Below, piece by piece: positions 1 through 38,145 of a DNA stretch of 38,145 nucleotides. How positions within the stretch are numbered: the first letter of the stretch is position 1; each line of letters starts with the position of its first letter. Both the position numbers and the translations under genes were made by a program. The DNA lies in IMG/VR virus record IMGVR_UViG_3300034062_006228, positions 1-38,145 of that record; one strand, 5' to 3'. Under the pieces are notes generated by a model, which was not told the origin of the DNA, ran no database searches, and worked only from the letters and a program-made list of their open reading frames with translations. The stretch is from a virus.

Positions 1-828
1 AATAATGGTCGTTTAGAGTTTTTGAATAGTGCATATACCTTCCAAACATTAAACTTGTCAGATAATGGAATTCTTAGTGTTGGTGGGGATAATTTTGCAG
101 GGACATCATCAAGTGATGGGGTATCAAATTACTTACAATTTGGAAATAATACCTCCCAAATCTATGATGATGGTAATTTTCACATTCATAGTAAATCGGT
201 AAGTCAATCAATGTGGATTAACACAAATGGTGGACAATTAAATCTGTTAGCTCAAGCACCACTTGCTGGAGGTTCAATAGGTTCAGGTATTGCTATTGCA
301 ACTACATCATTGAATGGTTATGTAACAATCAACACAGGCAGAACTATTACTACAGCAGTTGCTTATGGTTATTTAACAACTACTGGGGCAGGTACTTACC
401 CTGGTGGTTCTCAATCAGTATCCATTTCATTATATGCAAACAATCGTATTTGGGGTCAAGAAATAGATGCGTTCTCAGATGAAAGAATGAAGGATATACA
501 AGGTGAAATAACTTTAGAAGAAGGCCTTAAATTGGTGAATAACTTAACTCCAATTAAATACACTTGGAAAGAAGGTGATGATAAAGGTATGAAAGCTGGT
601 TACTCAGCACAACAAGTATCAAAGGCGGGATTTGACCATCTAATCAGTTTAATCCCAAAAGAAGGTTTAGAAGAAACAATAGATAAGGATGGATTTTTAA
701 GTCCAAAAGACACACAATTCTCGATGAATTATGACCAAGTAGTTCCTTATCACGGAGTTGTTATTAAACATTTACTAGTGGAAATTGAAAATCTTAAAAA
801 GGAAATTGCCATACTAAAAAATAAATAA
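1..828 (+). CDS. Tail fibre/spike C-terminal part with S74 intramolecular chaperone (5' partial)
   Basis: The frame is open from base 1 through a TTG at 22, with no convincing start, so the gene almost certainly begins upstream; 828 is its stop. The visible part is Gly/Ser/Thr/Asn-rich, beta-type fibre sequence. About residue 150 of the 22-828 reading begins a peptidase S74 (endosialidase chaperone) domain: FSDERMKDI, then a helical LEEGLKLVNNLTPIKYTW segment and GYSAQQV. In this family the domain helps the fibre trimerise and then cuts itself off just before the Ser of the SDxR motif, here Ser152. The protein ends in a Lys/Glu-rich helix (IENLKKEIAILKNK), a likely coiled coil that also fits S74 domains. 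It is expected at the distal tail, for host recognition. The glycosyltransferase operon follows after 56 bases. Domain call is strong; receptor unknown. Confidence 0.85.
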   Translation, partial: NNGRLEFLNSAYTFQTLNLSDNGILSVGGDNFAGTSSSDGVSNYLQFGNNTSQIYDDGNFHIHSKSVSQSMWINTNGGQLNLLAQAPLAGGSIGSGIAIATTSLNGYVTINTGRTITTAVAYGYLTTTGAGTYPGGSQSVSISLYANNRIWGQEIDAFSDERMKDIQGEITLEEGLKLVNNLTPIKYTWKEGDDKGMKAGYSAQQVSKAGFDHLISLIPKEGLEETIDKDGFLSPKDTQFSMNYDQVVPYHGVVIKHLLVEIENLKKEIAILKNK

Positions 829-884
829 TTTAATTAATTATATTCTTTTCTCTCAAGTTTTTTATTTTTTGTATAAAAATTATA

Positions 885-2135
885 ATGTCAACAATTTTTA
901 TACAAATAGCAGCATTTAGAGACCCCCAACTTAATCCCACCTTACAAGATATGATTTTCAAAGCCAAGTACCCTGAGAACTTGAGGGTTGGTATTTGTAA
1001 TCAATATAATGAAGTAGATAGTTTCAATTTAGATGAATACAGAAATGATGATAGATTTAGGATTATTGATGTCTTAGATAAGGAATCTTTGGGTGTATGT
1101 TGGGCAAGGCATAGTGTACAACAATTATATTCAGGTGAAACATATACGTTACAGATTGATTCCCATATGAGATTTGAACAAGATTGGGATGTCACCTTAA
1201 TTGATATGATTAAGAGTTTACAATTAAGTGGTTACAGTAAACCATTGTTAACTGGTTATGTATCTTCCTTTGACCCAGATAATGACCCTCAAGGAAGAGT
1301 TAATGAACCTTGGAGAATGACATTTGATAGATTTATTCCTGAAGGGGCAGTATTCTTTTTACCTGAAGTTATACCAGGATGGCAAGAACTAACAAGTCCA
1401 ATACCTGCAAGATTTTATTCCGCACATTTCTGTTTTACATTAGGTGAGTTTAGTAATGAAGTACAACACGACCCTGAATACTATTTTCACGGAGAAGAAA
1501 TTAGTGTTGGTGTTAGAGCATTTACTCACGGATATGATTTATTCCATCCACATAGAGTTGTTATTTGGCACGAGTATACCAGAAAAGGTAGAACGAAACA
1601 ATGGGATGTTGATAATGTATGGTTCAAGAAAAATGAAAAATCACACGCTAGAAATAGAAGATTGTTTGGTATGGATGGAGAAGTATTTAATCCTGAAGAG
1701 TTTGGTAAATACGGATTTGGTACTGAAAGAACTTTAGAAGATTATGAGAAATACGCAGGTATTAAGTTTAATAGAAGAGGAGTACAAAAATATACAACAG
1801 ATAAAAACTATCCACCAAATCCATACAATTTTGAAACTGAAGAAGAATACTTAAATAGTTTTGCAAGTGTATTCAAACATTGTATTGATGTTGGATTTAC
1901 TTCTGTACCTGAAAAAGATTATGATTTTTGGGTTGTGGCATTTCACGATTCAAAAGATGAAACGATGTTTAGACAAGATGCTGACATCAATGAAATAAAC
2001 AGAGTAATGCAAGACCCTGATGGTTATTGTAAAATATGGAGAGAGTTCAATACAATTCAAAAACCAGCATATTGGGTTGTATGGCCACATTCAAAATCAA
2101 AGGGGTGGTGTGATAGATTAACTGGTAATTTATGA
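885..2135 (+). CDS. Glycosyltransferase, GlcNAc-transferase (PF11397-like) family
   Basis: Predicted cytoplasmic nucleotide-sugar-dependent glycosyltransferase. The N-terminus (IFIQIAAFRDPQLNPTL, then RVGICNQYN) is the characteristic opening of the family of the Skp1 hydroxyproline GlcNAc-transferase. A DxH-type metal/nucleotide motif lies at Asp92-His94 (LQIDSHMRF), and the later block GEEISVGVRAFTHGYDLFHPH (about 203-223) with VVIWHEY is also typical. About 100 residues after position 320 form a Trp-rich C-terminal domain I do not recognise. First gene of a six-gene cassette; its TGA overlaps the next ATG by four bases (ATGA), implying translational coupling. Eukaryotic relatives glycosylate protein hydroxyproline, but the acceptor here is unknown: virion protein, host glycan or DNA base are all possible. 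Confidence 0.82.
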   Translation: MSTIFIQIAAFRDPQLNPTLQDMIFKAKYPENLRVGICNQYNEVDSFNLDEYRNDDRFRIIDVLDKESLGVCWARHSVQQLYSGETYTLQIDSHMRFEQDWDVTLIDMIKSLQLSGYSKPLLTGYVSSFDPDNDPQGRVNEPWRMTFDRFIPEGAVFFLPEVIPGWQELTSPIPARFYSAHFCFTLGEFSNEVQHDPEYYFHGEEISVGVRAFTHGYDLFHPHRVVIWHEYTRKGRTKQWDVDNVWFKKNEKSHARNRRLFGMDGEVFNPEEFGKYGFGTERTLEDYEKYAGIKFNRRGVQKYTTDKNYPPNPYNFETEEEYLNSFASVFKHCIDVGFTSVPEKDYDFWVVAFHDSKDETMFRQDADINEINRVMQDPDGYCKIWREFNTIQKPAYWVVWPHSKSKGWCDRLTGNL

Positions 2136-2848
2136 TTACAATAAAAAATAAGAATATCACTGATATTGGATACTATATAAACTTAGATAGTAGACAAGAT
2201 AGAAAAGTAATAATAGAATCACAATTAGATGAATTTGAAATAAAAGGGGTTGAAAGGTTTTCAGCAATAAGAATTGGGGTTGATGGACCAGCTAATTGTA
2301 AAAAAAGTCATTACGAATTATTAAAGATATTAGTTCAATCCGAATATGATAGTTTATTGGTATTAGAGGATGATTGTAAATTTTTAGATGTTTTAAAAAA
2401 TCAATCAGATGAAATATTCAATAAGATAAATGAAACCGATTGGGATATATTTTGGTTGGGATGTAGAAATAGAAGAGATCCCATTTTTTATAAAAATGAT
2501 TGTTACAAAGTTTCATCAGTTTCACATGCACAATCATACTTGATAAAAAAGAATTTTGCAAAACACATTTTAGAAACTTATCCCATATATCCAACGGATT
2601 CCATAAGCCACATACCAATTGATGAATTATTTTGTTTATCAATTTATGGGGAACAAGTTGTTAGAAACCCAAATCAATTTAGTTTTTATAGTTTAGACCA
2701 ACCTTTAGATGTATTACCAACTAAATTTGTTTCTTTGTGTTATGAATTACCATTAACCACTCAATATTCCTCATATAGTGATTTGTGGGGTTTTGTGACC
2801 AATACTGAAGAATATTTGATAACATCACATCCAAAAAAAAAGTTATGA
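2132..2848 (+). CDS. Glycosyltransferase family 25 (LPS/collagen type)
   Basis: Shows the GT25 signature: IGYYINLDSRQDRK (about 12-25), an ANCKKSHYELLK block (about 54-65) matching the family's G-C/S-x-x-SH motif, and VLEDDCKF with Glu79-Asp80-Asp81 as the metal and sugar-nucleotide site. GT25 enzymes add galactose or glucose to lipooligosaccharide in bacteria and to hydroxylysine in eukaryotes. At 238 residues it is a normal family length. It starts within the stop of the previous gene (ATGA), and its own stop overlaps the next start the same way, so it is probably translated as part of one operon. The residue given here may be extended by the two PLOD-like enzymes downstream, but that order is inference. 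Confidence 0.83.
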   Translation: MITIKNKNITDIGYYINLDSRQDRKVIIESQLDEFEIKGVERFSAIRIGVDGPANCKKSHYELLKILVQSEYDSLLVLEDDCKFLDVLKNQSDEIFNKINETDWDIFWLGCRNRRDPIFYKNDCYKVSSVSHAQSYLIKKNFAKHILETYPIYPTDSISHIPIDELFCLSIYGEQVVRNPNQFSFYSLDQPLDVLPTKFVSLCYELPLTTQYSSYSDLWGFVTNTEEYLITSHPKKKL

Positions 2849-3582
2849 AATTATTATCAATAACTTGGAACTATACAGATGAGTCCAATTACAAAGATAG
2901 TTTATTATATAAATCATTTATTAAAAAAAATGATGATAAAGATTTTATTGACATACATTTTAATAGGAACAACTATAAAGAATTAGAAACCAAATTTGAA
3001 GAAAAGTTTGGTTATCAATATGAATTCATTCTTTATAAAATACATTTATTGGGAAGTGAACTTAAAAAAATTAATGATGATGTTATTATTTATGCAGATA
3101 CAAATGATGTTGTTTGTTTAATTGATATAAAAACTATACACTATGATGGGGGTATTATTTTTTCGTCAGAAAAAAACAAATATCCGAGTGATAATTCAAA
3201 TTGGTCTCCGAATACAAATTACCCCCAATGGAATTTGGATAATGGCATTTATTTAAACTCTGGTTTAATATTAACAACTATAGATTTGTATATTAAACTA
3301 ATCAAAGTTGTTGAAGAGATAATTCTACATTTGGATTATAAAAATTTTGGTGGGGATCAAGGAGTTTACACCTATTATTATATAAACAATTTATCACCTC
3401 AAATAATATTAGACCACGATACCAAACATTTCCTCTCAACATATTTAACTTCAACAAGTTGGTTTGAGAAAGTGGGTGAAAGGTTAAGAAATAAATTGAC
3501 AAACACATTTCCATCTTTTGTTCACGATAATGGATGGAATTATGGTAGTCCAAGAATAATAGAAAATTTTAACCTCCAATGA
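2845..3582 (+). CDS. PLOD-like glycosyltransferase, copy 1
   Basis: Resembles the glycosyltransferase domain of procollagen lysyl hydroxylases (PLOD). An IIYADTND segment gives a DxxD site (Asp85, Asp88). It is followed by an FSSEKNKYP block (about 106-114), the equivalent of the family's FSAE..CWP, then YLNSG (136-140) and GGDQGVYT (169-176). These occur in the family order and suggest a metal-dependent sugar transferase using a UDP-sugar. The next gene has the same motif order and is a divergent paralogue, so the pair probably arose by tandem duplication. It overlaps both neighbours by ATGA junctions. Acceptor and sugar cannot be read from the sequence. Confidence 0.68.
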   Translation: MKLLSITWNYTDESNYKDSLLYKSFIKKNDDKDFIDIHFNRNNYKELETKFEEKFGYQYEFILYKIHLLGSELKKINDDVIIYADTNDVVCLIDIKTIHYDGGIIFSSEKNKYPSDNSNWSPNTNYPQWNLDNGIYLNSGLILTTIDLYIKLIKVVEEIILHLDYKNFGGDQGVYTYYYINNLSPQIILDHDTKHFLSTYLTSTSWFEKVGERLRNKLTNTFPSFVHDNGWNYGSPRIIENFNLQ

Positions 3583-4313
3583 AAACATACTGTCTTATAA
3601 CAACTTATTATTGTAATGGTTGTCAATTACCTTCAAAAGATAATCTTAAAGAAAAGTTTAATTATGACGGAAATCTTGACGATTTTTATATTAATTTTTC
3701 AAACACATTCGACCCATTTAACACCACTGAAATTCCGAATGTCGGATTTACAAAAAGGAGGGATTTGGTTTATGGGAAAATATTTCTATTGAGAAAACTA
3801 ATTGAGGAGAAAATTTTAAATAAATATGAGTACTTAGTTCATATTGATTATTCAGATACAAAATTTAGTAGAAGTTGTAATGAAATGATAAATAATTTTA
3901 TTACAACAAATCAGGACTTTTTAATTTCCACAGAAAAAAATTGTTGGCCTTATTTAGATGTTGTTTCATCTTGGTTAAATAAACAATTAGAACCAAAAGA
4001 ATTTTTCTATCTAAACTCTGGAGCAATAATTTCAAAAGTAGATAAATTTTATAAAATCATTAAAAAATTAGAGGAATTGTGTTTAACAACATCTATTGAT
4101 TTTTGGGACGATCAAGGAGTTTGGCAATACTACGATTTAAATGAAGAACCATTAAATAAAGACTTTAATTCAGAATACTTTTTTTCTACAGCTTTATTAG
4201 ACGATTCCTATTATTCAATTGATAATCGTGAAATAAAAACTAAGTTCAATACCTTTCCTTACTTGATTCACGACAATTCAAGTTTCTCACTAAACTTAAT
4301 AAATAAAATATAA
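3579..4313 (+). CDS. PLOD-like glycosyltransferase, copy 2
   Basis: Paralogue of the preceding gene with the same ordered motifs: VHIDYSD (Asp90, Asp93), ISTEKNCWPY (about 116-125, closer to the family's AE..CWP than copy 1), FYLNSGAI (143-150) and WDDQGVWQYY (176-185). The retained acidic residues suggest an active metal-dependent glycosyltransferase. Similar length (244 versus 245 residues) but wide divergence suggest an old duplication and different specificities. It begins in the stop codon of copy 1, and the methyltransferase follows after only three bases. Function beyond the fold is inferred. Confidence 0.66.
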   Translation: MKTYCLITTYYCNGCQLPSKDNLKEKFNYDGNLDDFYINFSNTFDPFNTTEIPNVGFTKRRDLVYGKIFLLRKLIEEKILNKYEYLVHIDYSDTKFSRSCNEMINNFITTNQDFLISTEKNCWPYLDVVSSWLNKQLEPKEFFYLNSGAIISKVDKFYKIIKKLEELCLTTSIDFWDDQGVWQYYDLNEEPLNKDFNSEYFFSTALLDDSYYSIDNREIKTKFNTFPYLIHDNSSFSLNLINKI

Positions 4314-4316
4314 AAA

Positions 4317-4925
4317 ATGAGTATAACTGGATTTTTTAACTATAATGGTTTAACAACAATGCAACATATTGATGTTAAAGAAAAATTTTTGAATTTGTTG
4401 GTAGAATTGAAACCATCCAAAATTTTAGAAATTGGTACGGCTTCTGGTGGTCTAACATTATTAATTAGAAACTTGTTAGACGAGATTGGACTAGAAAAAA
4501 CTTCTATTGAAACTTACGATGTCAACCATCCAAATTATTTACAAAACTTTGTTGATGGTGGTTCTAACATTAAAATAAATGTAAAAAATGTATTCAATCA
4601 TAATTACAACGAATTATTAGATGGAAAAGAAGTTGTCGATTATATTACATCAGAAGGTGTTACTTTAGTCTTGTGTGATGGTGGGAGTAAGATAAATGAG
4701 TTTAATCTATTATCCGATTATTTGAAAGTTGGGGACGTAATTATGGCACATGATTATTCACCTAATAGGGAATATTTTGAAGAAAATTTATTAGATAAAG
4801 TTTGGAATTGGATGGAAATTCAAGATTCTGACATTGATGAATGTTGTAAACGAAATAATCTAATACCTTATATGGCCGAAGAATTTAAACAAGTTGTATG
4901 GGTTTGCAAAATTAAAAAGAAATGA
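4317..4925 (+). CDS. Class I SAM-dependent methyltransferase
   Basis: Contains a Rossmann-type SAM-binding motif I, ILEIGTASGG (about 36-45), an acidic motif II (ETYDVN, Asp68), VLCDGGSK (Asp121) and GDVIMAHDYSP (His145-Asp146). This resembles small sugar or antibiotic O-methyltransferases of the CmcI/Methyltransf_24 type. Lying between glycosyltransferases, it most likely methylates the glycan they build, for example to cap it; protein or small-molecule methylation cannot be excluded. It starts three bases after the upstream stop and overlaps the next gene by ATGA, consistent with one operon. The fold is confident, the substrate is not. Confidence 0.75.
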   Translation: MSITGFFNYNGLTTMQHIDVKEKFLNLLVELKPSKILEIGTASGGLTLLIRNLLDEIGLEKTSIETYDVNHPNYLQNFVDGGSNIKINVKNVFNHNYNELLDGKEVVDYITSEGVTLVLCDGGSKINEFNLLSDYLKVGDVIMAHDYSPNREYFEENLLDKVWNWMEIQDSDIDECCKRNNLIPYMAEEFKQVVWVCKIKKK

Positions 4926-6589
4926 TAACATTAGTAACAGGATTATGGGATATTGGTAGAGACCAATTAACAGAAGGATGGTCAAGAACATACCAACACT
5001 ATTTAGATAAGTTTGAGAATCTACTCAAGTTAGATGTCAATATGATTATATTTGGTGACACTGACTTACAGAGATTTGTAGAACAAAGAAGAGATTCACA
5101 CAATACACAATTTGTTGTTAGAACAAAAGATTGGTTTATCAACAACGAGTTTTATCCAAAGATACAAAAGATAAGACAAGACCCAAATTGGTTCAATCAA
5201 GTTGGTTGGTTAAAAGATTCCACCCAAGCAAAACTTGAGATATATAATCCATTGGTTATGTCCAAAATGTTCTTACTAAATGACGCAAGAATATTAGACA
5301 AGTTCAACTCAGATTATATGTTTTGGATTGACGCAGGTATTACAAACACAATTCATCCTGGTTATTTCACACACGATAAAGTATTAGACAAATTACCGAA
5401 ATATACTGATAGATTCCATTTTGTATGTTTCCCTTATGAAACAACAACTGAGATTCACGGATTTGAAATAAATGCGATGAATAATTACACCAAAACAAAA
5501 ACGAATAGAGTTGCAAGGGGTGGATTCTTTGGTGGAAAAAAAGAAAGAATCAATGATATGAACTCATTGTATTATATGTTACTTAATGATTCATTATCAA
5601 AAGGATATATGGGTACTGAAGAATCTATATTCACAATAATGACTTATCTATATCCCCAACATATCAACTATTCAATGATAGAGGGTAATGGATTGATGGG
5701 TAAGTTTTTTGAAGATTTGAAGAACGACACATTAGAAGTATTAAACGAAACACCTGAACCAGTAAAATATCAAAGTAATGATATATCTAAAGTTGGTTTA
5801 TATGTTATCACATTTAACTCACCAAAACAATTTGAAACTTTAATAAAATCAATGTTAGAATATGATAGTGATTTTATAACCAAACCAAGGAAGTTTTTGT
5901 TGGACAACTCTACTGATTTATCGACAACACCAAGATACAAAGAGTTATGTGAACAATATGGATTTGAACATATTAAGAAAGATAATATTGGTATAATGGG
6001 TGGAAGAATATTTGTTGCCGAACACTTTAATGAATCTGATTTAGATTATTACTTTTGGTTCGAGGATGATATGTTTTTTTATCCAAAAAATGAAACTTGT
6101 AAAAATGGGTTTAATCGATTGGTAAAAAATTTATATTCAAAAAGTTTAGAAATAATAAACAAGGAGAAATATGATTTTCTGAAGTTAAACTTTACAGAAT
6201 TTTATGGCGACAATAGTACTCAATGGGCTTGGTATAACGTACCACAAGATTTTAGAAAACAACATTGGCCAAACAACCAAAGACTACCTGAGTTGGGTTT
6301 AGATCCGAATGCTCCAAAAACTGAATTCAAAAATATAAAAATACATAAGGGTTTACCATATACTGAAGGTGAAGTTTATTTATGTAATTGGCCAATTATT
6401 TTAAGTAAGGAAGGTAACTTTAAATGTTATCTTGACACAAGATGGGCACATCCTTTTGAACAAACTCTTATGTCTCATTGTTATCAACAAACAATTAAGG
6501 GAACTATTAAACCTGGTTTATTGTTAATAACACCAACGGAGCACAATCGATTTGACCATTACGATGGGAAACTTAGAAAAGAAAATTAA
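4922..6589 (+). CDS. Two-domain glycosyltransferase: HtrL/YibB-like plus GT2-like
   Basis: Residues 1 to about 285 resemble the HtrL/YibB (WlaTC) family: LVTGLWDIGRD at the start, a Lys-containing middle (VMSKMFLL) and FWIDAGI (Asp137) as the probable metal site. From about residue 291 (VGLYVITFNSPKQF) a second, GT-A/GT2-like domain begins. It carries a DNS step in a region where GT2 enzymes bind nucleotide, and FWFEDDMFFY (Glu381-Asp382-Asp383) as a DxD-like site. Fusion of two transferases suggests consecutive sugar additions. It is the last gene of the cassette; a Bacteroidota-type promoter and a noncoding RNA follow. The N-terminal call is firmer than the C-terminal one. Confidence 0.72.
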   Translation: MITLVTGLWDIGRDQLTEGWSRTYQHYLDKFENLLKLDVNMIIFGDTDLQRFVEQRRDSHNTQFVVRTKDWFINNEFYPKIQKIRQDPNWFNQVGWLKDSTQAKLEIYNPLVMSKMFLLNDARILDKFNSDYMFWIDAGITNTIHPGYFTHDKVLDKLPKYTDRFHFVCFPYETTTEIHGFEINAMNNYTKTKTNRVARGGFFGGKKERINDMNSLYYMLLNDSLSKGYMGTEESIFTIMTYLYPQHINYSMIEGNGLMGKFFEDLKNDTLEVLNETPEPVKYQSNDISKVGLYVITFNSPKQFETLIKSMLEYDSDFITKPRKFLLDNSTDLSTTPRYKELCEQYGFEHIKKDNIGIMGGRIFVAEHFNESDLDYYFWFEDDMFFYPKNETCKNGFNRLVKNLYSKSLEIINKEKYDFLKLNFTEFYGDNSTQWAWYNVPQDFRKQHWPNNQRLPELGLDPNAPKTEFKNIKIHKGLPYTEGEVYLCNWPIILSKEGNFKCYLDTRWAHPFEQTLMSHCYQQTIKGTIKPGLLLITPTEHNRFDHYDGKLRKEN

Positions 6590-6605
6590 AAAAAATTAAA
6601 ATAAG

Positions 6606-6636
6606 TTTGGATATTTATAAAAAGTTTGTATCTTTG
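6606..6636 (+). promoter_or_regulatory. Bacteroidota-type promoter (TTTG, 19-bp spacer, TATCTTTG)
   Basis: TTTG at 6606-6609 and TATCTTTG at 6629-6636 are separated by 19 bases. This matches the primary sigma factor promoter of Bacteroidota (-33 TTTG, -7 TAnnTTTG). Transcription would begin near 6641-6644 and run into the putative noncoding RNA. The spacer also holds an ATATTTAT motif (6611-6618), the phage-type motif seen before many genes here. Confidence 0.6.
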
Positions 6637-6639
6637 TTA

Positions 6640-6832
6640 AACAATCAAGGGTTGATGACTTACCACAAAAAGTTAGGGTGATGGAAAATCATTGGTGGAC
6701 GAAAAAGATACATAGGTAAAATACATCGAAAGATGGTGTCCATTGGGTCCCTCTGCAAGTCCCGAGCAGGCGTAACGACTATACGACAGTTAGTTCAAAA
6801 AAGGATGGAAATAATTTTTCTATCCTTTTTTT
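6640..6832 (+). ncRNA. Putative stand-alone structured RNA with a group I intron-like core motif
   Basis: No credible plus-strand reading frame lies between 6590 and 6832, yet a promoter precedes the region and a strong hairpin plus T-run ends it. Visible helices: ACCA/TGGT enclosing TGAT-GGAAA-ATCA near 6662-6697; TGGAC/GTCCA (about 6695-6734) enclosing CATC-GAAA-GATG, a GNRA tetraloop hairpin at 6724-6735; and CTGC/GCAG around 6752-6768. Next come GTAACGACTATACGACAG bases at 6772-6789, very like the conserved R element (P7/P3) of group I introns such as T4 td. I could not find the matching P7 3' strand (a TAGTC-type S element) before the terminator. It is therefore a relic, a truncated core or a different RNA class. 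The 3' end overlaps the end of the minus-strand gene. Confidence 0.5.
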
Positions 6833-7414
6833 GTTTTCAAATATTTTTATCCTAGTACAATTATGTGTATCACTATATAATCTTTCTCCCTTTATTTGTG
6901 TAACTAATCTTATACGATAGGTTTTTTTACCGATGGGGAAAATATTTATAATCATACTATATGGAACTTTTTTTCCGTTTGGTAATGGGCTATTTAAATT
7001 TATAAGTTCAAAGCATGGATTGGGTTTACTATTCCAATCATTTTTTCTTACTAAATCTACCAATTTTTCATCAATAACTTTGAACAATAAATAAACACCA
7101 TCATCTAAATCAGGGTCAAATATATTTTCATTATTTTTGTACTCAGGTTCCATTTTCCTATGAAGTCTTTGTAACCAATGTGTTGTTGGTTCAATGTTAA
7201 ATTTAAAATTTCCAGTTTCATAGTATTCGCTATCACCTGAATTTCTTTTTATTTTATTATTAATATAATTTTCCTCTTTCTTAAAGATTGGTGCATTTGC
7301 TTGAGCTTCGCCTAAAATAAAATAATTTTTTAGTTGTTGATAGGGAACTTCAACAAGTTGGATATCATCAAACAAAAATTCTTCCCTCAATATTTTTTGT
7401 ATCATTTTTCTCAT
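6779..7414 (-). CDS. Hypothetical protein with putative capsid-targeting N-terminus
   Basis: A 211-residue protein I do not recognise. It begins MRKMIQKILREE, a short basic amphipathic helix ending in L-x-E. This is nearly the same eleven-residue pattern that opens the unrelated HAD protein at 30066. The remainder mixes alpha and beta: charged middle (EPTTHWLQRLHRKMEPEY) and beta-type C-terminal half (SMIINIFPIG, YRIRLVTQIKG). An ATAAATAT (ATATTTAT on the coding strand) ends six bases before the ATG. It is the only minus-strand gene between two plus-strand blocks. Its final codons overlap the terminator and group I-like motif of the opposing RNA, so its C-terminus may be recently acquired. 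Head-packaged cargo is an inference from the tag alone. Confidence 0.7.
   Translation of the reverse strand: MRKMIQKILREEFLFDDIQLVEVPYQQLKNYFILGEAQANAPIFKKEENYINNKIKRNSGDSEYYETGNFKFNIEPTTHWLQRLHRKMEPEYKNNENIFDPDLDDGVYLLFKVIDEKLVDLVRKNDWNSKPNPCFELINLNSPLPNGKKVPYSMIINIFPIGKKTYRIRLVTQIKGERLYSDTHNCTRIKIFENKKRIEKLFPSFFELTVV
6797..6832 (+). terminator. Intrinsic terminator of the putative RNA
   Basis: AAAAAAGGAT (6797-6806) pairs with ATCC plus the following T-run (6822-6831), extended inward by a GGAAA/TTTCT arm with one wobble pair and a roughly five-base loop. About 15 pairs followed by T residues. The A-run on the other side makes it potentially bidirectional. It lies inside the last codons of the minus-strand gene. 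Confidence 0.65.
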
Positions 7415-7420
7415 ACTAAA

Positions 7421-7428
7421 ATAAATAT
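7421..7428 (-). promoter_or_regulatory. ATATTTAT phage promoter-like motif
   Basis: Read on the minus strand this is ATATTTAT, ending six bases before the ATG of the 6779-7414 gene. The same oriented motif precedes several other genes. With so short a gap, any transcript would be leaderless or nearly so. Confidence 0.35.
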
Positions 7429-7439
7429 CATTAGAAGTA

Positions 7440-7447
7440 ATATTTAT
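7440..7447 (+). promoter_or_regulatory. ATATTTAT phage promoter-like motif (extended TATTTATAATAAAA form)
   Basis: Thirteen bases separate the motif from the ATG at 7461. The extended form TATTTATAATAAAA (7441-7454) recurs before the tail tube and tape measure genes. Together with the minus-strand copy at 7421-7428 it makes a compact divergent pair. Confidence 0.45.
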
Positions 7448-7460
7448 AATAAAAAATTGA

Positions 7461-9839
7461 ATGGAATTCTTTATTAAGAAGAATGCAACTCTTCCTCTGT
7501 TGAAATTACAAGTTGTGAAAAATGGTAGATTGGACTACAACAACTTTATGTCGTTGATAGAACAATCTGCTTTGTTTTTTTCTATGACAGATGTTGAAAC
7601 AGGTGTTCAAAAAATAGTTTCACGTCCTGCTGGTTTCGTAGAAAAAACGAATATAAATCCTAATTCAGAAGATGAATATTATTTATATTACCAATTTCAA
7701 AATAGAGACACAAATAGAGTTGGTAGATATGAGGGTCAATTTATGTTAAGAAGTTCTGATGGAGTAATCATTTTACCTATTAGAGAAAAATTATATATAA
7801 ATGTACAAGATTCTTTTATTGCTGATGATTTAGAATATGATACTTGTTATACATCAGAATTTCCTTGTTGTATAAATGGTCCCACCACTGCTTTTACTAT
7901 TAATCTTGGTTTAACTAGTGTTGTTATAGCTGGTTCTGTTAAGGTTAATTATACTTTAACATCTTCAGAATTGTTAAGTGATAATCTAACATTAGATTTC
8001 ACTAATACTTTGGGGCAATTAATAGGAACTGGTTTAACTATTACAACTGGAGTTACAATTAACGCTGGGTCAAATATTGGTTTTACTGAAGTAATTGTAA
8101 ACGATGATTATTATAATTTAGATGGAACATCAACATTTACCGATGTTTTAGTTGTTTATCCAATTGCTTACAATTTCACAGAAAATTTTAACACAATATT
8201 TCCACCAGCCCCAAGTCAGACACCAACTCCGACACCAACTCCAACACCGACACCAGCACCTGATATTTTCGATGCTATATTAACTGATGAAGTTGATGTT
8301 TATATTGAATCTAGTTTGGACGAATATTTGAGTTATGTTGACCCAACGATTCAATATCTATTAAGTGTAACAATAACTAATGGTTCAATAATTACATATT
8401 TTAATGTAAGTTCAAATATTCCAATTAACGAAGTCGTATCAATACCAATTAATCTTATTTTACCATTAATCGGTGGGGGAACAATTACGATTTCGGGTAG
8501 TGTAATCATACCTGCTAATCAAACTTCAGGTCAGACAATTACAACTAATCCTTTGTTGGATTTTAATGATTTAGACCAAACTGGTGAAATATTAATAGAT
8601 ACACCAAATATAGGCTTTCCTATTAATATAAGTGCTGAACAAATTAATTTTGTTTTACAACCAACACCAACTCCAACACCGACTATCACTCCGACACCAA
8701 CACCAACACAAACAATTACCCCAACTCCAAGTGCAACACCAATAGTATTTAAAAATTATTTATTAACACGATGTGCTAGTTCTGGCCAGGGTGTTGCATC
8801 TCTTTCTGGAAGTACAGGAGCTTTTTATGATGGTTCTGAATGTTGGATTACTGTAACAGAAACTATGAGTACCCCAACATTGTTTATATCAGAGACATTC
8901 GTTGATTGTGGTGATTGTTTGAATTCACACCCCACACCAACACCTACTCCAACAAATACACCAACCCCATCACCTATACCACAAGCTGAGTTAACATTAT
9001 ATATACAAGGATTAAGTGGAGGTCAATCGATTATATTTGATGGTGGGACATATAGTACTGATTCTGTATTAACTATTAATAAAAATCAGTCATATAACAT
9101 ACAAGCTGTTCCACAACCAGGTTATTTATTTGTTGGTTGGAACATATTTGGCGGTTCATTTAGTTCAACAGCTCAAACAACAACTGTTTCTGTGTCTATA
9201 GATAGTGGAGCTAAATTAGCACCATCTTACGCACCTGACCCCAACTATGATGCTCTCGAAGCACAAATGACAACGAGTTTAGCAGCTTATCAAAGTGCAA
9301 CAACAAACGATTGGGTTAAAATAACTCAAGCTGAATATAATAGTATTTTTAATAATGTTGATGGGGTAGTTAAAATAGGAAATACTGACCTTGAAGTTGA
9401 TACAAGAGCTGCCGCTACAGGTTTCCAAACTACAACATTTGGTACTATTGATGAAAATACGCCATTAGCGATATCTAATGGTTACTATGTTGTTGGATTT
9501 ATTGCCGAATCTTGGAATCAAGTTGGTACAATCCAATTTGGTTACACAACTACATTCCATACTGGAGCACCAACATATATGAACAATTCACCTATGATTG
9601 ATGCGGGTAGTACAAGTTACTATGTAAGAAAGAAACCTTGGGGAGTTGAGGGAGCACCATCATCTACAATATTATATCCTGTGTTGAATTTTGGTTTTCC
9701 TGCTTATCCAAATGCCGTACCAAATACTTATGGATGGCAAACACCTGATGGTGGTACAACTTGGTTACAAACTAATCCGATTGGTCAAACAGCAAAAATA
9801 CAAATTTTATTAACAAATACAAGGTCGTGGCCTACATAA
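7461..9839 (+). CDS. Modular tail/baseplate adhesin with Pro-Thr linkers
   Basis: Residues 1 to about 120 form a conserved-looking attachment domain (ATLPLLKLQVVKNGRLDY, MTDVETGVQKI, RYEGQFMLRSSDG, LYINVQDSFI). It resembles the N-terminal domain of BppU-type baseplate proteins, so this end probably docks on the baseplate. Three Pro-Thr tracts (about 249-268, 400-427 and 490-508) act as rigid linkers between beta-rich domains. After the third, GYLFVGWNIFGGSF is typical of InlB-type B-repeats, and the last about 190 residues are a separate beta-rich domain. Cys pairs (CYTSEFPCC; CGDC) might form disulfides outside the cell. The Pro-Thr tracts are plausible O-glycosylation targets for the upstream cassette. 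A preceding ATATTTAT motif and A-rich leader support the start. Virion role is inferred. Confidence 0.68.
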   Translation: MEFFIKKNATLPLLKLQVVKNGRLDYNNFMSLIEQSALFFSMTDVETGVQKIVSRPAGFVEKTNINPNSEDEYYLYYQFQNRDTNRVGRYEGQFMLRSSDGVIILPIREKLYINVQDSFIADDLEYDTCYTSEFPCCINGPTTAFTINLGLTSVVIAGSVKVNYTLTSSELLSDNLTLDFTNTLGQLIGTGLTITTGVTINAGSNIGFTEVIVNDDYYNLDGTSTFTDVLVVYPIAYNFTENFNTIFPPAPSQTPTPTPTPTPTPAPDIFDAILTDEVDVYIESSLDEYLSYVDPTIQYLLSVTITNGSIITYFNVSSNIPINEVVSIPINLILPLIGGGTITISGSVIIPANQTSGQTITTNPLLDFNDLDQTGEILIDTPNIGFPINISAEQINFVLQPTPTPTPTITPTPTPTQTITPTPSATPIVFKNYLLTRCASSGQGVASLSGSTGAFYDGSECWITVTETMSTPTLFISETFVDCGDCLNSHPTPTPTPTNTPTPSPIPQAELTLYIQGLSGGQSIIFDGGTYSTDSVLTINKNQSYNIQAVPQPGYLFVGWNIFGGSFSSTAQTTTVSVSIDSGAKLAPSYAPDPNYDALEAQMTTSLAAYQSATTNDWVKITQAEYNSIFNNVDGVVKIGNTDLEVDTRAAATGFQTTTFGTIDENTPLAISNGYYVVGFIAESWNQVGTIQFGYTTTFHTGAPTYMNNSPMIDAGSTSYYVRKKPWGVEGAPSSTILYPVLNFGFPAYPNAVPNTYGWQTPDGGTTWLQTNPIGQTAKIQILLTNTRSWPT

Positions 9840-9842
9840 AGT

Positions 9843-9850
9843 ATATTTAT
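9843..9850 (+). promoter_or_regulatory. ATATTTAT phage promoter-like motif
   Basis: Thirteen bases before the ATG at 9864, the same spacing as at 7440-7447, immediately after the upstream stop. An A-rich run without Shine-Dalgarno sequence lies between. Confidence 0.4.
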
Positions 9851-9863
9851 TAAAAAAAACAAA

Positions 9864-12590
9864 ATGGCAAACTTAACAGGAAAAACGATAGGTCAATTAG
9901 CATTATTAACTGGTATTACACAAGATACCTTATTTGCTGTTGAACTTAGTGGTGCAACTTATCATATACCATATTCAGGACTATCAGTTGGTGGTTCATA
10001 TGAGGAAGTAACTTACGATGAATTATATTCTTTATACTCAGGTGGAACTCTAACACCAGGTGGTTATTATCTGATTACCGATTTCCAATCAATTTATGAC
10101 CAACCTGATTTTGATTATAGCGGTCAACCAATTATTACTGGTAATTCAAAAACAGGTATAACTGAACCATTATTGGTGTTTGCAACAAGTTCAACAACAT
10201 TGTCAAATCAAGCTTTCTCACCATTATATCCAAAAGATAAGATTACCTATGACATTACTTTCACAACTACTGAAGTGAGTAATACACTAGCTAAAGGTAG
10301 AATTACAGAAAGAATTGATGAGTTCAATAATAGAACAGATTATGATAACAGAAATATATTATTCAAAAGATATCGCCTTTACACAATCAGACAAGGTGTT
10401 CCACTTAATGGGACAATAGAATTGCAATCAGATGGAACTGTATCAGGACAAAATACCACATTTACAGCATTGACAATTGGGGATGTAATTTTTATGGATG
10501 GTAATAGTCAATTGTATGAAATTACTGGTATAACTGATAATACAACAATGGGTGTTTCAGGTGATACAATTAATTCATTTGGTTGTTGTTCTGTATTCTA
10601 TAAAACAATAGAAGAAACAAATGGTACTGGTTACTTCAGTTTCAAAAGACCAAATGTAAAATCATCTGACTTTATCGAGTACACTACATTCGGTGATGCT
10701 ATATCTAATGACTATGCTAAAAATACTTATGTAGGTAATTTCGCAAACAACTATCAAAATGTGGGAACTTTCTTATTAGCAAACAATGTATTTTTAGAAG
10801 GTGCTTACGAAAGTAATAAGTTTGGTGATTATTGTTATAATAATACATTTGGTACTGATAATCAAAATAATATTTGGGGTGATTTTTGTTATAATAATGT
10901 GTCAACGAATGATATTGATGATAATATTATTGGTCAATATTTTAATAATAATTTAATAAACGCCAATATAACAAGTAATTTAATTGGTAATGACTTCAAT
11001 AATAATCAACTATTGACTGAAAATGGAGGTGATTTTGAAGATAACATAATTGGAAACGGATTCCAGAGTAATGTTATTTATTCTAGATTTTATAAAAATG
11101 AAATATTAGATAATTTTAATAAAAATATCATAGGTGATTTTGGTAATTTAGATAATTTTGAATTCTATAGAAATTACATTCGTAATAATTTTAACGAAAA
11201 TATCATAAAACGAGATTTTCAAAATAACCAAATAGGTACAAACTACCAATCAAATGAAATTAATGGCGAATTTCAGGGTAATACTATTTTAAATGGATTT
11301 AACAATAATACAACTGGTAGTTATTTTGCTTTAAATAATATTGGTAACGCATTTAATAACAATACTATATATGATGTTTTTTATCATAATACAACCGATT
11401 ATTATTTTAACGATAATATAATCAGTAATGATTTTAACACAAATAAAATAGGTACATATTTTACTGATAATAGACCTTCAAATAATGATTTATTCGGATG
11501 GATTGACTTATCAACAATATCAACAAGAACATATGATACATTAAGGACATCACTTAATAATAATGTTGGTAACTATATTTTAGGTAAAGAACTTGTGATG
11601 AGAGTTATATCAACATCACAATATTTTACAATTAAATTCACACAATGGACACAAGGTGGAAATGGTGGTGGATTCCAATATACAAGACAAGAATTTGATT
11701 CAAATGGAAACTCTCAAGGTAATAGTATAATATTTACAAAAACTAATAATGGTTCAGAGGTAGACGTTATTGTTCCTGGTGTTGTAGAATTAACAAGAGA
11801 TAGTCAAGGTGGGTTATATAACACAATAACTGACACTCCACCATTTAATAATCAATGGCCTGGTCCTGGTGACACCGAATGGAATTCAATATACACTCAA
11901 CCTAATAATGGTGAAAGATTTGCATACAATAAAATTGGTAATAATTTTAGGAATAACACAATAGGTAGTGATTTTGGTTATGGTCTTGGAGACCCATATG
12001 GTAATATTATAAATGATAATTTTGAAGATAACACTATTGGTCAATATGCTTATAATAATGTTATTGGTAATCAGTTTAGAGACAACACTATAGGTGATAA
12101 TTTTGAGGACAATAATATAAGTTCTGTTTTCCAATCTAACACAATTGGTAATAATTTCCAATGGAATGTTATAAATACAAGTATTAACTCAGTTAACTTT
12201 GCAATAAATCAAGAATCAATTACAGGTTTCACATATTCAGCACCTGGTTCTTCAGCAACAGATGGAACTTATAATGGTCTAACTGGAACAACAAATGGAA
12301 TTGGTGTTAATGCGACATTTGATGTGGTGGTTTCCTCAAGTGCGGTAACAAGTGTATCAATTGTAAATCAAGGTAATTTCTATCAAGTTAATGACACAAT
12401 ATTGATTTTAGGTTCTCAAATTGGTGGTACTGATTCTGTTGATGATGTGACAATTACAATTACAACAATTATTGAACCTTCGGTATATGAAACATATACT
12501 TGTCAGATTTTTGAGAGACAAGGTGGAAATAAGAGATTATCGTACTATGACTCTTCAGATGTACTAAACATAACAGATGTAAACTTATAA
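9864..12590 (+). CDS. Tail fibre-like protein with nine-residue Asn-rich solenoid repeats
   Basis: Residues 1-280 contain an N-terminal module (KTIGQLALLTGI; VTYDELYSLYSGG; GGYYLITDFQSIYD; SPLYPKDKITYDI). Two blocks (about 290-540 and 686-776) are tandem nine-residue units such as TIGDNFEDN, VIGNQFRDN and TIGNNFQWN. They place hydrophobic residues at fixed positions and form Asn ladders, as expected of a right-handed beta-solenoid. Between the blocks sits an inserted globular domain (about 543-685) with FTIKFTQWTQGGNGGGFQYTR and GDTEWNSIY. The C-terminus (about 786-880) carries a beta module (VSIVNQGNFYQVNDTILILG) also present in the next protein. Probably a surface-exposed fibre or spike. 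The repeat is in the protein; the DNA copies differ too much to be a simple DNA repeat. Confidence 0.65.
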   Translation: MANLTGKTIGQLALLTGITQDTLFAVELSGATYHIPYSGLSVGGSYEEVTYDELYSLYSGGTLTPGGYYLITDFQSIYDQPDFDYSGQPIITGNSKTGITEPLLVFATSSTTLSNQAFSPLYPKDKITYDITFTTTEVSNTLAKGRITERIDEFNNRTDYDNRNILFKRYRLYTIRQGVPLNGTIELQSDGTVSGQNTTFTALTIGDVIFMDGNSQLYEITGITDNTTMGVSGDTINSFGCCSVFYKTIEETNGTGYFSFKRPNVKSSDFIEYTTFGDAISNDYAKNTYVGNFANNYQNVGTFLLANNVFLEGAYESNKFGDYCYNNTFGTDNQNNIWGDFCYNNVSTNDIDDNIIGQYFNNNLINANITSNLIGNDFNNNQLLTENGGDFEDNIIGNGFQSNVIYSRFYKNEILDNFNKNIIGDFGNLDNFEFYRNYIRNNFNENIIKRDFQNNQIGTNYQSNEINGEFQGNTILNGFNNNTTGSYFALNNIGNAFNNNTIYDVFYHNTTDYYFNDNIISNDFNTNKIGTYFTDNRPSNNDLFGWIDLSTISTRTYDTLRTSLNNNVGNYILGKELVMRVISTSQYFTIKFTQWTQGGNGGGFQYTRQEFDSNGNSQGNSIIFTKTNNGSEVDVIVPGVVELTRDSQGGLYNTITDTPPFNNQWPGPGDTEWNSIYTQPNNGERFAYNKIGNNFRNNTIGSDFGYGLGDPYGNIINDNFEDNTIGQYAYNNVIGNQFRDNTIGDNFEDNNISSVFQSNTIGNNFQWNVINTSINSVNFAINQESITGFTYSAPGSSATDGTYNGLTGTTNGIGVNATFDVVVSSSAVTSVSIVNQGNFYQVNDTILILGSQIGGTDSVDDVTITITTIIEPSVYETYTCQIFERQGGNKRLSYYDSSDVLNITDVNL

Positions 12591-12597
12591 AATTAAA

Positions 12598-13815
12598 ATG
12601 GCAACAAAATATATAGTAGATAACGTACCAAATCAAACCATAAATGGTGATATAACAATTAATGGTAACTTAAGTGTTACTGGTGTTACAACCGGAAGTT
12701 TGGCAACATATAAAGCATTACTAACCCAATTGGGTGTTCAGAGTGGTTCTGACTTAGGTGATTTTAATGGTGGTTTAATTATAGGCGAAACCTATGAAAT
12801 ATTAAATTATCAGAGTGGTGATGATTTCAGTAATATTGCAAATGCGTTGAGTGGAGTTGTTCTTACATATACTTATAGTGGAACAGCGGTAACTGGGGTA
12901 ACCAATACATATACTTCTGGTGGAGTCACAAGTGGTGGAGGTTCAGGTATTGAGTTTGATATCGTAGTAAACAATGATGCTTATGAATCAGTCAGCATCG
13001 TTACCATTGGTTATGGTTATGTAAGTGGTGATACAATAACGATATTGGGTACTAATGTTGGAGGTGTCAGTCCAGATAATGACATAACAATAATAGTTGA
13101 TAGTGCGACAACCGACAATCCAAATGAAACAGGTTCTGTTTTTATAGCAACGGGAGAATTACCAACAAATTGGGATAATGGTTCTACTTTAGAATCAAGA
13201 GGTAATTTAGTAGTAAAAGTATTAGAAAATAATCTTGGTTATGATATTGAGTGGTTTACTGATTTTTGGACACCAGGATTTTATTTAGGATTTAATTCAA
13301 CCACAGGTCCAGTATATAATAATTTTAATAGAAATTCAACATTTATTCAAGTTGGAAACCCTACATCATTTTTTGGTCCTTTCCTATTGGATGTTTTTGC
13401 ATTCCCCTATAATGGAATTGAGAAGGATGATAGTGTTTTTATTGCGGTTTTTGATATAAGTGGAATTACACCAGTTGCTGATGCTTTATACTATTTACCA
13501 GTTGAGATTCAAATTCTACAAGATACAAACACAACACCAATCGTAATAAGTGGAACTACAACATCATTTCCTTTCACAAATGTAAGTATTGAATTTTATT
13601 GTGGTGATATGTTTATTCAAGCGTTTTACACAAGTGGTGGTACTATGGTTAATGACATACCTGAAGTTGTTAACATATTAAATACAGATACAAATACAAG
13701 TTTTCTTGGTGCGTTTTCAGAAGATGGTGGAAACATAATTTTAACTATGGCAACAAATCTTGAAACTCAATTCTGTGCTAATGGTACATTAACATTTTAT
13801 GTTTTCAATGACTAA
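12598..13815 (+). CDS. Putative tail fibre/appendage protein
   Basis: Starts eight bases after the previous stop. The N-terminus (NQTINGDITINGNLSVTG) is a short beta-repeat common at the start of phage fibre proteins. Residues about 85-190 carry the bead module shared with the preceding protein (FDIVVNN, SIVTIGYGYVSGDTITILG, GGVSPDNDITI). The C-terminal half is beta-rich with many Asn, Thr and Gly residues (FLGAFSEDGGNIILTMATN). No signal peptide, membrane segment or catalytic motif is visible. Position in a run of adhesin genes and the composition suggest a virion appendage; no specific function can be given. Confidence 0.55.
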   Translation: MATKYIVDNVPNQTINGDITINGNLSVTGVTTGSLATYKALLTQLGVQSGSDLGDFNGGLIIGETYEILNYQSGDDFSNIANALSGVVLTYTYSGTAVTGVTNTYTSGGVTSGGGSGIEFDIVVNNDAYESVSIVTIGYGYVSGDTITILGTNVGGVSPDNDITIIVDSATTDNPNETGSVFIATGELPTNWDNGSTLESRGNLVVKVLENNLGYDIEWFTDFWTPGFYLGFNSTTGPVYNNFNRNSTFIQVGNPTSFFGPFLLDVFAFPYNGIEKDDSVFIAVFDISGITPVADALYYLPVEIQILQDTNTTPIVISGTTTSFPFTNVSIEFYCGDMFIQAFYTSGGTMVNDIPEVVNILNTDTNTSFLGAFSEDGGNIILTMATNLETQFCANGTLTFYVFND

Positions 13816-13840
13816 TAAAAAAAATTAAAACAGAAAAAAA

Positions 13841-14080
13841 ATGATACAATATATTAAAAGAAAAAGTGACAATAAGTTTCTACAATCTTTAGAAAACGAT
13901 GTTTGGGTTGATAATGTTAAAGACGCATATGAAATGACTATTATAGAGTGTAAGAATATAAAAACTGAGTTACTTAACACATATACTTCTGAAGAAATTA
14001 CTGAAGTTGTTAATATGTTTAAGAACAAACCAATGTCAAGAGAAGAGAAAAAAGAATTTCTTAAATTATTAAAGAAATAA
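13841..14080 (+). CDS. Small hypothetical protein upstream of the DNA polymerase
   Basis: A 79-residue, Lys/Glu-rich, largely helical protein that I cannot assign. The N-terminal half (YIKRKSDNKFLQSLENDVWV, then AYEMTIIEC) is a compact alpha/beta pattern. The C-terminal half ends in EEKKEFLKLLKK, a basic helix. The start is preceded by an A-run (aaaaaaaATG), usual for this genome. An 88-residue frame on the opposite strand covers nearly the same bases, but it lacks a suitable leader and is Ser/Leu/Phe-rich like an antisense shadow, so the plus strand is preferred. It may be co-transcribed with the polymerase, whose start lies 97 bases downstream beyond a large hairpin. Confidence 0.6.
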   Translation: MIQYIKRKSDNKFLQSLENDVWVDNVKDAYEMTIIECKNIKTELLNTYTSEEITEVVNMFKNKPMSREEKKEFLKLLKK

Positions 14081-14096
14081 GTTGATAACACACTTC

Positions 14097-14184
14097 GATA
14101 TCATTATACTTATAGGGATAAGGTAAATGTCATCAATAAGCATGACAGCTAATGAACCACCAAAAATATAAGTATAATGATATC
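14097..14184 (+). promoter_or_regulatory. 18-bp perfect inverted repeat burying the DNA polymerase start codon
   Basis: The arm at 14097-14114 (gatatcattatacttata) is the exact complement of 14167-14184, giving 18 uninterrupted pairs. The 3' arm contains the ATG at 14177-14179 and codons 2 and 3. The 52-base loop holds an inner hairpin, TGTCAT (14128-14133) with ATGACA (14142-14147) around eight bases, and GGT/ACC segments that may stack on it. TTGAT at 14082-14086 could pair with ATCAA in that inner loop as a pseudoknot. In mRNA this would hide the initiation site. T4 DNA polymerase represses its own translation through a hairpin at its ribosome-binding site, so a translational operator is the leading idea. 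A DNA-level site is an alternative. Confidence 0.6.
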
Positions 14185-16894
14185 TCAAGAAGAAATTAAA
14201 TCATTCTTAGAGGGTAATGACCCCGAAGAATTTATTGTAGCAGTAGAATATGATTGGGCATCCGACTCCATATTCAAAATCAAAGAAATCCCAAACAAAG
14301 GAAAAGAAATTAGAAAAGATACATTCACCCCATTCGCTTGGGTTGGTGACTTAAAGGGATTAAATTTCTACAAATCATCTAAGGCTTTACAGAAAGAAGC
14401 TATGACCAAACACGGAATCCTAATTGAGAAATTGGATACTGGTGATAATGAACGATTGGAGAATGGACTTAAGTTTATGGTTAAGTCCTTAAAAGGTTAT
14501 AGAAACCTACAACAATTTTTCAAAGAAGGTGGTGTTGATATTTGGGGTGAAAATGTTAAAGACAAAGTTTTAATGTTACCCCCAGTAGAACAATATCTAA
14601 TCCAAAAAGAAAAACGATTATTCAAAGGTTTTGAAGAATATAACGATATCACAAGATTTGGATTTGACTTGGAAACAACATCCTTAGAACCTAAGGATGG
14701 AAGAATCTTTATGATTGGGATTAAAACAAATAAAGGACTACAGAAAGTAATTGAATGTGCCAATGAAGACCAAGAACGAGCTGGACTTGCTGAGTTTTTC
14801 AGAACAATAGATGAAGTAAAACCAAGTATTATTGGGGGATATAATTCCTTCAACTTTGACTGGTATTGGATATTTGAAAGATGTAAAGCGTTACATCTTG
14901 ATGTGAAAAAGATATGTAAAACATTACATCCTGAATATAACATCAAACAATCTAGAGGAATTCTTAAACTTGGGAATGAGGTAGAAGAATTTCAACAAGT
15001 AGGAATGTGGGGATATAATGTTGTTGATATTTTACATTCAGTTAGACGTGCTCAAGCAATTAATTCAAGTATAAAATCTGCTGGGTTGAAATATATTACA
15101 CAATATATCAAAGCTGAAGCTGAAGATCGTGTTTACATTGACCATAATAAAATTGGTTCAATGTACGCAAATAAAGAAGAGTATTGGTTGAATATTAAAA
15201 ATGGTAAATATAAAAAGGCTGACAACACCCAATTTGACAATTTAGACAAAAAGTTTCCTGGTACATATATCAAAACAACTGGTGACAATATAGTTGAACG
15301 ATATCTTGATGATGACTTGGAGGAAACCTTGAAAGTGGATGAGGAGTTCAATCAAGGTACTTTCTTGTTGGCATCAATGATTCCAACAACTTATGAACGT
15401 GTATCAACAATGGGTACAGCAACTCTATGGAAAATGTTGATGTTAACTTGGTCTTATAAAAATAAATTAGCAATACCTGAAAAAGAAAAGAAAACTGATT
15501 TCGTTGGTGGATTATCAAGATTGCTGAGAGTGGGTTATTCCAAGGATGTATTAAAACTTGATTACTCTTCACTTTACCCATCTATTCAATTGGTTCACGA
15601 TGTATTTCCTGAATGTGATATTATGGGTGTAATGAAAGGTATGTTAGCTTACTTTAGGGATGCTCGTATTATGTATAAGAACTTGGCCGCTGAATGGTAC
15701 GATAAAGACAAGAAAAAATCATTGTCTTACGATAGAAAACAATTACCAATTAAGATATTCATCAACTCACTATTTGGTGCGTTATCAGCACCACAAGTAT
15801 TTGCGTGGGGTGATATGTATATGGGTGAACAGATTACTTGTACTGGTAGGCAATATCTTCGTCAGATGTTAAAGTTCTTTATGAAGAGAGGTTATACCCC
15901 ATTGGTATGTGATACGGATGGTATGAACTTCTCATTACCTGAAGGTGGTGTAGATGATAGGACTTATGTTGGTAAAGGATTGAATTGGAAAGTTAAAGTA
16001 GGTAAAGAGTACAAAGGTTATGACGCTGATGTTGCCGAGTTTAACGATACATTTATGAAAGGGGCAATGGCTTTAGATTGTGATGGTACTTGGAAATCTT
16101 GTATTAATCTTGCACGTAAAAACTATGCCACAATGGAGCATAATGGTAAAGTTAAACTTACTGGTAACTCTATCAAATCAAAAAAACTCCCACTTTATAT
16201 TGAGGATTACTTAGATAAGGCAATCAAGTTATTGTTAGAAGGTGAAGGACAACAATTCGTTGAGTGGTATTATGAATATCTTACAAAGATTTACAATAAA
16301 GAAATACCATTAATGAAAATCGCCCAAAGAGCAAAAGTAAAGCTATCAATTAAAGACTATAAAGAAAGAGCTAATCAGACTACTAAATCAGGTGGTGCAA
16401 TGTCTAGAATGGCTCATATGGAATTGGCCATCAAACACAATCTTAAAGTTAATCTTGGTGAAGTTATCTATTATGTTAATAATGGTGTTAAGGCAAGTCA
16501 CGGAGATGTTCAAAAGAAAAAAGATGAGGTTGTACTGAATTGTTATATGTTAGACCCAAATGATATTGAAAACAATCCTGATATGATAGGTGAATATAAC
16601 GTTGCAAGAGCAATAACAACTTTCAATAAAAGAATTGAGCCACTATTAATTGTATTCAAACAAGATGTCCGTGATGGATTGTTAGTTGATAATCCTGAGA
16701 AGAGAGGTTTCTTTACTAGTGGACAATGTGAACTTATAAATGGTGTACCATTCGAAGAGGGTGACCAAGATAGAATCAAAGAAGACTTGATGGATTTAGA
16801 ACCAAAAGAAATTGAGTATTGGAATAAGAGAGGTATTAATCCTAACTATATTTACGATTTGGCTGAAGAAGGATGGGAACAATATATAGATTGA
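14177..16894 (+). CDS. Family B DNA polymerase (T4 gp43-like), replicative
   Basis: A 905-residue polymerase with 3'-5' exonuclease, about the length of T4 gp43 (898). Exonuclease motifs: FDLETTS (Asp164, Glu166), NSFNFDW (Asp228) and YNVVDILHS (Asp284). Polymerase motif A: DYSSLYPS (Asp462); motif B: KIFINSLFG (Lys526); motif C: CDTDG (Asp579, Asp581). All catalytic acids are present, so both activities are predicted. Motif C reads DTDG rather than the common DTDS. No intein or split interrupts it. The start codon is in the 3' arm of an 18-bp hairpin, suggesting translational control. The ATG at 14177 lies just inside that stem and no better start is seen. Confidence 0.95.
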   Translation: MISQEEIKSFLEGNDPEEFIVAVEYDWASDSIFKIKEIPNKGKEIRKDTFTPFAWVGDLKGLNFYKSSKALQKEAMTKHGILIEKLDTGDNERLENGLKFMVKSLKGYRNLQQFFKEGGVDIWGENVKDKVLMLPPVEQYLIQKEKRLFKGFEEYNDITRFGFDLETTSLEPKDGRIFMIGIKTNKGLQKVIECANEDQERAGLAEFFRTIDEVKPSIIGGYNSFNFDWYWIFERCKALHLDVKKICKTLHPEYNIKQSRGILKLGNEVEEFQQVGMWGYNVVDILHSVRRAQAINSSIKSAGLKYITQYIKAEAEDRVYIDHNKIGSMYANKEEYWLNIKNGKYKKADNTQFDNLDKKFPGTYIKTTGDNIVERYLDDDLEETLKVDEEFNQGTFLLASMIPTTYERVSTMGTATLWKMLMLTWSYKNKLAIPEKEKKTDFVGGLSRLLRVGYSKDVLKLDYSSLYPSIQLVHDVFPECDIMGVMKGMLAYFRDARIMYKNLAAEWYDKDKKKSLSYDRKQLPIKIFINSLFGALSAPQVFAWGDMYMGEQITCTGRQYLRQMLKFFMKRGYTPLVCDTDGMNFSLPEGGVDDRTYVGKGLNWKVKVGKEYKGYDADVAEFNDTFMKGAMALDCDGTWKSCINLARKNYATMEHNGKVKLTGNSIKSKKLPLYIEDYLDKAIKLLLEGEGQQFVEWYYEYLTKIYNKEIPLMKIAQRAKVKLSIKDYKERANQTTKSGGAMSRMAHMELAIKHNLKVNLGEVIYYVNNGVKASHGDVQKKKDEVVLNCYMLDPNDIENNPDMIGEYNVARAITTFNKRIEPLLIVFKQDVRDGLLVDNPEKRGFFTSGQCELINGVPFEEGDQDRIKEDLMDLEPKEIEYWNKRGINPNYIYDLAEEGWEQYID

Positions 16895-16935
16895 TGATTT
16901 TTATTTGGTAAATAAAATAATCAAAAAAAAATACA

Positions 16936-17298
16936 ATGAAGAAGATAGTTAAATTAACTGAAAATGATTTAATCAAATTGGTTAAAAGAGTTATTAACGA
17001 AAGTGAAGAAAAAGATTTTGATGTTGATAACATTGATGGTGTTGAAAAATGGTCATATATAGAATCAGCACTTAAAAAACCTGAACTTGATAGTATTAAA
17101 GAAGGGGAATGGAATGCTCATCACTCTACCTTAATTTTCAAACACAAGGGCACTATTTACGTTGCACCATCAACTAAACATAATAAAGAAAAATGTGAAG
17201 AATTTTTTGGTAGTCGAAAAGAAGGTTTAGGTGTTCCACAACTTAATGAAAAGAGTATGTGGCATGCTAAATCAGCTTATGATGATTTTTGGAAATAA
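16936..17298 (+). CDS. Small protein with putative capsid-targeting N-terminus
   Basis: A 120-residue protein. Its first 22 residues run MKKIVKLTEND then LIKLVKRVINE: a basic amphipathic helix ending in I-N-E, with an additional L-T-E at 7-9. This fits the [I/L]-x-E rule of T4 prohead protease sites. The part after the tag is a small acidic-then-basic domain (VEKWSYIESALKKPEL; WNAHHSTLIFKHKG; FFGSRKEGLGVPQL) I cannot assign. The A-rich leader is typical here, but no ATATTTAT motif precedes it, so it may be read through from the polymerase 41 bases upstream. A bidirectional terminator follows. Packaged head protein is a hypothesis. Confidence 0.65.
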   Translation: MKKIVKLTENDLIKLVKRVINESEEKDFDVDNIDGVEKWSYIESALKKPELDSIKEGEWNAHHSTLIFKHKGTIYVAPSTKHNKEKCEEFFGSRKEGLGVPQLNEKSMWHAKSAYDDFWK

Positions 17299-17304
17299 AT
17301 TAAA

Positions 17305-17336
17305 AACCCCCACTCAAAAGGTGGGGTTAATTTTTT
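17305..17336. terminator. Bidirectional terminator between convergent genes
   Basis: AACCCC (17305-17310) and AC (17312-17313) pair with GTGGGGTT (17321-17328), with one bulged C. A T-run follows on the plus strand and the A-run at 17302-17306 gives a T-run on the minus strand. It lies between the stop at 17298 (plus) and the stop at 17335 (minus), as expected for a shared terminator. Confidence 0.7.
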
Positions 17337-17679
17337 ATTCTAATTTCATACCATCGGAGGATATAATATACCAATTACCTTCAACATATTCCAATTCAAC
17401 ACAAGCACCATTATCAATTTCAATTTCTTCGTATTGATCATCAATTAAAGAATATTTTGGTACAATACTAGTTTTTGTTAAAACTTTAATTTTAATAGAT
17501 TCTGTGGTATATCCATCTAAAGTTATTGTACTATGTTCAACATCTTTGACAACTAAAAGATATTCTCCATTAGTTGTATATGTTGGTACATTTATAATTT
17601 TTTTAATTTTAGTTGATGGATTTTGACCATATCTTATGGTTTTACTAACATCACCAACTTTTTTCTTTAATTCACTCAT
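17335..17679 (-). CDS. Hypothetical beta-rich protein, probable virion component
   Basis: A 114-residue protein after the neck-like gene on the minus strand (31 bases apart). After a short basic start it is almost all predicted beta strand (TTNGEYLLVVKDVEHSTITL; ESIKIKVLTKTSIVP; NGACVELEYVEGNWYIISS), with no catalytic motif. The pattern suggests a small decoration or appendage domain; I recall similar proteins in marine phages but cannot name the family. Last gene of the minus-strand block, ending at the bidirectional terminator. Confidence 0.55.
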   Translation of the reverse strand: MSELKKKVGDVSKTIRYGQNPSTKIKKIINVPTYTTNGEYLLVVKDVEHSTITLDGYTTESIKIKVLTKTSIVPKYSLIDDQYEEIEIDNGACVELEYVEGNWYIISSDGMKLE

Positions 17680-17710
17680 AATAATTTTTTTAGATAATAT
17701 AAGATAAAAA

Positions 17711-18832
17711 TTATATAACGTAAATCTGTCTTGGCATTGCTTGGAACTTTTTAACCTTATTTAAGTTTTCGGCTATTAACGCTTCTCTTTCCATAACTTT
17801 TTCTGGTCGTAATCTTGTAAGTCTACCTTCAGCACCAATTAGTTCTTCAATTAACTTAGTTTTTTCATCTTTACCTTCAGTTGCCAAACTTTGGTAATCC
17901 ATAGTTAATTCAGAATCAGGTGTTTTGATGTTACCACTAAACTTACCTCTTACTTTTGATAGGGTTTCTTTTGCAGAAGCGAAGAACCATTTACGAACCC
18001 AAATCTGAGCTGGGTTATTTAAATCAATCCAACTTATTTTATCAAAAGGAACATCTGATGGTAGTTTAATGATATCAGGATTTTTCTTTAAACAATCATC
18101 TCTGTCTGGGCCATCAACTTCATAATACCAATACCAAACTCTGCCTTTCATTAGGGTTGCATTACCAAAGTCAAATTTACCACCAGGTGTTTGCATTAAA
18201 TGTACCGCTTTTTTACCTTCAGGTAGTGCGGTAACACGATATGTTAATTCACCACCAATAATTCTTCTTTGGATATTAACTTCTTGCATTCTTAATAATA
18301 TATCATATACTGGTGTCATAAAATATGAACCAGTATTTCCCATTTGACTAAAACCACCAGGACCTCCAATTCCAATACCACCCAAAGCACCAAACGAAAA
18401 TGGGTCAAATAATAAATTATTAAGTGTTGCTGGAGTAAACCATAGAAGTTCGTTTAACTCACGACCTGCGGGTATTTCGTATATTTGTTGATGTGGTACT
18501 AATTGTATGTAATCTTTTTTCATTACACTATCACCACCAGCTTGTAAGCCAACAATTTTAGAATAGGCATAAGAATATCTTTCCTCAAAGTCAAAACCCT
18601 TTGTTATAAAGGCTTTTGATAGTGATTGTGTATCTAAATTTAATCCATATAATGATGACCATTGTGATTCAATTAACCAATCTTGGACATATTGTGAATA
18701 ATCCTCAATGGCCAATTCAAGTAAAGAATCTAATTGTTCATCTTCCAACTCAATACTCCTTAATGGAGCACCTAACATATGTCTTAGTTTTGTATATAAG
18801 TTGGTTCTATCTGGTTCAGGAATTATAGACAT
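17711..18832 (-). CDS. Putative neck / head-completion protein (T4 gp13-like)
   Basis: The N-terminal pattern TKLRHMLGAPLRSIELEDEQLDSLLELAIEDY (given in part: LRHMLGAP and IELEDEQL) followed by a helical segment resembles the opening of T4-type gp13 neck proteins. These attach to the portal and accept the tail. Features: QLVPHQQIYEIPAG, a Gly-rich loop (GALGGIGIGGPGG, about 150-163), and a C-terminal helical region rich in Glu, Arg and Lys. The 373 residues are near the gp13 size class. It follows the dismutase gene by 13 bases. A structural gene in a minus-strand block with a helicase is unusual. Assignment rests on the N-terminal pattern and phage context only. Confidence 0.5.
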   Translation of the reverse strand: MSIIPEPDRTNLYTKLRHMLGAPLRSIELEDEQLDSLLELAIEDYSQYVQDWLIESQWSSLYGLNLDTQSLSKAFITKGFDFEERYSYAYSKIVGLQAGGDSVMKKDYIQLVPHQQIYEIPAGRELNELLWFTPATLNNLLFDPFSFGALGGIGIGGPGGFSQMGNTGSYFMTPVYDILLRMQEVNIQRRIIGGELTYRVTALPEGKKAVHLMQTPGGKFDFGNATLMKGRVWYWYYEVDGPDRDDCLKKNPDIIKLPSDVPFDKISWIDLNNPAQIWVRKWFFASAKETLSKVRGKFSGNIKTPDSELTMDYQSLATEGKDEKTKLIEELIGAEGRLTRLRPEKVMEREALIAENLNKVKKFQAMPRQIYVI

Positions 18833-18845
18833 ATTTTATTTTTTT

Positions 18846-20717
18846 TTAACACATAATCTCACCTTGATATTTTTTAAGGAAAGAGTCTGATATTTGTTTA
18901 TCGTTTTTAGTTAAAACGTTTGACCCATAGGTATATTTGTATGTTTCAATTTTACCATTCAAATCAAATACACGGAATCTGATTGATAATCTAAGTTCAT
19001 CACAGCCTCTTTGTCCTTTGTTTGACCAATAAAAATAAATATTATTGATTGGTACTATTATATTATTATCAAAAATAACTCCTGCAAGTTTTTCTCTAAT
19101 TTTATTAAGATACTCTTGTCCATTTTTTTTAACAAAATCATATATATGTCTAATCATTACATTATATAAGTCACTATGAGTTTGTTTAAATGTTTTCAAA
19201 GTAGATTGTTTGAAAATTGAAAAGAATTCAGATAAATAACTATCAATTTCTACGTCCATTTTTTTGACCTCAAAATGAGAATTAGCTGGGAATATTTCTT
19301 TTTGAACTAACTCACCATTAACTAATTCCTCAATATATAATGGTTCTTTACTAACTAAATCTGTTTTGATTGGTGGTATTTCACTATTTAACGAATTCGT
19401 AACGCAAGTTTTAATTTTTTTCAAAGTATTTGCAAATTCTTGTTTTTTACTTTTAACATCATCAATCATAGTGAATAAATTTGATACATCACCTGGGTCA
19501 CAAGAATAATTAAGTTCTAATTTAGTTTGTTTAATTTCAAATTGTTTACCCTCAAATGATTTTTCATATTTAGCATATTCTAATTCTCGAACTTGTCTTA
19601 AAACTTCGTTCAAATCATTACTTATAATATCTTGGTCTTTTATTTTTAATAATTTTTTCTTTACTACAGATTCTGAATAATTATCGTCAGCTATAAAATC
19701 ACTTATTATTTTTAAAAAATTTATAGTTCTATCTGAGTTTTCCCCATATAATGCAACATTAAAAATTTTTCTTAATGCTGAAGTGTTTCTAACATTAAAA
19801 AATTTAACTATTCTTTCAGTTGCATCATTTAAATCCTTAACCAATTGTTCGTCACCAATTTCATTTCTTAATTCTATTAAATCACAATACACTTTTTTAT
19901 TTTCATCAGATGTATTTTTTTTATTACAAAAATAATTTAAATAATCTTTTTCAAATTCGTTTTTATTAAACATTGACAATTGGTCATCTTCTAATAATAA
20001 CAAAAAATCTTTCTTAGTTATAGTATAAGATTCCTCAATTTTCTTTTTTGTTTTTAATTCATAAATTGAATTAACATAATCCCAATTTACAACACTCCAA
20101 AAATTTTTGATATAATCATCTCTTTTGTTTTGATATTTCAAATAATATGCGTGCTCCCATAAATCTAATCCCAATAAAGGATAACCACCACCTTCTACAA
20201 CGTTCATAAGTGGGTTATCTTGATTTGGTGTTGTCATAATCTTCAACTTGTTGTTTTTAGTTAAAACTAACCAACACCAACCTGAACCAAATCTTTCTAA
20301 TGAAATTTCTTGGAATTGTTTTTTAAAATTATTAAATGAACCAAAATCTTTATTTATTTTTTTGAGAATTTCACCTTTTAATACTTTTTTATCAGGTGTT
20401 AACATTTTCCAAAATAAAGAATGGTTAAAAGCACCACCACCATTGTTTCTAATAATTTTTGGGAATTTACTTATCTTGGTAATAATATCCTCTAACCCTA
20501 GTTCTTTGTACTCTTTTTTTGATAGAGCATCAACAAGTTTTTCAACATAACCTTTATAATGTTTGTTGTAGTGAACTTTCATTGTTTTTTCATCAATGAA
20601 TCTAGTCAGAGAGTCAAATCCATATGGTAATTTATCGATACCAATTTTTTTGGTCTCTAATAATAAGTCGTTAGTTTTTTCTAATACTTCTTGTATTAAT
20701 TTAATCCTTTTATCCAT
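18846..20717 (-). CDS. Superoxide dismutase (Fe/Mn type) fused to a large unknown domain, with putative capsid-targeting tag
   Basis: The ATG at 20717 is preferred over an upstream TTG (20744) that overlaps the helicase stop and would add nine residues. Residues 1-10 (MDKRIKLIQE) form a basic tag ending I-Q-E. Residues about 27-220 form a full Fe/Mn superoxide dismutase: LPYGFDSL, VHYNKHYKGYV, FNHSLFW, FGSGWCWLV, LDLWEHAYYLKYQN and FWSVVNWDYV. The four metal ligands are present (His49, His99, Asp185, His189), as are the gateway Tyr57 and a Mn-type Gln (Gln166 in NQDNPLM), so activity is expected, probably with Mn. Residues about 225-623 are an unrecognised Lys-rich helical domain with a beta-rich end; standard dismutases are about 200 residues. 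It lies 23 bases after the helicase gene. Confidence 0.85.
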   Translation of the reverse strand: MDKRIKLIQEVLEKTNDLLLETKKIGIDKLPYGFDSLTRFIDEKTMKVHYNKHYKGYVEKLVDALSKKEYKELGLEDIITKISKFPKIIRNNGGGAFNHSLFWKMLTPDKKVLKGEILKKINKDFGSFNNFKKQFQEISLERFGSGWCWLVLTKNNKLKIMTTPNQDNPLMNVVEGGGYPLLGLDLWEHAYYLKYQNKRDDYIKNFWSVVNWDYVNSIYELKTKKKIEESYTITKKDFLLLLEDDQLSMFNKNEFEKDYLNYFCNKKNTSDENKKVYCDLIELRNEIGDEQLVKDLNDATERIVKFFNVRNTSALRKIFNVALYGENSDRTINFLKIISDFIADDNYSESVVKKKLLKIKDQDIISNDLNEVLRQVRELEYAKYEKSFEGKQFEIKQTKLELNYSCDPGDVSNLFTMIDDVKSKKQEFANTLKKIKTCVTNSLNSEIPPIKTDLVSKEPLYIEELVNGELVQKEIFPANSHFEVKKMDVEIDSYLSEFFSIFKQSTLKTFKQTHSDLYNVMIRHIYDFVKKNGQEYLNKIREKLAGVIFDNNIIVPINNIYFYWSNKGQRGCDELRLSIRFRVFDLNGKIETYKYTYGSNVLTKNDKQISDSFLKKYQGEIMC

Positions 20718-20722
20718 AGAAC

Positions 20723-20741
20723 ATAAATATTCTATAAATAT
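20723..20741 (-). promoter_or_regulatory. Tandem ATATTTAT phage promoter-like motifs
   Basis: Two copies on the minus strand (20734-20741 and 20723-20730), ending 16 and 5 bases before the dismutase ATG. They overlap the end of the helicase gene and could let the dismutase be transcribed separately. Confidence 0.4.
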
Positions 20742-23668
20742 CAATTCAACGAATTAATCTTATTCATAATTTGTTCAATGAAGTCAGCCTTATCCAAATT
20801 ATCACCCATAACAGTATCAATTATGTTTTTCTTATTGATTAACATATCGTAAATTACACCTTCGATTGTATTCTCAAATATTGGATAGTAAACAGACACA
20901 CAATTTTTTTGACCATATCTATAAGCTCTGTCTTCAGCTTGTTGATGATGTGCAGGGACAAATGAAAGGTCATTAAATATAACCGCTTCTCCCGCGGTAA
21001 GTGTAATACCAACACCTGCGGCTTGTAGATTTCCAACAAATACTTTTACTTTATCATTATCTTGGAATTGGTCTACAGCATATTGTCTTTGAACCTTTGA
21101 ACAAGTCCCATCCAAATAAACTGCTTGTTTCCCAAAGTGGGAATGTATTTTGTGAAGTGTGTCTGTAAAGTTTGTAAAAATTATAACTTTTTTTCCTTGC
21201 TCCAAAATATTTTCAGCAACTTCAATAGTGTTAGATATTTTCTCTTCAGCAACTACTTGTCTCACTTTCATCAACTTATTAAATTGAACTGTAAGTGATT
21301 TTGATTCCTCAGGATTCTTAGAATACCAATTATAATAATCACCCATTAATTCCTCATATTGTTTAGATTTTAATCTCAAATACACAGGAGTTATAATTTT
21401 TTCAGGTAAATCTAATACCTCAGTTTTCAATCTTCTTAAGACTTGTCTTGATGTTCTATCTCTTAGTTCTTCTAAGTTTGATGCACCATTAACATTCCAA
21501 ACTTTCCTATTACCCGCTTTGAATTGATATCCTTGACAATAACGAATGACATATGCCATCCAATTTTGTGCAACAGGACTTTCGATAAGATTCAATAAAT
21601 TATAATAATTAATTGGTCTTGAGGTCATAGGTGTACCTGTTAATAACCAAAGATACTCAACATCTTTAACAAAACTATTAATTAATTTTGTACGTTGGGC
21701 TTGTGGATTTGAAATGTAGTGAGCTTCATCAATTATGATTAAGTCAAAATTACCTTTTGTAATTAAAGAGTTTTCTTTATCTTTTAAATCATAAAAGTTT
21801 TTTAGGATATCATAGTTTACAATTACAAAATCGTGTTTTGTTGAGAAGTTTTTACCTTCACAAATATAAACACTTCTATCTGTATAATTTCTTATTTCCC
21901 TTTCCCAATTTATCTTCAGTGAAGCGGGACATATTATTAATATTTTTTTTGCATTTGTTTCTAGTGCCGCTAAAATAGTTGATGTTGTATTGTGAGTTAC
22001 GATAGCATTTTCTGTAATATATAATTTGTCTGGTGCATCAACTGAAATACATATAGCTTCACCTTTTTTTTCAAACTCTATATTTTTGATGTATCGTCCT
22101 ACCTTGTATTTTTTAGGTGTGTTATATTGTTCTTCTTTTCTTTTAAGTTTGAATGGATTCATACCTTCAGGTAATTTGATATTCACTCTGTAAGATTTTT
22201 GTCCATCTTTTTTAGTTCCTTTATATGTATATTTTGTTGTTCTTGATTTTTTTCTTGCTATACCACCCAAACTATGTACTATTTCAATAACATCGTCACA
22301 AAGTTGTTCTGACACAGTTGAGAATTCAGTCCCACTAAAATTACCATCAGTATCTTTACGACAACTACCATCAGTATCCATTAAACCTTTGAGTATTTTT
22401 AATCTATTTTCAACAGAAGTGTATTTGAATATATTTGGAATAAATTTGTTATAGGATTTAGTTCCCATTAATTTTAGTTGTTTCAAAACTTGAATTAACG
22501 GATTTAAATGACCACTAATTTTTGTTAATCTATAACCATATTTTGTACCTCGGCTCTCAACTATTTGAGTGTTATGTGGTAATGTGTCTCTAATATAGTC
22601 AACGATTTCTGAGTCAGCTGTTGTAAAATGAACTGAATCTTTACTAATCCCTCCATCACCTATAATTAACCCCAATAAATATGGGTTTATGGGTAAAGGA
22701 TTATTTACGAATTCGATTGGTTTTACAATTGGAATTTGCCATTTGTTGTTACCATCGTTTTCTTTGTAGTATGTTTTGTACTTGTAAATTTTGTTTATAT
22801 TGTTTTTAGTACCATTTATTTCTAAACTTAAATTTTTATCTAACATCTGTTCTACAGACAAAACAATCCCCTTTTTTTCTCTTTTATTTTTACTATTTTC
22901 ACCAAATGTTCTAGATTTGACACTAAAAAGATGTTCCTTACAGACTAATACTGATGTATTGTCATTGAATGTTACTCGGTATAAATCTTTAACTCCTTGT
23001 GGATATACACCAAGAACATTACATTTTTTACCATCACTACCAATAACTTCATCACCAACTTTCAATTCACCTATTGGTTTTCTTCCATATGGTGTAAAAA
23101 CCTTGTTTTCTATAAACTCCGCTTTACCCAAACCCATATCGTCAGCCAAAATAAACTTCTTACTACCAACCAATTTTTCAATTGCAATTTTTTGATGGTC
23201 AAGAGGAGGTCTATGATTATATTTGGAGTAGTCAATTTTTACTTCAATAGTATTATGAGTTTTAAGTAATGCCGCTTTTGGTAACCACATATCAGTTAAT
23301 GTGTCACCGGTGTTAAACTTACCCCAAATGTGATAAGATTTATCTTTATCAACTAATAATTTTTCAACCCATATGTCAGTTGGTACAACTAACATATTTT
23401 TTTCATCTGCAATTTTTTTTGCAAAGTAAGGTTCTATGTTGACCCACTTCTTGGCAACCTTTGGTTCAACTGAATTATAGTTAATAATATATTCAGCTTG
23501 TGAACGTGTGGGATAGAACTTTTTGTTAGTTTCTTTTAGATATTTCAATTTCAGAATATAATTGTTGTGACCATTATATTCATCTAAAATGTCTATAGCT
23601 TTTAGTTCTAGTAGATTTAATGTGTTACCTGATAAACTCAAAACAATTTTTAATATAAAAATAGTCAA
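20741..23668 (-). CDS. SNF2-family helicase/ATPase interrupted by an intein
   Basis: The mature protein (about 597 residues after removing 378 intein residues) is an SF2/SNF2-type ATPase. It has HQKIAIEKL, Walker A DDMGLGK|TTST (interrupted after Lys182), LIIIDEAH (DEAH box), LLTGTPMTS, and the C-terminal lobe with GVGITLTAGEAVIFNDL and QAEDRAYRYGQ. Such enzymes translocate on duplex DNA; in a phage this suggests replication-fork remodelling or recombination, a role T4 gives to UvsW. Without splicing the P-loop is broken, so the enzyme depends on the intein. No ATG lies near the N-terminus: TTG at 23668 is used, with TTG at 23641 (giving MSLSGNTLNLLEL) an equal or better candidate. First gene of the minus-strand block, divergent from 23688. 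Confidence 0.9.
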   Translation of the reverse strand: MTIFILKIVLSLSGNTLNLLELKAIDILDEYNGHNNYILKLKYLKETNKKFYPTRSQAEYIINYNSVEPKVAKKWVNIEPYFAKKIADEKNMLVVPTDIWVEKLLVDKDKSYHIWGKFNTGDTLTDMWLPKAALLKTHNTIEVKIDYSKYNHRPPLDHQKIAIEKLVGSKKFILADDMGLGKAEFIENKVFTPYGRKPIGELKVGDEVIGSDGKKCNVLGVYPQGVKDLYRVTFNDNTSVLVCKEHLFSVKSRTFGENSKNKREKKGIVLSVEQMLDKNLSLEINGTKNNINKIYKYKTYYKENDGNNKWQIPIVKPIEFVNNPLPINPYLLGLIIGDGGISKDSVHFTTADSEIVDYIRDTLPHNTQIVESRGTKYGYRLTKISGHLNPLIQVLKQLKLMGTKSYNKFIPNIFKYTSVENRLKILKGLMDTDGSCRKDTDGNFSGTEFSTVSEQLCDDVIEIVHSLGGIARKKSRTTKYTYKGTKKDGQKSYRVNIKLPEGMNPFKLKRKEEQYNTPKKYKVGRYIKNIEFEKKGEAICISVDAPDKLYITENAIVTHNTTSTILAALETNAKKILIICPASLKINWEREIRNYTDRSVYICEGKNFSTKHDFVIVNYDILKNFYDLKDKENSLITKGNFDLIIIDEAHYISNPQAQRTKLINSFVKDVEYLWLLTGTPMTSRPINYYNLLNLIESPVAQNWMAYVIRYCQGYQFKAGNRKVWNVNGASNLEELRDRTSRQVLRRLKTEVLDLPEKIITPVYLRLKSKQYEELMGDYYNWYSKNPEESKSLTVQFNKLMKVRQVVAEEKISNTIEVAENILEQGKKVIIFTNFTDTLHKIHSHFGKQAVYLDGTCSKVQRQYAVDQFQDNDKVKVFVGNLQAAGVGITLTAGEAVIFNDLSFVPAHHQQAEDRAYRYGQKNCVSVYYPIFENTIEGVIYDMLINKKNIIDTVMGDNLDKADFIEQIMNKINSLN
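21989..23122 (-). other. Intein with LAGLIDADG homing endonuclease in the helicase Walker A motif
   Basis: Codons 183-560 of the host frame. The N-splice block begins Ala-Glu-Phe-Ile rather than Cys or Ser. Block B has CKEHLFSV (His246). Two LAGLIDADG motifs, LLGLIIGDGG (Asp338) and LKGLMDTDGS (Asp433), with a KFIPNIF block between them, indicate an active homing endonuclease. Block F reads EAICISVD with Cys540 at the F:4 position, and the end is VTHN followed by Thr561. Missing Cys1, Cys at F:4 and Thr at +1 are the marks of class 3 inteins, which splice through a branched intermediate on the F:4 Cys. The usual Trp of block B is Phe248 here. Inserted between Lys and Thr of GKT, a typical ATP-site target. 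Confidence 0.9.
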
Positions 23669-23675
23669 AAGTTAA

Positions 23676-23683
23676 ATATTTAT
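23676..23683 (+). promoter_or_regulatory. ATATTTAT phage promoter-like motif
   Basis: Ends four bases before the ATG at 23688, in the very short gap to the divergent helicase gene. Same short spacing as at 30054-30061. Confidence 0.35.
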
Positions 23684-23687
23684 CAAT

Positions 23688-24200
23688 ATGACAAATAAAC
23701 TACCAATAACAAGGATAGGTAAATTCTTTGGTGCTGAGGATTATAATTTAGATTTATCCATCGGTGAGGAATGGTTATATGGGGATATGAACTTTACTGT
23801 CGTATTATATCGTGTTGACAGAATGAAAACTAAGACTGATGATGTATATGGTGAAGCGTTAAAAGATGGTATTAAGTTTCTCCCACCAATTGAACTGAAA
23901 GGTTTTGTACAAATATTAGCACCAGAAAATAAAAACTATGGTAATACTAAAATCAATCAAGTTGAACCTGGTAATATGAAATTCTCAGTCTATCAAAGAC
24001 AATTGGACGAGTTAGGTATTGATATTAATTTTGGTGATTATCTTGGATATTATGAAACAGAAGATAGAATCCGATATTATACTGTTAATAATGATGGTAG
24101 AGTAATTTCAGATAACAAACATAATTATGCTGGTTATAAACCTTATTATCGAACAATTATGGCATCAGCTGTTGTCGATAATGAATTTAGAGGATTATGA
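23688..24200 (+). CDS. Putative virion connector protein
   Basis: A 170-residue protein with mixed beta content (EEWLYGDMNFTVVLYRVDR; ELKGFVQILAPENKNYGN; FGDYLGYYETEDRIRYYTV), not assigned to a family with confidence. It lies directly upstream of tail-completion and sheath genes, where T4-type phages place neck and tail-terminator proteins, so a connector role is plausible. I recall similar proteins next to neck genes in marine phages, but this is not proof. Its stop overlaps the next gene's start by ATGA. The ATG is four bases after an ATATTTAT motif, so the message may be nearly leaderless. Confidence 0.5.
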   Translation: MTNKLPITRIGKFFGAEDYNLDLSIGEEWLYGDMNFTVVLYRVDRMKTKTDDVYGEALKDGIKFLPPIELKGFVQILAPENKNYGNTKINQVEPGNMKFSVYQRQLDELGIDINFGDYLGYYETEDRIRYYTVNNDGRVISDNKHNYAGYKPYYRTIMASAVVDNEFRGL

Positions 24201-25102
24201 AAATAATAATAACAGAATCGCAATATAAGATATTACTTGAACAACAAGTTAGTCAAGTTCAAGTACAATATGAAGATGGGTCAATCAAAATGGTAGATTA
24301 CCAAAAGTTTTATTATGGTCCCGATTTTAAACAATACAAATGGGATGGTAAGAAGTTTGTGTTTGATTATTCCAAAATATATCCAAATTGGAATAGTATG
24401 AATCAAACTGATAGGGATAAAGTAATTGCTAATCGAAAAAGAGTGAAAGCTTCAGGTTCTTATTCCCAACAACCAAACCTAATAAGTTTAGGATTAAATG
24501 AATTTAATGGTTATTTAAAAAATGTTGTTTGGGCTAATTTAACATTTGATAATATAGTTGAGGTAATTATAAAGTTAATGGAATTTTTACCACCACCATA
24601 TGGAGGTAAGGCAAACGTAAAAGCTGCTGGAGTTGCACATGGTGTTTCATATTTGTTAAGGTCTTTTTTATCAAAAACAACTGACGATATCACATCAAAC
24701 TTTGTTAATGCTATGTTTAAATTTTTTAGTGTAACATCAGGTACAAGTGTTCCGTTACCACCATCAAGTGTAGTAAATATTGCAAAAAAAATAGTATCAA
24801 TTTATCAAAAAATAAAAGATAAAATTACAAAATTAACAGACTTTAGTGCTTTAGCTGAATGGCTACAAGTTTCTTTGACATTTATAGTACAATATATCGG
24901 TGACCAAATTACTGGAATTATTCAAACAATAACCGAAAATATATTAAGTCCAATTATAAAAATGTTTGGTCAGTATAGCACAACATTAAGTACTTATTTA
25001 TCAAATGCTATTCAGTATTTAAATAAAATAAGTTCAACTTTAAAAAGTGCAAAACAAGCACTTTCATATGTAAAACAACAAGATCCAAATGCCTTTACCT
25101 AA
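24197..25102 (+). CDS. Hypothetical protein with putative capsid-targeting N-terminus and hydrophobic helices
   Basis: Begins MKIIITESQYKILLE: I-T-E at 5-7 and L-L-E at 13-15, both fitting a T4-type prohead protease site. After a Tyr/Lys-rich segment (YEDGSIKMVDYQKFYYGPDF) the C-terminal two thirds are long hydrophobic or amphipathic helices (VSYLLRSFLSK; FIVQYIGDQITGIIQTITEN; YLNKISSTLKSAKQALSYV). They lack charged breaks in places and could insert into a membrane or form a helical bundle. Such composition would suit a head-packed protein injected with DNA or a pore-like ejection protein; that is inference. It overlaps the previous gene by ATGA and the next by 14 bases, suggesting coupled translation. 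Not recognised as a known family. Confidence 0.6.
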   Translation: MKIIITESQYKILLEQQVSQVQVQYEDGSIKMVDYQKFYYGPDFKQYKWDGKKFVFDYSKIYPNWNSMNQTDRDKVIANRKRVKASGSYSQQPNLISLGLNEFNGYLKNVVWANLTFDNIVEVIIKLMEFLPPPYGGKANVKAAGVAHGVSYLLRSFLSKTTDDITSNFVNAMFKFFSVTSGTSVPLPPSSVVNIAKKIVSIYQKIKDKITKLTDFSALAEWLQVSLTFIVQYIGDQITGIIQTITENILSPIIKMFGQYSTTLSTYLSNAIQYLNKISSTLKSAKQALSYVKQQDPNAFT

Positions 25103-26126
25103 AAAAATAAAAAAATATTTACCATTAGTTGAACCGAAGGTTGGTTTACCTAGGAGAGAGGAATTATTAGAAAAGATAAATAAGGATGGTACTTATTTAC
25201 CCAAGTCTTTATTACATGCTGACTTGGATGGTGGTTTTTTAGATTTTGTTAAAGAAGATTTAGAATTAGTTGTTGATGGTAAAAAAGTACCCAATATTGA
25301 TATATTAATCACAACTCAGAATTGGGCTCAGTTTACACAGACTTGGGACTTCCAAAATATAGATAAGAATGCAGAACCACCTTTTATTGCGGTAATCAGA
25401 GTACCTGAAGTAAAATATGGTACAAATCCTGCAACAGTTTATACAATACCAAATAGGAGATTATTTTTTTATGCACAAGTTCCAACTTGGGATGGTAACA
25501 GACAAGGTATGGATATTTACAAAATCCCACAACCAGTACCTGTAGATATTACTTACCAAGTAAAAATTGTTTGTAATAGAATGAGAGAATTAAATCAATT
25601 CAATAAACAAATAATTGAAAAATTTTCTTCAAGACAAGCGTATAGAGTAATTAAAGGTCATTATATTCCAATTGTAATGGGTGGAATTTCAGATGAATCT
25701 GTTATGGACGTTGAGAAAAGAAAATACTACATTCAAAGTTATGAGTTTACAATGTTAGGATTCTTGATTGATGAAAACGAATTTGAAGTTATGCCAGCAA
25801 TATCAAGAACTTTACAAGTTGTCGAGGTTGATACAAGAACTACTTCAAGAAGAAGAAAGAGAGATTTTGAATCCAAAGAAGTTAATAGTACAATAACTTT
25901 TGCAATTGGTGTTAATAGTATTTCAGAAAAATTTGATTACGTTAATGACCTATCAATAGTAGATACAACAAATATGTCCAATTATGACGTATATATTAAT
26001 AATGATTATTATGGTTCAAGTATATCTACAATTCAAATCAATAATGGAGATGTGTTGAGAATACAAGTTGATAAGATTGATGTTAATAATATTGCAACTA
26101 TTGAATTGTCAGGACTATTAGTTTAG
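25089..26126 (+). CDS. Putative tail completion / terminator protein
   Basis: A 345-residue protein placed just before the tail sheath gene, the position of the tail terminator gp15 in T4. Motifs: PNIDILITTQNWAQFTQTWD, VYTIPNRRLFFYAQVPTWDG, ITYQVKIVCNRMRELNQFNK and IEKFSSRQAYRVIKG, then RKYYIQSYEFTMLGFLIDEN and VMPAISRT. This pattern is familiar from tail-associated proteins in large phages, but no T4 homologue can be proved by eye. The last about 90 residues form an additional beta domain (MSNYDVYINNDYYGSS). The start overlaps the previous gene by 14 bases, and the stop overlaps a convergent small gene by four. Confidence 0.5.
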   Translation: MPLPKKIKKYLPLVEPKVGLPRREELLEKINKDGTYLPKSLLHADLDGGFLDFVKEDLELVVDGKKVPNIDILITTQNWAQFTQTWDFQNIDKNAEPPFIAVIRVPEVKYGTNPATVYTIPNRRLFFYAQVPTWDGNRQGMDIYKIPQPVPVDITYQVKIVCNRMRELNQFNKQIIEKFSSRQAYRVIKGHYIPIVMGGISDESVMDVEKRKYYIQSYEFTMLGFLIDENEFEVMPAISRTLQVVEVDTRTTSRRRKRDFESKEVNSTITFAIGVNSISEKFDYVNDLSIVDTTNMSNYDVYINNDYYGSSISTIQINNGDVLRIQVDKIDVNNIATIELSGLLV

Positions 26127-26287
26127 GAATCCCCATATATATCTTTCTTTTCTTTACACTTTTCTAATATAAGTTTCTCCAAGAAACGATACATTTTTAT
26201 ACCATTCTTATCACAATAATTCTTTAACACATTGTGAACTTCCAATGATATTTTCAAATTTTTTATTTTCTTTTCGTTGTCTTTCAT
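26123..26287 (-). CDS. Small ribbon-helix-helix-like DNA-binding protein
   Basis: A 54-residue protein. The ATG at 26287-26285 opens MKDNEKKIKNLKISLEVHNV. A short strand (KNLKISL) is followed by two helices (EVHNVLKNYCDKNG and KMYRFLEKLILEKC), the layout of Arc/MetJ-type ribbon-helix-helix repressors. These bind DNA as dimers through the strand. It lies alone on the minus strand between the tail-completion and sheath genes, tail-to-tail with the former (four-base overlap). A GTATTTAT motif sits 36 bases upstream of its start. It might regulate phage gene expression. The fold is likely, the target unknown. Confidence 0.65.
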   Translation of the reverse strand: MKDNEKKIKNLKISLEVHNVLKNYCDKNGIKMYRFLEKLILEKCKEKKDIYGDS

Positions 26288-26323
26288 AGTTAGAAAAAAG
26301 GTAGAATTAAATCTACTTTATTT

Positions 26324-26331
26324 ATAAATAC
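26324..26331 (-). promoter_or_regulatory. GTATTTAT phage promoter-like motif
   Basis: On the minus strand, 36 bases before the small ribbon-helix-helix gene. It is part of the palindrome TATTTATAAATA, so it might also act toward the sheath gene. Confidence 0.3.
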
Positions 26332-26365
26332 GTATTCAGACTAAAGTTTTTTGATTAATTGTGTA

Positions 26366-26373
26366 ATATTTAT
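26366..26373 (+). promoter_or_regulatory. ATATTTAT phage promoter-like motif for the tail sheath gene
   Basis: Reads taATATTTATctataaaa, 33 bases before the ATG at 26407. The long A-rich leader ends in aataaaaaATG without Shine-Dalgarno sequence. Confidence 0.45.
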
Positions 26374-26406
26374 CTATAAAAATAAATTTAACTAAATTAA
26401 TAAAAA

Positions 26407-29400
26407 ATGTCTAACAGTAAAGTATTTGTATCACCTGGTGTTTACACTTCAGAAGTGGACTTGAGTTTTGTATCTCAAAGTGTGGGTGTAACAACTTTAG
26501 GTATTGTTGGTGAAACTTTGAAGGGACCTGCTTTCGAACCAATTTTTATCACAAACTTCGATGAGTTTACAGCTTACTTTGGTGGAACTTCTCCTGAGAA
26601 ATTCATTAACACTCAAATTCCAAAATATGAAGCAGCATATATTGCTAAATCATATTTACAACAATCAAATCAACTATTCGTAACAAGAGTTTTAGGTCTT
26701 TCTGGTTATGATGCTGGACCTTCTTGGTCAATTACAACAGTTGCTAACGTTAACCAATCAACAGTTGGTTTTGAATGTACTAGTTCCTCAACTGTTAATT
26801 GTGTAACTCAATGTGTTCAATTTAATGTAGTACCTTATACAATTGATTTCACTGGTTGTACTAATAATCTTAATTCTATAGGATATAGTAATTTTAATAG
26901 TGCCGACATAATTGTTCCTGACTTATATAGTACATACGAACAATTTAATGGTTCTACATCAACTATTGATACAGATTTAAGAACACAAATTTTCAGTATT
27001 TTAAATACACCAGCTAATTCAGGATTTTCAATTAATTATTTTGGTGTTATTTCTGGTGAGACTTATGATAGTTTATCTGCTTATACTGCAAGTACAAATG
27101 TATTTGGAGTTGATAATGTAAGTTCTACATTAGCTGATTATACAGCTTCGGCTAATGACCCTTGGTATTATGCAACATTTGATAACATTGGTAACAATCA
27201 ATACACTGGTTATTCTTTCTATAATGTTGTTAGTAGTTTAACACAAACATCATCATTGTCAAATTGTGCATCTTTTTATAGTTATTCAGTTAGTTCATCA
27301 ACAATCAGTACAGTTGCTGGGTCAATTAATTATAATACAAATGTGATTAATATTTGTCTTCCTTCTACAGCAACAACTGCGGACACAACGGCAATGACAA
27401 TTAATTTCAGTGCTTGCACTAATCCAACGTTAAGTGGTATAACAAGTGGTGGTATAGTACAATCTGCAACAACAACTGGATATAATTTTAGTTCTTTAAC
27501 AAAATCATACACGATAATATCTGATGATTTATCAGCAACTTCAGCTTGGACAGTTAACTTACTTTTCACTGACCCTTGTGGTCTTTGTGCAACAGGGAAT
27601 ACTGGAACAATACAGACTGGTACAACGACAACTTGTTTCTCAGGAACAATAAGTGGTCAAACTTTTGTTTATACTGGTGATTCATATTCAAATTACGATG
27701 ATTTAGTAATAGCAACTTTAAGATCAAGAGGTTTGGCAACATATTCAACTGACGATGGTGCTGTATATGAAGTACAAGATTTAAATGATGTAACAATGGA
27801 TTGTACTGGAACTTATTCAGGTGTTACTAAAAATCCTTTTGCACCATTTGGTTTAAATGTTACAAATAAAGATGGACAGAATTTCTTCTTTGAAACTTCT
27901 TTCTTGAACTCAGATGTAAATTATATATCTAAAGTTTTTGGTCAATCTAACTTTGGTAAACCAAGAACTGTTGTACCTTTATTTGTTGAGGAAAGATTCC
28001 AATCTTTATTAACTTATGCTTATCGTAAAGGTTATATTAGAGGTTTGAATTGTAACTTAGTTGCGTTACCTGATGCAAGACAAGGATTAGATGCAACATC
28101 GATTGCTTGGTATCTAGAAAGATATCAATCACCAACATCACCTTGGGTTGTTTCTGAATTAAGAGGTAATAAAGTGTTTAACTTATTTAAGTTTACAACA
28201 ATTGCTGATGGGGATGCCGCAAATACAGAAGTTAAAATTTCAATTGCAAATATTTCATTTAACAATGGTACATTTGATGTATTAGTTAGAGATTTCTTTG
28301 ATGGTGATGCTAACCCAGTTGTAATTGAAAAATTCACTAATTGTTCTATGAACCCAGGTGAAAACAACTTTATCGCAAAGAAAATCGGTACAACTGATGG
28401 TGAATACCAATTGAATTCTAAATACATTATGGTTGAGATAAATGAGGATGCTCCAATTGACGCTTTACCTTGTGGTTTCTTAGGATTCACAATGAGAGAA
28501 TACGCCGGTGCAAAACCACCATTCCCAATTTATAAAACAAAATACGATTTCCCTGGTGAAGTAGTTTATAATCCACCTTTCGGATTAACTTCAGGTGCTG
28601 ATGATGCTTTGTTAAGTTCAGGTGACAATCCAAGAAGAGTATATTTGGGTATTTCAGATGAAATCGGATATGATGTTGATTTCTTTACATATAAAGGTAA
28701 AGTTCTTCCAACTGATGTTTGTAACGATACAACAGGTTCTGATTGGAATTATAGAACTCGTGGATTCCATATGGATAAAAATGCAAGTGGAATTACAATT
28801 CCGAATGCTTTTGTAACAAGTGGTACTTCAGCTTTCTTCGTTGGTTCTGCTGAATTTACTTCTGACCCAACATCAGAAACAAATCCATACTACAGACTAT
28901 TTGCTCGTAAGTTTACGCTATTATGTCAAGGTGGTTTTGATGGTTGGGATATTTATCGTGAGTATAGAACTAACCAAGATAGATTTGTATTGGGTAGAAC
29001 TGGTTACCTTAAAGGTGCTTGTACTTCGTTCAGATATCCAAATGCAACTGGTTGGGGTGCGTTCAAACGTATAACTGTTGGTAATAACACACAAGATTTT
29101 GCAAATACTGACTATTACGCTTACTTGTTAGGACAACAAACATTCTCAAATCCTGAAGCGGTTAATATAAATGTGTTTGTAACACCTGGTATAGATTATG
29201 TAAATCACTCAAATCTTGTAGAAGCTGCGATAGAAATGGTTGAGTTTAATAGAGCTGACTCAATTTATATCTGTACAACACCTGACTATAATATGTTTGT
29301 ACCATCAACTGGTGACCAATTAGATGTAATTTATCCACAAGAAGCTGTTGATAACTTAGAAGAAAGTGGAATTGACTCTAACTATACTGCAACATATTAT

Positions 29401-29997
29401 CCTTGGGTTCTTACGAGAGATACGGTTAATAATACACAAATCTATATTCCTGCAACAGCGGAAGTTTGTAGAAACTTGGCATTAACTGATAACATTGCTT
29501 TCCCTTGGTTTGCTGCGGCAGGTTACACTCGTGGTCTTGTTAATGCTGTCAAAGCGAGAAGAAAACTTACTCAAGAAGATAGAGATACTCTTTATAAAGG
29601 AAGACTTAATCCAATTGCAACTTTCTCGGATGTGGGAACAGTAATTTGGGGTAACAAAACTCTACAAATAAGAGAATCAGCATTAGATAGAATTAATGTA
29701 AGAAGATTGTTACTACAAGCAAGAAAACTTATATCTGCGGTTTCAGTTAGATTGTTATTTGAACAAAATGATGAAAAAGTAAGACAAGATTTCTTAGACG
29801 CAGTTAATCCAATTTTAGATGCGATTAGAAGAGATAGAGGTTTATACGATTTCCGTGTAACAGTTTCATCTGATACTGCCGACTTAGATAGAAATCAAAT
29901 GACAGGTAAGATTTATATCAAACCTACAAAATCTTTAGAGTTTATTGATATAACATTCTATATAACTCCAACAGGTGCATCATTCGAAAATATCTAA
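26407..29997 (+). CDS. Contractile tail sheath protein (T4 gp18-like) with a large surface insertion
   Basis: The N-terminus FVSPGVYTSEVDLS, then GIVGETLKGPAFEP and FDEFTAYFGG, is diagnostic of myovirus tail sheaths. The C-terminal domain (DRINVRRLLLQARKLISAVS; FLDAVNPILDAIRRDRGLYD; TGKIYIKPTKSLEFIDITFY) is the conserved sheath-contraction domain. At 1196 residues it is far longer than T4 gp18 (659). Residues about 115-430 form an added Ser/Thr/Asn-rich domain with many Cys residues (CTSSSTVNCVTQC; CGLCATGNTG), placed where gp18 carries its protruding outer domain. It would decorate the outside of the tail. Motifs resume at DDLVIATLRSRG (about 437). It has its own promoter-like motif and is followed by a very strong terminator. 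Confidence 0.95.
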   Translation: MSNSKVFVSPGVYTSEVDLSFVSQSVGVTTLGIVGETLKGPAFEPIFITNFDEFTAYFGGTSPEKFINTQIPKYEAAYIAKSYLQQSNQLFVTRVLGLSGYDAGPSWSITTVANVNQSTVGFECTSSSTVNCVTQCVQFNVVPYTIDFTGCTNNLNSIGYSNFNSADIIVPDLYSTYEQFNGSTSTIDTDLRTQIFSILNTPANSGFSINYFGVISGETYDSLSAYTASTNVFGVDNVSSTLADYTASANDPWYYATFDNIGNNQYTGYSFYNVVSSLTQTSSLSNCASFYSYSVSSSTISTVAGSINYNTNVINICLPSTATTADTTAMTINFSACTNPTLSGITSGGIVQSATTTGYNFSSLTKSYTIISDDLSATSAWTVNLLFTDPCGLCATGNTGTIQTGTTTTCFSGTISGQTFVYTGDSYSNYDDLVIATLRSRGLATYSTDDGAVYEVQDLNDVTMDCTGTYSGVTKNPFAPFGLNVTNKDGQNFFFETSFLNSDVNYISKVFGQSNFGKPRTVVPLFVEERFQSLLTYAYRKGYIRGLNCNLVALPDARQGLDATSIAWYLERYQSPTSPWVVSELRGNKVFNLFKFTTIADGDAANTEVKISIANISFNNGTFDVLVRDFFDGDANPVVIEKFTNCSMNPGENNFIAKKIGTTDGEYQLNSKYIMVEINEDAPIDALPCGFLGFTMREYAGAKPPFPIYKTKYDFPGEVVYNPPFGLTSGADDALLSSGDNPRRVYLGISDEIGYDVDFFTYKGKVLPTDVCNDTTGSDWNYRTRGFHMDKNASGITIPNAFVTSGTSAFFVGSAEFTSDPTSETNPYYRLFARKFTLLCQGGFDGWDIYREYRTNQDRFVLGRTGYLKGACTSFRYPNATGWGAFKRITVGNNTQDFANTDYYAYLLGQQTFSNPEAVNINVFVTPGIDYVNHSNLVEAAIEMVEFNRADSIYICTTPDYNMFVPSTGDQLDVIYPQEAVDNLEESGIDSNYTATYYPWVLTRDTVNNTQIYIPATAEVCRNLALTDNIAFPWFAAAGYTRGLVNAVKARRKLTQEDRDTLYKGRLNPIATFSDVGTVIWGNKTLQIRESALDRINVRRLLLQARKLISAVSVRLLFEQNDEKVRQDFLDAVNPILDAIRRDRGLYDFRVTVSSDTADLDRNQMTGKIYIKPTKSLEFIDITFYITPTGASFENI

Positions 29998-30014
29998 TAT
30001 TTTGAGTCAATAAT

Positions 30015-30043
30015 AAAAAGGGGAGAATTGTTCTCCCCTTTTT
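30015..30043 (+). terminator. Strong intrinsic terminator after the tail sheath gene
   Basis: AAAAAGGGGAGAA (30015-30027) pairs perfectly with TTCTCCCCTTTTT (30031-30043) around a three-base loop. Thirteen pairs with a G/C core end in a T-run, and the A-run makes it bidirectional. It isolates the sheath message from the HAD gene. Confidence 0.85.
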
Positions 30044-30053
30044 ACATATTAAT

Positions 30054-30061
30054 ATATTTAT
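30054..30061 (+). promoter_or_regulatory. ATATTTAT phage promoter-like motif
   Basis: Directly after the terminator and only four bases before the ATG at 30066; a start site at the usual distance would give a leaderless message. Confidence 0.4.
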
Positions 30062-30065
30062 TGTT

Positions 30066-30950
30066 ATGAAAAGTTTAATTAAAAAAATTTTAAAAGAATA
30101 TCAAGAAATTGAAATACCAATGAAGTATTACGCTTTTGATTGGGATGACAACTTGATGTATATGCCAACACAAATTTATTTATTAGATGATGATGGCGAT
30201 GAAGTTGGTATGGGAACAGAAGATTTTGCTGAACATAGAGTTGATATTGGAAAAAAACCATTTGAGTATAATGGTTTTACCATTGTAAATTTTGCTCCAG
30301 ACCCATTTAGAGATTTTAGAACCACTGGTGATAGAAAATTTCTTGAGGATGTTATGACAGCAAAATTAGCTGTAGATGCTGCGTGGCCTGATTTTGTTGA
30401 GGCAATCAATAATGGCTCACTATTTTCAATTATTACGGCTAGAGGTCACAGACCAAGTACTTTAATGTTAGGTGTAAAAAAACTTATTGAATCTAATAGG
30501 GGTGGTATAGACTCAGATATGTTGTATGATTCTTTACTAAGAATGAGAAAAAATGCTGGTGAAAAACCTGAAGACAAGGAAACTGAAATAATGAAATATC
30601 TTTTATTATGTAGGTTCTACCCTGTTTCATATGGTGCTGGTTCTGCTCAAAATCCTGAAGAAGCTAAAATTGAAGCTATGAACAAATTTAAGAATTATGT
30701 TCAAAGTCAGGCTGAAAAACTTAATATGAGAGTTGCGAAAAAAATAGAAAATGAAATCAGTAATAAGTTTATACCTATTATTGGATTTTCTGACGATGAC
30801 CCAAGAAATATTAAAGCTATGAGTAAAGGAGTAAAAGATGTTAAAATATTTTCAACACACGGAGGTAAGAAAAAAGAATACAAACCAGAAGAAGATGAAT
30901 TACAATTAGAAAATAAAATAAGAAAAATATTATATAATATAATTAAATAA
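30066..30950 (+). CDS. HAD-superfamily hydrolase with putative capsid-targeting N-terminus
   Basis: Begins MKSLIKKILKE, a basic amphipathic segment ending L-K-E and nearly identical in pattern to the start of the 6779-7414 protein. HAD motifs follow: I, FDWDDNL (nucleophile Asp25, acid/base Asp27); II, SIITARG (Thr124); IV, FSDDDPRN (Asp243-Asp245). So it probably is an active Mg-dependent phosphatase or nucleotidase; the substrate cannot be told. The T4 PseT phosphatase domain is also HAD, but no kinase domain is present. The C-terminus (ENKIRKILYNIIK) is another basic helix. It sits between sheath and tube genes with its own terminator and promoter motif on the upstream side, so it appears to be an independent insertion in the tail cluster. 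Confidence 0.75.
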   Translation: MKSLIKKILKEYQEIEIPMKYYAFDWDDNLMYMPTQIYLLDDDGDEVGMGTEDFAEHRVDIGKKPFEYNGFTIVNFAPDPFRDFRTTGDRKFLEDVMTAKLAVDAAWPDFVEAINNGSLFSIITARGHRPSTLMLGVKKLIESNRGGIDSDMLYDSLLRMRKNAGEKPEDKETEIMKYLLLCRFYPVSYGAGSAQNPEEAKIEAMNKFKNYVQSQAEKLNMRVAKKIENEISNKFIPIIGFSDDDPRNIKAMSKGVKDVKIFSTHGGKKKEYKPEEDELQLENKIRKILYNIIK

Positions 30951-31047
30951 TATTATTATATATATAGTATATAATACTTAATAACTAATATATAAGTAAT
31001 ATATTTTAGTTCTAATCAAAAGTAAATAGAAAAATTTTTAGAACGAT

Positions 31048-31055
31048 ATATTTAT
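31048..31055 (+). promoter_or_regulatory. ATATTTAT phage promoter-like motif (extended form)
   Basis: TATTTATAATAAAA form, 37 bases before the tail tube ATG. The preceding bases 30951-31047 are extremely AT-rich with TATA runs and a seven-base inverted repeat (GTTCTAA/TTAGAAC); no gene is seen there. Confidence 0.45.
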
Positions 31056-31092
31056 AATAAAAATAAAAGCATAAAATTTAAAAATATATACA

Positions 31093-31581
31093 ATGGCTGA
31101 TTTATTAATGAAAATGCCCATACCTTACGAACCGAAAAGACAGAATAGGTTTATTGTTAGGTTTCCATCATCTTTAGGTATTAACGAATGGTTTGTTGAA
31201 TCAGCAGCAAGACCAAGTATTACAGTAGGGGCAACTGAAATCCAATTTTTAAATACATCTACATATGTAGCTGGTAGATTTAAATGGAATACAATTAATG
31301 TTAAATTCAGAGACCCAATTGGACCTTCTGCTTCACAAGCATTAATGGAATGGGTTCGTCTTTGTGCTGAATCAGTTACTGGTCGTATGGGTTATGCTGC
31401 TGGTTACAAGAAAAATGTTGATTTGGAAATGTTAGACCCAACTGGTGTTGTTGTTGAGAAATGGATTCTTGAAGGAACTTTTTTAACTTCAGTTAACTTT
31501 GACTCATTAAGTTATTCATCTGATGCCTTGGCGACTATTTCAGCTACCCTCCAAATGGATAGATGTATCTTAGTTTACTAA
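31093..31581 (+). CDS. Tail tube protein (T4 gp19-like)
   Basis: 162 residues, against 163 in T4 gp19. It has the family order: KRQNRFIVRFPS, SAARPSITVGATEIQFLNTS, AGRFKWNTINVKFRDP, ALMEWVRLCAE, LDPTGVVVEKWILEGTFL and a final strand SATLQMDRCILVY. These build the beta-barrel ring that stacks inside the sheath as the DNA channel. The long A-rich leader and promoter motif suit a highly expressed protein. It is separated from the sheath gene by the HAD gene, whereas T4 has 18 and 19 adjacent. A terminator follows 24 bases after its stop. Confidence 0.92.
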   Translation: MADLLMKMPIPYEPKRQNRFIVRFPSSLGINEWFVESAARPSITVGATEIQFLNTSTYVAGRFKWNTINVKFRDPIGPSASQALMEWVRLCAESVTGRMGYAAGYKKNVDLEMLDPTGVVVEKWILEGTFLTSVNFDSLSYSSDALATISATLQMDRCILVY

Positions 31582-31604
31582 ATTAAAAATAAAAATTATA
31601 CTTT

Positions 31605-31636
31605 AACCACATCTAATTTTAGGTGTGGTTTTTTTA
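31605..31636 (+). terminator. Intrinsic terminator after the tail tube gene
   Basis: AACCACATCT (31605-31614) pairs with AGGTGTGGTT (31621-31630), including one T-G pair, around AATTTT, followed by a run of T. Confidence 0.8.
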
Positions 31637-31678
31637 TTTACAAGGGTATTATTGTTTACTATATTAATAATAAAAAAA

Positions 31679-32434
31679 ATGGACGAAAAATTATTTGACG
31701 CAGCGACACAAAACTTCAATTTACCACACGATATTGTCCCGCTACCTTCTCAAGGATTATTTTATAAAAATAAAAAAAAATCAGTTAAAGTTGGATATTT
31801 GACAGCTCAAGATGAAAATCTTTTAATATCCGCAGCTGGCTCTGATGGTAATATTGTAACAACCTTATTAAGAAATAAAATTTATGAACACGATTTAAAA
31901 CCTGAAGAATTACTTGAGGGTGATGTCGAAGCAATATTAATATTTTTGAGAAACACTGCATTTGGTAGTGAATACACTATTGGGTTAGTTGACCCAGTTA
32001 CCAAAAAACCCTTTCAAACAACAGTTTCATTAGACGAATTGAATATAAGGAGAACTGAAAACCAACCTGATGAAAATGGATACTTTACTACAAAATTACC
32101 AAGAAGTGAAGTTTTTGCAAAACTTAAACCATTAACTTATTCAGAGATAAGTGAAATTGATAAAATGGTCGAAACATATCCTATTGGTAGGGTTGCACCA
32201 AGAGTTACTTGGAGACTTAATAAAATTGTTCAAGAAATTAATGGAGAAATAGATAGAAATTATATTGTTCAATTTATTGAGTCAATGCCTATAATGGATT
32301 CCAAATACATTAGAAACTTCATAAGAGATAATCAACCTTCATTGGATTTAAAAAGAACAGTTAAAGCCCCTTCAGGAGAACTGGTGACCTTCGAGATCAC
32401 CTTTGGGGTTGAATTTTTTCGGCCTTTCTTCTAA
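31679..32434 (+). CDS. T4 gp26/gp51-like baseplate hub / tail assembly chaperone
   Basis: 251 residues. The ATG at 31679 after an A-run is preferred to an upstream GTG (31625), which would add 18 residues across the region just after the terminator. Motifs fit the T4 baseplate-assembly family (PF12322): VPLPSQGLFYKN, VGYLTAQDENLLISA, EGDVEAILIFLRNTAFGSEY, MPIMDSKYIRNFI and the end FEITFGVEFFRP, like the family's FFWP terminus. It lies between the tail tube and tape measure genes, the place of G/GT-type tail assembly chaperones. A 52-codon frame in the +1 phase overlaps its end and has no ATG, so a frameshifted longer form is likely. Confidence 0.78.
   Translation: MDEKLFDAATQNFNLPHDIVPLPSQGLFYKNKKKSVKVGYLTAQDENLLISAAGSDGNIVTTLLRNKIYEHDLKPEELLEGDVEAILIFLRNTAFGSEYTIGLVDPVTKKPFQTTVSLDELNIRRTENQPDENGYFTTKLPRSEVFAKLKPLTYSEISEIDKMVETYPIGRVAPRVTWRLNKIVQEINGEIDRNYIVQFIESMPIMDSKYIRNFIRDNQPSLDLKRTVKAPSGELVTFEITFGVEFFRPFF
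32414..32420 (+). other. Candidate programmed +1 (or -2) frameshift site
   Basis: Bases 32414-32420 are TTTTTTC, read TTT TTT C in the zero frame, six codons before the stop at 32432. A Phe tRNA on the first TTT can slip one base and still pair, so the next codon becomes TTC in the +1 frame. Just upstream, GGTGA (about 32383) and TCACC (about 32397) form a small hairpin in a stretch of unusually G/C-rich codons (ctggtgaccttcgagatcac), suggesting RNA-level constraint. Confidence 0.55.
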
Positions 32435-32576
32435 TTACAGACAAATATTATTAGATGAATATTATTTGTTAGGAAAATACTTACATACATCGTATTCTGA
32501 CTTCCAAATAATACCCACCTACTCAAGAAAATATCTTGTAGAAAAAATAATCGAATATAACACACCGAAAGACTAA
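32418..32576 (+). CDS. Frameshift extension of the tail assembly chaperone
   Basis: A +1-frame segment of 52 codons ending at TAA 32574-32576. It begins FGLSSNYRQILLDEYYLLGK and includes YSDFQIIPTYSRKYLVEKII. It has no ATG, and the only TTG codons lie in the overlap. The pattern (helix with Tyr/Leu, a short loop, then Pro-x-x-x-Arg-x-x-Leu-x-x-x-Ile) is like the C-terminal part of other tail chaperone extensions. Fused to residues 1-246 of the main frame it would give about 298 residues. Alternative: a separately started coupled small gene using TTG. Confidence 0.55.
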   Translation, partial: FGLSSNYRQILLDEYYLLGKYLHTSYSDFQIIPTYSRKYLVEKIIEYNTPKD

Positions 32577-32597
32577 TTCGAAAGAAATTAGTCTTTT
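32567..32597 (+). terminator. Intrinsic terminator between chaperone and tape measure genes
   Basis: AAAGACTAATT (32568-32578) pairs perfectly with AATTAGTCTTT (32586-32596) around a seven-base loop, followed by one more T. The extension's stop codon lies in the left arm. Confidence 0.65.
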
Positions 32598-32599
32598 GT

Positions 32600-32607
32600 G
32601 TATTTAT
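32600..32607 (+). promoter_or_regulatory. GTATTTAT phage promoter-like motif (extended form)
   Basis: GTATTTATAATAAAA, 16 bases before the tape measure ATG at 32624 and directly after the terminator hairpin, so the tape measure message appears to start here. Confidence 0.45.
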
Positions 32608-32623
32608 AATAAAACAAACTCAA

Positions 32624-34486
32624 ATGGCAGGAGGAGATGATGAAAAAGGTAGTATAAATCAGTTTACCAAAGCCTTCGGGAAATATGGTGAACAGATTGT
32701 TGATGCCTTTTTAACAAACTTTAAGGCTGAAGAAATCACCAAAATGGTTGATAAAATGGATGTTGCGGCAAGTAGTGTTGTGAAACAATTTGGCGCAACT
32801 AGGGATAGAATTGTTGATATTAAATCAGCAATGGGGGATGCTTTAACTTCTGTAACGTTACTTGGGGGCTCATTTCAAGATATTCAAACTATTCAAACAA
32901 ATATTGCAAGTACTTTAGGAAGAAACTTAGTGGTTACTTCTGAATCATATGATAAATTATTTGCAACTACTCAAGTCACAGGTGTTGAGACAGGTAGAAT
33001 GGTTGGTGCATTTAAAGAAGCAGGTATATCGGCCTATCAATCAGTTAATGAAATGCAAAAGACCGTTGATGTTGCAAGAAGTATGGGAGTAAATGTTTCT
33101 GCAGTATCAAGTAAAGTTGTTGATAATATGGATGCCCTAAATAAGTTTGGATTCCAAAATGGTGTTGAAGGTTTAGCCAAAATGGCTGCCCAAGCTACTA
33201 TGTTGAGAGTTGATATGAAATCAACTTTGAATATGGCAGAAAAACTTTTTGACCCTGAACAAGCAATAGATATGGCGGCATCACTACAACGTTTGGGTGT
33301 TGCTCAATCTGATTTATTAGACCCATTAAGGTTAATGGACTTAGCTCAAAACGACCCAGCTGAACTTCAGAACCAACTTTCAGAAATGTCCAAACAATTT
33401 GTTCAAATGAATGAAAAAGGACAATTTGAAATTATGCCTGGTGCACGAAGACAATTAGCTGAAGTTGAAAAGGCTTTAGGTATGAGTAGGGGTGAATTAT
33501 CTAAGATGGCACTTTCTTCTGCTGAGGTTGAGGATAAGATGAAAAAGATTAAGTTCCCTGGTGATGCCTTCACTGAAGAACAGAGGATGATGATTGCCAA
33601 TATGGCCGAGATGGGTGCTGGTGGTGAATACAAGATTAGATTTGAAGGTAAGGATAGAAACCTTGAGGAGATGATGCAAATCTTCAAGGAGGATAAAGAG
33701 AAAGGTGGAACAATGATGGAGGATTTCTTGAAATCTCAAGAACCAAAAACAATGGAACAATTAGCTCAAGACCAATTAGATACGGCAACCTTTATGGCCA
33801 AACAAGTTGAGGCTATTGCAAATAGAATGGGTGCTGCGGTTGGTGGTATGAAAGTAACTGACCAAGCTCAAAGAGCTGGAAGAGAATTATATGCGACAAT
33901 ACCTAAAGTTGCAAGTGCTGAAAAATTACAAATCAGTACTATAAGAGAACAAGGTGGTAAGATGGCTGAAGATTTAATTAAAGCTGCTGGTAAAGGTGAT
34001 GCCGCTGGAGCACTTAAAGTTGGTGGTGATTTAGAAAATTATTTAAAAGATGCTGTATCACAAACCTTTGATAAAGGTAAAGAAGCCTTCAACGATTTAT
34101 CAAATTCAACAAATCCACTTATTAAAGTTTTTGGTGATGCAACTAAAACAGTAACTGATTATGTTGTCTCACACGAAAAATTAAATAAAGAAACATTATT
34201 TGGTAAATCTGAAACAAAAGTCGAAAATAAAACAAGTGAGGCTGTTAAAAATATAGAAACTAATAAGACAACCCCACCTCCACCACCAACTGAAAATGTT
34301 AACAAAAACGAAACAACATTAAACATTAAAATAGATGCACCAACTAGTATGGATACGGATAAGTTATTAGAATTCTTTAAATCTAATCCTGATATTATGC
34401 AATCAATTGCTATAAGGATGAAAGAAACTATGAATAATAATGGACAAACGGGACAAAATACTCCGTATCAACAAGTTGGATATTAA
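32624..34486 (+). CDS. Tape measure protein
   Basis: 620 residues, mostly helical, following the chaperone gene as in most long-tailed phages. The N-terminal half has long amphipathic helices and Ala/Val-rich segments (VAASSVVKQFGATRDRIVDI; LTSVTLLGGSFQDIQT; GLAKMAAQATMLRVDMKS), with Met-rich helices later (EEQRMMIANMAEMGAGG). A Pro-rich linker (TTPPPPPTENVNKN, about 556-569) precedes a small C-terminal domain (LNIKIDAPTSMDTDKLLEFF). By the usual rule of about 0.15 nm per residue, a tail of roughly 90 nm is expected, as an inference. It would fill the tube until DNA ejection. The start is supported by the promoter-like motif and leader. Confidence 0.78.
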   Translation: MAGGDDEKGSINQFTKAFGKYGEQIVDAFLTNFKAEEITKMVDKMDVAASSVVKQFGATRDRIVDIKSAMGDALTSVTLLGGSFQDIQTIQTNIASTLGRNLVVTSESYDKLFATTQVTGVETGRMVGAFKEAGISAYQSVNEMQKTVDVARSMGVNVSAVSSKVVDNMDALNKFGFQNGVEGLAKMAAQATMLRVDMKSTLNMAEKLFDPEQAIDMAASLQRLGVAQSDLLDPLRLMDLAQNDPAELQNQLSEMSKQFVQMNEKGQFEIMPGARRQLAEVEKALGMSRGELSKMALSSAEVEDKMKKIKFPGDAFTEEQRMMIANMAEMGAGGEYKIRFEGKDRNLEEMMQIFKEDKEKGGTMMEDFLKSQEPKTMEQLAQDQLDTATFMAKQVEAIANRMGAAVGGMKVTDQAQRAGRELYATIPKVASAEKLQISTIREQGGKMAEDLIKAAGKGDAAGALKVGGDLENYLKDAVSQTFDKGKEAFNDLSNSTNPLIKVFGDATKTVTDYVVSHEKLNKETLFGKSETKVENKTSEAVKNIETNKTTPPPPPTENVNKNETTLNIKIDAPTSMDTDKLLEFFKSNPDIMQSIAIRMKETMNNNGQTGQNTPYQQVGY

Positions 34487-34498
34487 CAATAATTAATT

Positions 34499-37400
34499 AT
34501 GAGTGAAAGTACTTTATCATTTGTTTCATCATCAGGTTTTAGAAATAGTCTTATTGGAAGAAATCTAAGACCCTATAATGTTACTGGTGTCTATACACCC
34601 CCATCAGGACCTGTCACATATGAAACCATTTTGACTGATTCAAATGTTATTGACTCACCCAATGACTATATTGCAAACAATCCTTTTGCAGGTCAACTAT
34701 ACCCATTAAATGAATATGGTCCTAATGGTGGGTATAATTTAACAATAACATACAATAGGCCACCATTACCACAACAATCTAATCAAGGGGAATATAATCC
34801 TAATGATACTCAAATGGATTTGTTGAATGAATTTTTTATTGATGCAGCATATATTGAAAACAGATATGGTCCGATAGGTGGATTTGATTCAATGATAATC
34901 ATTGATAGTATCCAAAACAATAATAAAATTTATGTTCCATATTGGAATCCACCAACTTTTGTACCATCAACATATACCGCATATCAAATACTTCTTTCAT
35001 CTGATCCAACTGGTTCAGATGGGTTGTTATCTCAAGATTCGTACATTGCCAAAATAGGAGCATCAACATTAAAAGGATTATTAGAAGAAAGAGTAAATTC
35101 AAGAATTTATCAAAGAACTATTGGTTCAATAAATCTTGAGGGGTTATCAGACCCATTTGAGGCGGCAAGAATTGTTGCTGGAAGAGAACCATTAGTTTAT
35201 AAAGATTATAGAATTACTGTACCTGAAAACCCAATTGTACAAGGTGGTGAATTTATAACAAGATTAACTGGTGCTTATTTACCATTCTCATTGATACCTG
35301 GTGACTATTTTAGAGAAGTTGTACCAAGTAATGGTATGAATACACAAATAGCTGGTGCTCTTAATGTTGTAAACCAATTGACAGGAGGTTTTTTAGGTCC
35401 GATTATGGATATTGTTAGAAACCCATCCCAAACATTTTTAGCTAATACTGGAAATGGTCAAAGGTCAATCCTTTTTAATAATATCAATTATAATAGATAT
35501 CAACCAAATTTTGATAAAAACTTTGGAGGGGTTTTGGGAGTTGTACAATCAGCGGTTAGTCTTTTGGTTAATACCATAAATCCTGATAATGGAACAACAG
35601 TTGGTGGTTATTATGTTGGTAGTAGAACTTCTGAACCATCAACAATAACTTCACCACCTAACCAAGTACCTGTTGACGTATTTGGAAGACAAGTTTCATC
35701 TCCCGTATATGGTCCTTCTGAATTGGGAATACTTTATGAAGGTAACGAAAATAAACTTAATTTTGGTTTAGCCGCAAAACCATACACAAATGGTGGTACG
35801 ATAGATGGACAATTTGTTTGGACATCACCAAAATATAAAGGTAATGCTGGATTCAAACCAACAATTGGTGGTGGTACTGGAGCTATAGATACAGAGTTTA
35901 ATCAAATTAGTTCTGGTTATTTATCAAATGAATCAACAAATATTACATTCAAAGGTTCATCAATTTTAGACCAAACTCAAAGATTAATTGAATCTGCTGA
36001 TAATGTTGCGGGTATTACAAGACTTAAACACGTTGGTAATGCAATTAATCAAGTTAGTAAAGTTTTCAATGATGGGTACAAAGAACTTACAAAAGGTTCG
36101 AGAGTATTGAGTTATGTAAATAATACAACTGGTCAACAAGCGGGAACTGAATATTGTAGAGTATTTGCAAAAGATACTCCTTACTTTACATATGCTGATT
36201 TACAAAAGACTGATGGTATAACTACGGCAGGTAGAAGATTTACTAATTCAGTACTTGATAACACATATAACTTAAACATAGCACCATTAAAAAACCCAGG
36301 ATCAACAAACATACAACCCGATGCTAAAGGTAATTTGGTTGCAAAGAAATATATGTTTTCAATAGAGAATCTTGCTTGGAGAACTTCAAGTAGACCTGGT
36401 TATACATATGATGATTTACCAGTTTGTGAAAAAGGTCCTAATGGTGGGAGAATAATGTGGTTTCCACCGTACAATTTAAGTTTTAATGATACAAGTAGTT
36501 CACAATTTACTCCAACAAATTTCTTGGGTAGACCTGAACCAATATATACATATAATAATACATCAAGGAGTGGACAATTAAGTTGGACTATAATTGTTGA
36601 CCATCCATCTGTAATGAATATTTTAATTGAAAAACAATTGAAAGGTCAAAACAAAGAAAGAATTGATTCAATCATTGATTCTTTCTTTGCTGGTTGTGTT
36701 AAATATGATATATATGAATTGGCTAAAAAATTCAATACAATTCCTATTTCTGATTTGTACACATATCAAGAAATATTAAATAATCCAAGATTAACTAAAG
36801 AAGAATTACAAGGTGTAATTTCAGAACAATCTAAAGAACAAACAATTACCCCAAAGAAGAATCCTGAACAAATAACTGAAAATAAAACTAATGTTGAGGA
36901 TTCTGTTACACAATTTAAAACTGACTATAAGGAATTAGCTTTTTATTTCCATGATGACATACCAGGTCCTCAAGCGGGAACAATAGCAAACCAATCTTTT
37001 ACACAGACATTCAACGCATACCAAGGTTTAATGGGTCAATATGAAACTTATTCCAATTCTTTATTCGGACCAACTAGTCCTTTTTGTAAAAAAACTGGTA
37101 CTGTTCAAGTGTCTCAAAATAAAAATCCTCAGTTAACTGACACTGGTAAATCATATGAAACGTATTGTAACGAAGCTAAAAATGTAAAACAATTTTTTGA
37201 TAATATAATTGTTACAAATTATAACAAAATTGGTGTTAACCAACCAAAAAATTTTATTGTGGATGCCTACAACCTTATTCAACAAGGTGGAACAATTTCA
37301 ATTGAAATGATTGGTTCAGCATCAGCTTTAGGTTCACAAGCTTACAACAAAAATTTGTCTTTAAGAAGGATAGATTCAGTTAAAAAATTTTTTGAAGAAA

Positions 37401-38145
37401 CTAAAATAGGTGATGCTAACCTTAAACAAGCGATTGCTGATAAAAAATTTATTATCAAATCGACACAAGGTGAAGGTGAAGATATATCAATACCAAAAGA
37501 TGATAATAATAATCTTGGTTTTGAGGTTAATTGTAGACAAGATGTTCGTGGTGGTAATAACAATACTACTGACAACTCAAGTGCACAAATATATTCAGTA
37601 TATGCAATGGCTTGTAGAAGGGTAAAAATTAATAAAATTGAAGTTACACCGCCACCACCACCTACAAAAGCTAAAAACCCTGATAATGGGGAAGATAAAC
37701 CAAAAGAAGTTATTAAACAAAAAAATCCAGTACCAAGGGTTAGTCCAACAGTTGATGTTGTTAAAAAACTTAAAGAAGGTATTGGTAAAAAAATATTGAG
37801 AAATCTGTTAACAGAGTGTGATTATTTTGAGGTTATTAAACAAGAAAACCCAATGGTTTATGATAGTATTAAAGATAGGATAAGATATTTCAATCCTGCC
37901 TTCCACTCTATGACACCTGAAGGATTGAATGCTCGTTTAACATTTTTAAATCAATGTGTTAGACCTGGTGAAACAATCCCAATTATTGGCCCTGATGGAA
38001 GACCAAAATATAACGATGCCATCAATACATCTTTCGGTGCACCACCAGTATTGGTGTTAAGAATTGGTGACTTTTTTCATACTAAAATTATACCAGATAA
38101 CGTATCATTTACCTATGACAACAATGGTATTCAATACGACTTGAA
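34499..38145 (+). CDS. Giant baseplate protein with an OmpA-like domain (3' partial)
   Basis: The ATG at 34499 opens a frame that stays open for 1215 codons to the end of the window. The N-terminal part is Pro/Asn/Tyr-rich (GFRNSLIGRNLRPYNVTGVY). About residues 620-720 hold a conserved block (GRIMWFPPYNLSF; NFLGRPEPIYTYNNTSRSG; WTIIVDHPSVMNILIEKQL). About residues 919-1010 look like an OmpA C-terminal fold (GGTISIEMIGSASALGS, then YNKNLSLRRIDSVKKFF). The Asp that binds diaminopimelate in true OmpA domains is replaced, but the Arg pair is kept. A Pro-rich linker follows, then a terminal baseplate-type domain (FNPAFHSMTPEGLNARLTFL; LVLRIGDFFHTKIIPDNVSF). Position after the tape measure favours a baseplate or hub component; it starts 12 bases after the upstream stop. 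Confidence 0.75.
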   Translation, partial: MSESTLSFVSSSGFRNSLIGRNLRPYNVTGVYTPPSGPVTYETILTDSNVIDSPNDYIANNPFAGQLYPLNEYGPNGGYNLTITYNRPPLPQQSNQGEYNPNDTQMDLLNEFFIDAAYIENRYGPIGGFDSMIIIDSIQNNNKIYVPYWNPPTFVPSTYTAYQILLSSDPTGSDGLLSQDSYIAKIGASTLKGLLEERVNSRIYQRTIGSINLEGLSDPFEAARIVAGREPLVYKDYRITVPENPIVQGGEFITRLTGAYLPFSLIPGDYFREVVPSNGMNTQIAGALNVVNQLTGGFLGPIMDIVRNPSQTFLANTGNGQRSILFNNINYNRYQPNFDKNFGGVLGVVQSAVSLLVNTINPDNGTTVGGYYVGSRTSEPSTITSPPNQVPVDVFGRQVSSPVYGPSELGILYEGNENKLNFGLAAKPYTNGGTIDGQFVWTSPKYKGNAGFKPTIGGGTGAIDTEFNQISSGYLSNESTNITFKGSSILDQTQRLIESADNVAGITRLKHVGNAINQVSKVFNDGYKELTKGSRVLSYVNNTTGQQAGTEYCRVFAKDTPYFTYADLQKTDGITTAGRRFTNSVLDNTYNLNIAPLKNPGSTNIQPDAKGNLVAKKYMFSIENLAWRTSSRPGYTYDDLPVCEKGPNGGRIMWFPPYNLSFNDTSSSQFTPTNFLGRPEPIYTYNNTSRSGQLSWTIIVDHPSVMNILIEKQLKGQNKERIDSIIDSFFAGCVKYDIYELAKKFNTIPISDLYTYQEILNNPRLTKEELQGVISEQSKEQTITPKKNPEQITENKTNVEDSVTQFKTDYKELAFYFHDDIPGPQAGTIANQSFTQTFNAYQGLMGQYETYSNSLFGPTSPFCKKTGTVQVSQNKNPQLTDTGKSYETYCNEAKNVKQFFDNIIVTNYNKIGVNQPKNFIVDAYNLIQQGGTISIEMIGSASALGSQAYNKNLSLRRIDSVKKFFEETKIGDANLKQAIADKKFIIKSTQGEGEDISIPKDDNNNLGFEVNCRQDVRGGNNNTTDNSSAQIYSVYAMACRRVKINKIEVTPPPPPTKAKNPDNGEDKPKEVIKQKNPVPRVSPTVDVVKKLKEGIGKKILRNLLTECDYFEVIKQENPMVYDSIKDRIRYFNPAFHSMTPEGLNARLTFLNQCVRPGETIPIIGPDGRPKYNDAINTSFGAPPVLVLRIGDFFHTKIIPDNVSFTYDNNGIQYDL

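Follow-up and report, generated by a model that had tools for sequence, protein, structure and literature searches.

What does a long inverted repeat do at the very start of a phage DNA polymerase gene? The window analyzed here is itself a virus record of 38,145 bases, in which a pair of 18-nt arms encloses the leader of a gene for a family B DNA polymerase (Table 1). The original prediction described the arms as a hairpin over the start codon, likely an autoregulatory operator or RNA switch. The arms at 14097–14114 and 14167–14184 are exact reverse complements lying 52 nt apart, and the 3′ arm contains the ATG (14177–14179) together with the bases that follow it, just as had been described. 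The motif does not recur elsewhere in the window when up to three mismatches are allowed. It is unlikely to have arisen by chance; when the whole window was simulated 100 times with a first-order Markov model, a perfect inverted repeat of length at least 18 within 100 nt turned up once. The region is also predicted to fold stably as a single strand with proteins left out and with arms that are A+T-rich (14070–14220, z = −4.2, with none of 200 dinucleotide shuffles reaching so low an energy; 14082–14200, z = −5.7).

Table 1. Positions of the polymerase gene, its leader elements and the preceding reading frame in the window.
Feature	Position	Strand	Basis or remark
Upstream co-directional ORF, 79 aa; likely read-through source	13841..14080	+	
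−33 promoter element, GTTG (TTTG in most relatives)	14081..14084	+	
Outer stem, 5′ arm	14097..14114	+	exact inverted repeat; cognate-arm pairing tests
−7 promoter element TATACTTA, inside the 5′ arm of the 18-bp stem	14105..14112	+	relatives' consensus TATAYTTA
Predicted transcription start (+1), ±1 nt, 3′ of the entire 5′ arm	14117	+	inferred from −7 position
RNA core, 40 nt	14120..14159	+	compensatory changes; covariance model 50 bits
P1, GGU/ACC	14122-14124/14156-14158	+	core helix
Core left loop, AAA	14125-14127	+	
P2, six pairs	14128-14133/14142-14147	+	
P2 loop	14134-14141	+	
Core right loop, GCUAAUGA	14148-14155	+	
Outer stem, 3′ arm, over translation start region and ATG	14167..14184	+	
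DNA polymerase, family B, 905 aa	14177..16894	+	phrog_262 E 2e-53; PF00136 and PF03104

To learn which part of this structure is conserved, 80 viral relatives of the polymerase were fetched and their leaders compared. The element AA-GGU-AAA-(stem-loop)-GCnAAUnn-ACC-A is present in all 76 near relatives whose upstream DNA is complete, and in the window it corresponds to the interior of the long hairpin. The six-pair hairpin that had been noted within the 52-base loop (14128–14133 with 14142–14147) exists and belongs to this conserved part as P2. It is joined to a three-pair helix, P1, by an asymmetric, A-rich internal loop. Among 40 distinct cores of the near clade, 96.4% of pair cells are standard and five of the nine pairs show two-sided changes, with a covariation score of 0.52 compared to 0.02–0.22 when the partners are slid. 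The core is also found in a more distant clade of polymerases, which share about 59% identity with the enzyme of the window, and there P1 changes in concert (GGG/CCC at 37 loci, GGU/ACC at 27 and GAG/CUC at 11); GAU/AUC is found in two further leaders (L018 and L019). Across both clades (41 distinct cores), 97.8% of the cells of the nine pairs are paired and the covariation score rises to 0.762, against 0.05–0.15 for slid partners, with P1 paired in 100% of cases through GC, AU, UA and GU. Of the alignment columns, eight do not vary at all, and six of these fall within the internal loop, whose left side contributes two A and whose right side contributes G..AAU. The P2 loop varies in sequence and length among relatives, and the core lies 8–20 nt from the AUG, its last pair standing 18 nt before the AUG in the window.

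These data are strong evidence that the core is under selection as an RNA structure. Because the RNA expected from the gene's own promoter is not unusually stable in the window (z 0.0), the case for the core rests on covariation and not on energy. The suggestion of a regulatory RNA at the polymerase start is thus supported by compensatory changes in relatives, with the correction that the conserved element is the core rather than the long stem. The suggested check was to look in related phages for compensatory changes in the stem and for conservation in the loop; compensatory change is strong, and the supposed loop (14120–14159) proved to be the sequence-conserved element, more strongly conserved than the 18-bp stem around it.

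The outer stem is nevertheless conserved as a pairing. Several loci were represented by near-identical contigs, which were collapsed before the tests. Tabulating box position 5 base by base against the 3′ arm gave no information owing to A-richness, and we therefore turned to swapping arms between leaders. We compared 39 representatives that share less than 80% similarity: the mean energy of pairing is −8.2 kcal/mol for cognate arms and −5.0 kcal/mol for swapped arms (z −10.4), and the effect is present in both segments of the arm (box part, z −6.1; proximal part, z −5.2). Since relatives share ancestry, the comparison was repeated within 40 phylogenetically independent pairs drawn from the polymerase tree. 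Swapping costs 3.7 kcal/mol on average, with cognate arms favored in 31 pairs and swapped arms in 7 (Wilcoxon p 2e-5; box p 0.002, proximal p 0.001), a result that relies on one tree and one energy model. Some leaders have weak outer stems (L044, L077 and L032). The arms differ in both sequence and length, for example TTTATTTAC/GTAAATAA, ATTGTAG/CTACAAT and AAATTAAACTT/AAGTTTAATTT, and the pairs adjoining the core are GUC/GAC in some and GUU/AAC in others. A stem of exactly 18 bp is therefore peculiar to a small subclade, in which the arm matches the conserved coding start ATGATATC as well. The original prediction centered on the long stem, of which the pairing is conserved but the exact length is not, other relatives having outer stems that differ in length and sequence. 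G-U outnumber A-C combinations by 44 to 18 in the outer stem and by 40 to 30 in swaps, a modest excess that gives weak support to action as RNA.

The 5′ arm also overlaps a promoter. The distance from the start of TTGA to that of TAnnYTT is 22–23 (that is, TTTG-N19/20-TAnnYTT) in 100 of 109 non-redundant leaders, compared to a mean of 1.3 after shuffling. The Bacteroidetes promoter consensus is TTTG/TANNTTTG, and its −7 element occupies −12 to −5 in F. johnsoniae (PMC6847099). The spacing of the Bacteroidota sigma-ABfr pattern, TTTG - 19 nt - TAnnTTTG, recurs here as 19 or 20 nt in these same 100 leaders. The −7 box of most leaders is relaxed to TATAYTTA, the exact TAnnTTTG being present in L062 and L077, and the window's TATACTTA differs from TAnnTTTG at two of the six positions that hardly vary. 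Placing the −7 element as in F. johnsoniae (PMC6847099) puts the predicted +1 of the window at 14117, and in most relatives it falls 4–5 nt 5′ of P1. The 5′ arm holds the −7 box and the predicted +1 lies downstream of it; therefore, an mRNA made from the polymerase's own promoter should not include the 5′ arm and, as modeled, should keep the core and an open start codon. A pseudoknot between the loop and bases 14082–14086 had also been proposed. These bases belong to the −33 element, upstream of the predicted +1, and the P2 loop is unconserved in relatives, both of which speak against it. The same promoter is found elsewhere in relatives, 24–30 nt before a Nudix-like ORF and before a small ORF, with neither core nor hairpin at these sites. 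In the subclade leaders L120, L115, L139 and L130, and in L450 and L455, the −7 box is displaced upstream by about 6 nt or more, and there a three-pair helix adjoining the core (GAG/CTC, GTC/GAC or GTT/AAC) would, on the same model, be part of the own-promoter mRNA.

The polymerase gene could also be reached by transcription from upstream. The gene preceding the polymerase is co-directional in 34 of 36 relatives, and in the window the stop codon of the 79-aa ORF (14078–14080) is followed directly by the −33 element. The window's upstream cluster encodes a tail fibre protein, glycosyltransferases and hypothetical proteins; the tail fibre and glycosyltransferase genes look late rather than early. 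The start region (−8 to +9) is predicted to be unpaired with a probability of 0.30 in the read-through RNA and 0.65 in the own-promoter RNA, and to be less unpaired in the former in 38 of 39 leaders. Shuffling the 5′ flank brings the predicted value to 0.48. In the window the AUG itself is predicted to be paired with probability 0.999 in read-through RNA. The proposal that an RNA fold blocks initiation is therefore consistent with the predicted hiding of the start in read-through RNA. However, it would apply to that mRNA only, as the gene's own transcript is predicted to lack the 5′ arm.

On balance, we favor a two-layer cis-regulatory leader for this phage replicative DNA polymerase gene. In the first layer, the 5′ arm of the hairpin carries the promoter −7 box and the 3′ arm carries the translation start, so that read-through transcripts from the upstream gene, containing both arms, would fold and go untranslated. 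Transcripts from the gene's own promoter would begin at about 14117, without the 5′ arm, and leave the start open. In the second layer, this own-promoter mRNA would begin 4–5 nt before the core of P1, internal loop and P2. A factor acting in trans (most likely a protein, perhaps the polymerase itself) could then bind the invariant internal loop (AAA opposite GnnAAUnn) and, once bound, compete with the ribosome.

The first layer resembles an arrangement known from T4. In T4 gene e, longer transcripts fold, whereas those that start at embedded late promoters are missing the 5′ portion and are translated well; the leaders of I-TevI and mobE follow the same promoter-in-hairpin logic (PMC3014915, PMC2988022). 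Here too, as in T4 gene e, I-TevI and Aeh1 mobE, a promoter element (the −7 box) lies in a 5′ arm that is kept complementary to the 3′ arm, and a co-directional gene lies upstream. By prediction, the likeness extends to an own-promoter RNA without the arm and a read-through RNA, but not an own-promoter RNA, that hides the start. Unlike in T4 gene e and I-TevI, the gene encodes a replicative DNA polymerase rather than a lysozyme or homing endonuclease, the promoter is of Bacteroidota type with presumably no use of Shine-Dalgarno sequences, and the upstream genes look late where those of T4 are early. A conserved structured core fills the loop here, a feature that the cited passages describe for none of the T4 cases.

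The core is tied to a single gene. A covariance model finds one strong match in the window (50 bits, next best 13). In 27 viral records, which range up to 222 kb, it likewise finds exactly one apiece, the runner-up scoring at most 22 bits; no second copy is present in the window or its relatives. A motif-first scan of IMG/VR returned at least 120 pattern matches, at least 88 of them above 36 bits. Among the 88 such matches listed, 87 lie directly upstream of this polymerase and the position of the other runs off a contig end. The remaining 32 matches listed score below 29 bits or have no reported score, and none precede this polymerase. In bacterial and archaeal genomes pattern matches occur at chance level and none lies before a related polymerase; of 120 in bacterial genomes, the best of the 80 scored with the model reaches 31 bits, which is chance level for preselected matches. 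The core is also absent from five loci of protein relatives with about 25% identity. Rfam 15 gave no match at gathering score and, with relaxed thresholds, chance-level matches only. We found no report of the motif in open-access full text, where the core appears to be a previously undescribed folded RNA element; a prior listing in the supplement of a survey is possible.

The original prediction drew a parallel to T4-family polymerases that repress their own translation. By sequence search the enzyme is not recognizably of the gp43 type. With phmmer against the PDB it matched archaeal PolB, Pol epsilon and DNA polymerase II, but not RB69 or T4 gp43 at E 0.001, and its nearest solved relatives are archaeal family B enzymes. 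The gp43 operators of T4 and RB69 share a conserved UAAC/CAAC/UAAA hairpin loop (PMC3014915). That loop is absent here, where the internal loop is conserved and the P2 hairpin loop varies. The two systems are alike in having an RNA hairpin just 5′ of the start of a phage family B DNA polymerase, at one dedicated site. The autogenous pseudoknot operator of T4 gene 32 is also comparable as a structured leader near the start of a replication protein, in this case for a different gene and with a pseudoknot that is not conserved here. We conclude that the core probably serves as a translational operator. Given that it occurs once per genome and only in linkage with this gene, the polymerase itself is, by analogy to T4 gp43 (PMC3014915), the first candidate ligand. 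Our more specific proposal remains tentative: the core may be the earliest known example of a class of structured RNA that is new, a dedicated sensor of the replicative polymerase (or of a replication-linked ligand) inside a promoter-embedded silencer of read-through. If so, polymerase supply would be gated both by the promoter of origin and by feedback on the RNA.

Other assignments of the core have to be weighed against this one. That the core is an operator serving another phage protein, or a ribosomal or RNA-binding protein of the host, instead of the polymerase is unlikely yet credible, as a covarying, gene-specific core would suit any dedicated RNA-binding protein. Counting against it is a resemblance that failed to hold up: the core looks like GG-AUAAC-stem-GCUAAUACC of 16S helix 8, but the core model finds nothing there in a complete Emticicia 16S locus. 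The single site per genome likewise differs from the behavior of a general regulator such as RegA, which has about 30 targets in T4 (PMC3014915). The core might instead sense nothing and act as a 5′-terminal stem-loop that stabilizes or enhances the mRNA. Hairpins at the 5′ terminus can protect mRNA from decay, and the core lies 4–5 nt from the predicted +1 in most relatives. This is improbable given that stability does not require a near-invariant internal loop and that even the weak 3-bp P1 is kept through compensatory changes. A riboswitch, with the core as a small-molecule aptamer (for a nucleotide, for example) and the outer stem as expression platform, would have the ligand stabilize P1 and the outer stem and thereby hide the start. 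Like riboswitches and other Rfam families, the core is a compact structure of a 5′ leader that covaries and retains conserved unpaired bases; its internal loop is enclosed by covarying helices, it is contiguous with the outer stem in read-through RNA, and that stem ends at the start codon. However, such a platform needs the 5′ arm, which the promoter overlaps in 100 of 109 leaders, with the predicted +1 only 4–5 nt before P1. Riboswitches usually occur on several genes of one pathway, whereas one gene per genome, and one gene type, carries this small core, for which Rfam 15 has no match. We consider a riboswitch quite doubtful.

The outer repeat, for its part, could work as DNA, either as a repressor operator or as a cruciform at the promoter. 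The 5′ arm does overlap the −7 box, the G-U excess is modest, and I-TevI offers a precedent in a DNA operator that overlaps its late promoter (PMC2988022). Yet the arm sequences differ freely among clades while their complementarity is kept, which is not expected of a sequence-specific operator. A spacing of about 70 nt between half-sites would be unusual too, and the pairing runs on to the RNA core; we regard action as DNA as a rather poor prospect. Chance complementarity of A+T-rich sequence is highly improbable: both arms are A+T-rich and even swapped arms reach −5 kcal/mol, but the permutation z of −10.4 and the independent-pair p of 2e-5 argue firmly against it.

Translational control of phage DNA polymerases has been worked out for T4-like phages, from a few operators that do not occur throughout that group. 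Here, a covarying RNA element without an Rfam entry lies 5′ of the polymerase in every relative examined from a large uncultured phage group, and its consensus is sharp enough for a direct test for a binding partner. The two-layer leader that we favor would extend the promoter-in-hairpin logic of T4 to an essential replication gene, and to phages of presumed non-Shine-Dalgarno hosts, in which start-site accessibility is one determinant of initiation. Should the polymerase prove to be the ligand, autogenous control would have evolved a second time on an operator whose architecture is unrelated to the first.

The phages concerned are a large, uncultured group, probably with hosts among the Bacteroidota, a host call taken solely from the promoter type. 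No nucleotide relatives of the window were found among cultured phages, and the closest cultured relatives of the polymerase share only about 25–30% protein identity. Despite this lack of a close cultured polymerase relative, a glycosyltransferase (885–2135, + strand) is 45–47% identical to those of the large phages XacN1 (Xanthomonas) and CM1/RAS14 (Stenotrophomonas).

Other features were noted elsewhere in the window. An ORF at 20741–23668 (− strand) encodes an SNF2-type helicase with SNF2-related and Helicase_C domains. It is split by an insert that resembles an intein and carries domains of LAGLIDADG homing endonucleases; where this ORF matches 'terminase' in PHROG, the matches fall on the insert region and are probably intein-derived. 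The neighboring 632-aa ORF (18846–20744, − strand) holds a complete Fe/Mn superoxide dismutase in residues 1–225, and its remaining ~400 residues are unmatched. In a 1196-aa ORF (26407–29997, + strand) the last 300 residues are a tail sheath, while the first roughly 900 have partial matches only, mainly to Microcystis phage Mel-JY01 and to one uncultured phage. Just 3′ of this ORF, a perfect 14-bp inverted repeat with a 3-nt loop (30014–30044, + strand; TAAAAAGGGGAGAA/TTCTCCCCTTTTTA) is probably an intrinsic terminator.

Follow-up and report, generated by a model that had tools for sequence, protein, structure and literature searches.

The capsid-targeting sequence (CTS) peptides of phage T4 and their use are classical knowledge. 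They are short N-terminal peptides ending in [LI]-x-E, which are carried by the unrelated internal proteins IPI, IPII and IPIII and go together with the protease gp21. The cleavage motif of gp21 in T4 is L/I-x-E, and for the IPIII peptide it was determined by experiment that residues 4 and 7 (positions -6 and -3) serve targeting and residues 8 and 10 (positions -2 and 0) serve processing (PMC9026906). All three internal proteins inhibit type IV restriction enzymes (PMC12373910). Propeptides are also found on T4 gp24, which starts MAKINELLRE/S (the slash marks a known or putative cut here and below) and from which gp21 removes the first 10 residues (PMC9958956), and on gp21 itself, which starts MNEPQLLIE; gp24 is a shell protein and not cargo. 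The ADP-ribosyltransferases of the T4 Alt type are enzymes packed in the head and processed by gp21 at both ends. In phage P1, an N-terminal signal sends the anti-defence protein DarB to the capsid (PMC9024508). For the ejection proteins of phiKZ and SPN3US, a Gp21-like protease is described that cleaves the propeptides off many head proteins behind x-E.

Here we describe a locus that is probably of this kind on a 38-kb linear IMG/VR record (38,145 nucleotides, called the window below), which is a fragment of a phage genome without the head genes. The phage is T4-like, and the window encodes a tail sheath (26407-29997), a gp19-type tube (31093), a family B polymerase (14177), a gp26-type baseplate protein (31625; Pfam T4_baseplate) and a UvsW-like helicase (20741). 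Among the near-complete relatives that were found, G001 (194 kb) is the closest; its sheath, tube, polymerase and helicase are 82-90% identical to those of the window (sheath 83%, polymerase 89%). Some other features of the window were observed in passing. The helicase gene (20741-23668, minus strand) has an apparent intein at its Walker A motif (LADDMGLGK, then AEFIENKVFTPYG ... AIVTHN, then TT), the genes in a row at 885-6589 look, by their sequences, glycosyltransferase-like and methyltransferase-like and would be of the surface-modification type, 9864-12590 encodes a 908-aa protein with long Asn-rich repeat runs (NxFxxN) that is perhaps a beta-helical fibre, and the C-terminal part of 22-828 resembles a self-cleaving tail-fibre chaperone of the S74 type (DERMKDIQG...).

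The N-terminal segments studied here are most probably capsid-targeting propeptides of a T4-style capsid-cargo system that is greatly expanded and diversified. They are like the T4 peptides in being short, N-terminal, placed on unrelated proteins and terminated by [LI]-x-E, and also in the hydrophobic residues at -6 and -3, the presence of an S77 protease and gp23 in relatives and the arrangement of variable cargo in arrays. T4 has three internal proteins and one tag type, whereas here several unlike tags sit on dozens of genes in a genome, the cargo includes long enzymes, internal tags occur as putative linkers, and packaging is predicted from the genes. The P1 Dar system, likened by its description, also has an N-terminal capsid signal but is without a separate T4-like scaffold. 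The phiKZ motif is S/A-x-E instead of [IL]xE, and the accessible portions of the phiKZ and SPN3US sources describe no tag common to many unrelated cargos. To T4 Alt there is a weak likeness only, in a class A tagged protein on a Prevotella MAG contig (L792:6395-6958) with a weak Tox-ART-HYD1 match (E 0.006). The logic is known from T4; the several tag types and the far larger scale appear to be new.

In the mechanism that we propose, the basic amphipathic tag would bind the assembling scaffold core of a T4-like prohead, a gp21-type (S77) protease would cut behind the Glu of [IL]-x-E and free the body inside the head, and the freed body would be ejected into the bacterium together with the DNA. 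The tag types A, B, C, E and F and the T4 type (MK..[YF]xxF[IL]xE) would serve one purpose and be exchanged among cargo genes, and internal tags would be cut as linkers in multi-domain cargo. Early action of the cargo against the host, like the core binding, cleavage, packaging and injection that precede it, is a step which we infer.

A sequence-only reading of the window had pointed to five ORFs with similar N-termini, and all of them are present: 6779-7414 (minus strand), 16936-17298, 18846-20717 (minus strand; its start ATG sits 27 nt within a longer ORF opening with TTG), 24197-25102 and 30066-30950. The starts are basic as described (net charge +1 to +3 over residues 2-12), each with at least one [IL]xE in the first 22 residues, and the bodies are unrelated; Pfam shows an Fe/Mn superoxide dismutase (SOD) in 18846-20717 (E 4e-42) and nothing solid in the other four. 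The two starts in which a common pattern had been noticed fit M[KR]xxIxKIL[KR]E, here called class C. One is the tag MKSLIKKILKE of the HAD protein (30066..30098, plus strand), whose Glu11 is nearly invariant in an 11-sequence ortholog alignment. The other belongs to the 211-aa protein 6779-7414, and this tag, MRKMIQKILRE (7382..7414, minus strand), is like the type C N-terminus MEKLIRKILFE/E of the G001 protein starting at 95144. The 120-aa protein 16936-17298 carries the class A tag MKKIVKLTENDLIKLVKRVINE (16936..17001, plus strand), near the consensus of 138 distinct tags, and the 301-aa protein 24197-25102, which begins MKIIITESQ, carries the class B tag MKIIITESQYKILLE (24197..24241, plus strand; MK[IL][IL]ITESQ). 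The window contains at least three tag types, with A once, B once and C twice. The idea of one shared tag holds in part: the N-termini are real and have a common geometry, but they belong to several types and the SOD start belongs to none.

Tag A has the consensus MKK[IV][IV][RK]LTE[SN][DE]LxxIVKRV[IL]xE, with the rumen jumbo-phage variant MNKKLIRLTESDLHRIVKESVNRILKE. In tag B another, less strict [IL]xE comes after MKIIITESQ; tag C is MxxxIxKIL[RK]E; tag E is MKKQILSEEFxRMQKLAG and then [IL]xE (full form MKKQILSEEFxRMQKLAGIITE); tag F, of Flavobacterium phage immuto, is MENFDLKKFLVENKLT; and the T4-type tag of a 642-kb megaphage is M..[KR][YF]xxF[IL]xE. The class C search expression includes plain false positives (DnaG, an aminotransferase). 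In IMG/VR, tags A, B and E occur on at least 398 proteins with at least 220 non-homologous body clusters (A on at least 141 proteins and 100 clusters, E on at least 127 and 62, B on at least 130 and 63). T4-type N-termini number 31 in the megaphage LR756502 against 5 in an internal control. The coding DNA of class A differs at a median of 30% of bases, with synonymous codons used freely, so that the peptide was kept while its codons diverged, which indicates selection on the peptide and rules out recent duplication of the tag at the DNA level. The prokaryote contigs (257 Gb) gave 7 tag matches and the viral set at least 120, and general cellular signals are thereby ruled out; the tags are largely confined to phages. 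Among cultured phages searched by tblastn, tag A had no match and tag E matched immuto only. Three tag strings gave no occurrence in 5.4 million open-access papers, and the tags seem to be undescribed in that literature. A class D-like start, ITEEEKxRILxLH, was also seen in G001, G002, G003 and G015 (e.g. G002 120545, 158672, 160227), mostly on proteins with peptidoglycan-binding, GH19 or TseH domains. It is probably related to the other tags; it was set aside as a cargo tag because its companions are cell-wall enzymes, and it may have another role.

The protein at 30066-30950 has no significant Pfam match. Its earlier assignment as a HAD hydrolase is borne out by the invariant motifs DWDDN, TARG and GFSDDD and by an AlphaFold model with the HAD fold, and the cargo body (30099..30950, plus strand) is a HAD-fold phosphatase of a conserved core gene (579 relatives) lying between the tail sheath and tail tube genes. 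In the PDB the model comes closest to the HAD phosphatase domain of T4 Pnkp, with 131 residues aligned at an rmsd of 3.5 and a VIA-align Z of 9.2 (5uj0); 2ia5 and 1ltq tie with this entry. As this match is to the T4 polynucleotide kinase phosphatase domain, we would guess at a possible role in nucleic-acid end repair. Two orthologs are tagless (MKINPIDLIPAVK, MKIKPIDLIPAVK), and one subgroup has a short [IV]xE/G start only, without the helix pattern.

The dismutase proposed earlier is confirmed by Sod_Fe_N and Sod_Fe_C, both above the Pfam cut-off. Its gene reads on the minus strand. It begins with a propeptide of its own, MDKRIKLIQEVLEKTNDLLLE (20655..20717), which belongs to none of the tag types and whose final LLE adjoins the conserved KKIGIDKLP. 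The Fe/Mn superoxide dismutase domain follows (about residues 22-229; 20031..20654), then an internal class-B-like linker, SYTITKKDFLLLLE (19989..20030; SYTITKKDFLLLLE/DD at the junction), and then a second domain (residues 244-623; 18846..19988). This domain of 380 residues (AlphaFold pLDDT 77) has no recognised family and contains the invariant motifs HFEVKKMD and YWSNKGQRGC; the PDB fold search returned helical designed proteins only (Z about 6), and Foldseek gave none below E 0.9. The junction matches that of L470-L472, where the second domain follows a different N-terminal domain and is joined to it by an internal tag that is clearly of class B (ILTEKQLKFINE, IIITEEQYEHLNE). These internal tags may be linkers at which multi-domain proteins (e.g. 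SOD-linker-D2) are cut, and it is our guess that the SOD may blunt the oxidative response. Several tags on one chain were also found in acidic proteins of G001 (C1:6525-8123, minus strand) and G003 (C1:306427-307839): there is one tag at the N-terminus and a class A tag in the interior, and the C-terminus has the motif LNEEFxRxKQLLG, which resembles tag E. This protein is possibly a core or hub protein and the source of the tags. An origin of the tags as simple copies of a scaffold segment was rejected, the internal PSSM matches being multi-tag proteins and not scaffold.

It can also be supposed that the tags do lead to the prohead core and are cleaved at that place, but that most of their carriers are head core or structural parts, as T4 gp67, gp68 and gp24 are, and not delivered effectors. 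We consider this improbable, although T4 gp24 and gp21 bear such propeptides without being effectors, the acidic three-tag protein resembles a core component and the HAD gene belongs to the conserved core, since the tagged sets look like variable effectors: they reach dozens of genes per genome, vary between genomes and form arrays, with 17 near-adjacent pairs where random placement gives 7 on average. In a Pfam scan of 100 tagged proteins only 11 families were matched, peptidoglycan-binding foremost, and most proteins were without a family. The SOD, HAD and DHH enzymes are also unlikely as shell parts.

The upstream regions connect the tagged genes with virion genes. The element ATATTTAT is present within 60 bases upstream of 43 of 99 tagged genes against 178 of 1081 other genes (p 3e-9). 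We regard it as a candidate promoter of virion genes. In the window it stands before the HAD gene (30054..30061, plus strand), before 6779-7414 (7421..7428, minus strand), twice before the SOD gene (20723..20741, minus strand) and before the tail sheath gene (26366..26373, plus strand), while TATTTAT precedes the tail tube gene (31048-31055) and the gene at 32624. The TATTTAT core lies upstream of the sheath, tube, S77 and terminase genes in relatives, and also of the polymerase gene, so it is not strictly late. With regard to gene position, a class B gene of G003 is placed between the S77 protease and the scaffold-like genes, and the tagged genes of immuto cluster at 101-119 kb, directly ahead of terminase, portal, S77 and gp23.

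The absence of a gp21-type protease had been named as a finding that would count against the capsid-cargo interpretation, and G001 encodes both Peptidase_S77 and gp23. The 38-kb window has no S77 gene, its head genes lying outside the fragment. S77 is present in G001, G002, G003, Mel-JY01 and immuto, and S77 with gp23 in 5 of 5 rumen contigs of 401-413 kb. Of 25 large contigs bearing A or E tags, 18 encode it, as do 8 of 15 random large contigs, and since it is so frequent in the latter, the co-occurrence does not discriminate; it fails to refute and proves nothing. Some large tagged contigs, possibly incomplete, are without S77, e.g. the 317-kb G060. G015, G018 and G019, which are tagged and lack S77, have the sheath, tube and other genes in common with the window and match none of the four head landmarks (S77, gp23, terminase, portal), as is expected of fragments. 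At the position of the T4 gp23 cut site (E65/A, in LTE/A), the aligned gp23 proteins of the clade have INE/A, ISE/A or VSE/A, with INE/A predicted in the closest near-complete relative, so that the predicted specificity of the protease fits the tags.

The tag ends are predicted to be cut after the Glu of [IL]xE, and several properties suggest this reading. In class A, position 20 is I, L or V, position 21 is variable and position 22 is Glu in 127 of 138 distinct tags, so that a free middle residue stands between near-fixed flanks. In class E, [ILVM]xE is retained despite a register shift of 0-2 residues relative to the helix; 5 of 121 lack it, all ending at KLAG or just past it. In the HAD family, [IL]xE is found in 74 of 84 distinct N-terminal extensions (shuffles: mean 31, maximum 43), and in the SOD orthologs the extensions vary while [IL]xE always abuts the domain (LLE/TKKIGIDKLP, ITE/AKKIGIDKLP, LSE/AKKIGIDKLP, IQE/MKKIGIERLP). 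The motif itself matches that of gp21. Its background is about 1.2 per 100 residues, and the scaffold-like genes have about twice the [IL]xE density of the proteome.

The positions used for targeting in T4 have a counterpart in the tags as well. Most tags fit PHI-x-x-PHI-[IL]-x-E, with hydrophobic residues (PHI) at positions -6 and -3 relative to the Glu: the fraction is 0.88 in class A, 0.84 in class C, 0.85 in HAD tags and 0.82 for F[ILV]xE in the megaphage, against 0.13 where [IL]xE lies within protein bodies and 0.44 where F[ILV]xE lies within those of the megaphage; in class E it is 0.68, partly fixed by the search pattern. The SOD start and class B do not fit. In a generic scan with PHIxxPHI[IL]xE, T4, Syn9 and P-SSM2 were barely above controls, and the pattern alone is no classifier. 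Tags A, C and E have this positional pattern in common with the T4 peptide MKTYQEFIAEA, the T4-type tags of the megaphage resemble that peptide directly, and the class C pattern also matches the start of T4 gp24. More telling for capsid targeting are the cargo orthologs which exchange their tags, the T4 type among them. A DHH-like protein has tag A (L230), tag B (G015) or a T4-type tag (megaphage) on bodies 35-54% identical over 400-500 residues, and HAD orthologs have a class C or a T4-type tag (MDILRFDQFIRE/S). In a 0.6-Mb megaphage both the HAD phosphatase and the DHH protein have T4-type tags (MDILRFDQFIRE), with A, B or C tags on their orthologs elsewhere, and related starts occur in two more megaphages. 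Other orthologous cargo shows the swaps A/E, A/B, A/C, C/E and E/F. This replacement of A, B and C by T4-type tags on the same cargo makes it very improbable that the basic amphipathic N-termini have a different role, such as attachment to a host protein, to a membrane or elsewhere in the virion (tail, baseplate), with [IL]xE as a part of the binding motif. Class D-like starts on peptidoglycan-binding proteins and the location of two window cargo genes among tail genes would agree with such binding, but the retention of [IL]xE in class E despite the shifted register and its place exactly at the domain border of the SOD speak for cleavage.

The similarity of the tags is significant through the relatives and not through the window alone, and this is decisive. 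All N-termini (residues 2-25) were scored pairwise per genome with homologous-body pairs excluded, and internal and shuffled segments served as controls. In the window alone no N-terminal pair exceeded the controls (best BLOSUM score 29). At scores of at least 50 there were 59 non-homologous pairs in G003 against 0 in internal and shuffled controls, 70 against 0 in G015 and 6 against 0 in G018 (for both, internal segments were the only control), and 8 against 0 in immuto. When T4 was run through the same scoring, the known internal-protein tag pair MKTYQEFIAEA was recovered; in the cyanophages Syn9 and P-SSM2 it gave no tag of type A, B, C or E, and P-SSM2 has a few T4-type starts (MKSFKQFLEEA, MKSFSQFLTET). 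Chance or composition, by which AT-rich genes would start Lys/Ile-rich and contain the common [IL]xE, agrees with the window-only result but is hardly credible in view of the G003 and G015 counts and of a near-fixed 22-residue consensus on at least 100 unrelated body clusters, being refuted for A, B and E by controls and consensus and for C by recurrence, with the SOD start alone excepted.

The capsid-cargo interpretation first suggested for the window is thus supported by the conservation of the tags, by their exchange on orthologous cargo, in which T4-type tags take part, by a candidate promoter in common with virion genes and by near-absence from bacterial genomes. There is perhaps an even chance that phages related to T4, ranging from viruses of Bacteroidota to megaphages of 0.7 Mb, have an exchangeable address code with several independently shaped tags that one kind of scaffold and protease recognises, and that they inject hundreds of mostly unknown effectors, some of them as polyproteins which the prohead protease cuts at internal tags in the capsid. 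The hypothesis is testable in a cultured phage, Flavobacterium phage immuto. If it is true, the tags would provide new addresses for loading proteins into capsids, and the at least 220 unrelated families would form a sequence-based catalogue of candidate anti-defence proteins from uncultured phages. From a few N-terminal residues one could then tell, among thousands of unknown phage proteins, those that reach the host as infection begins.
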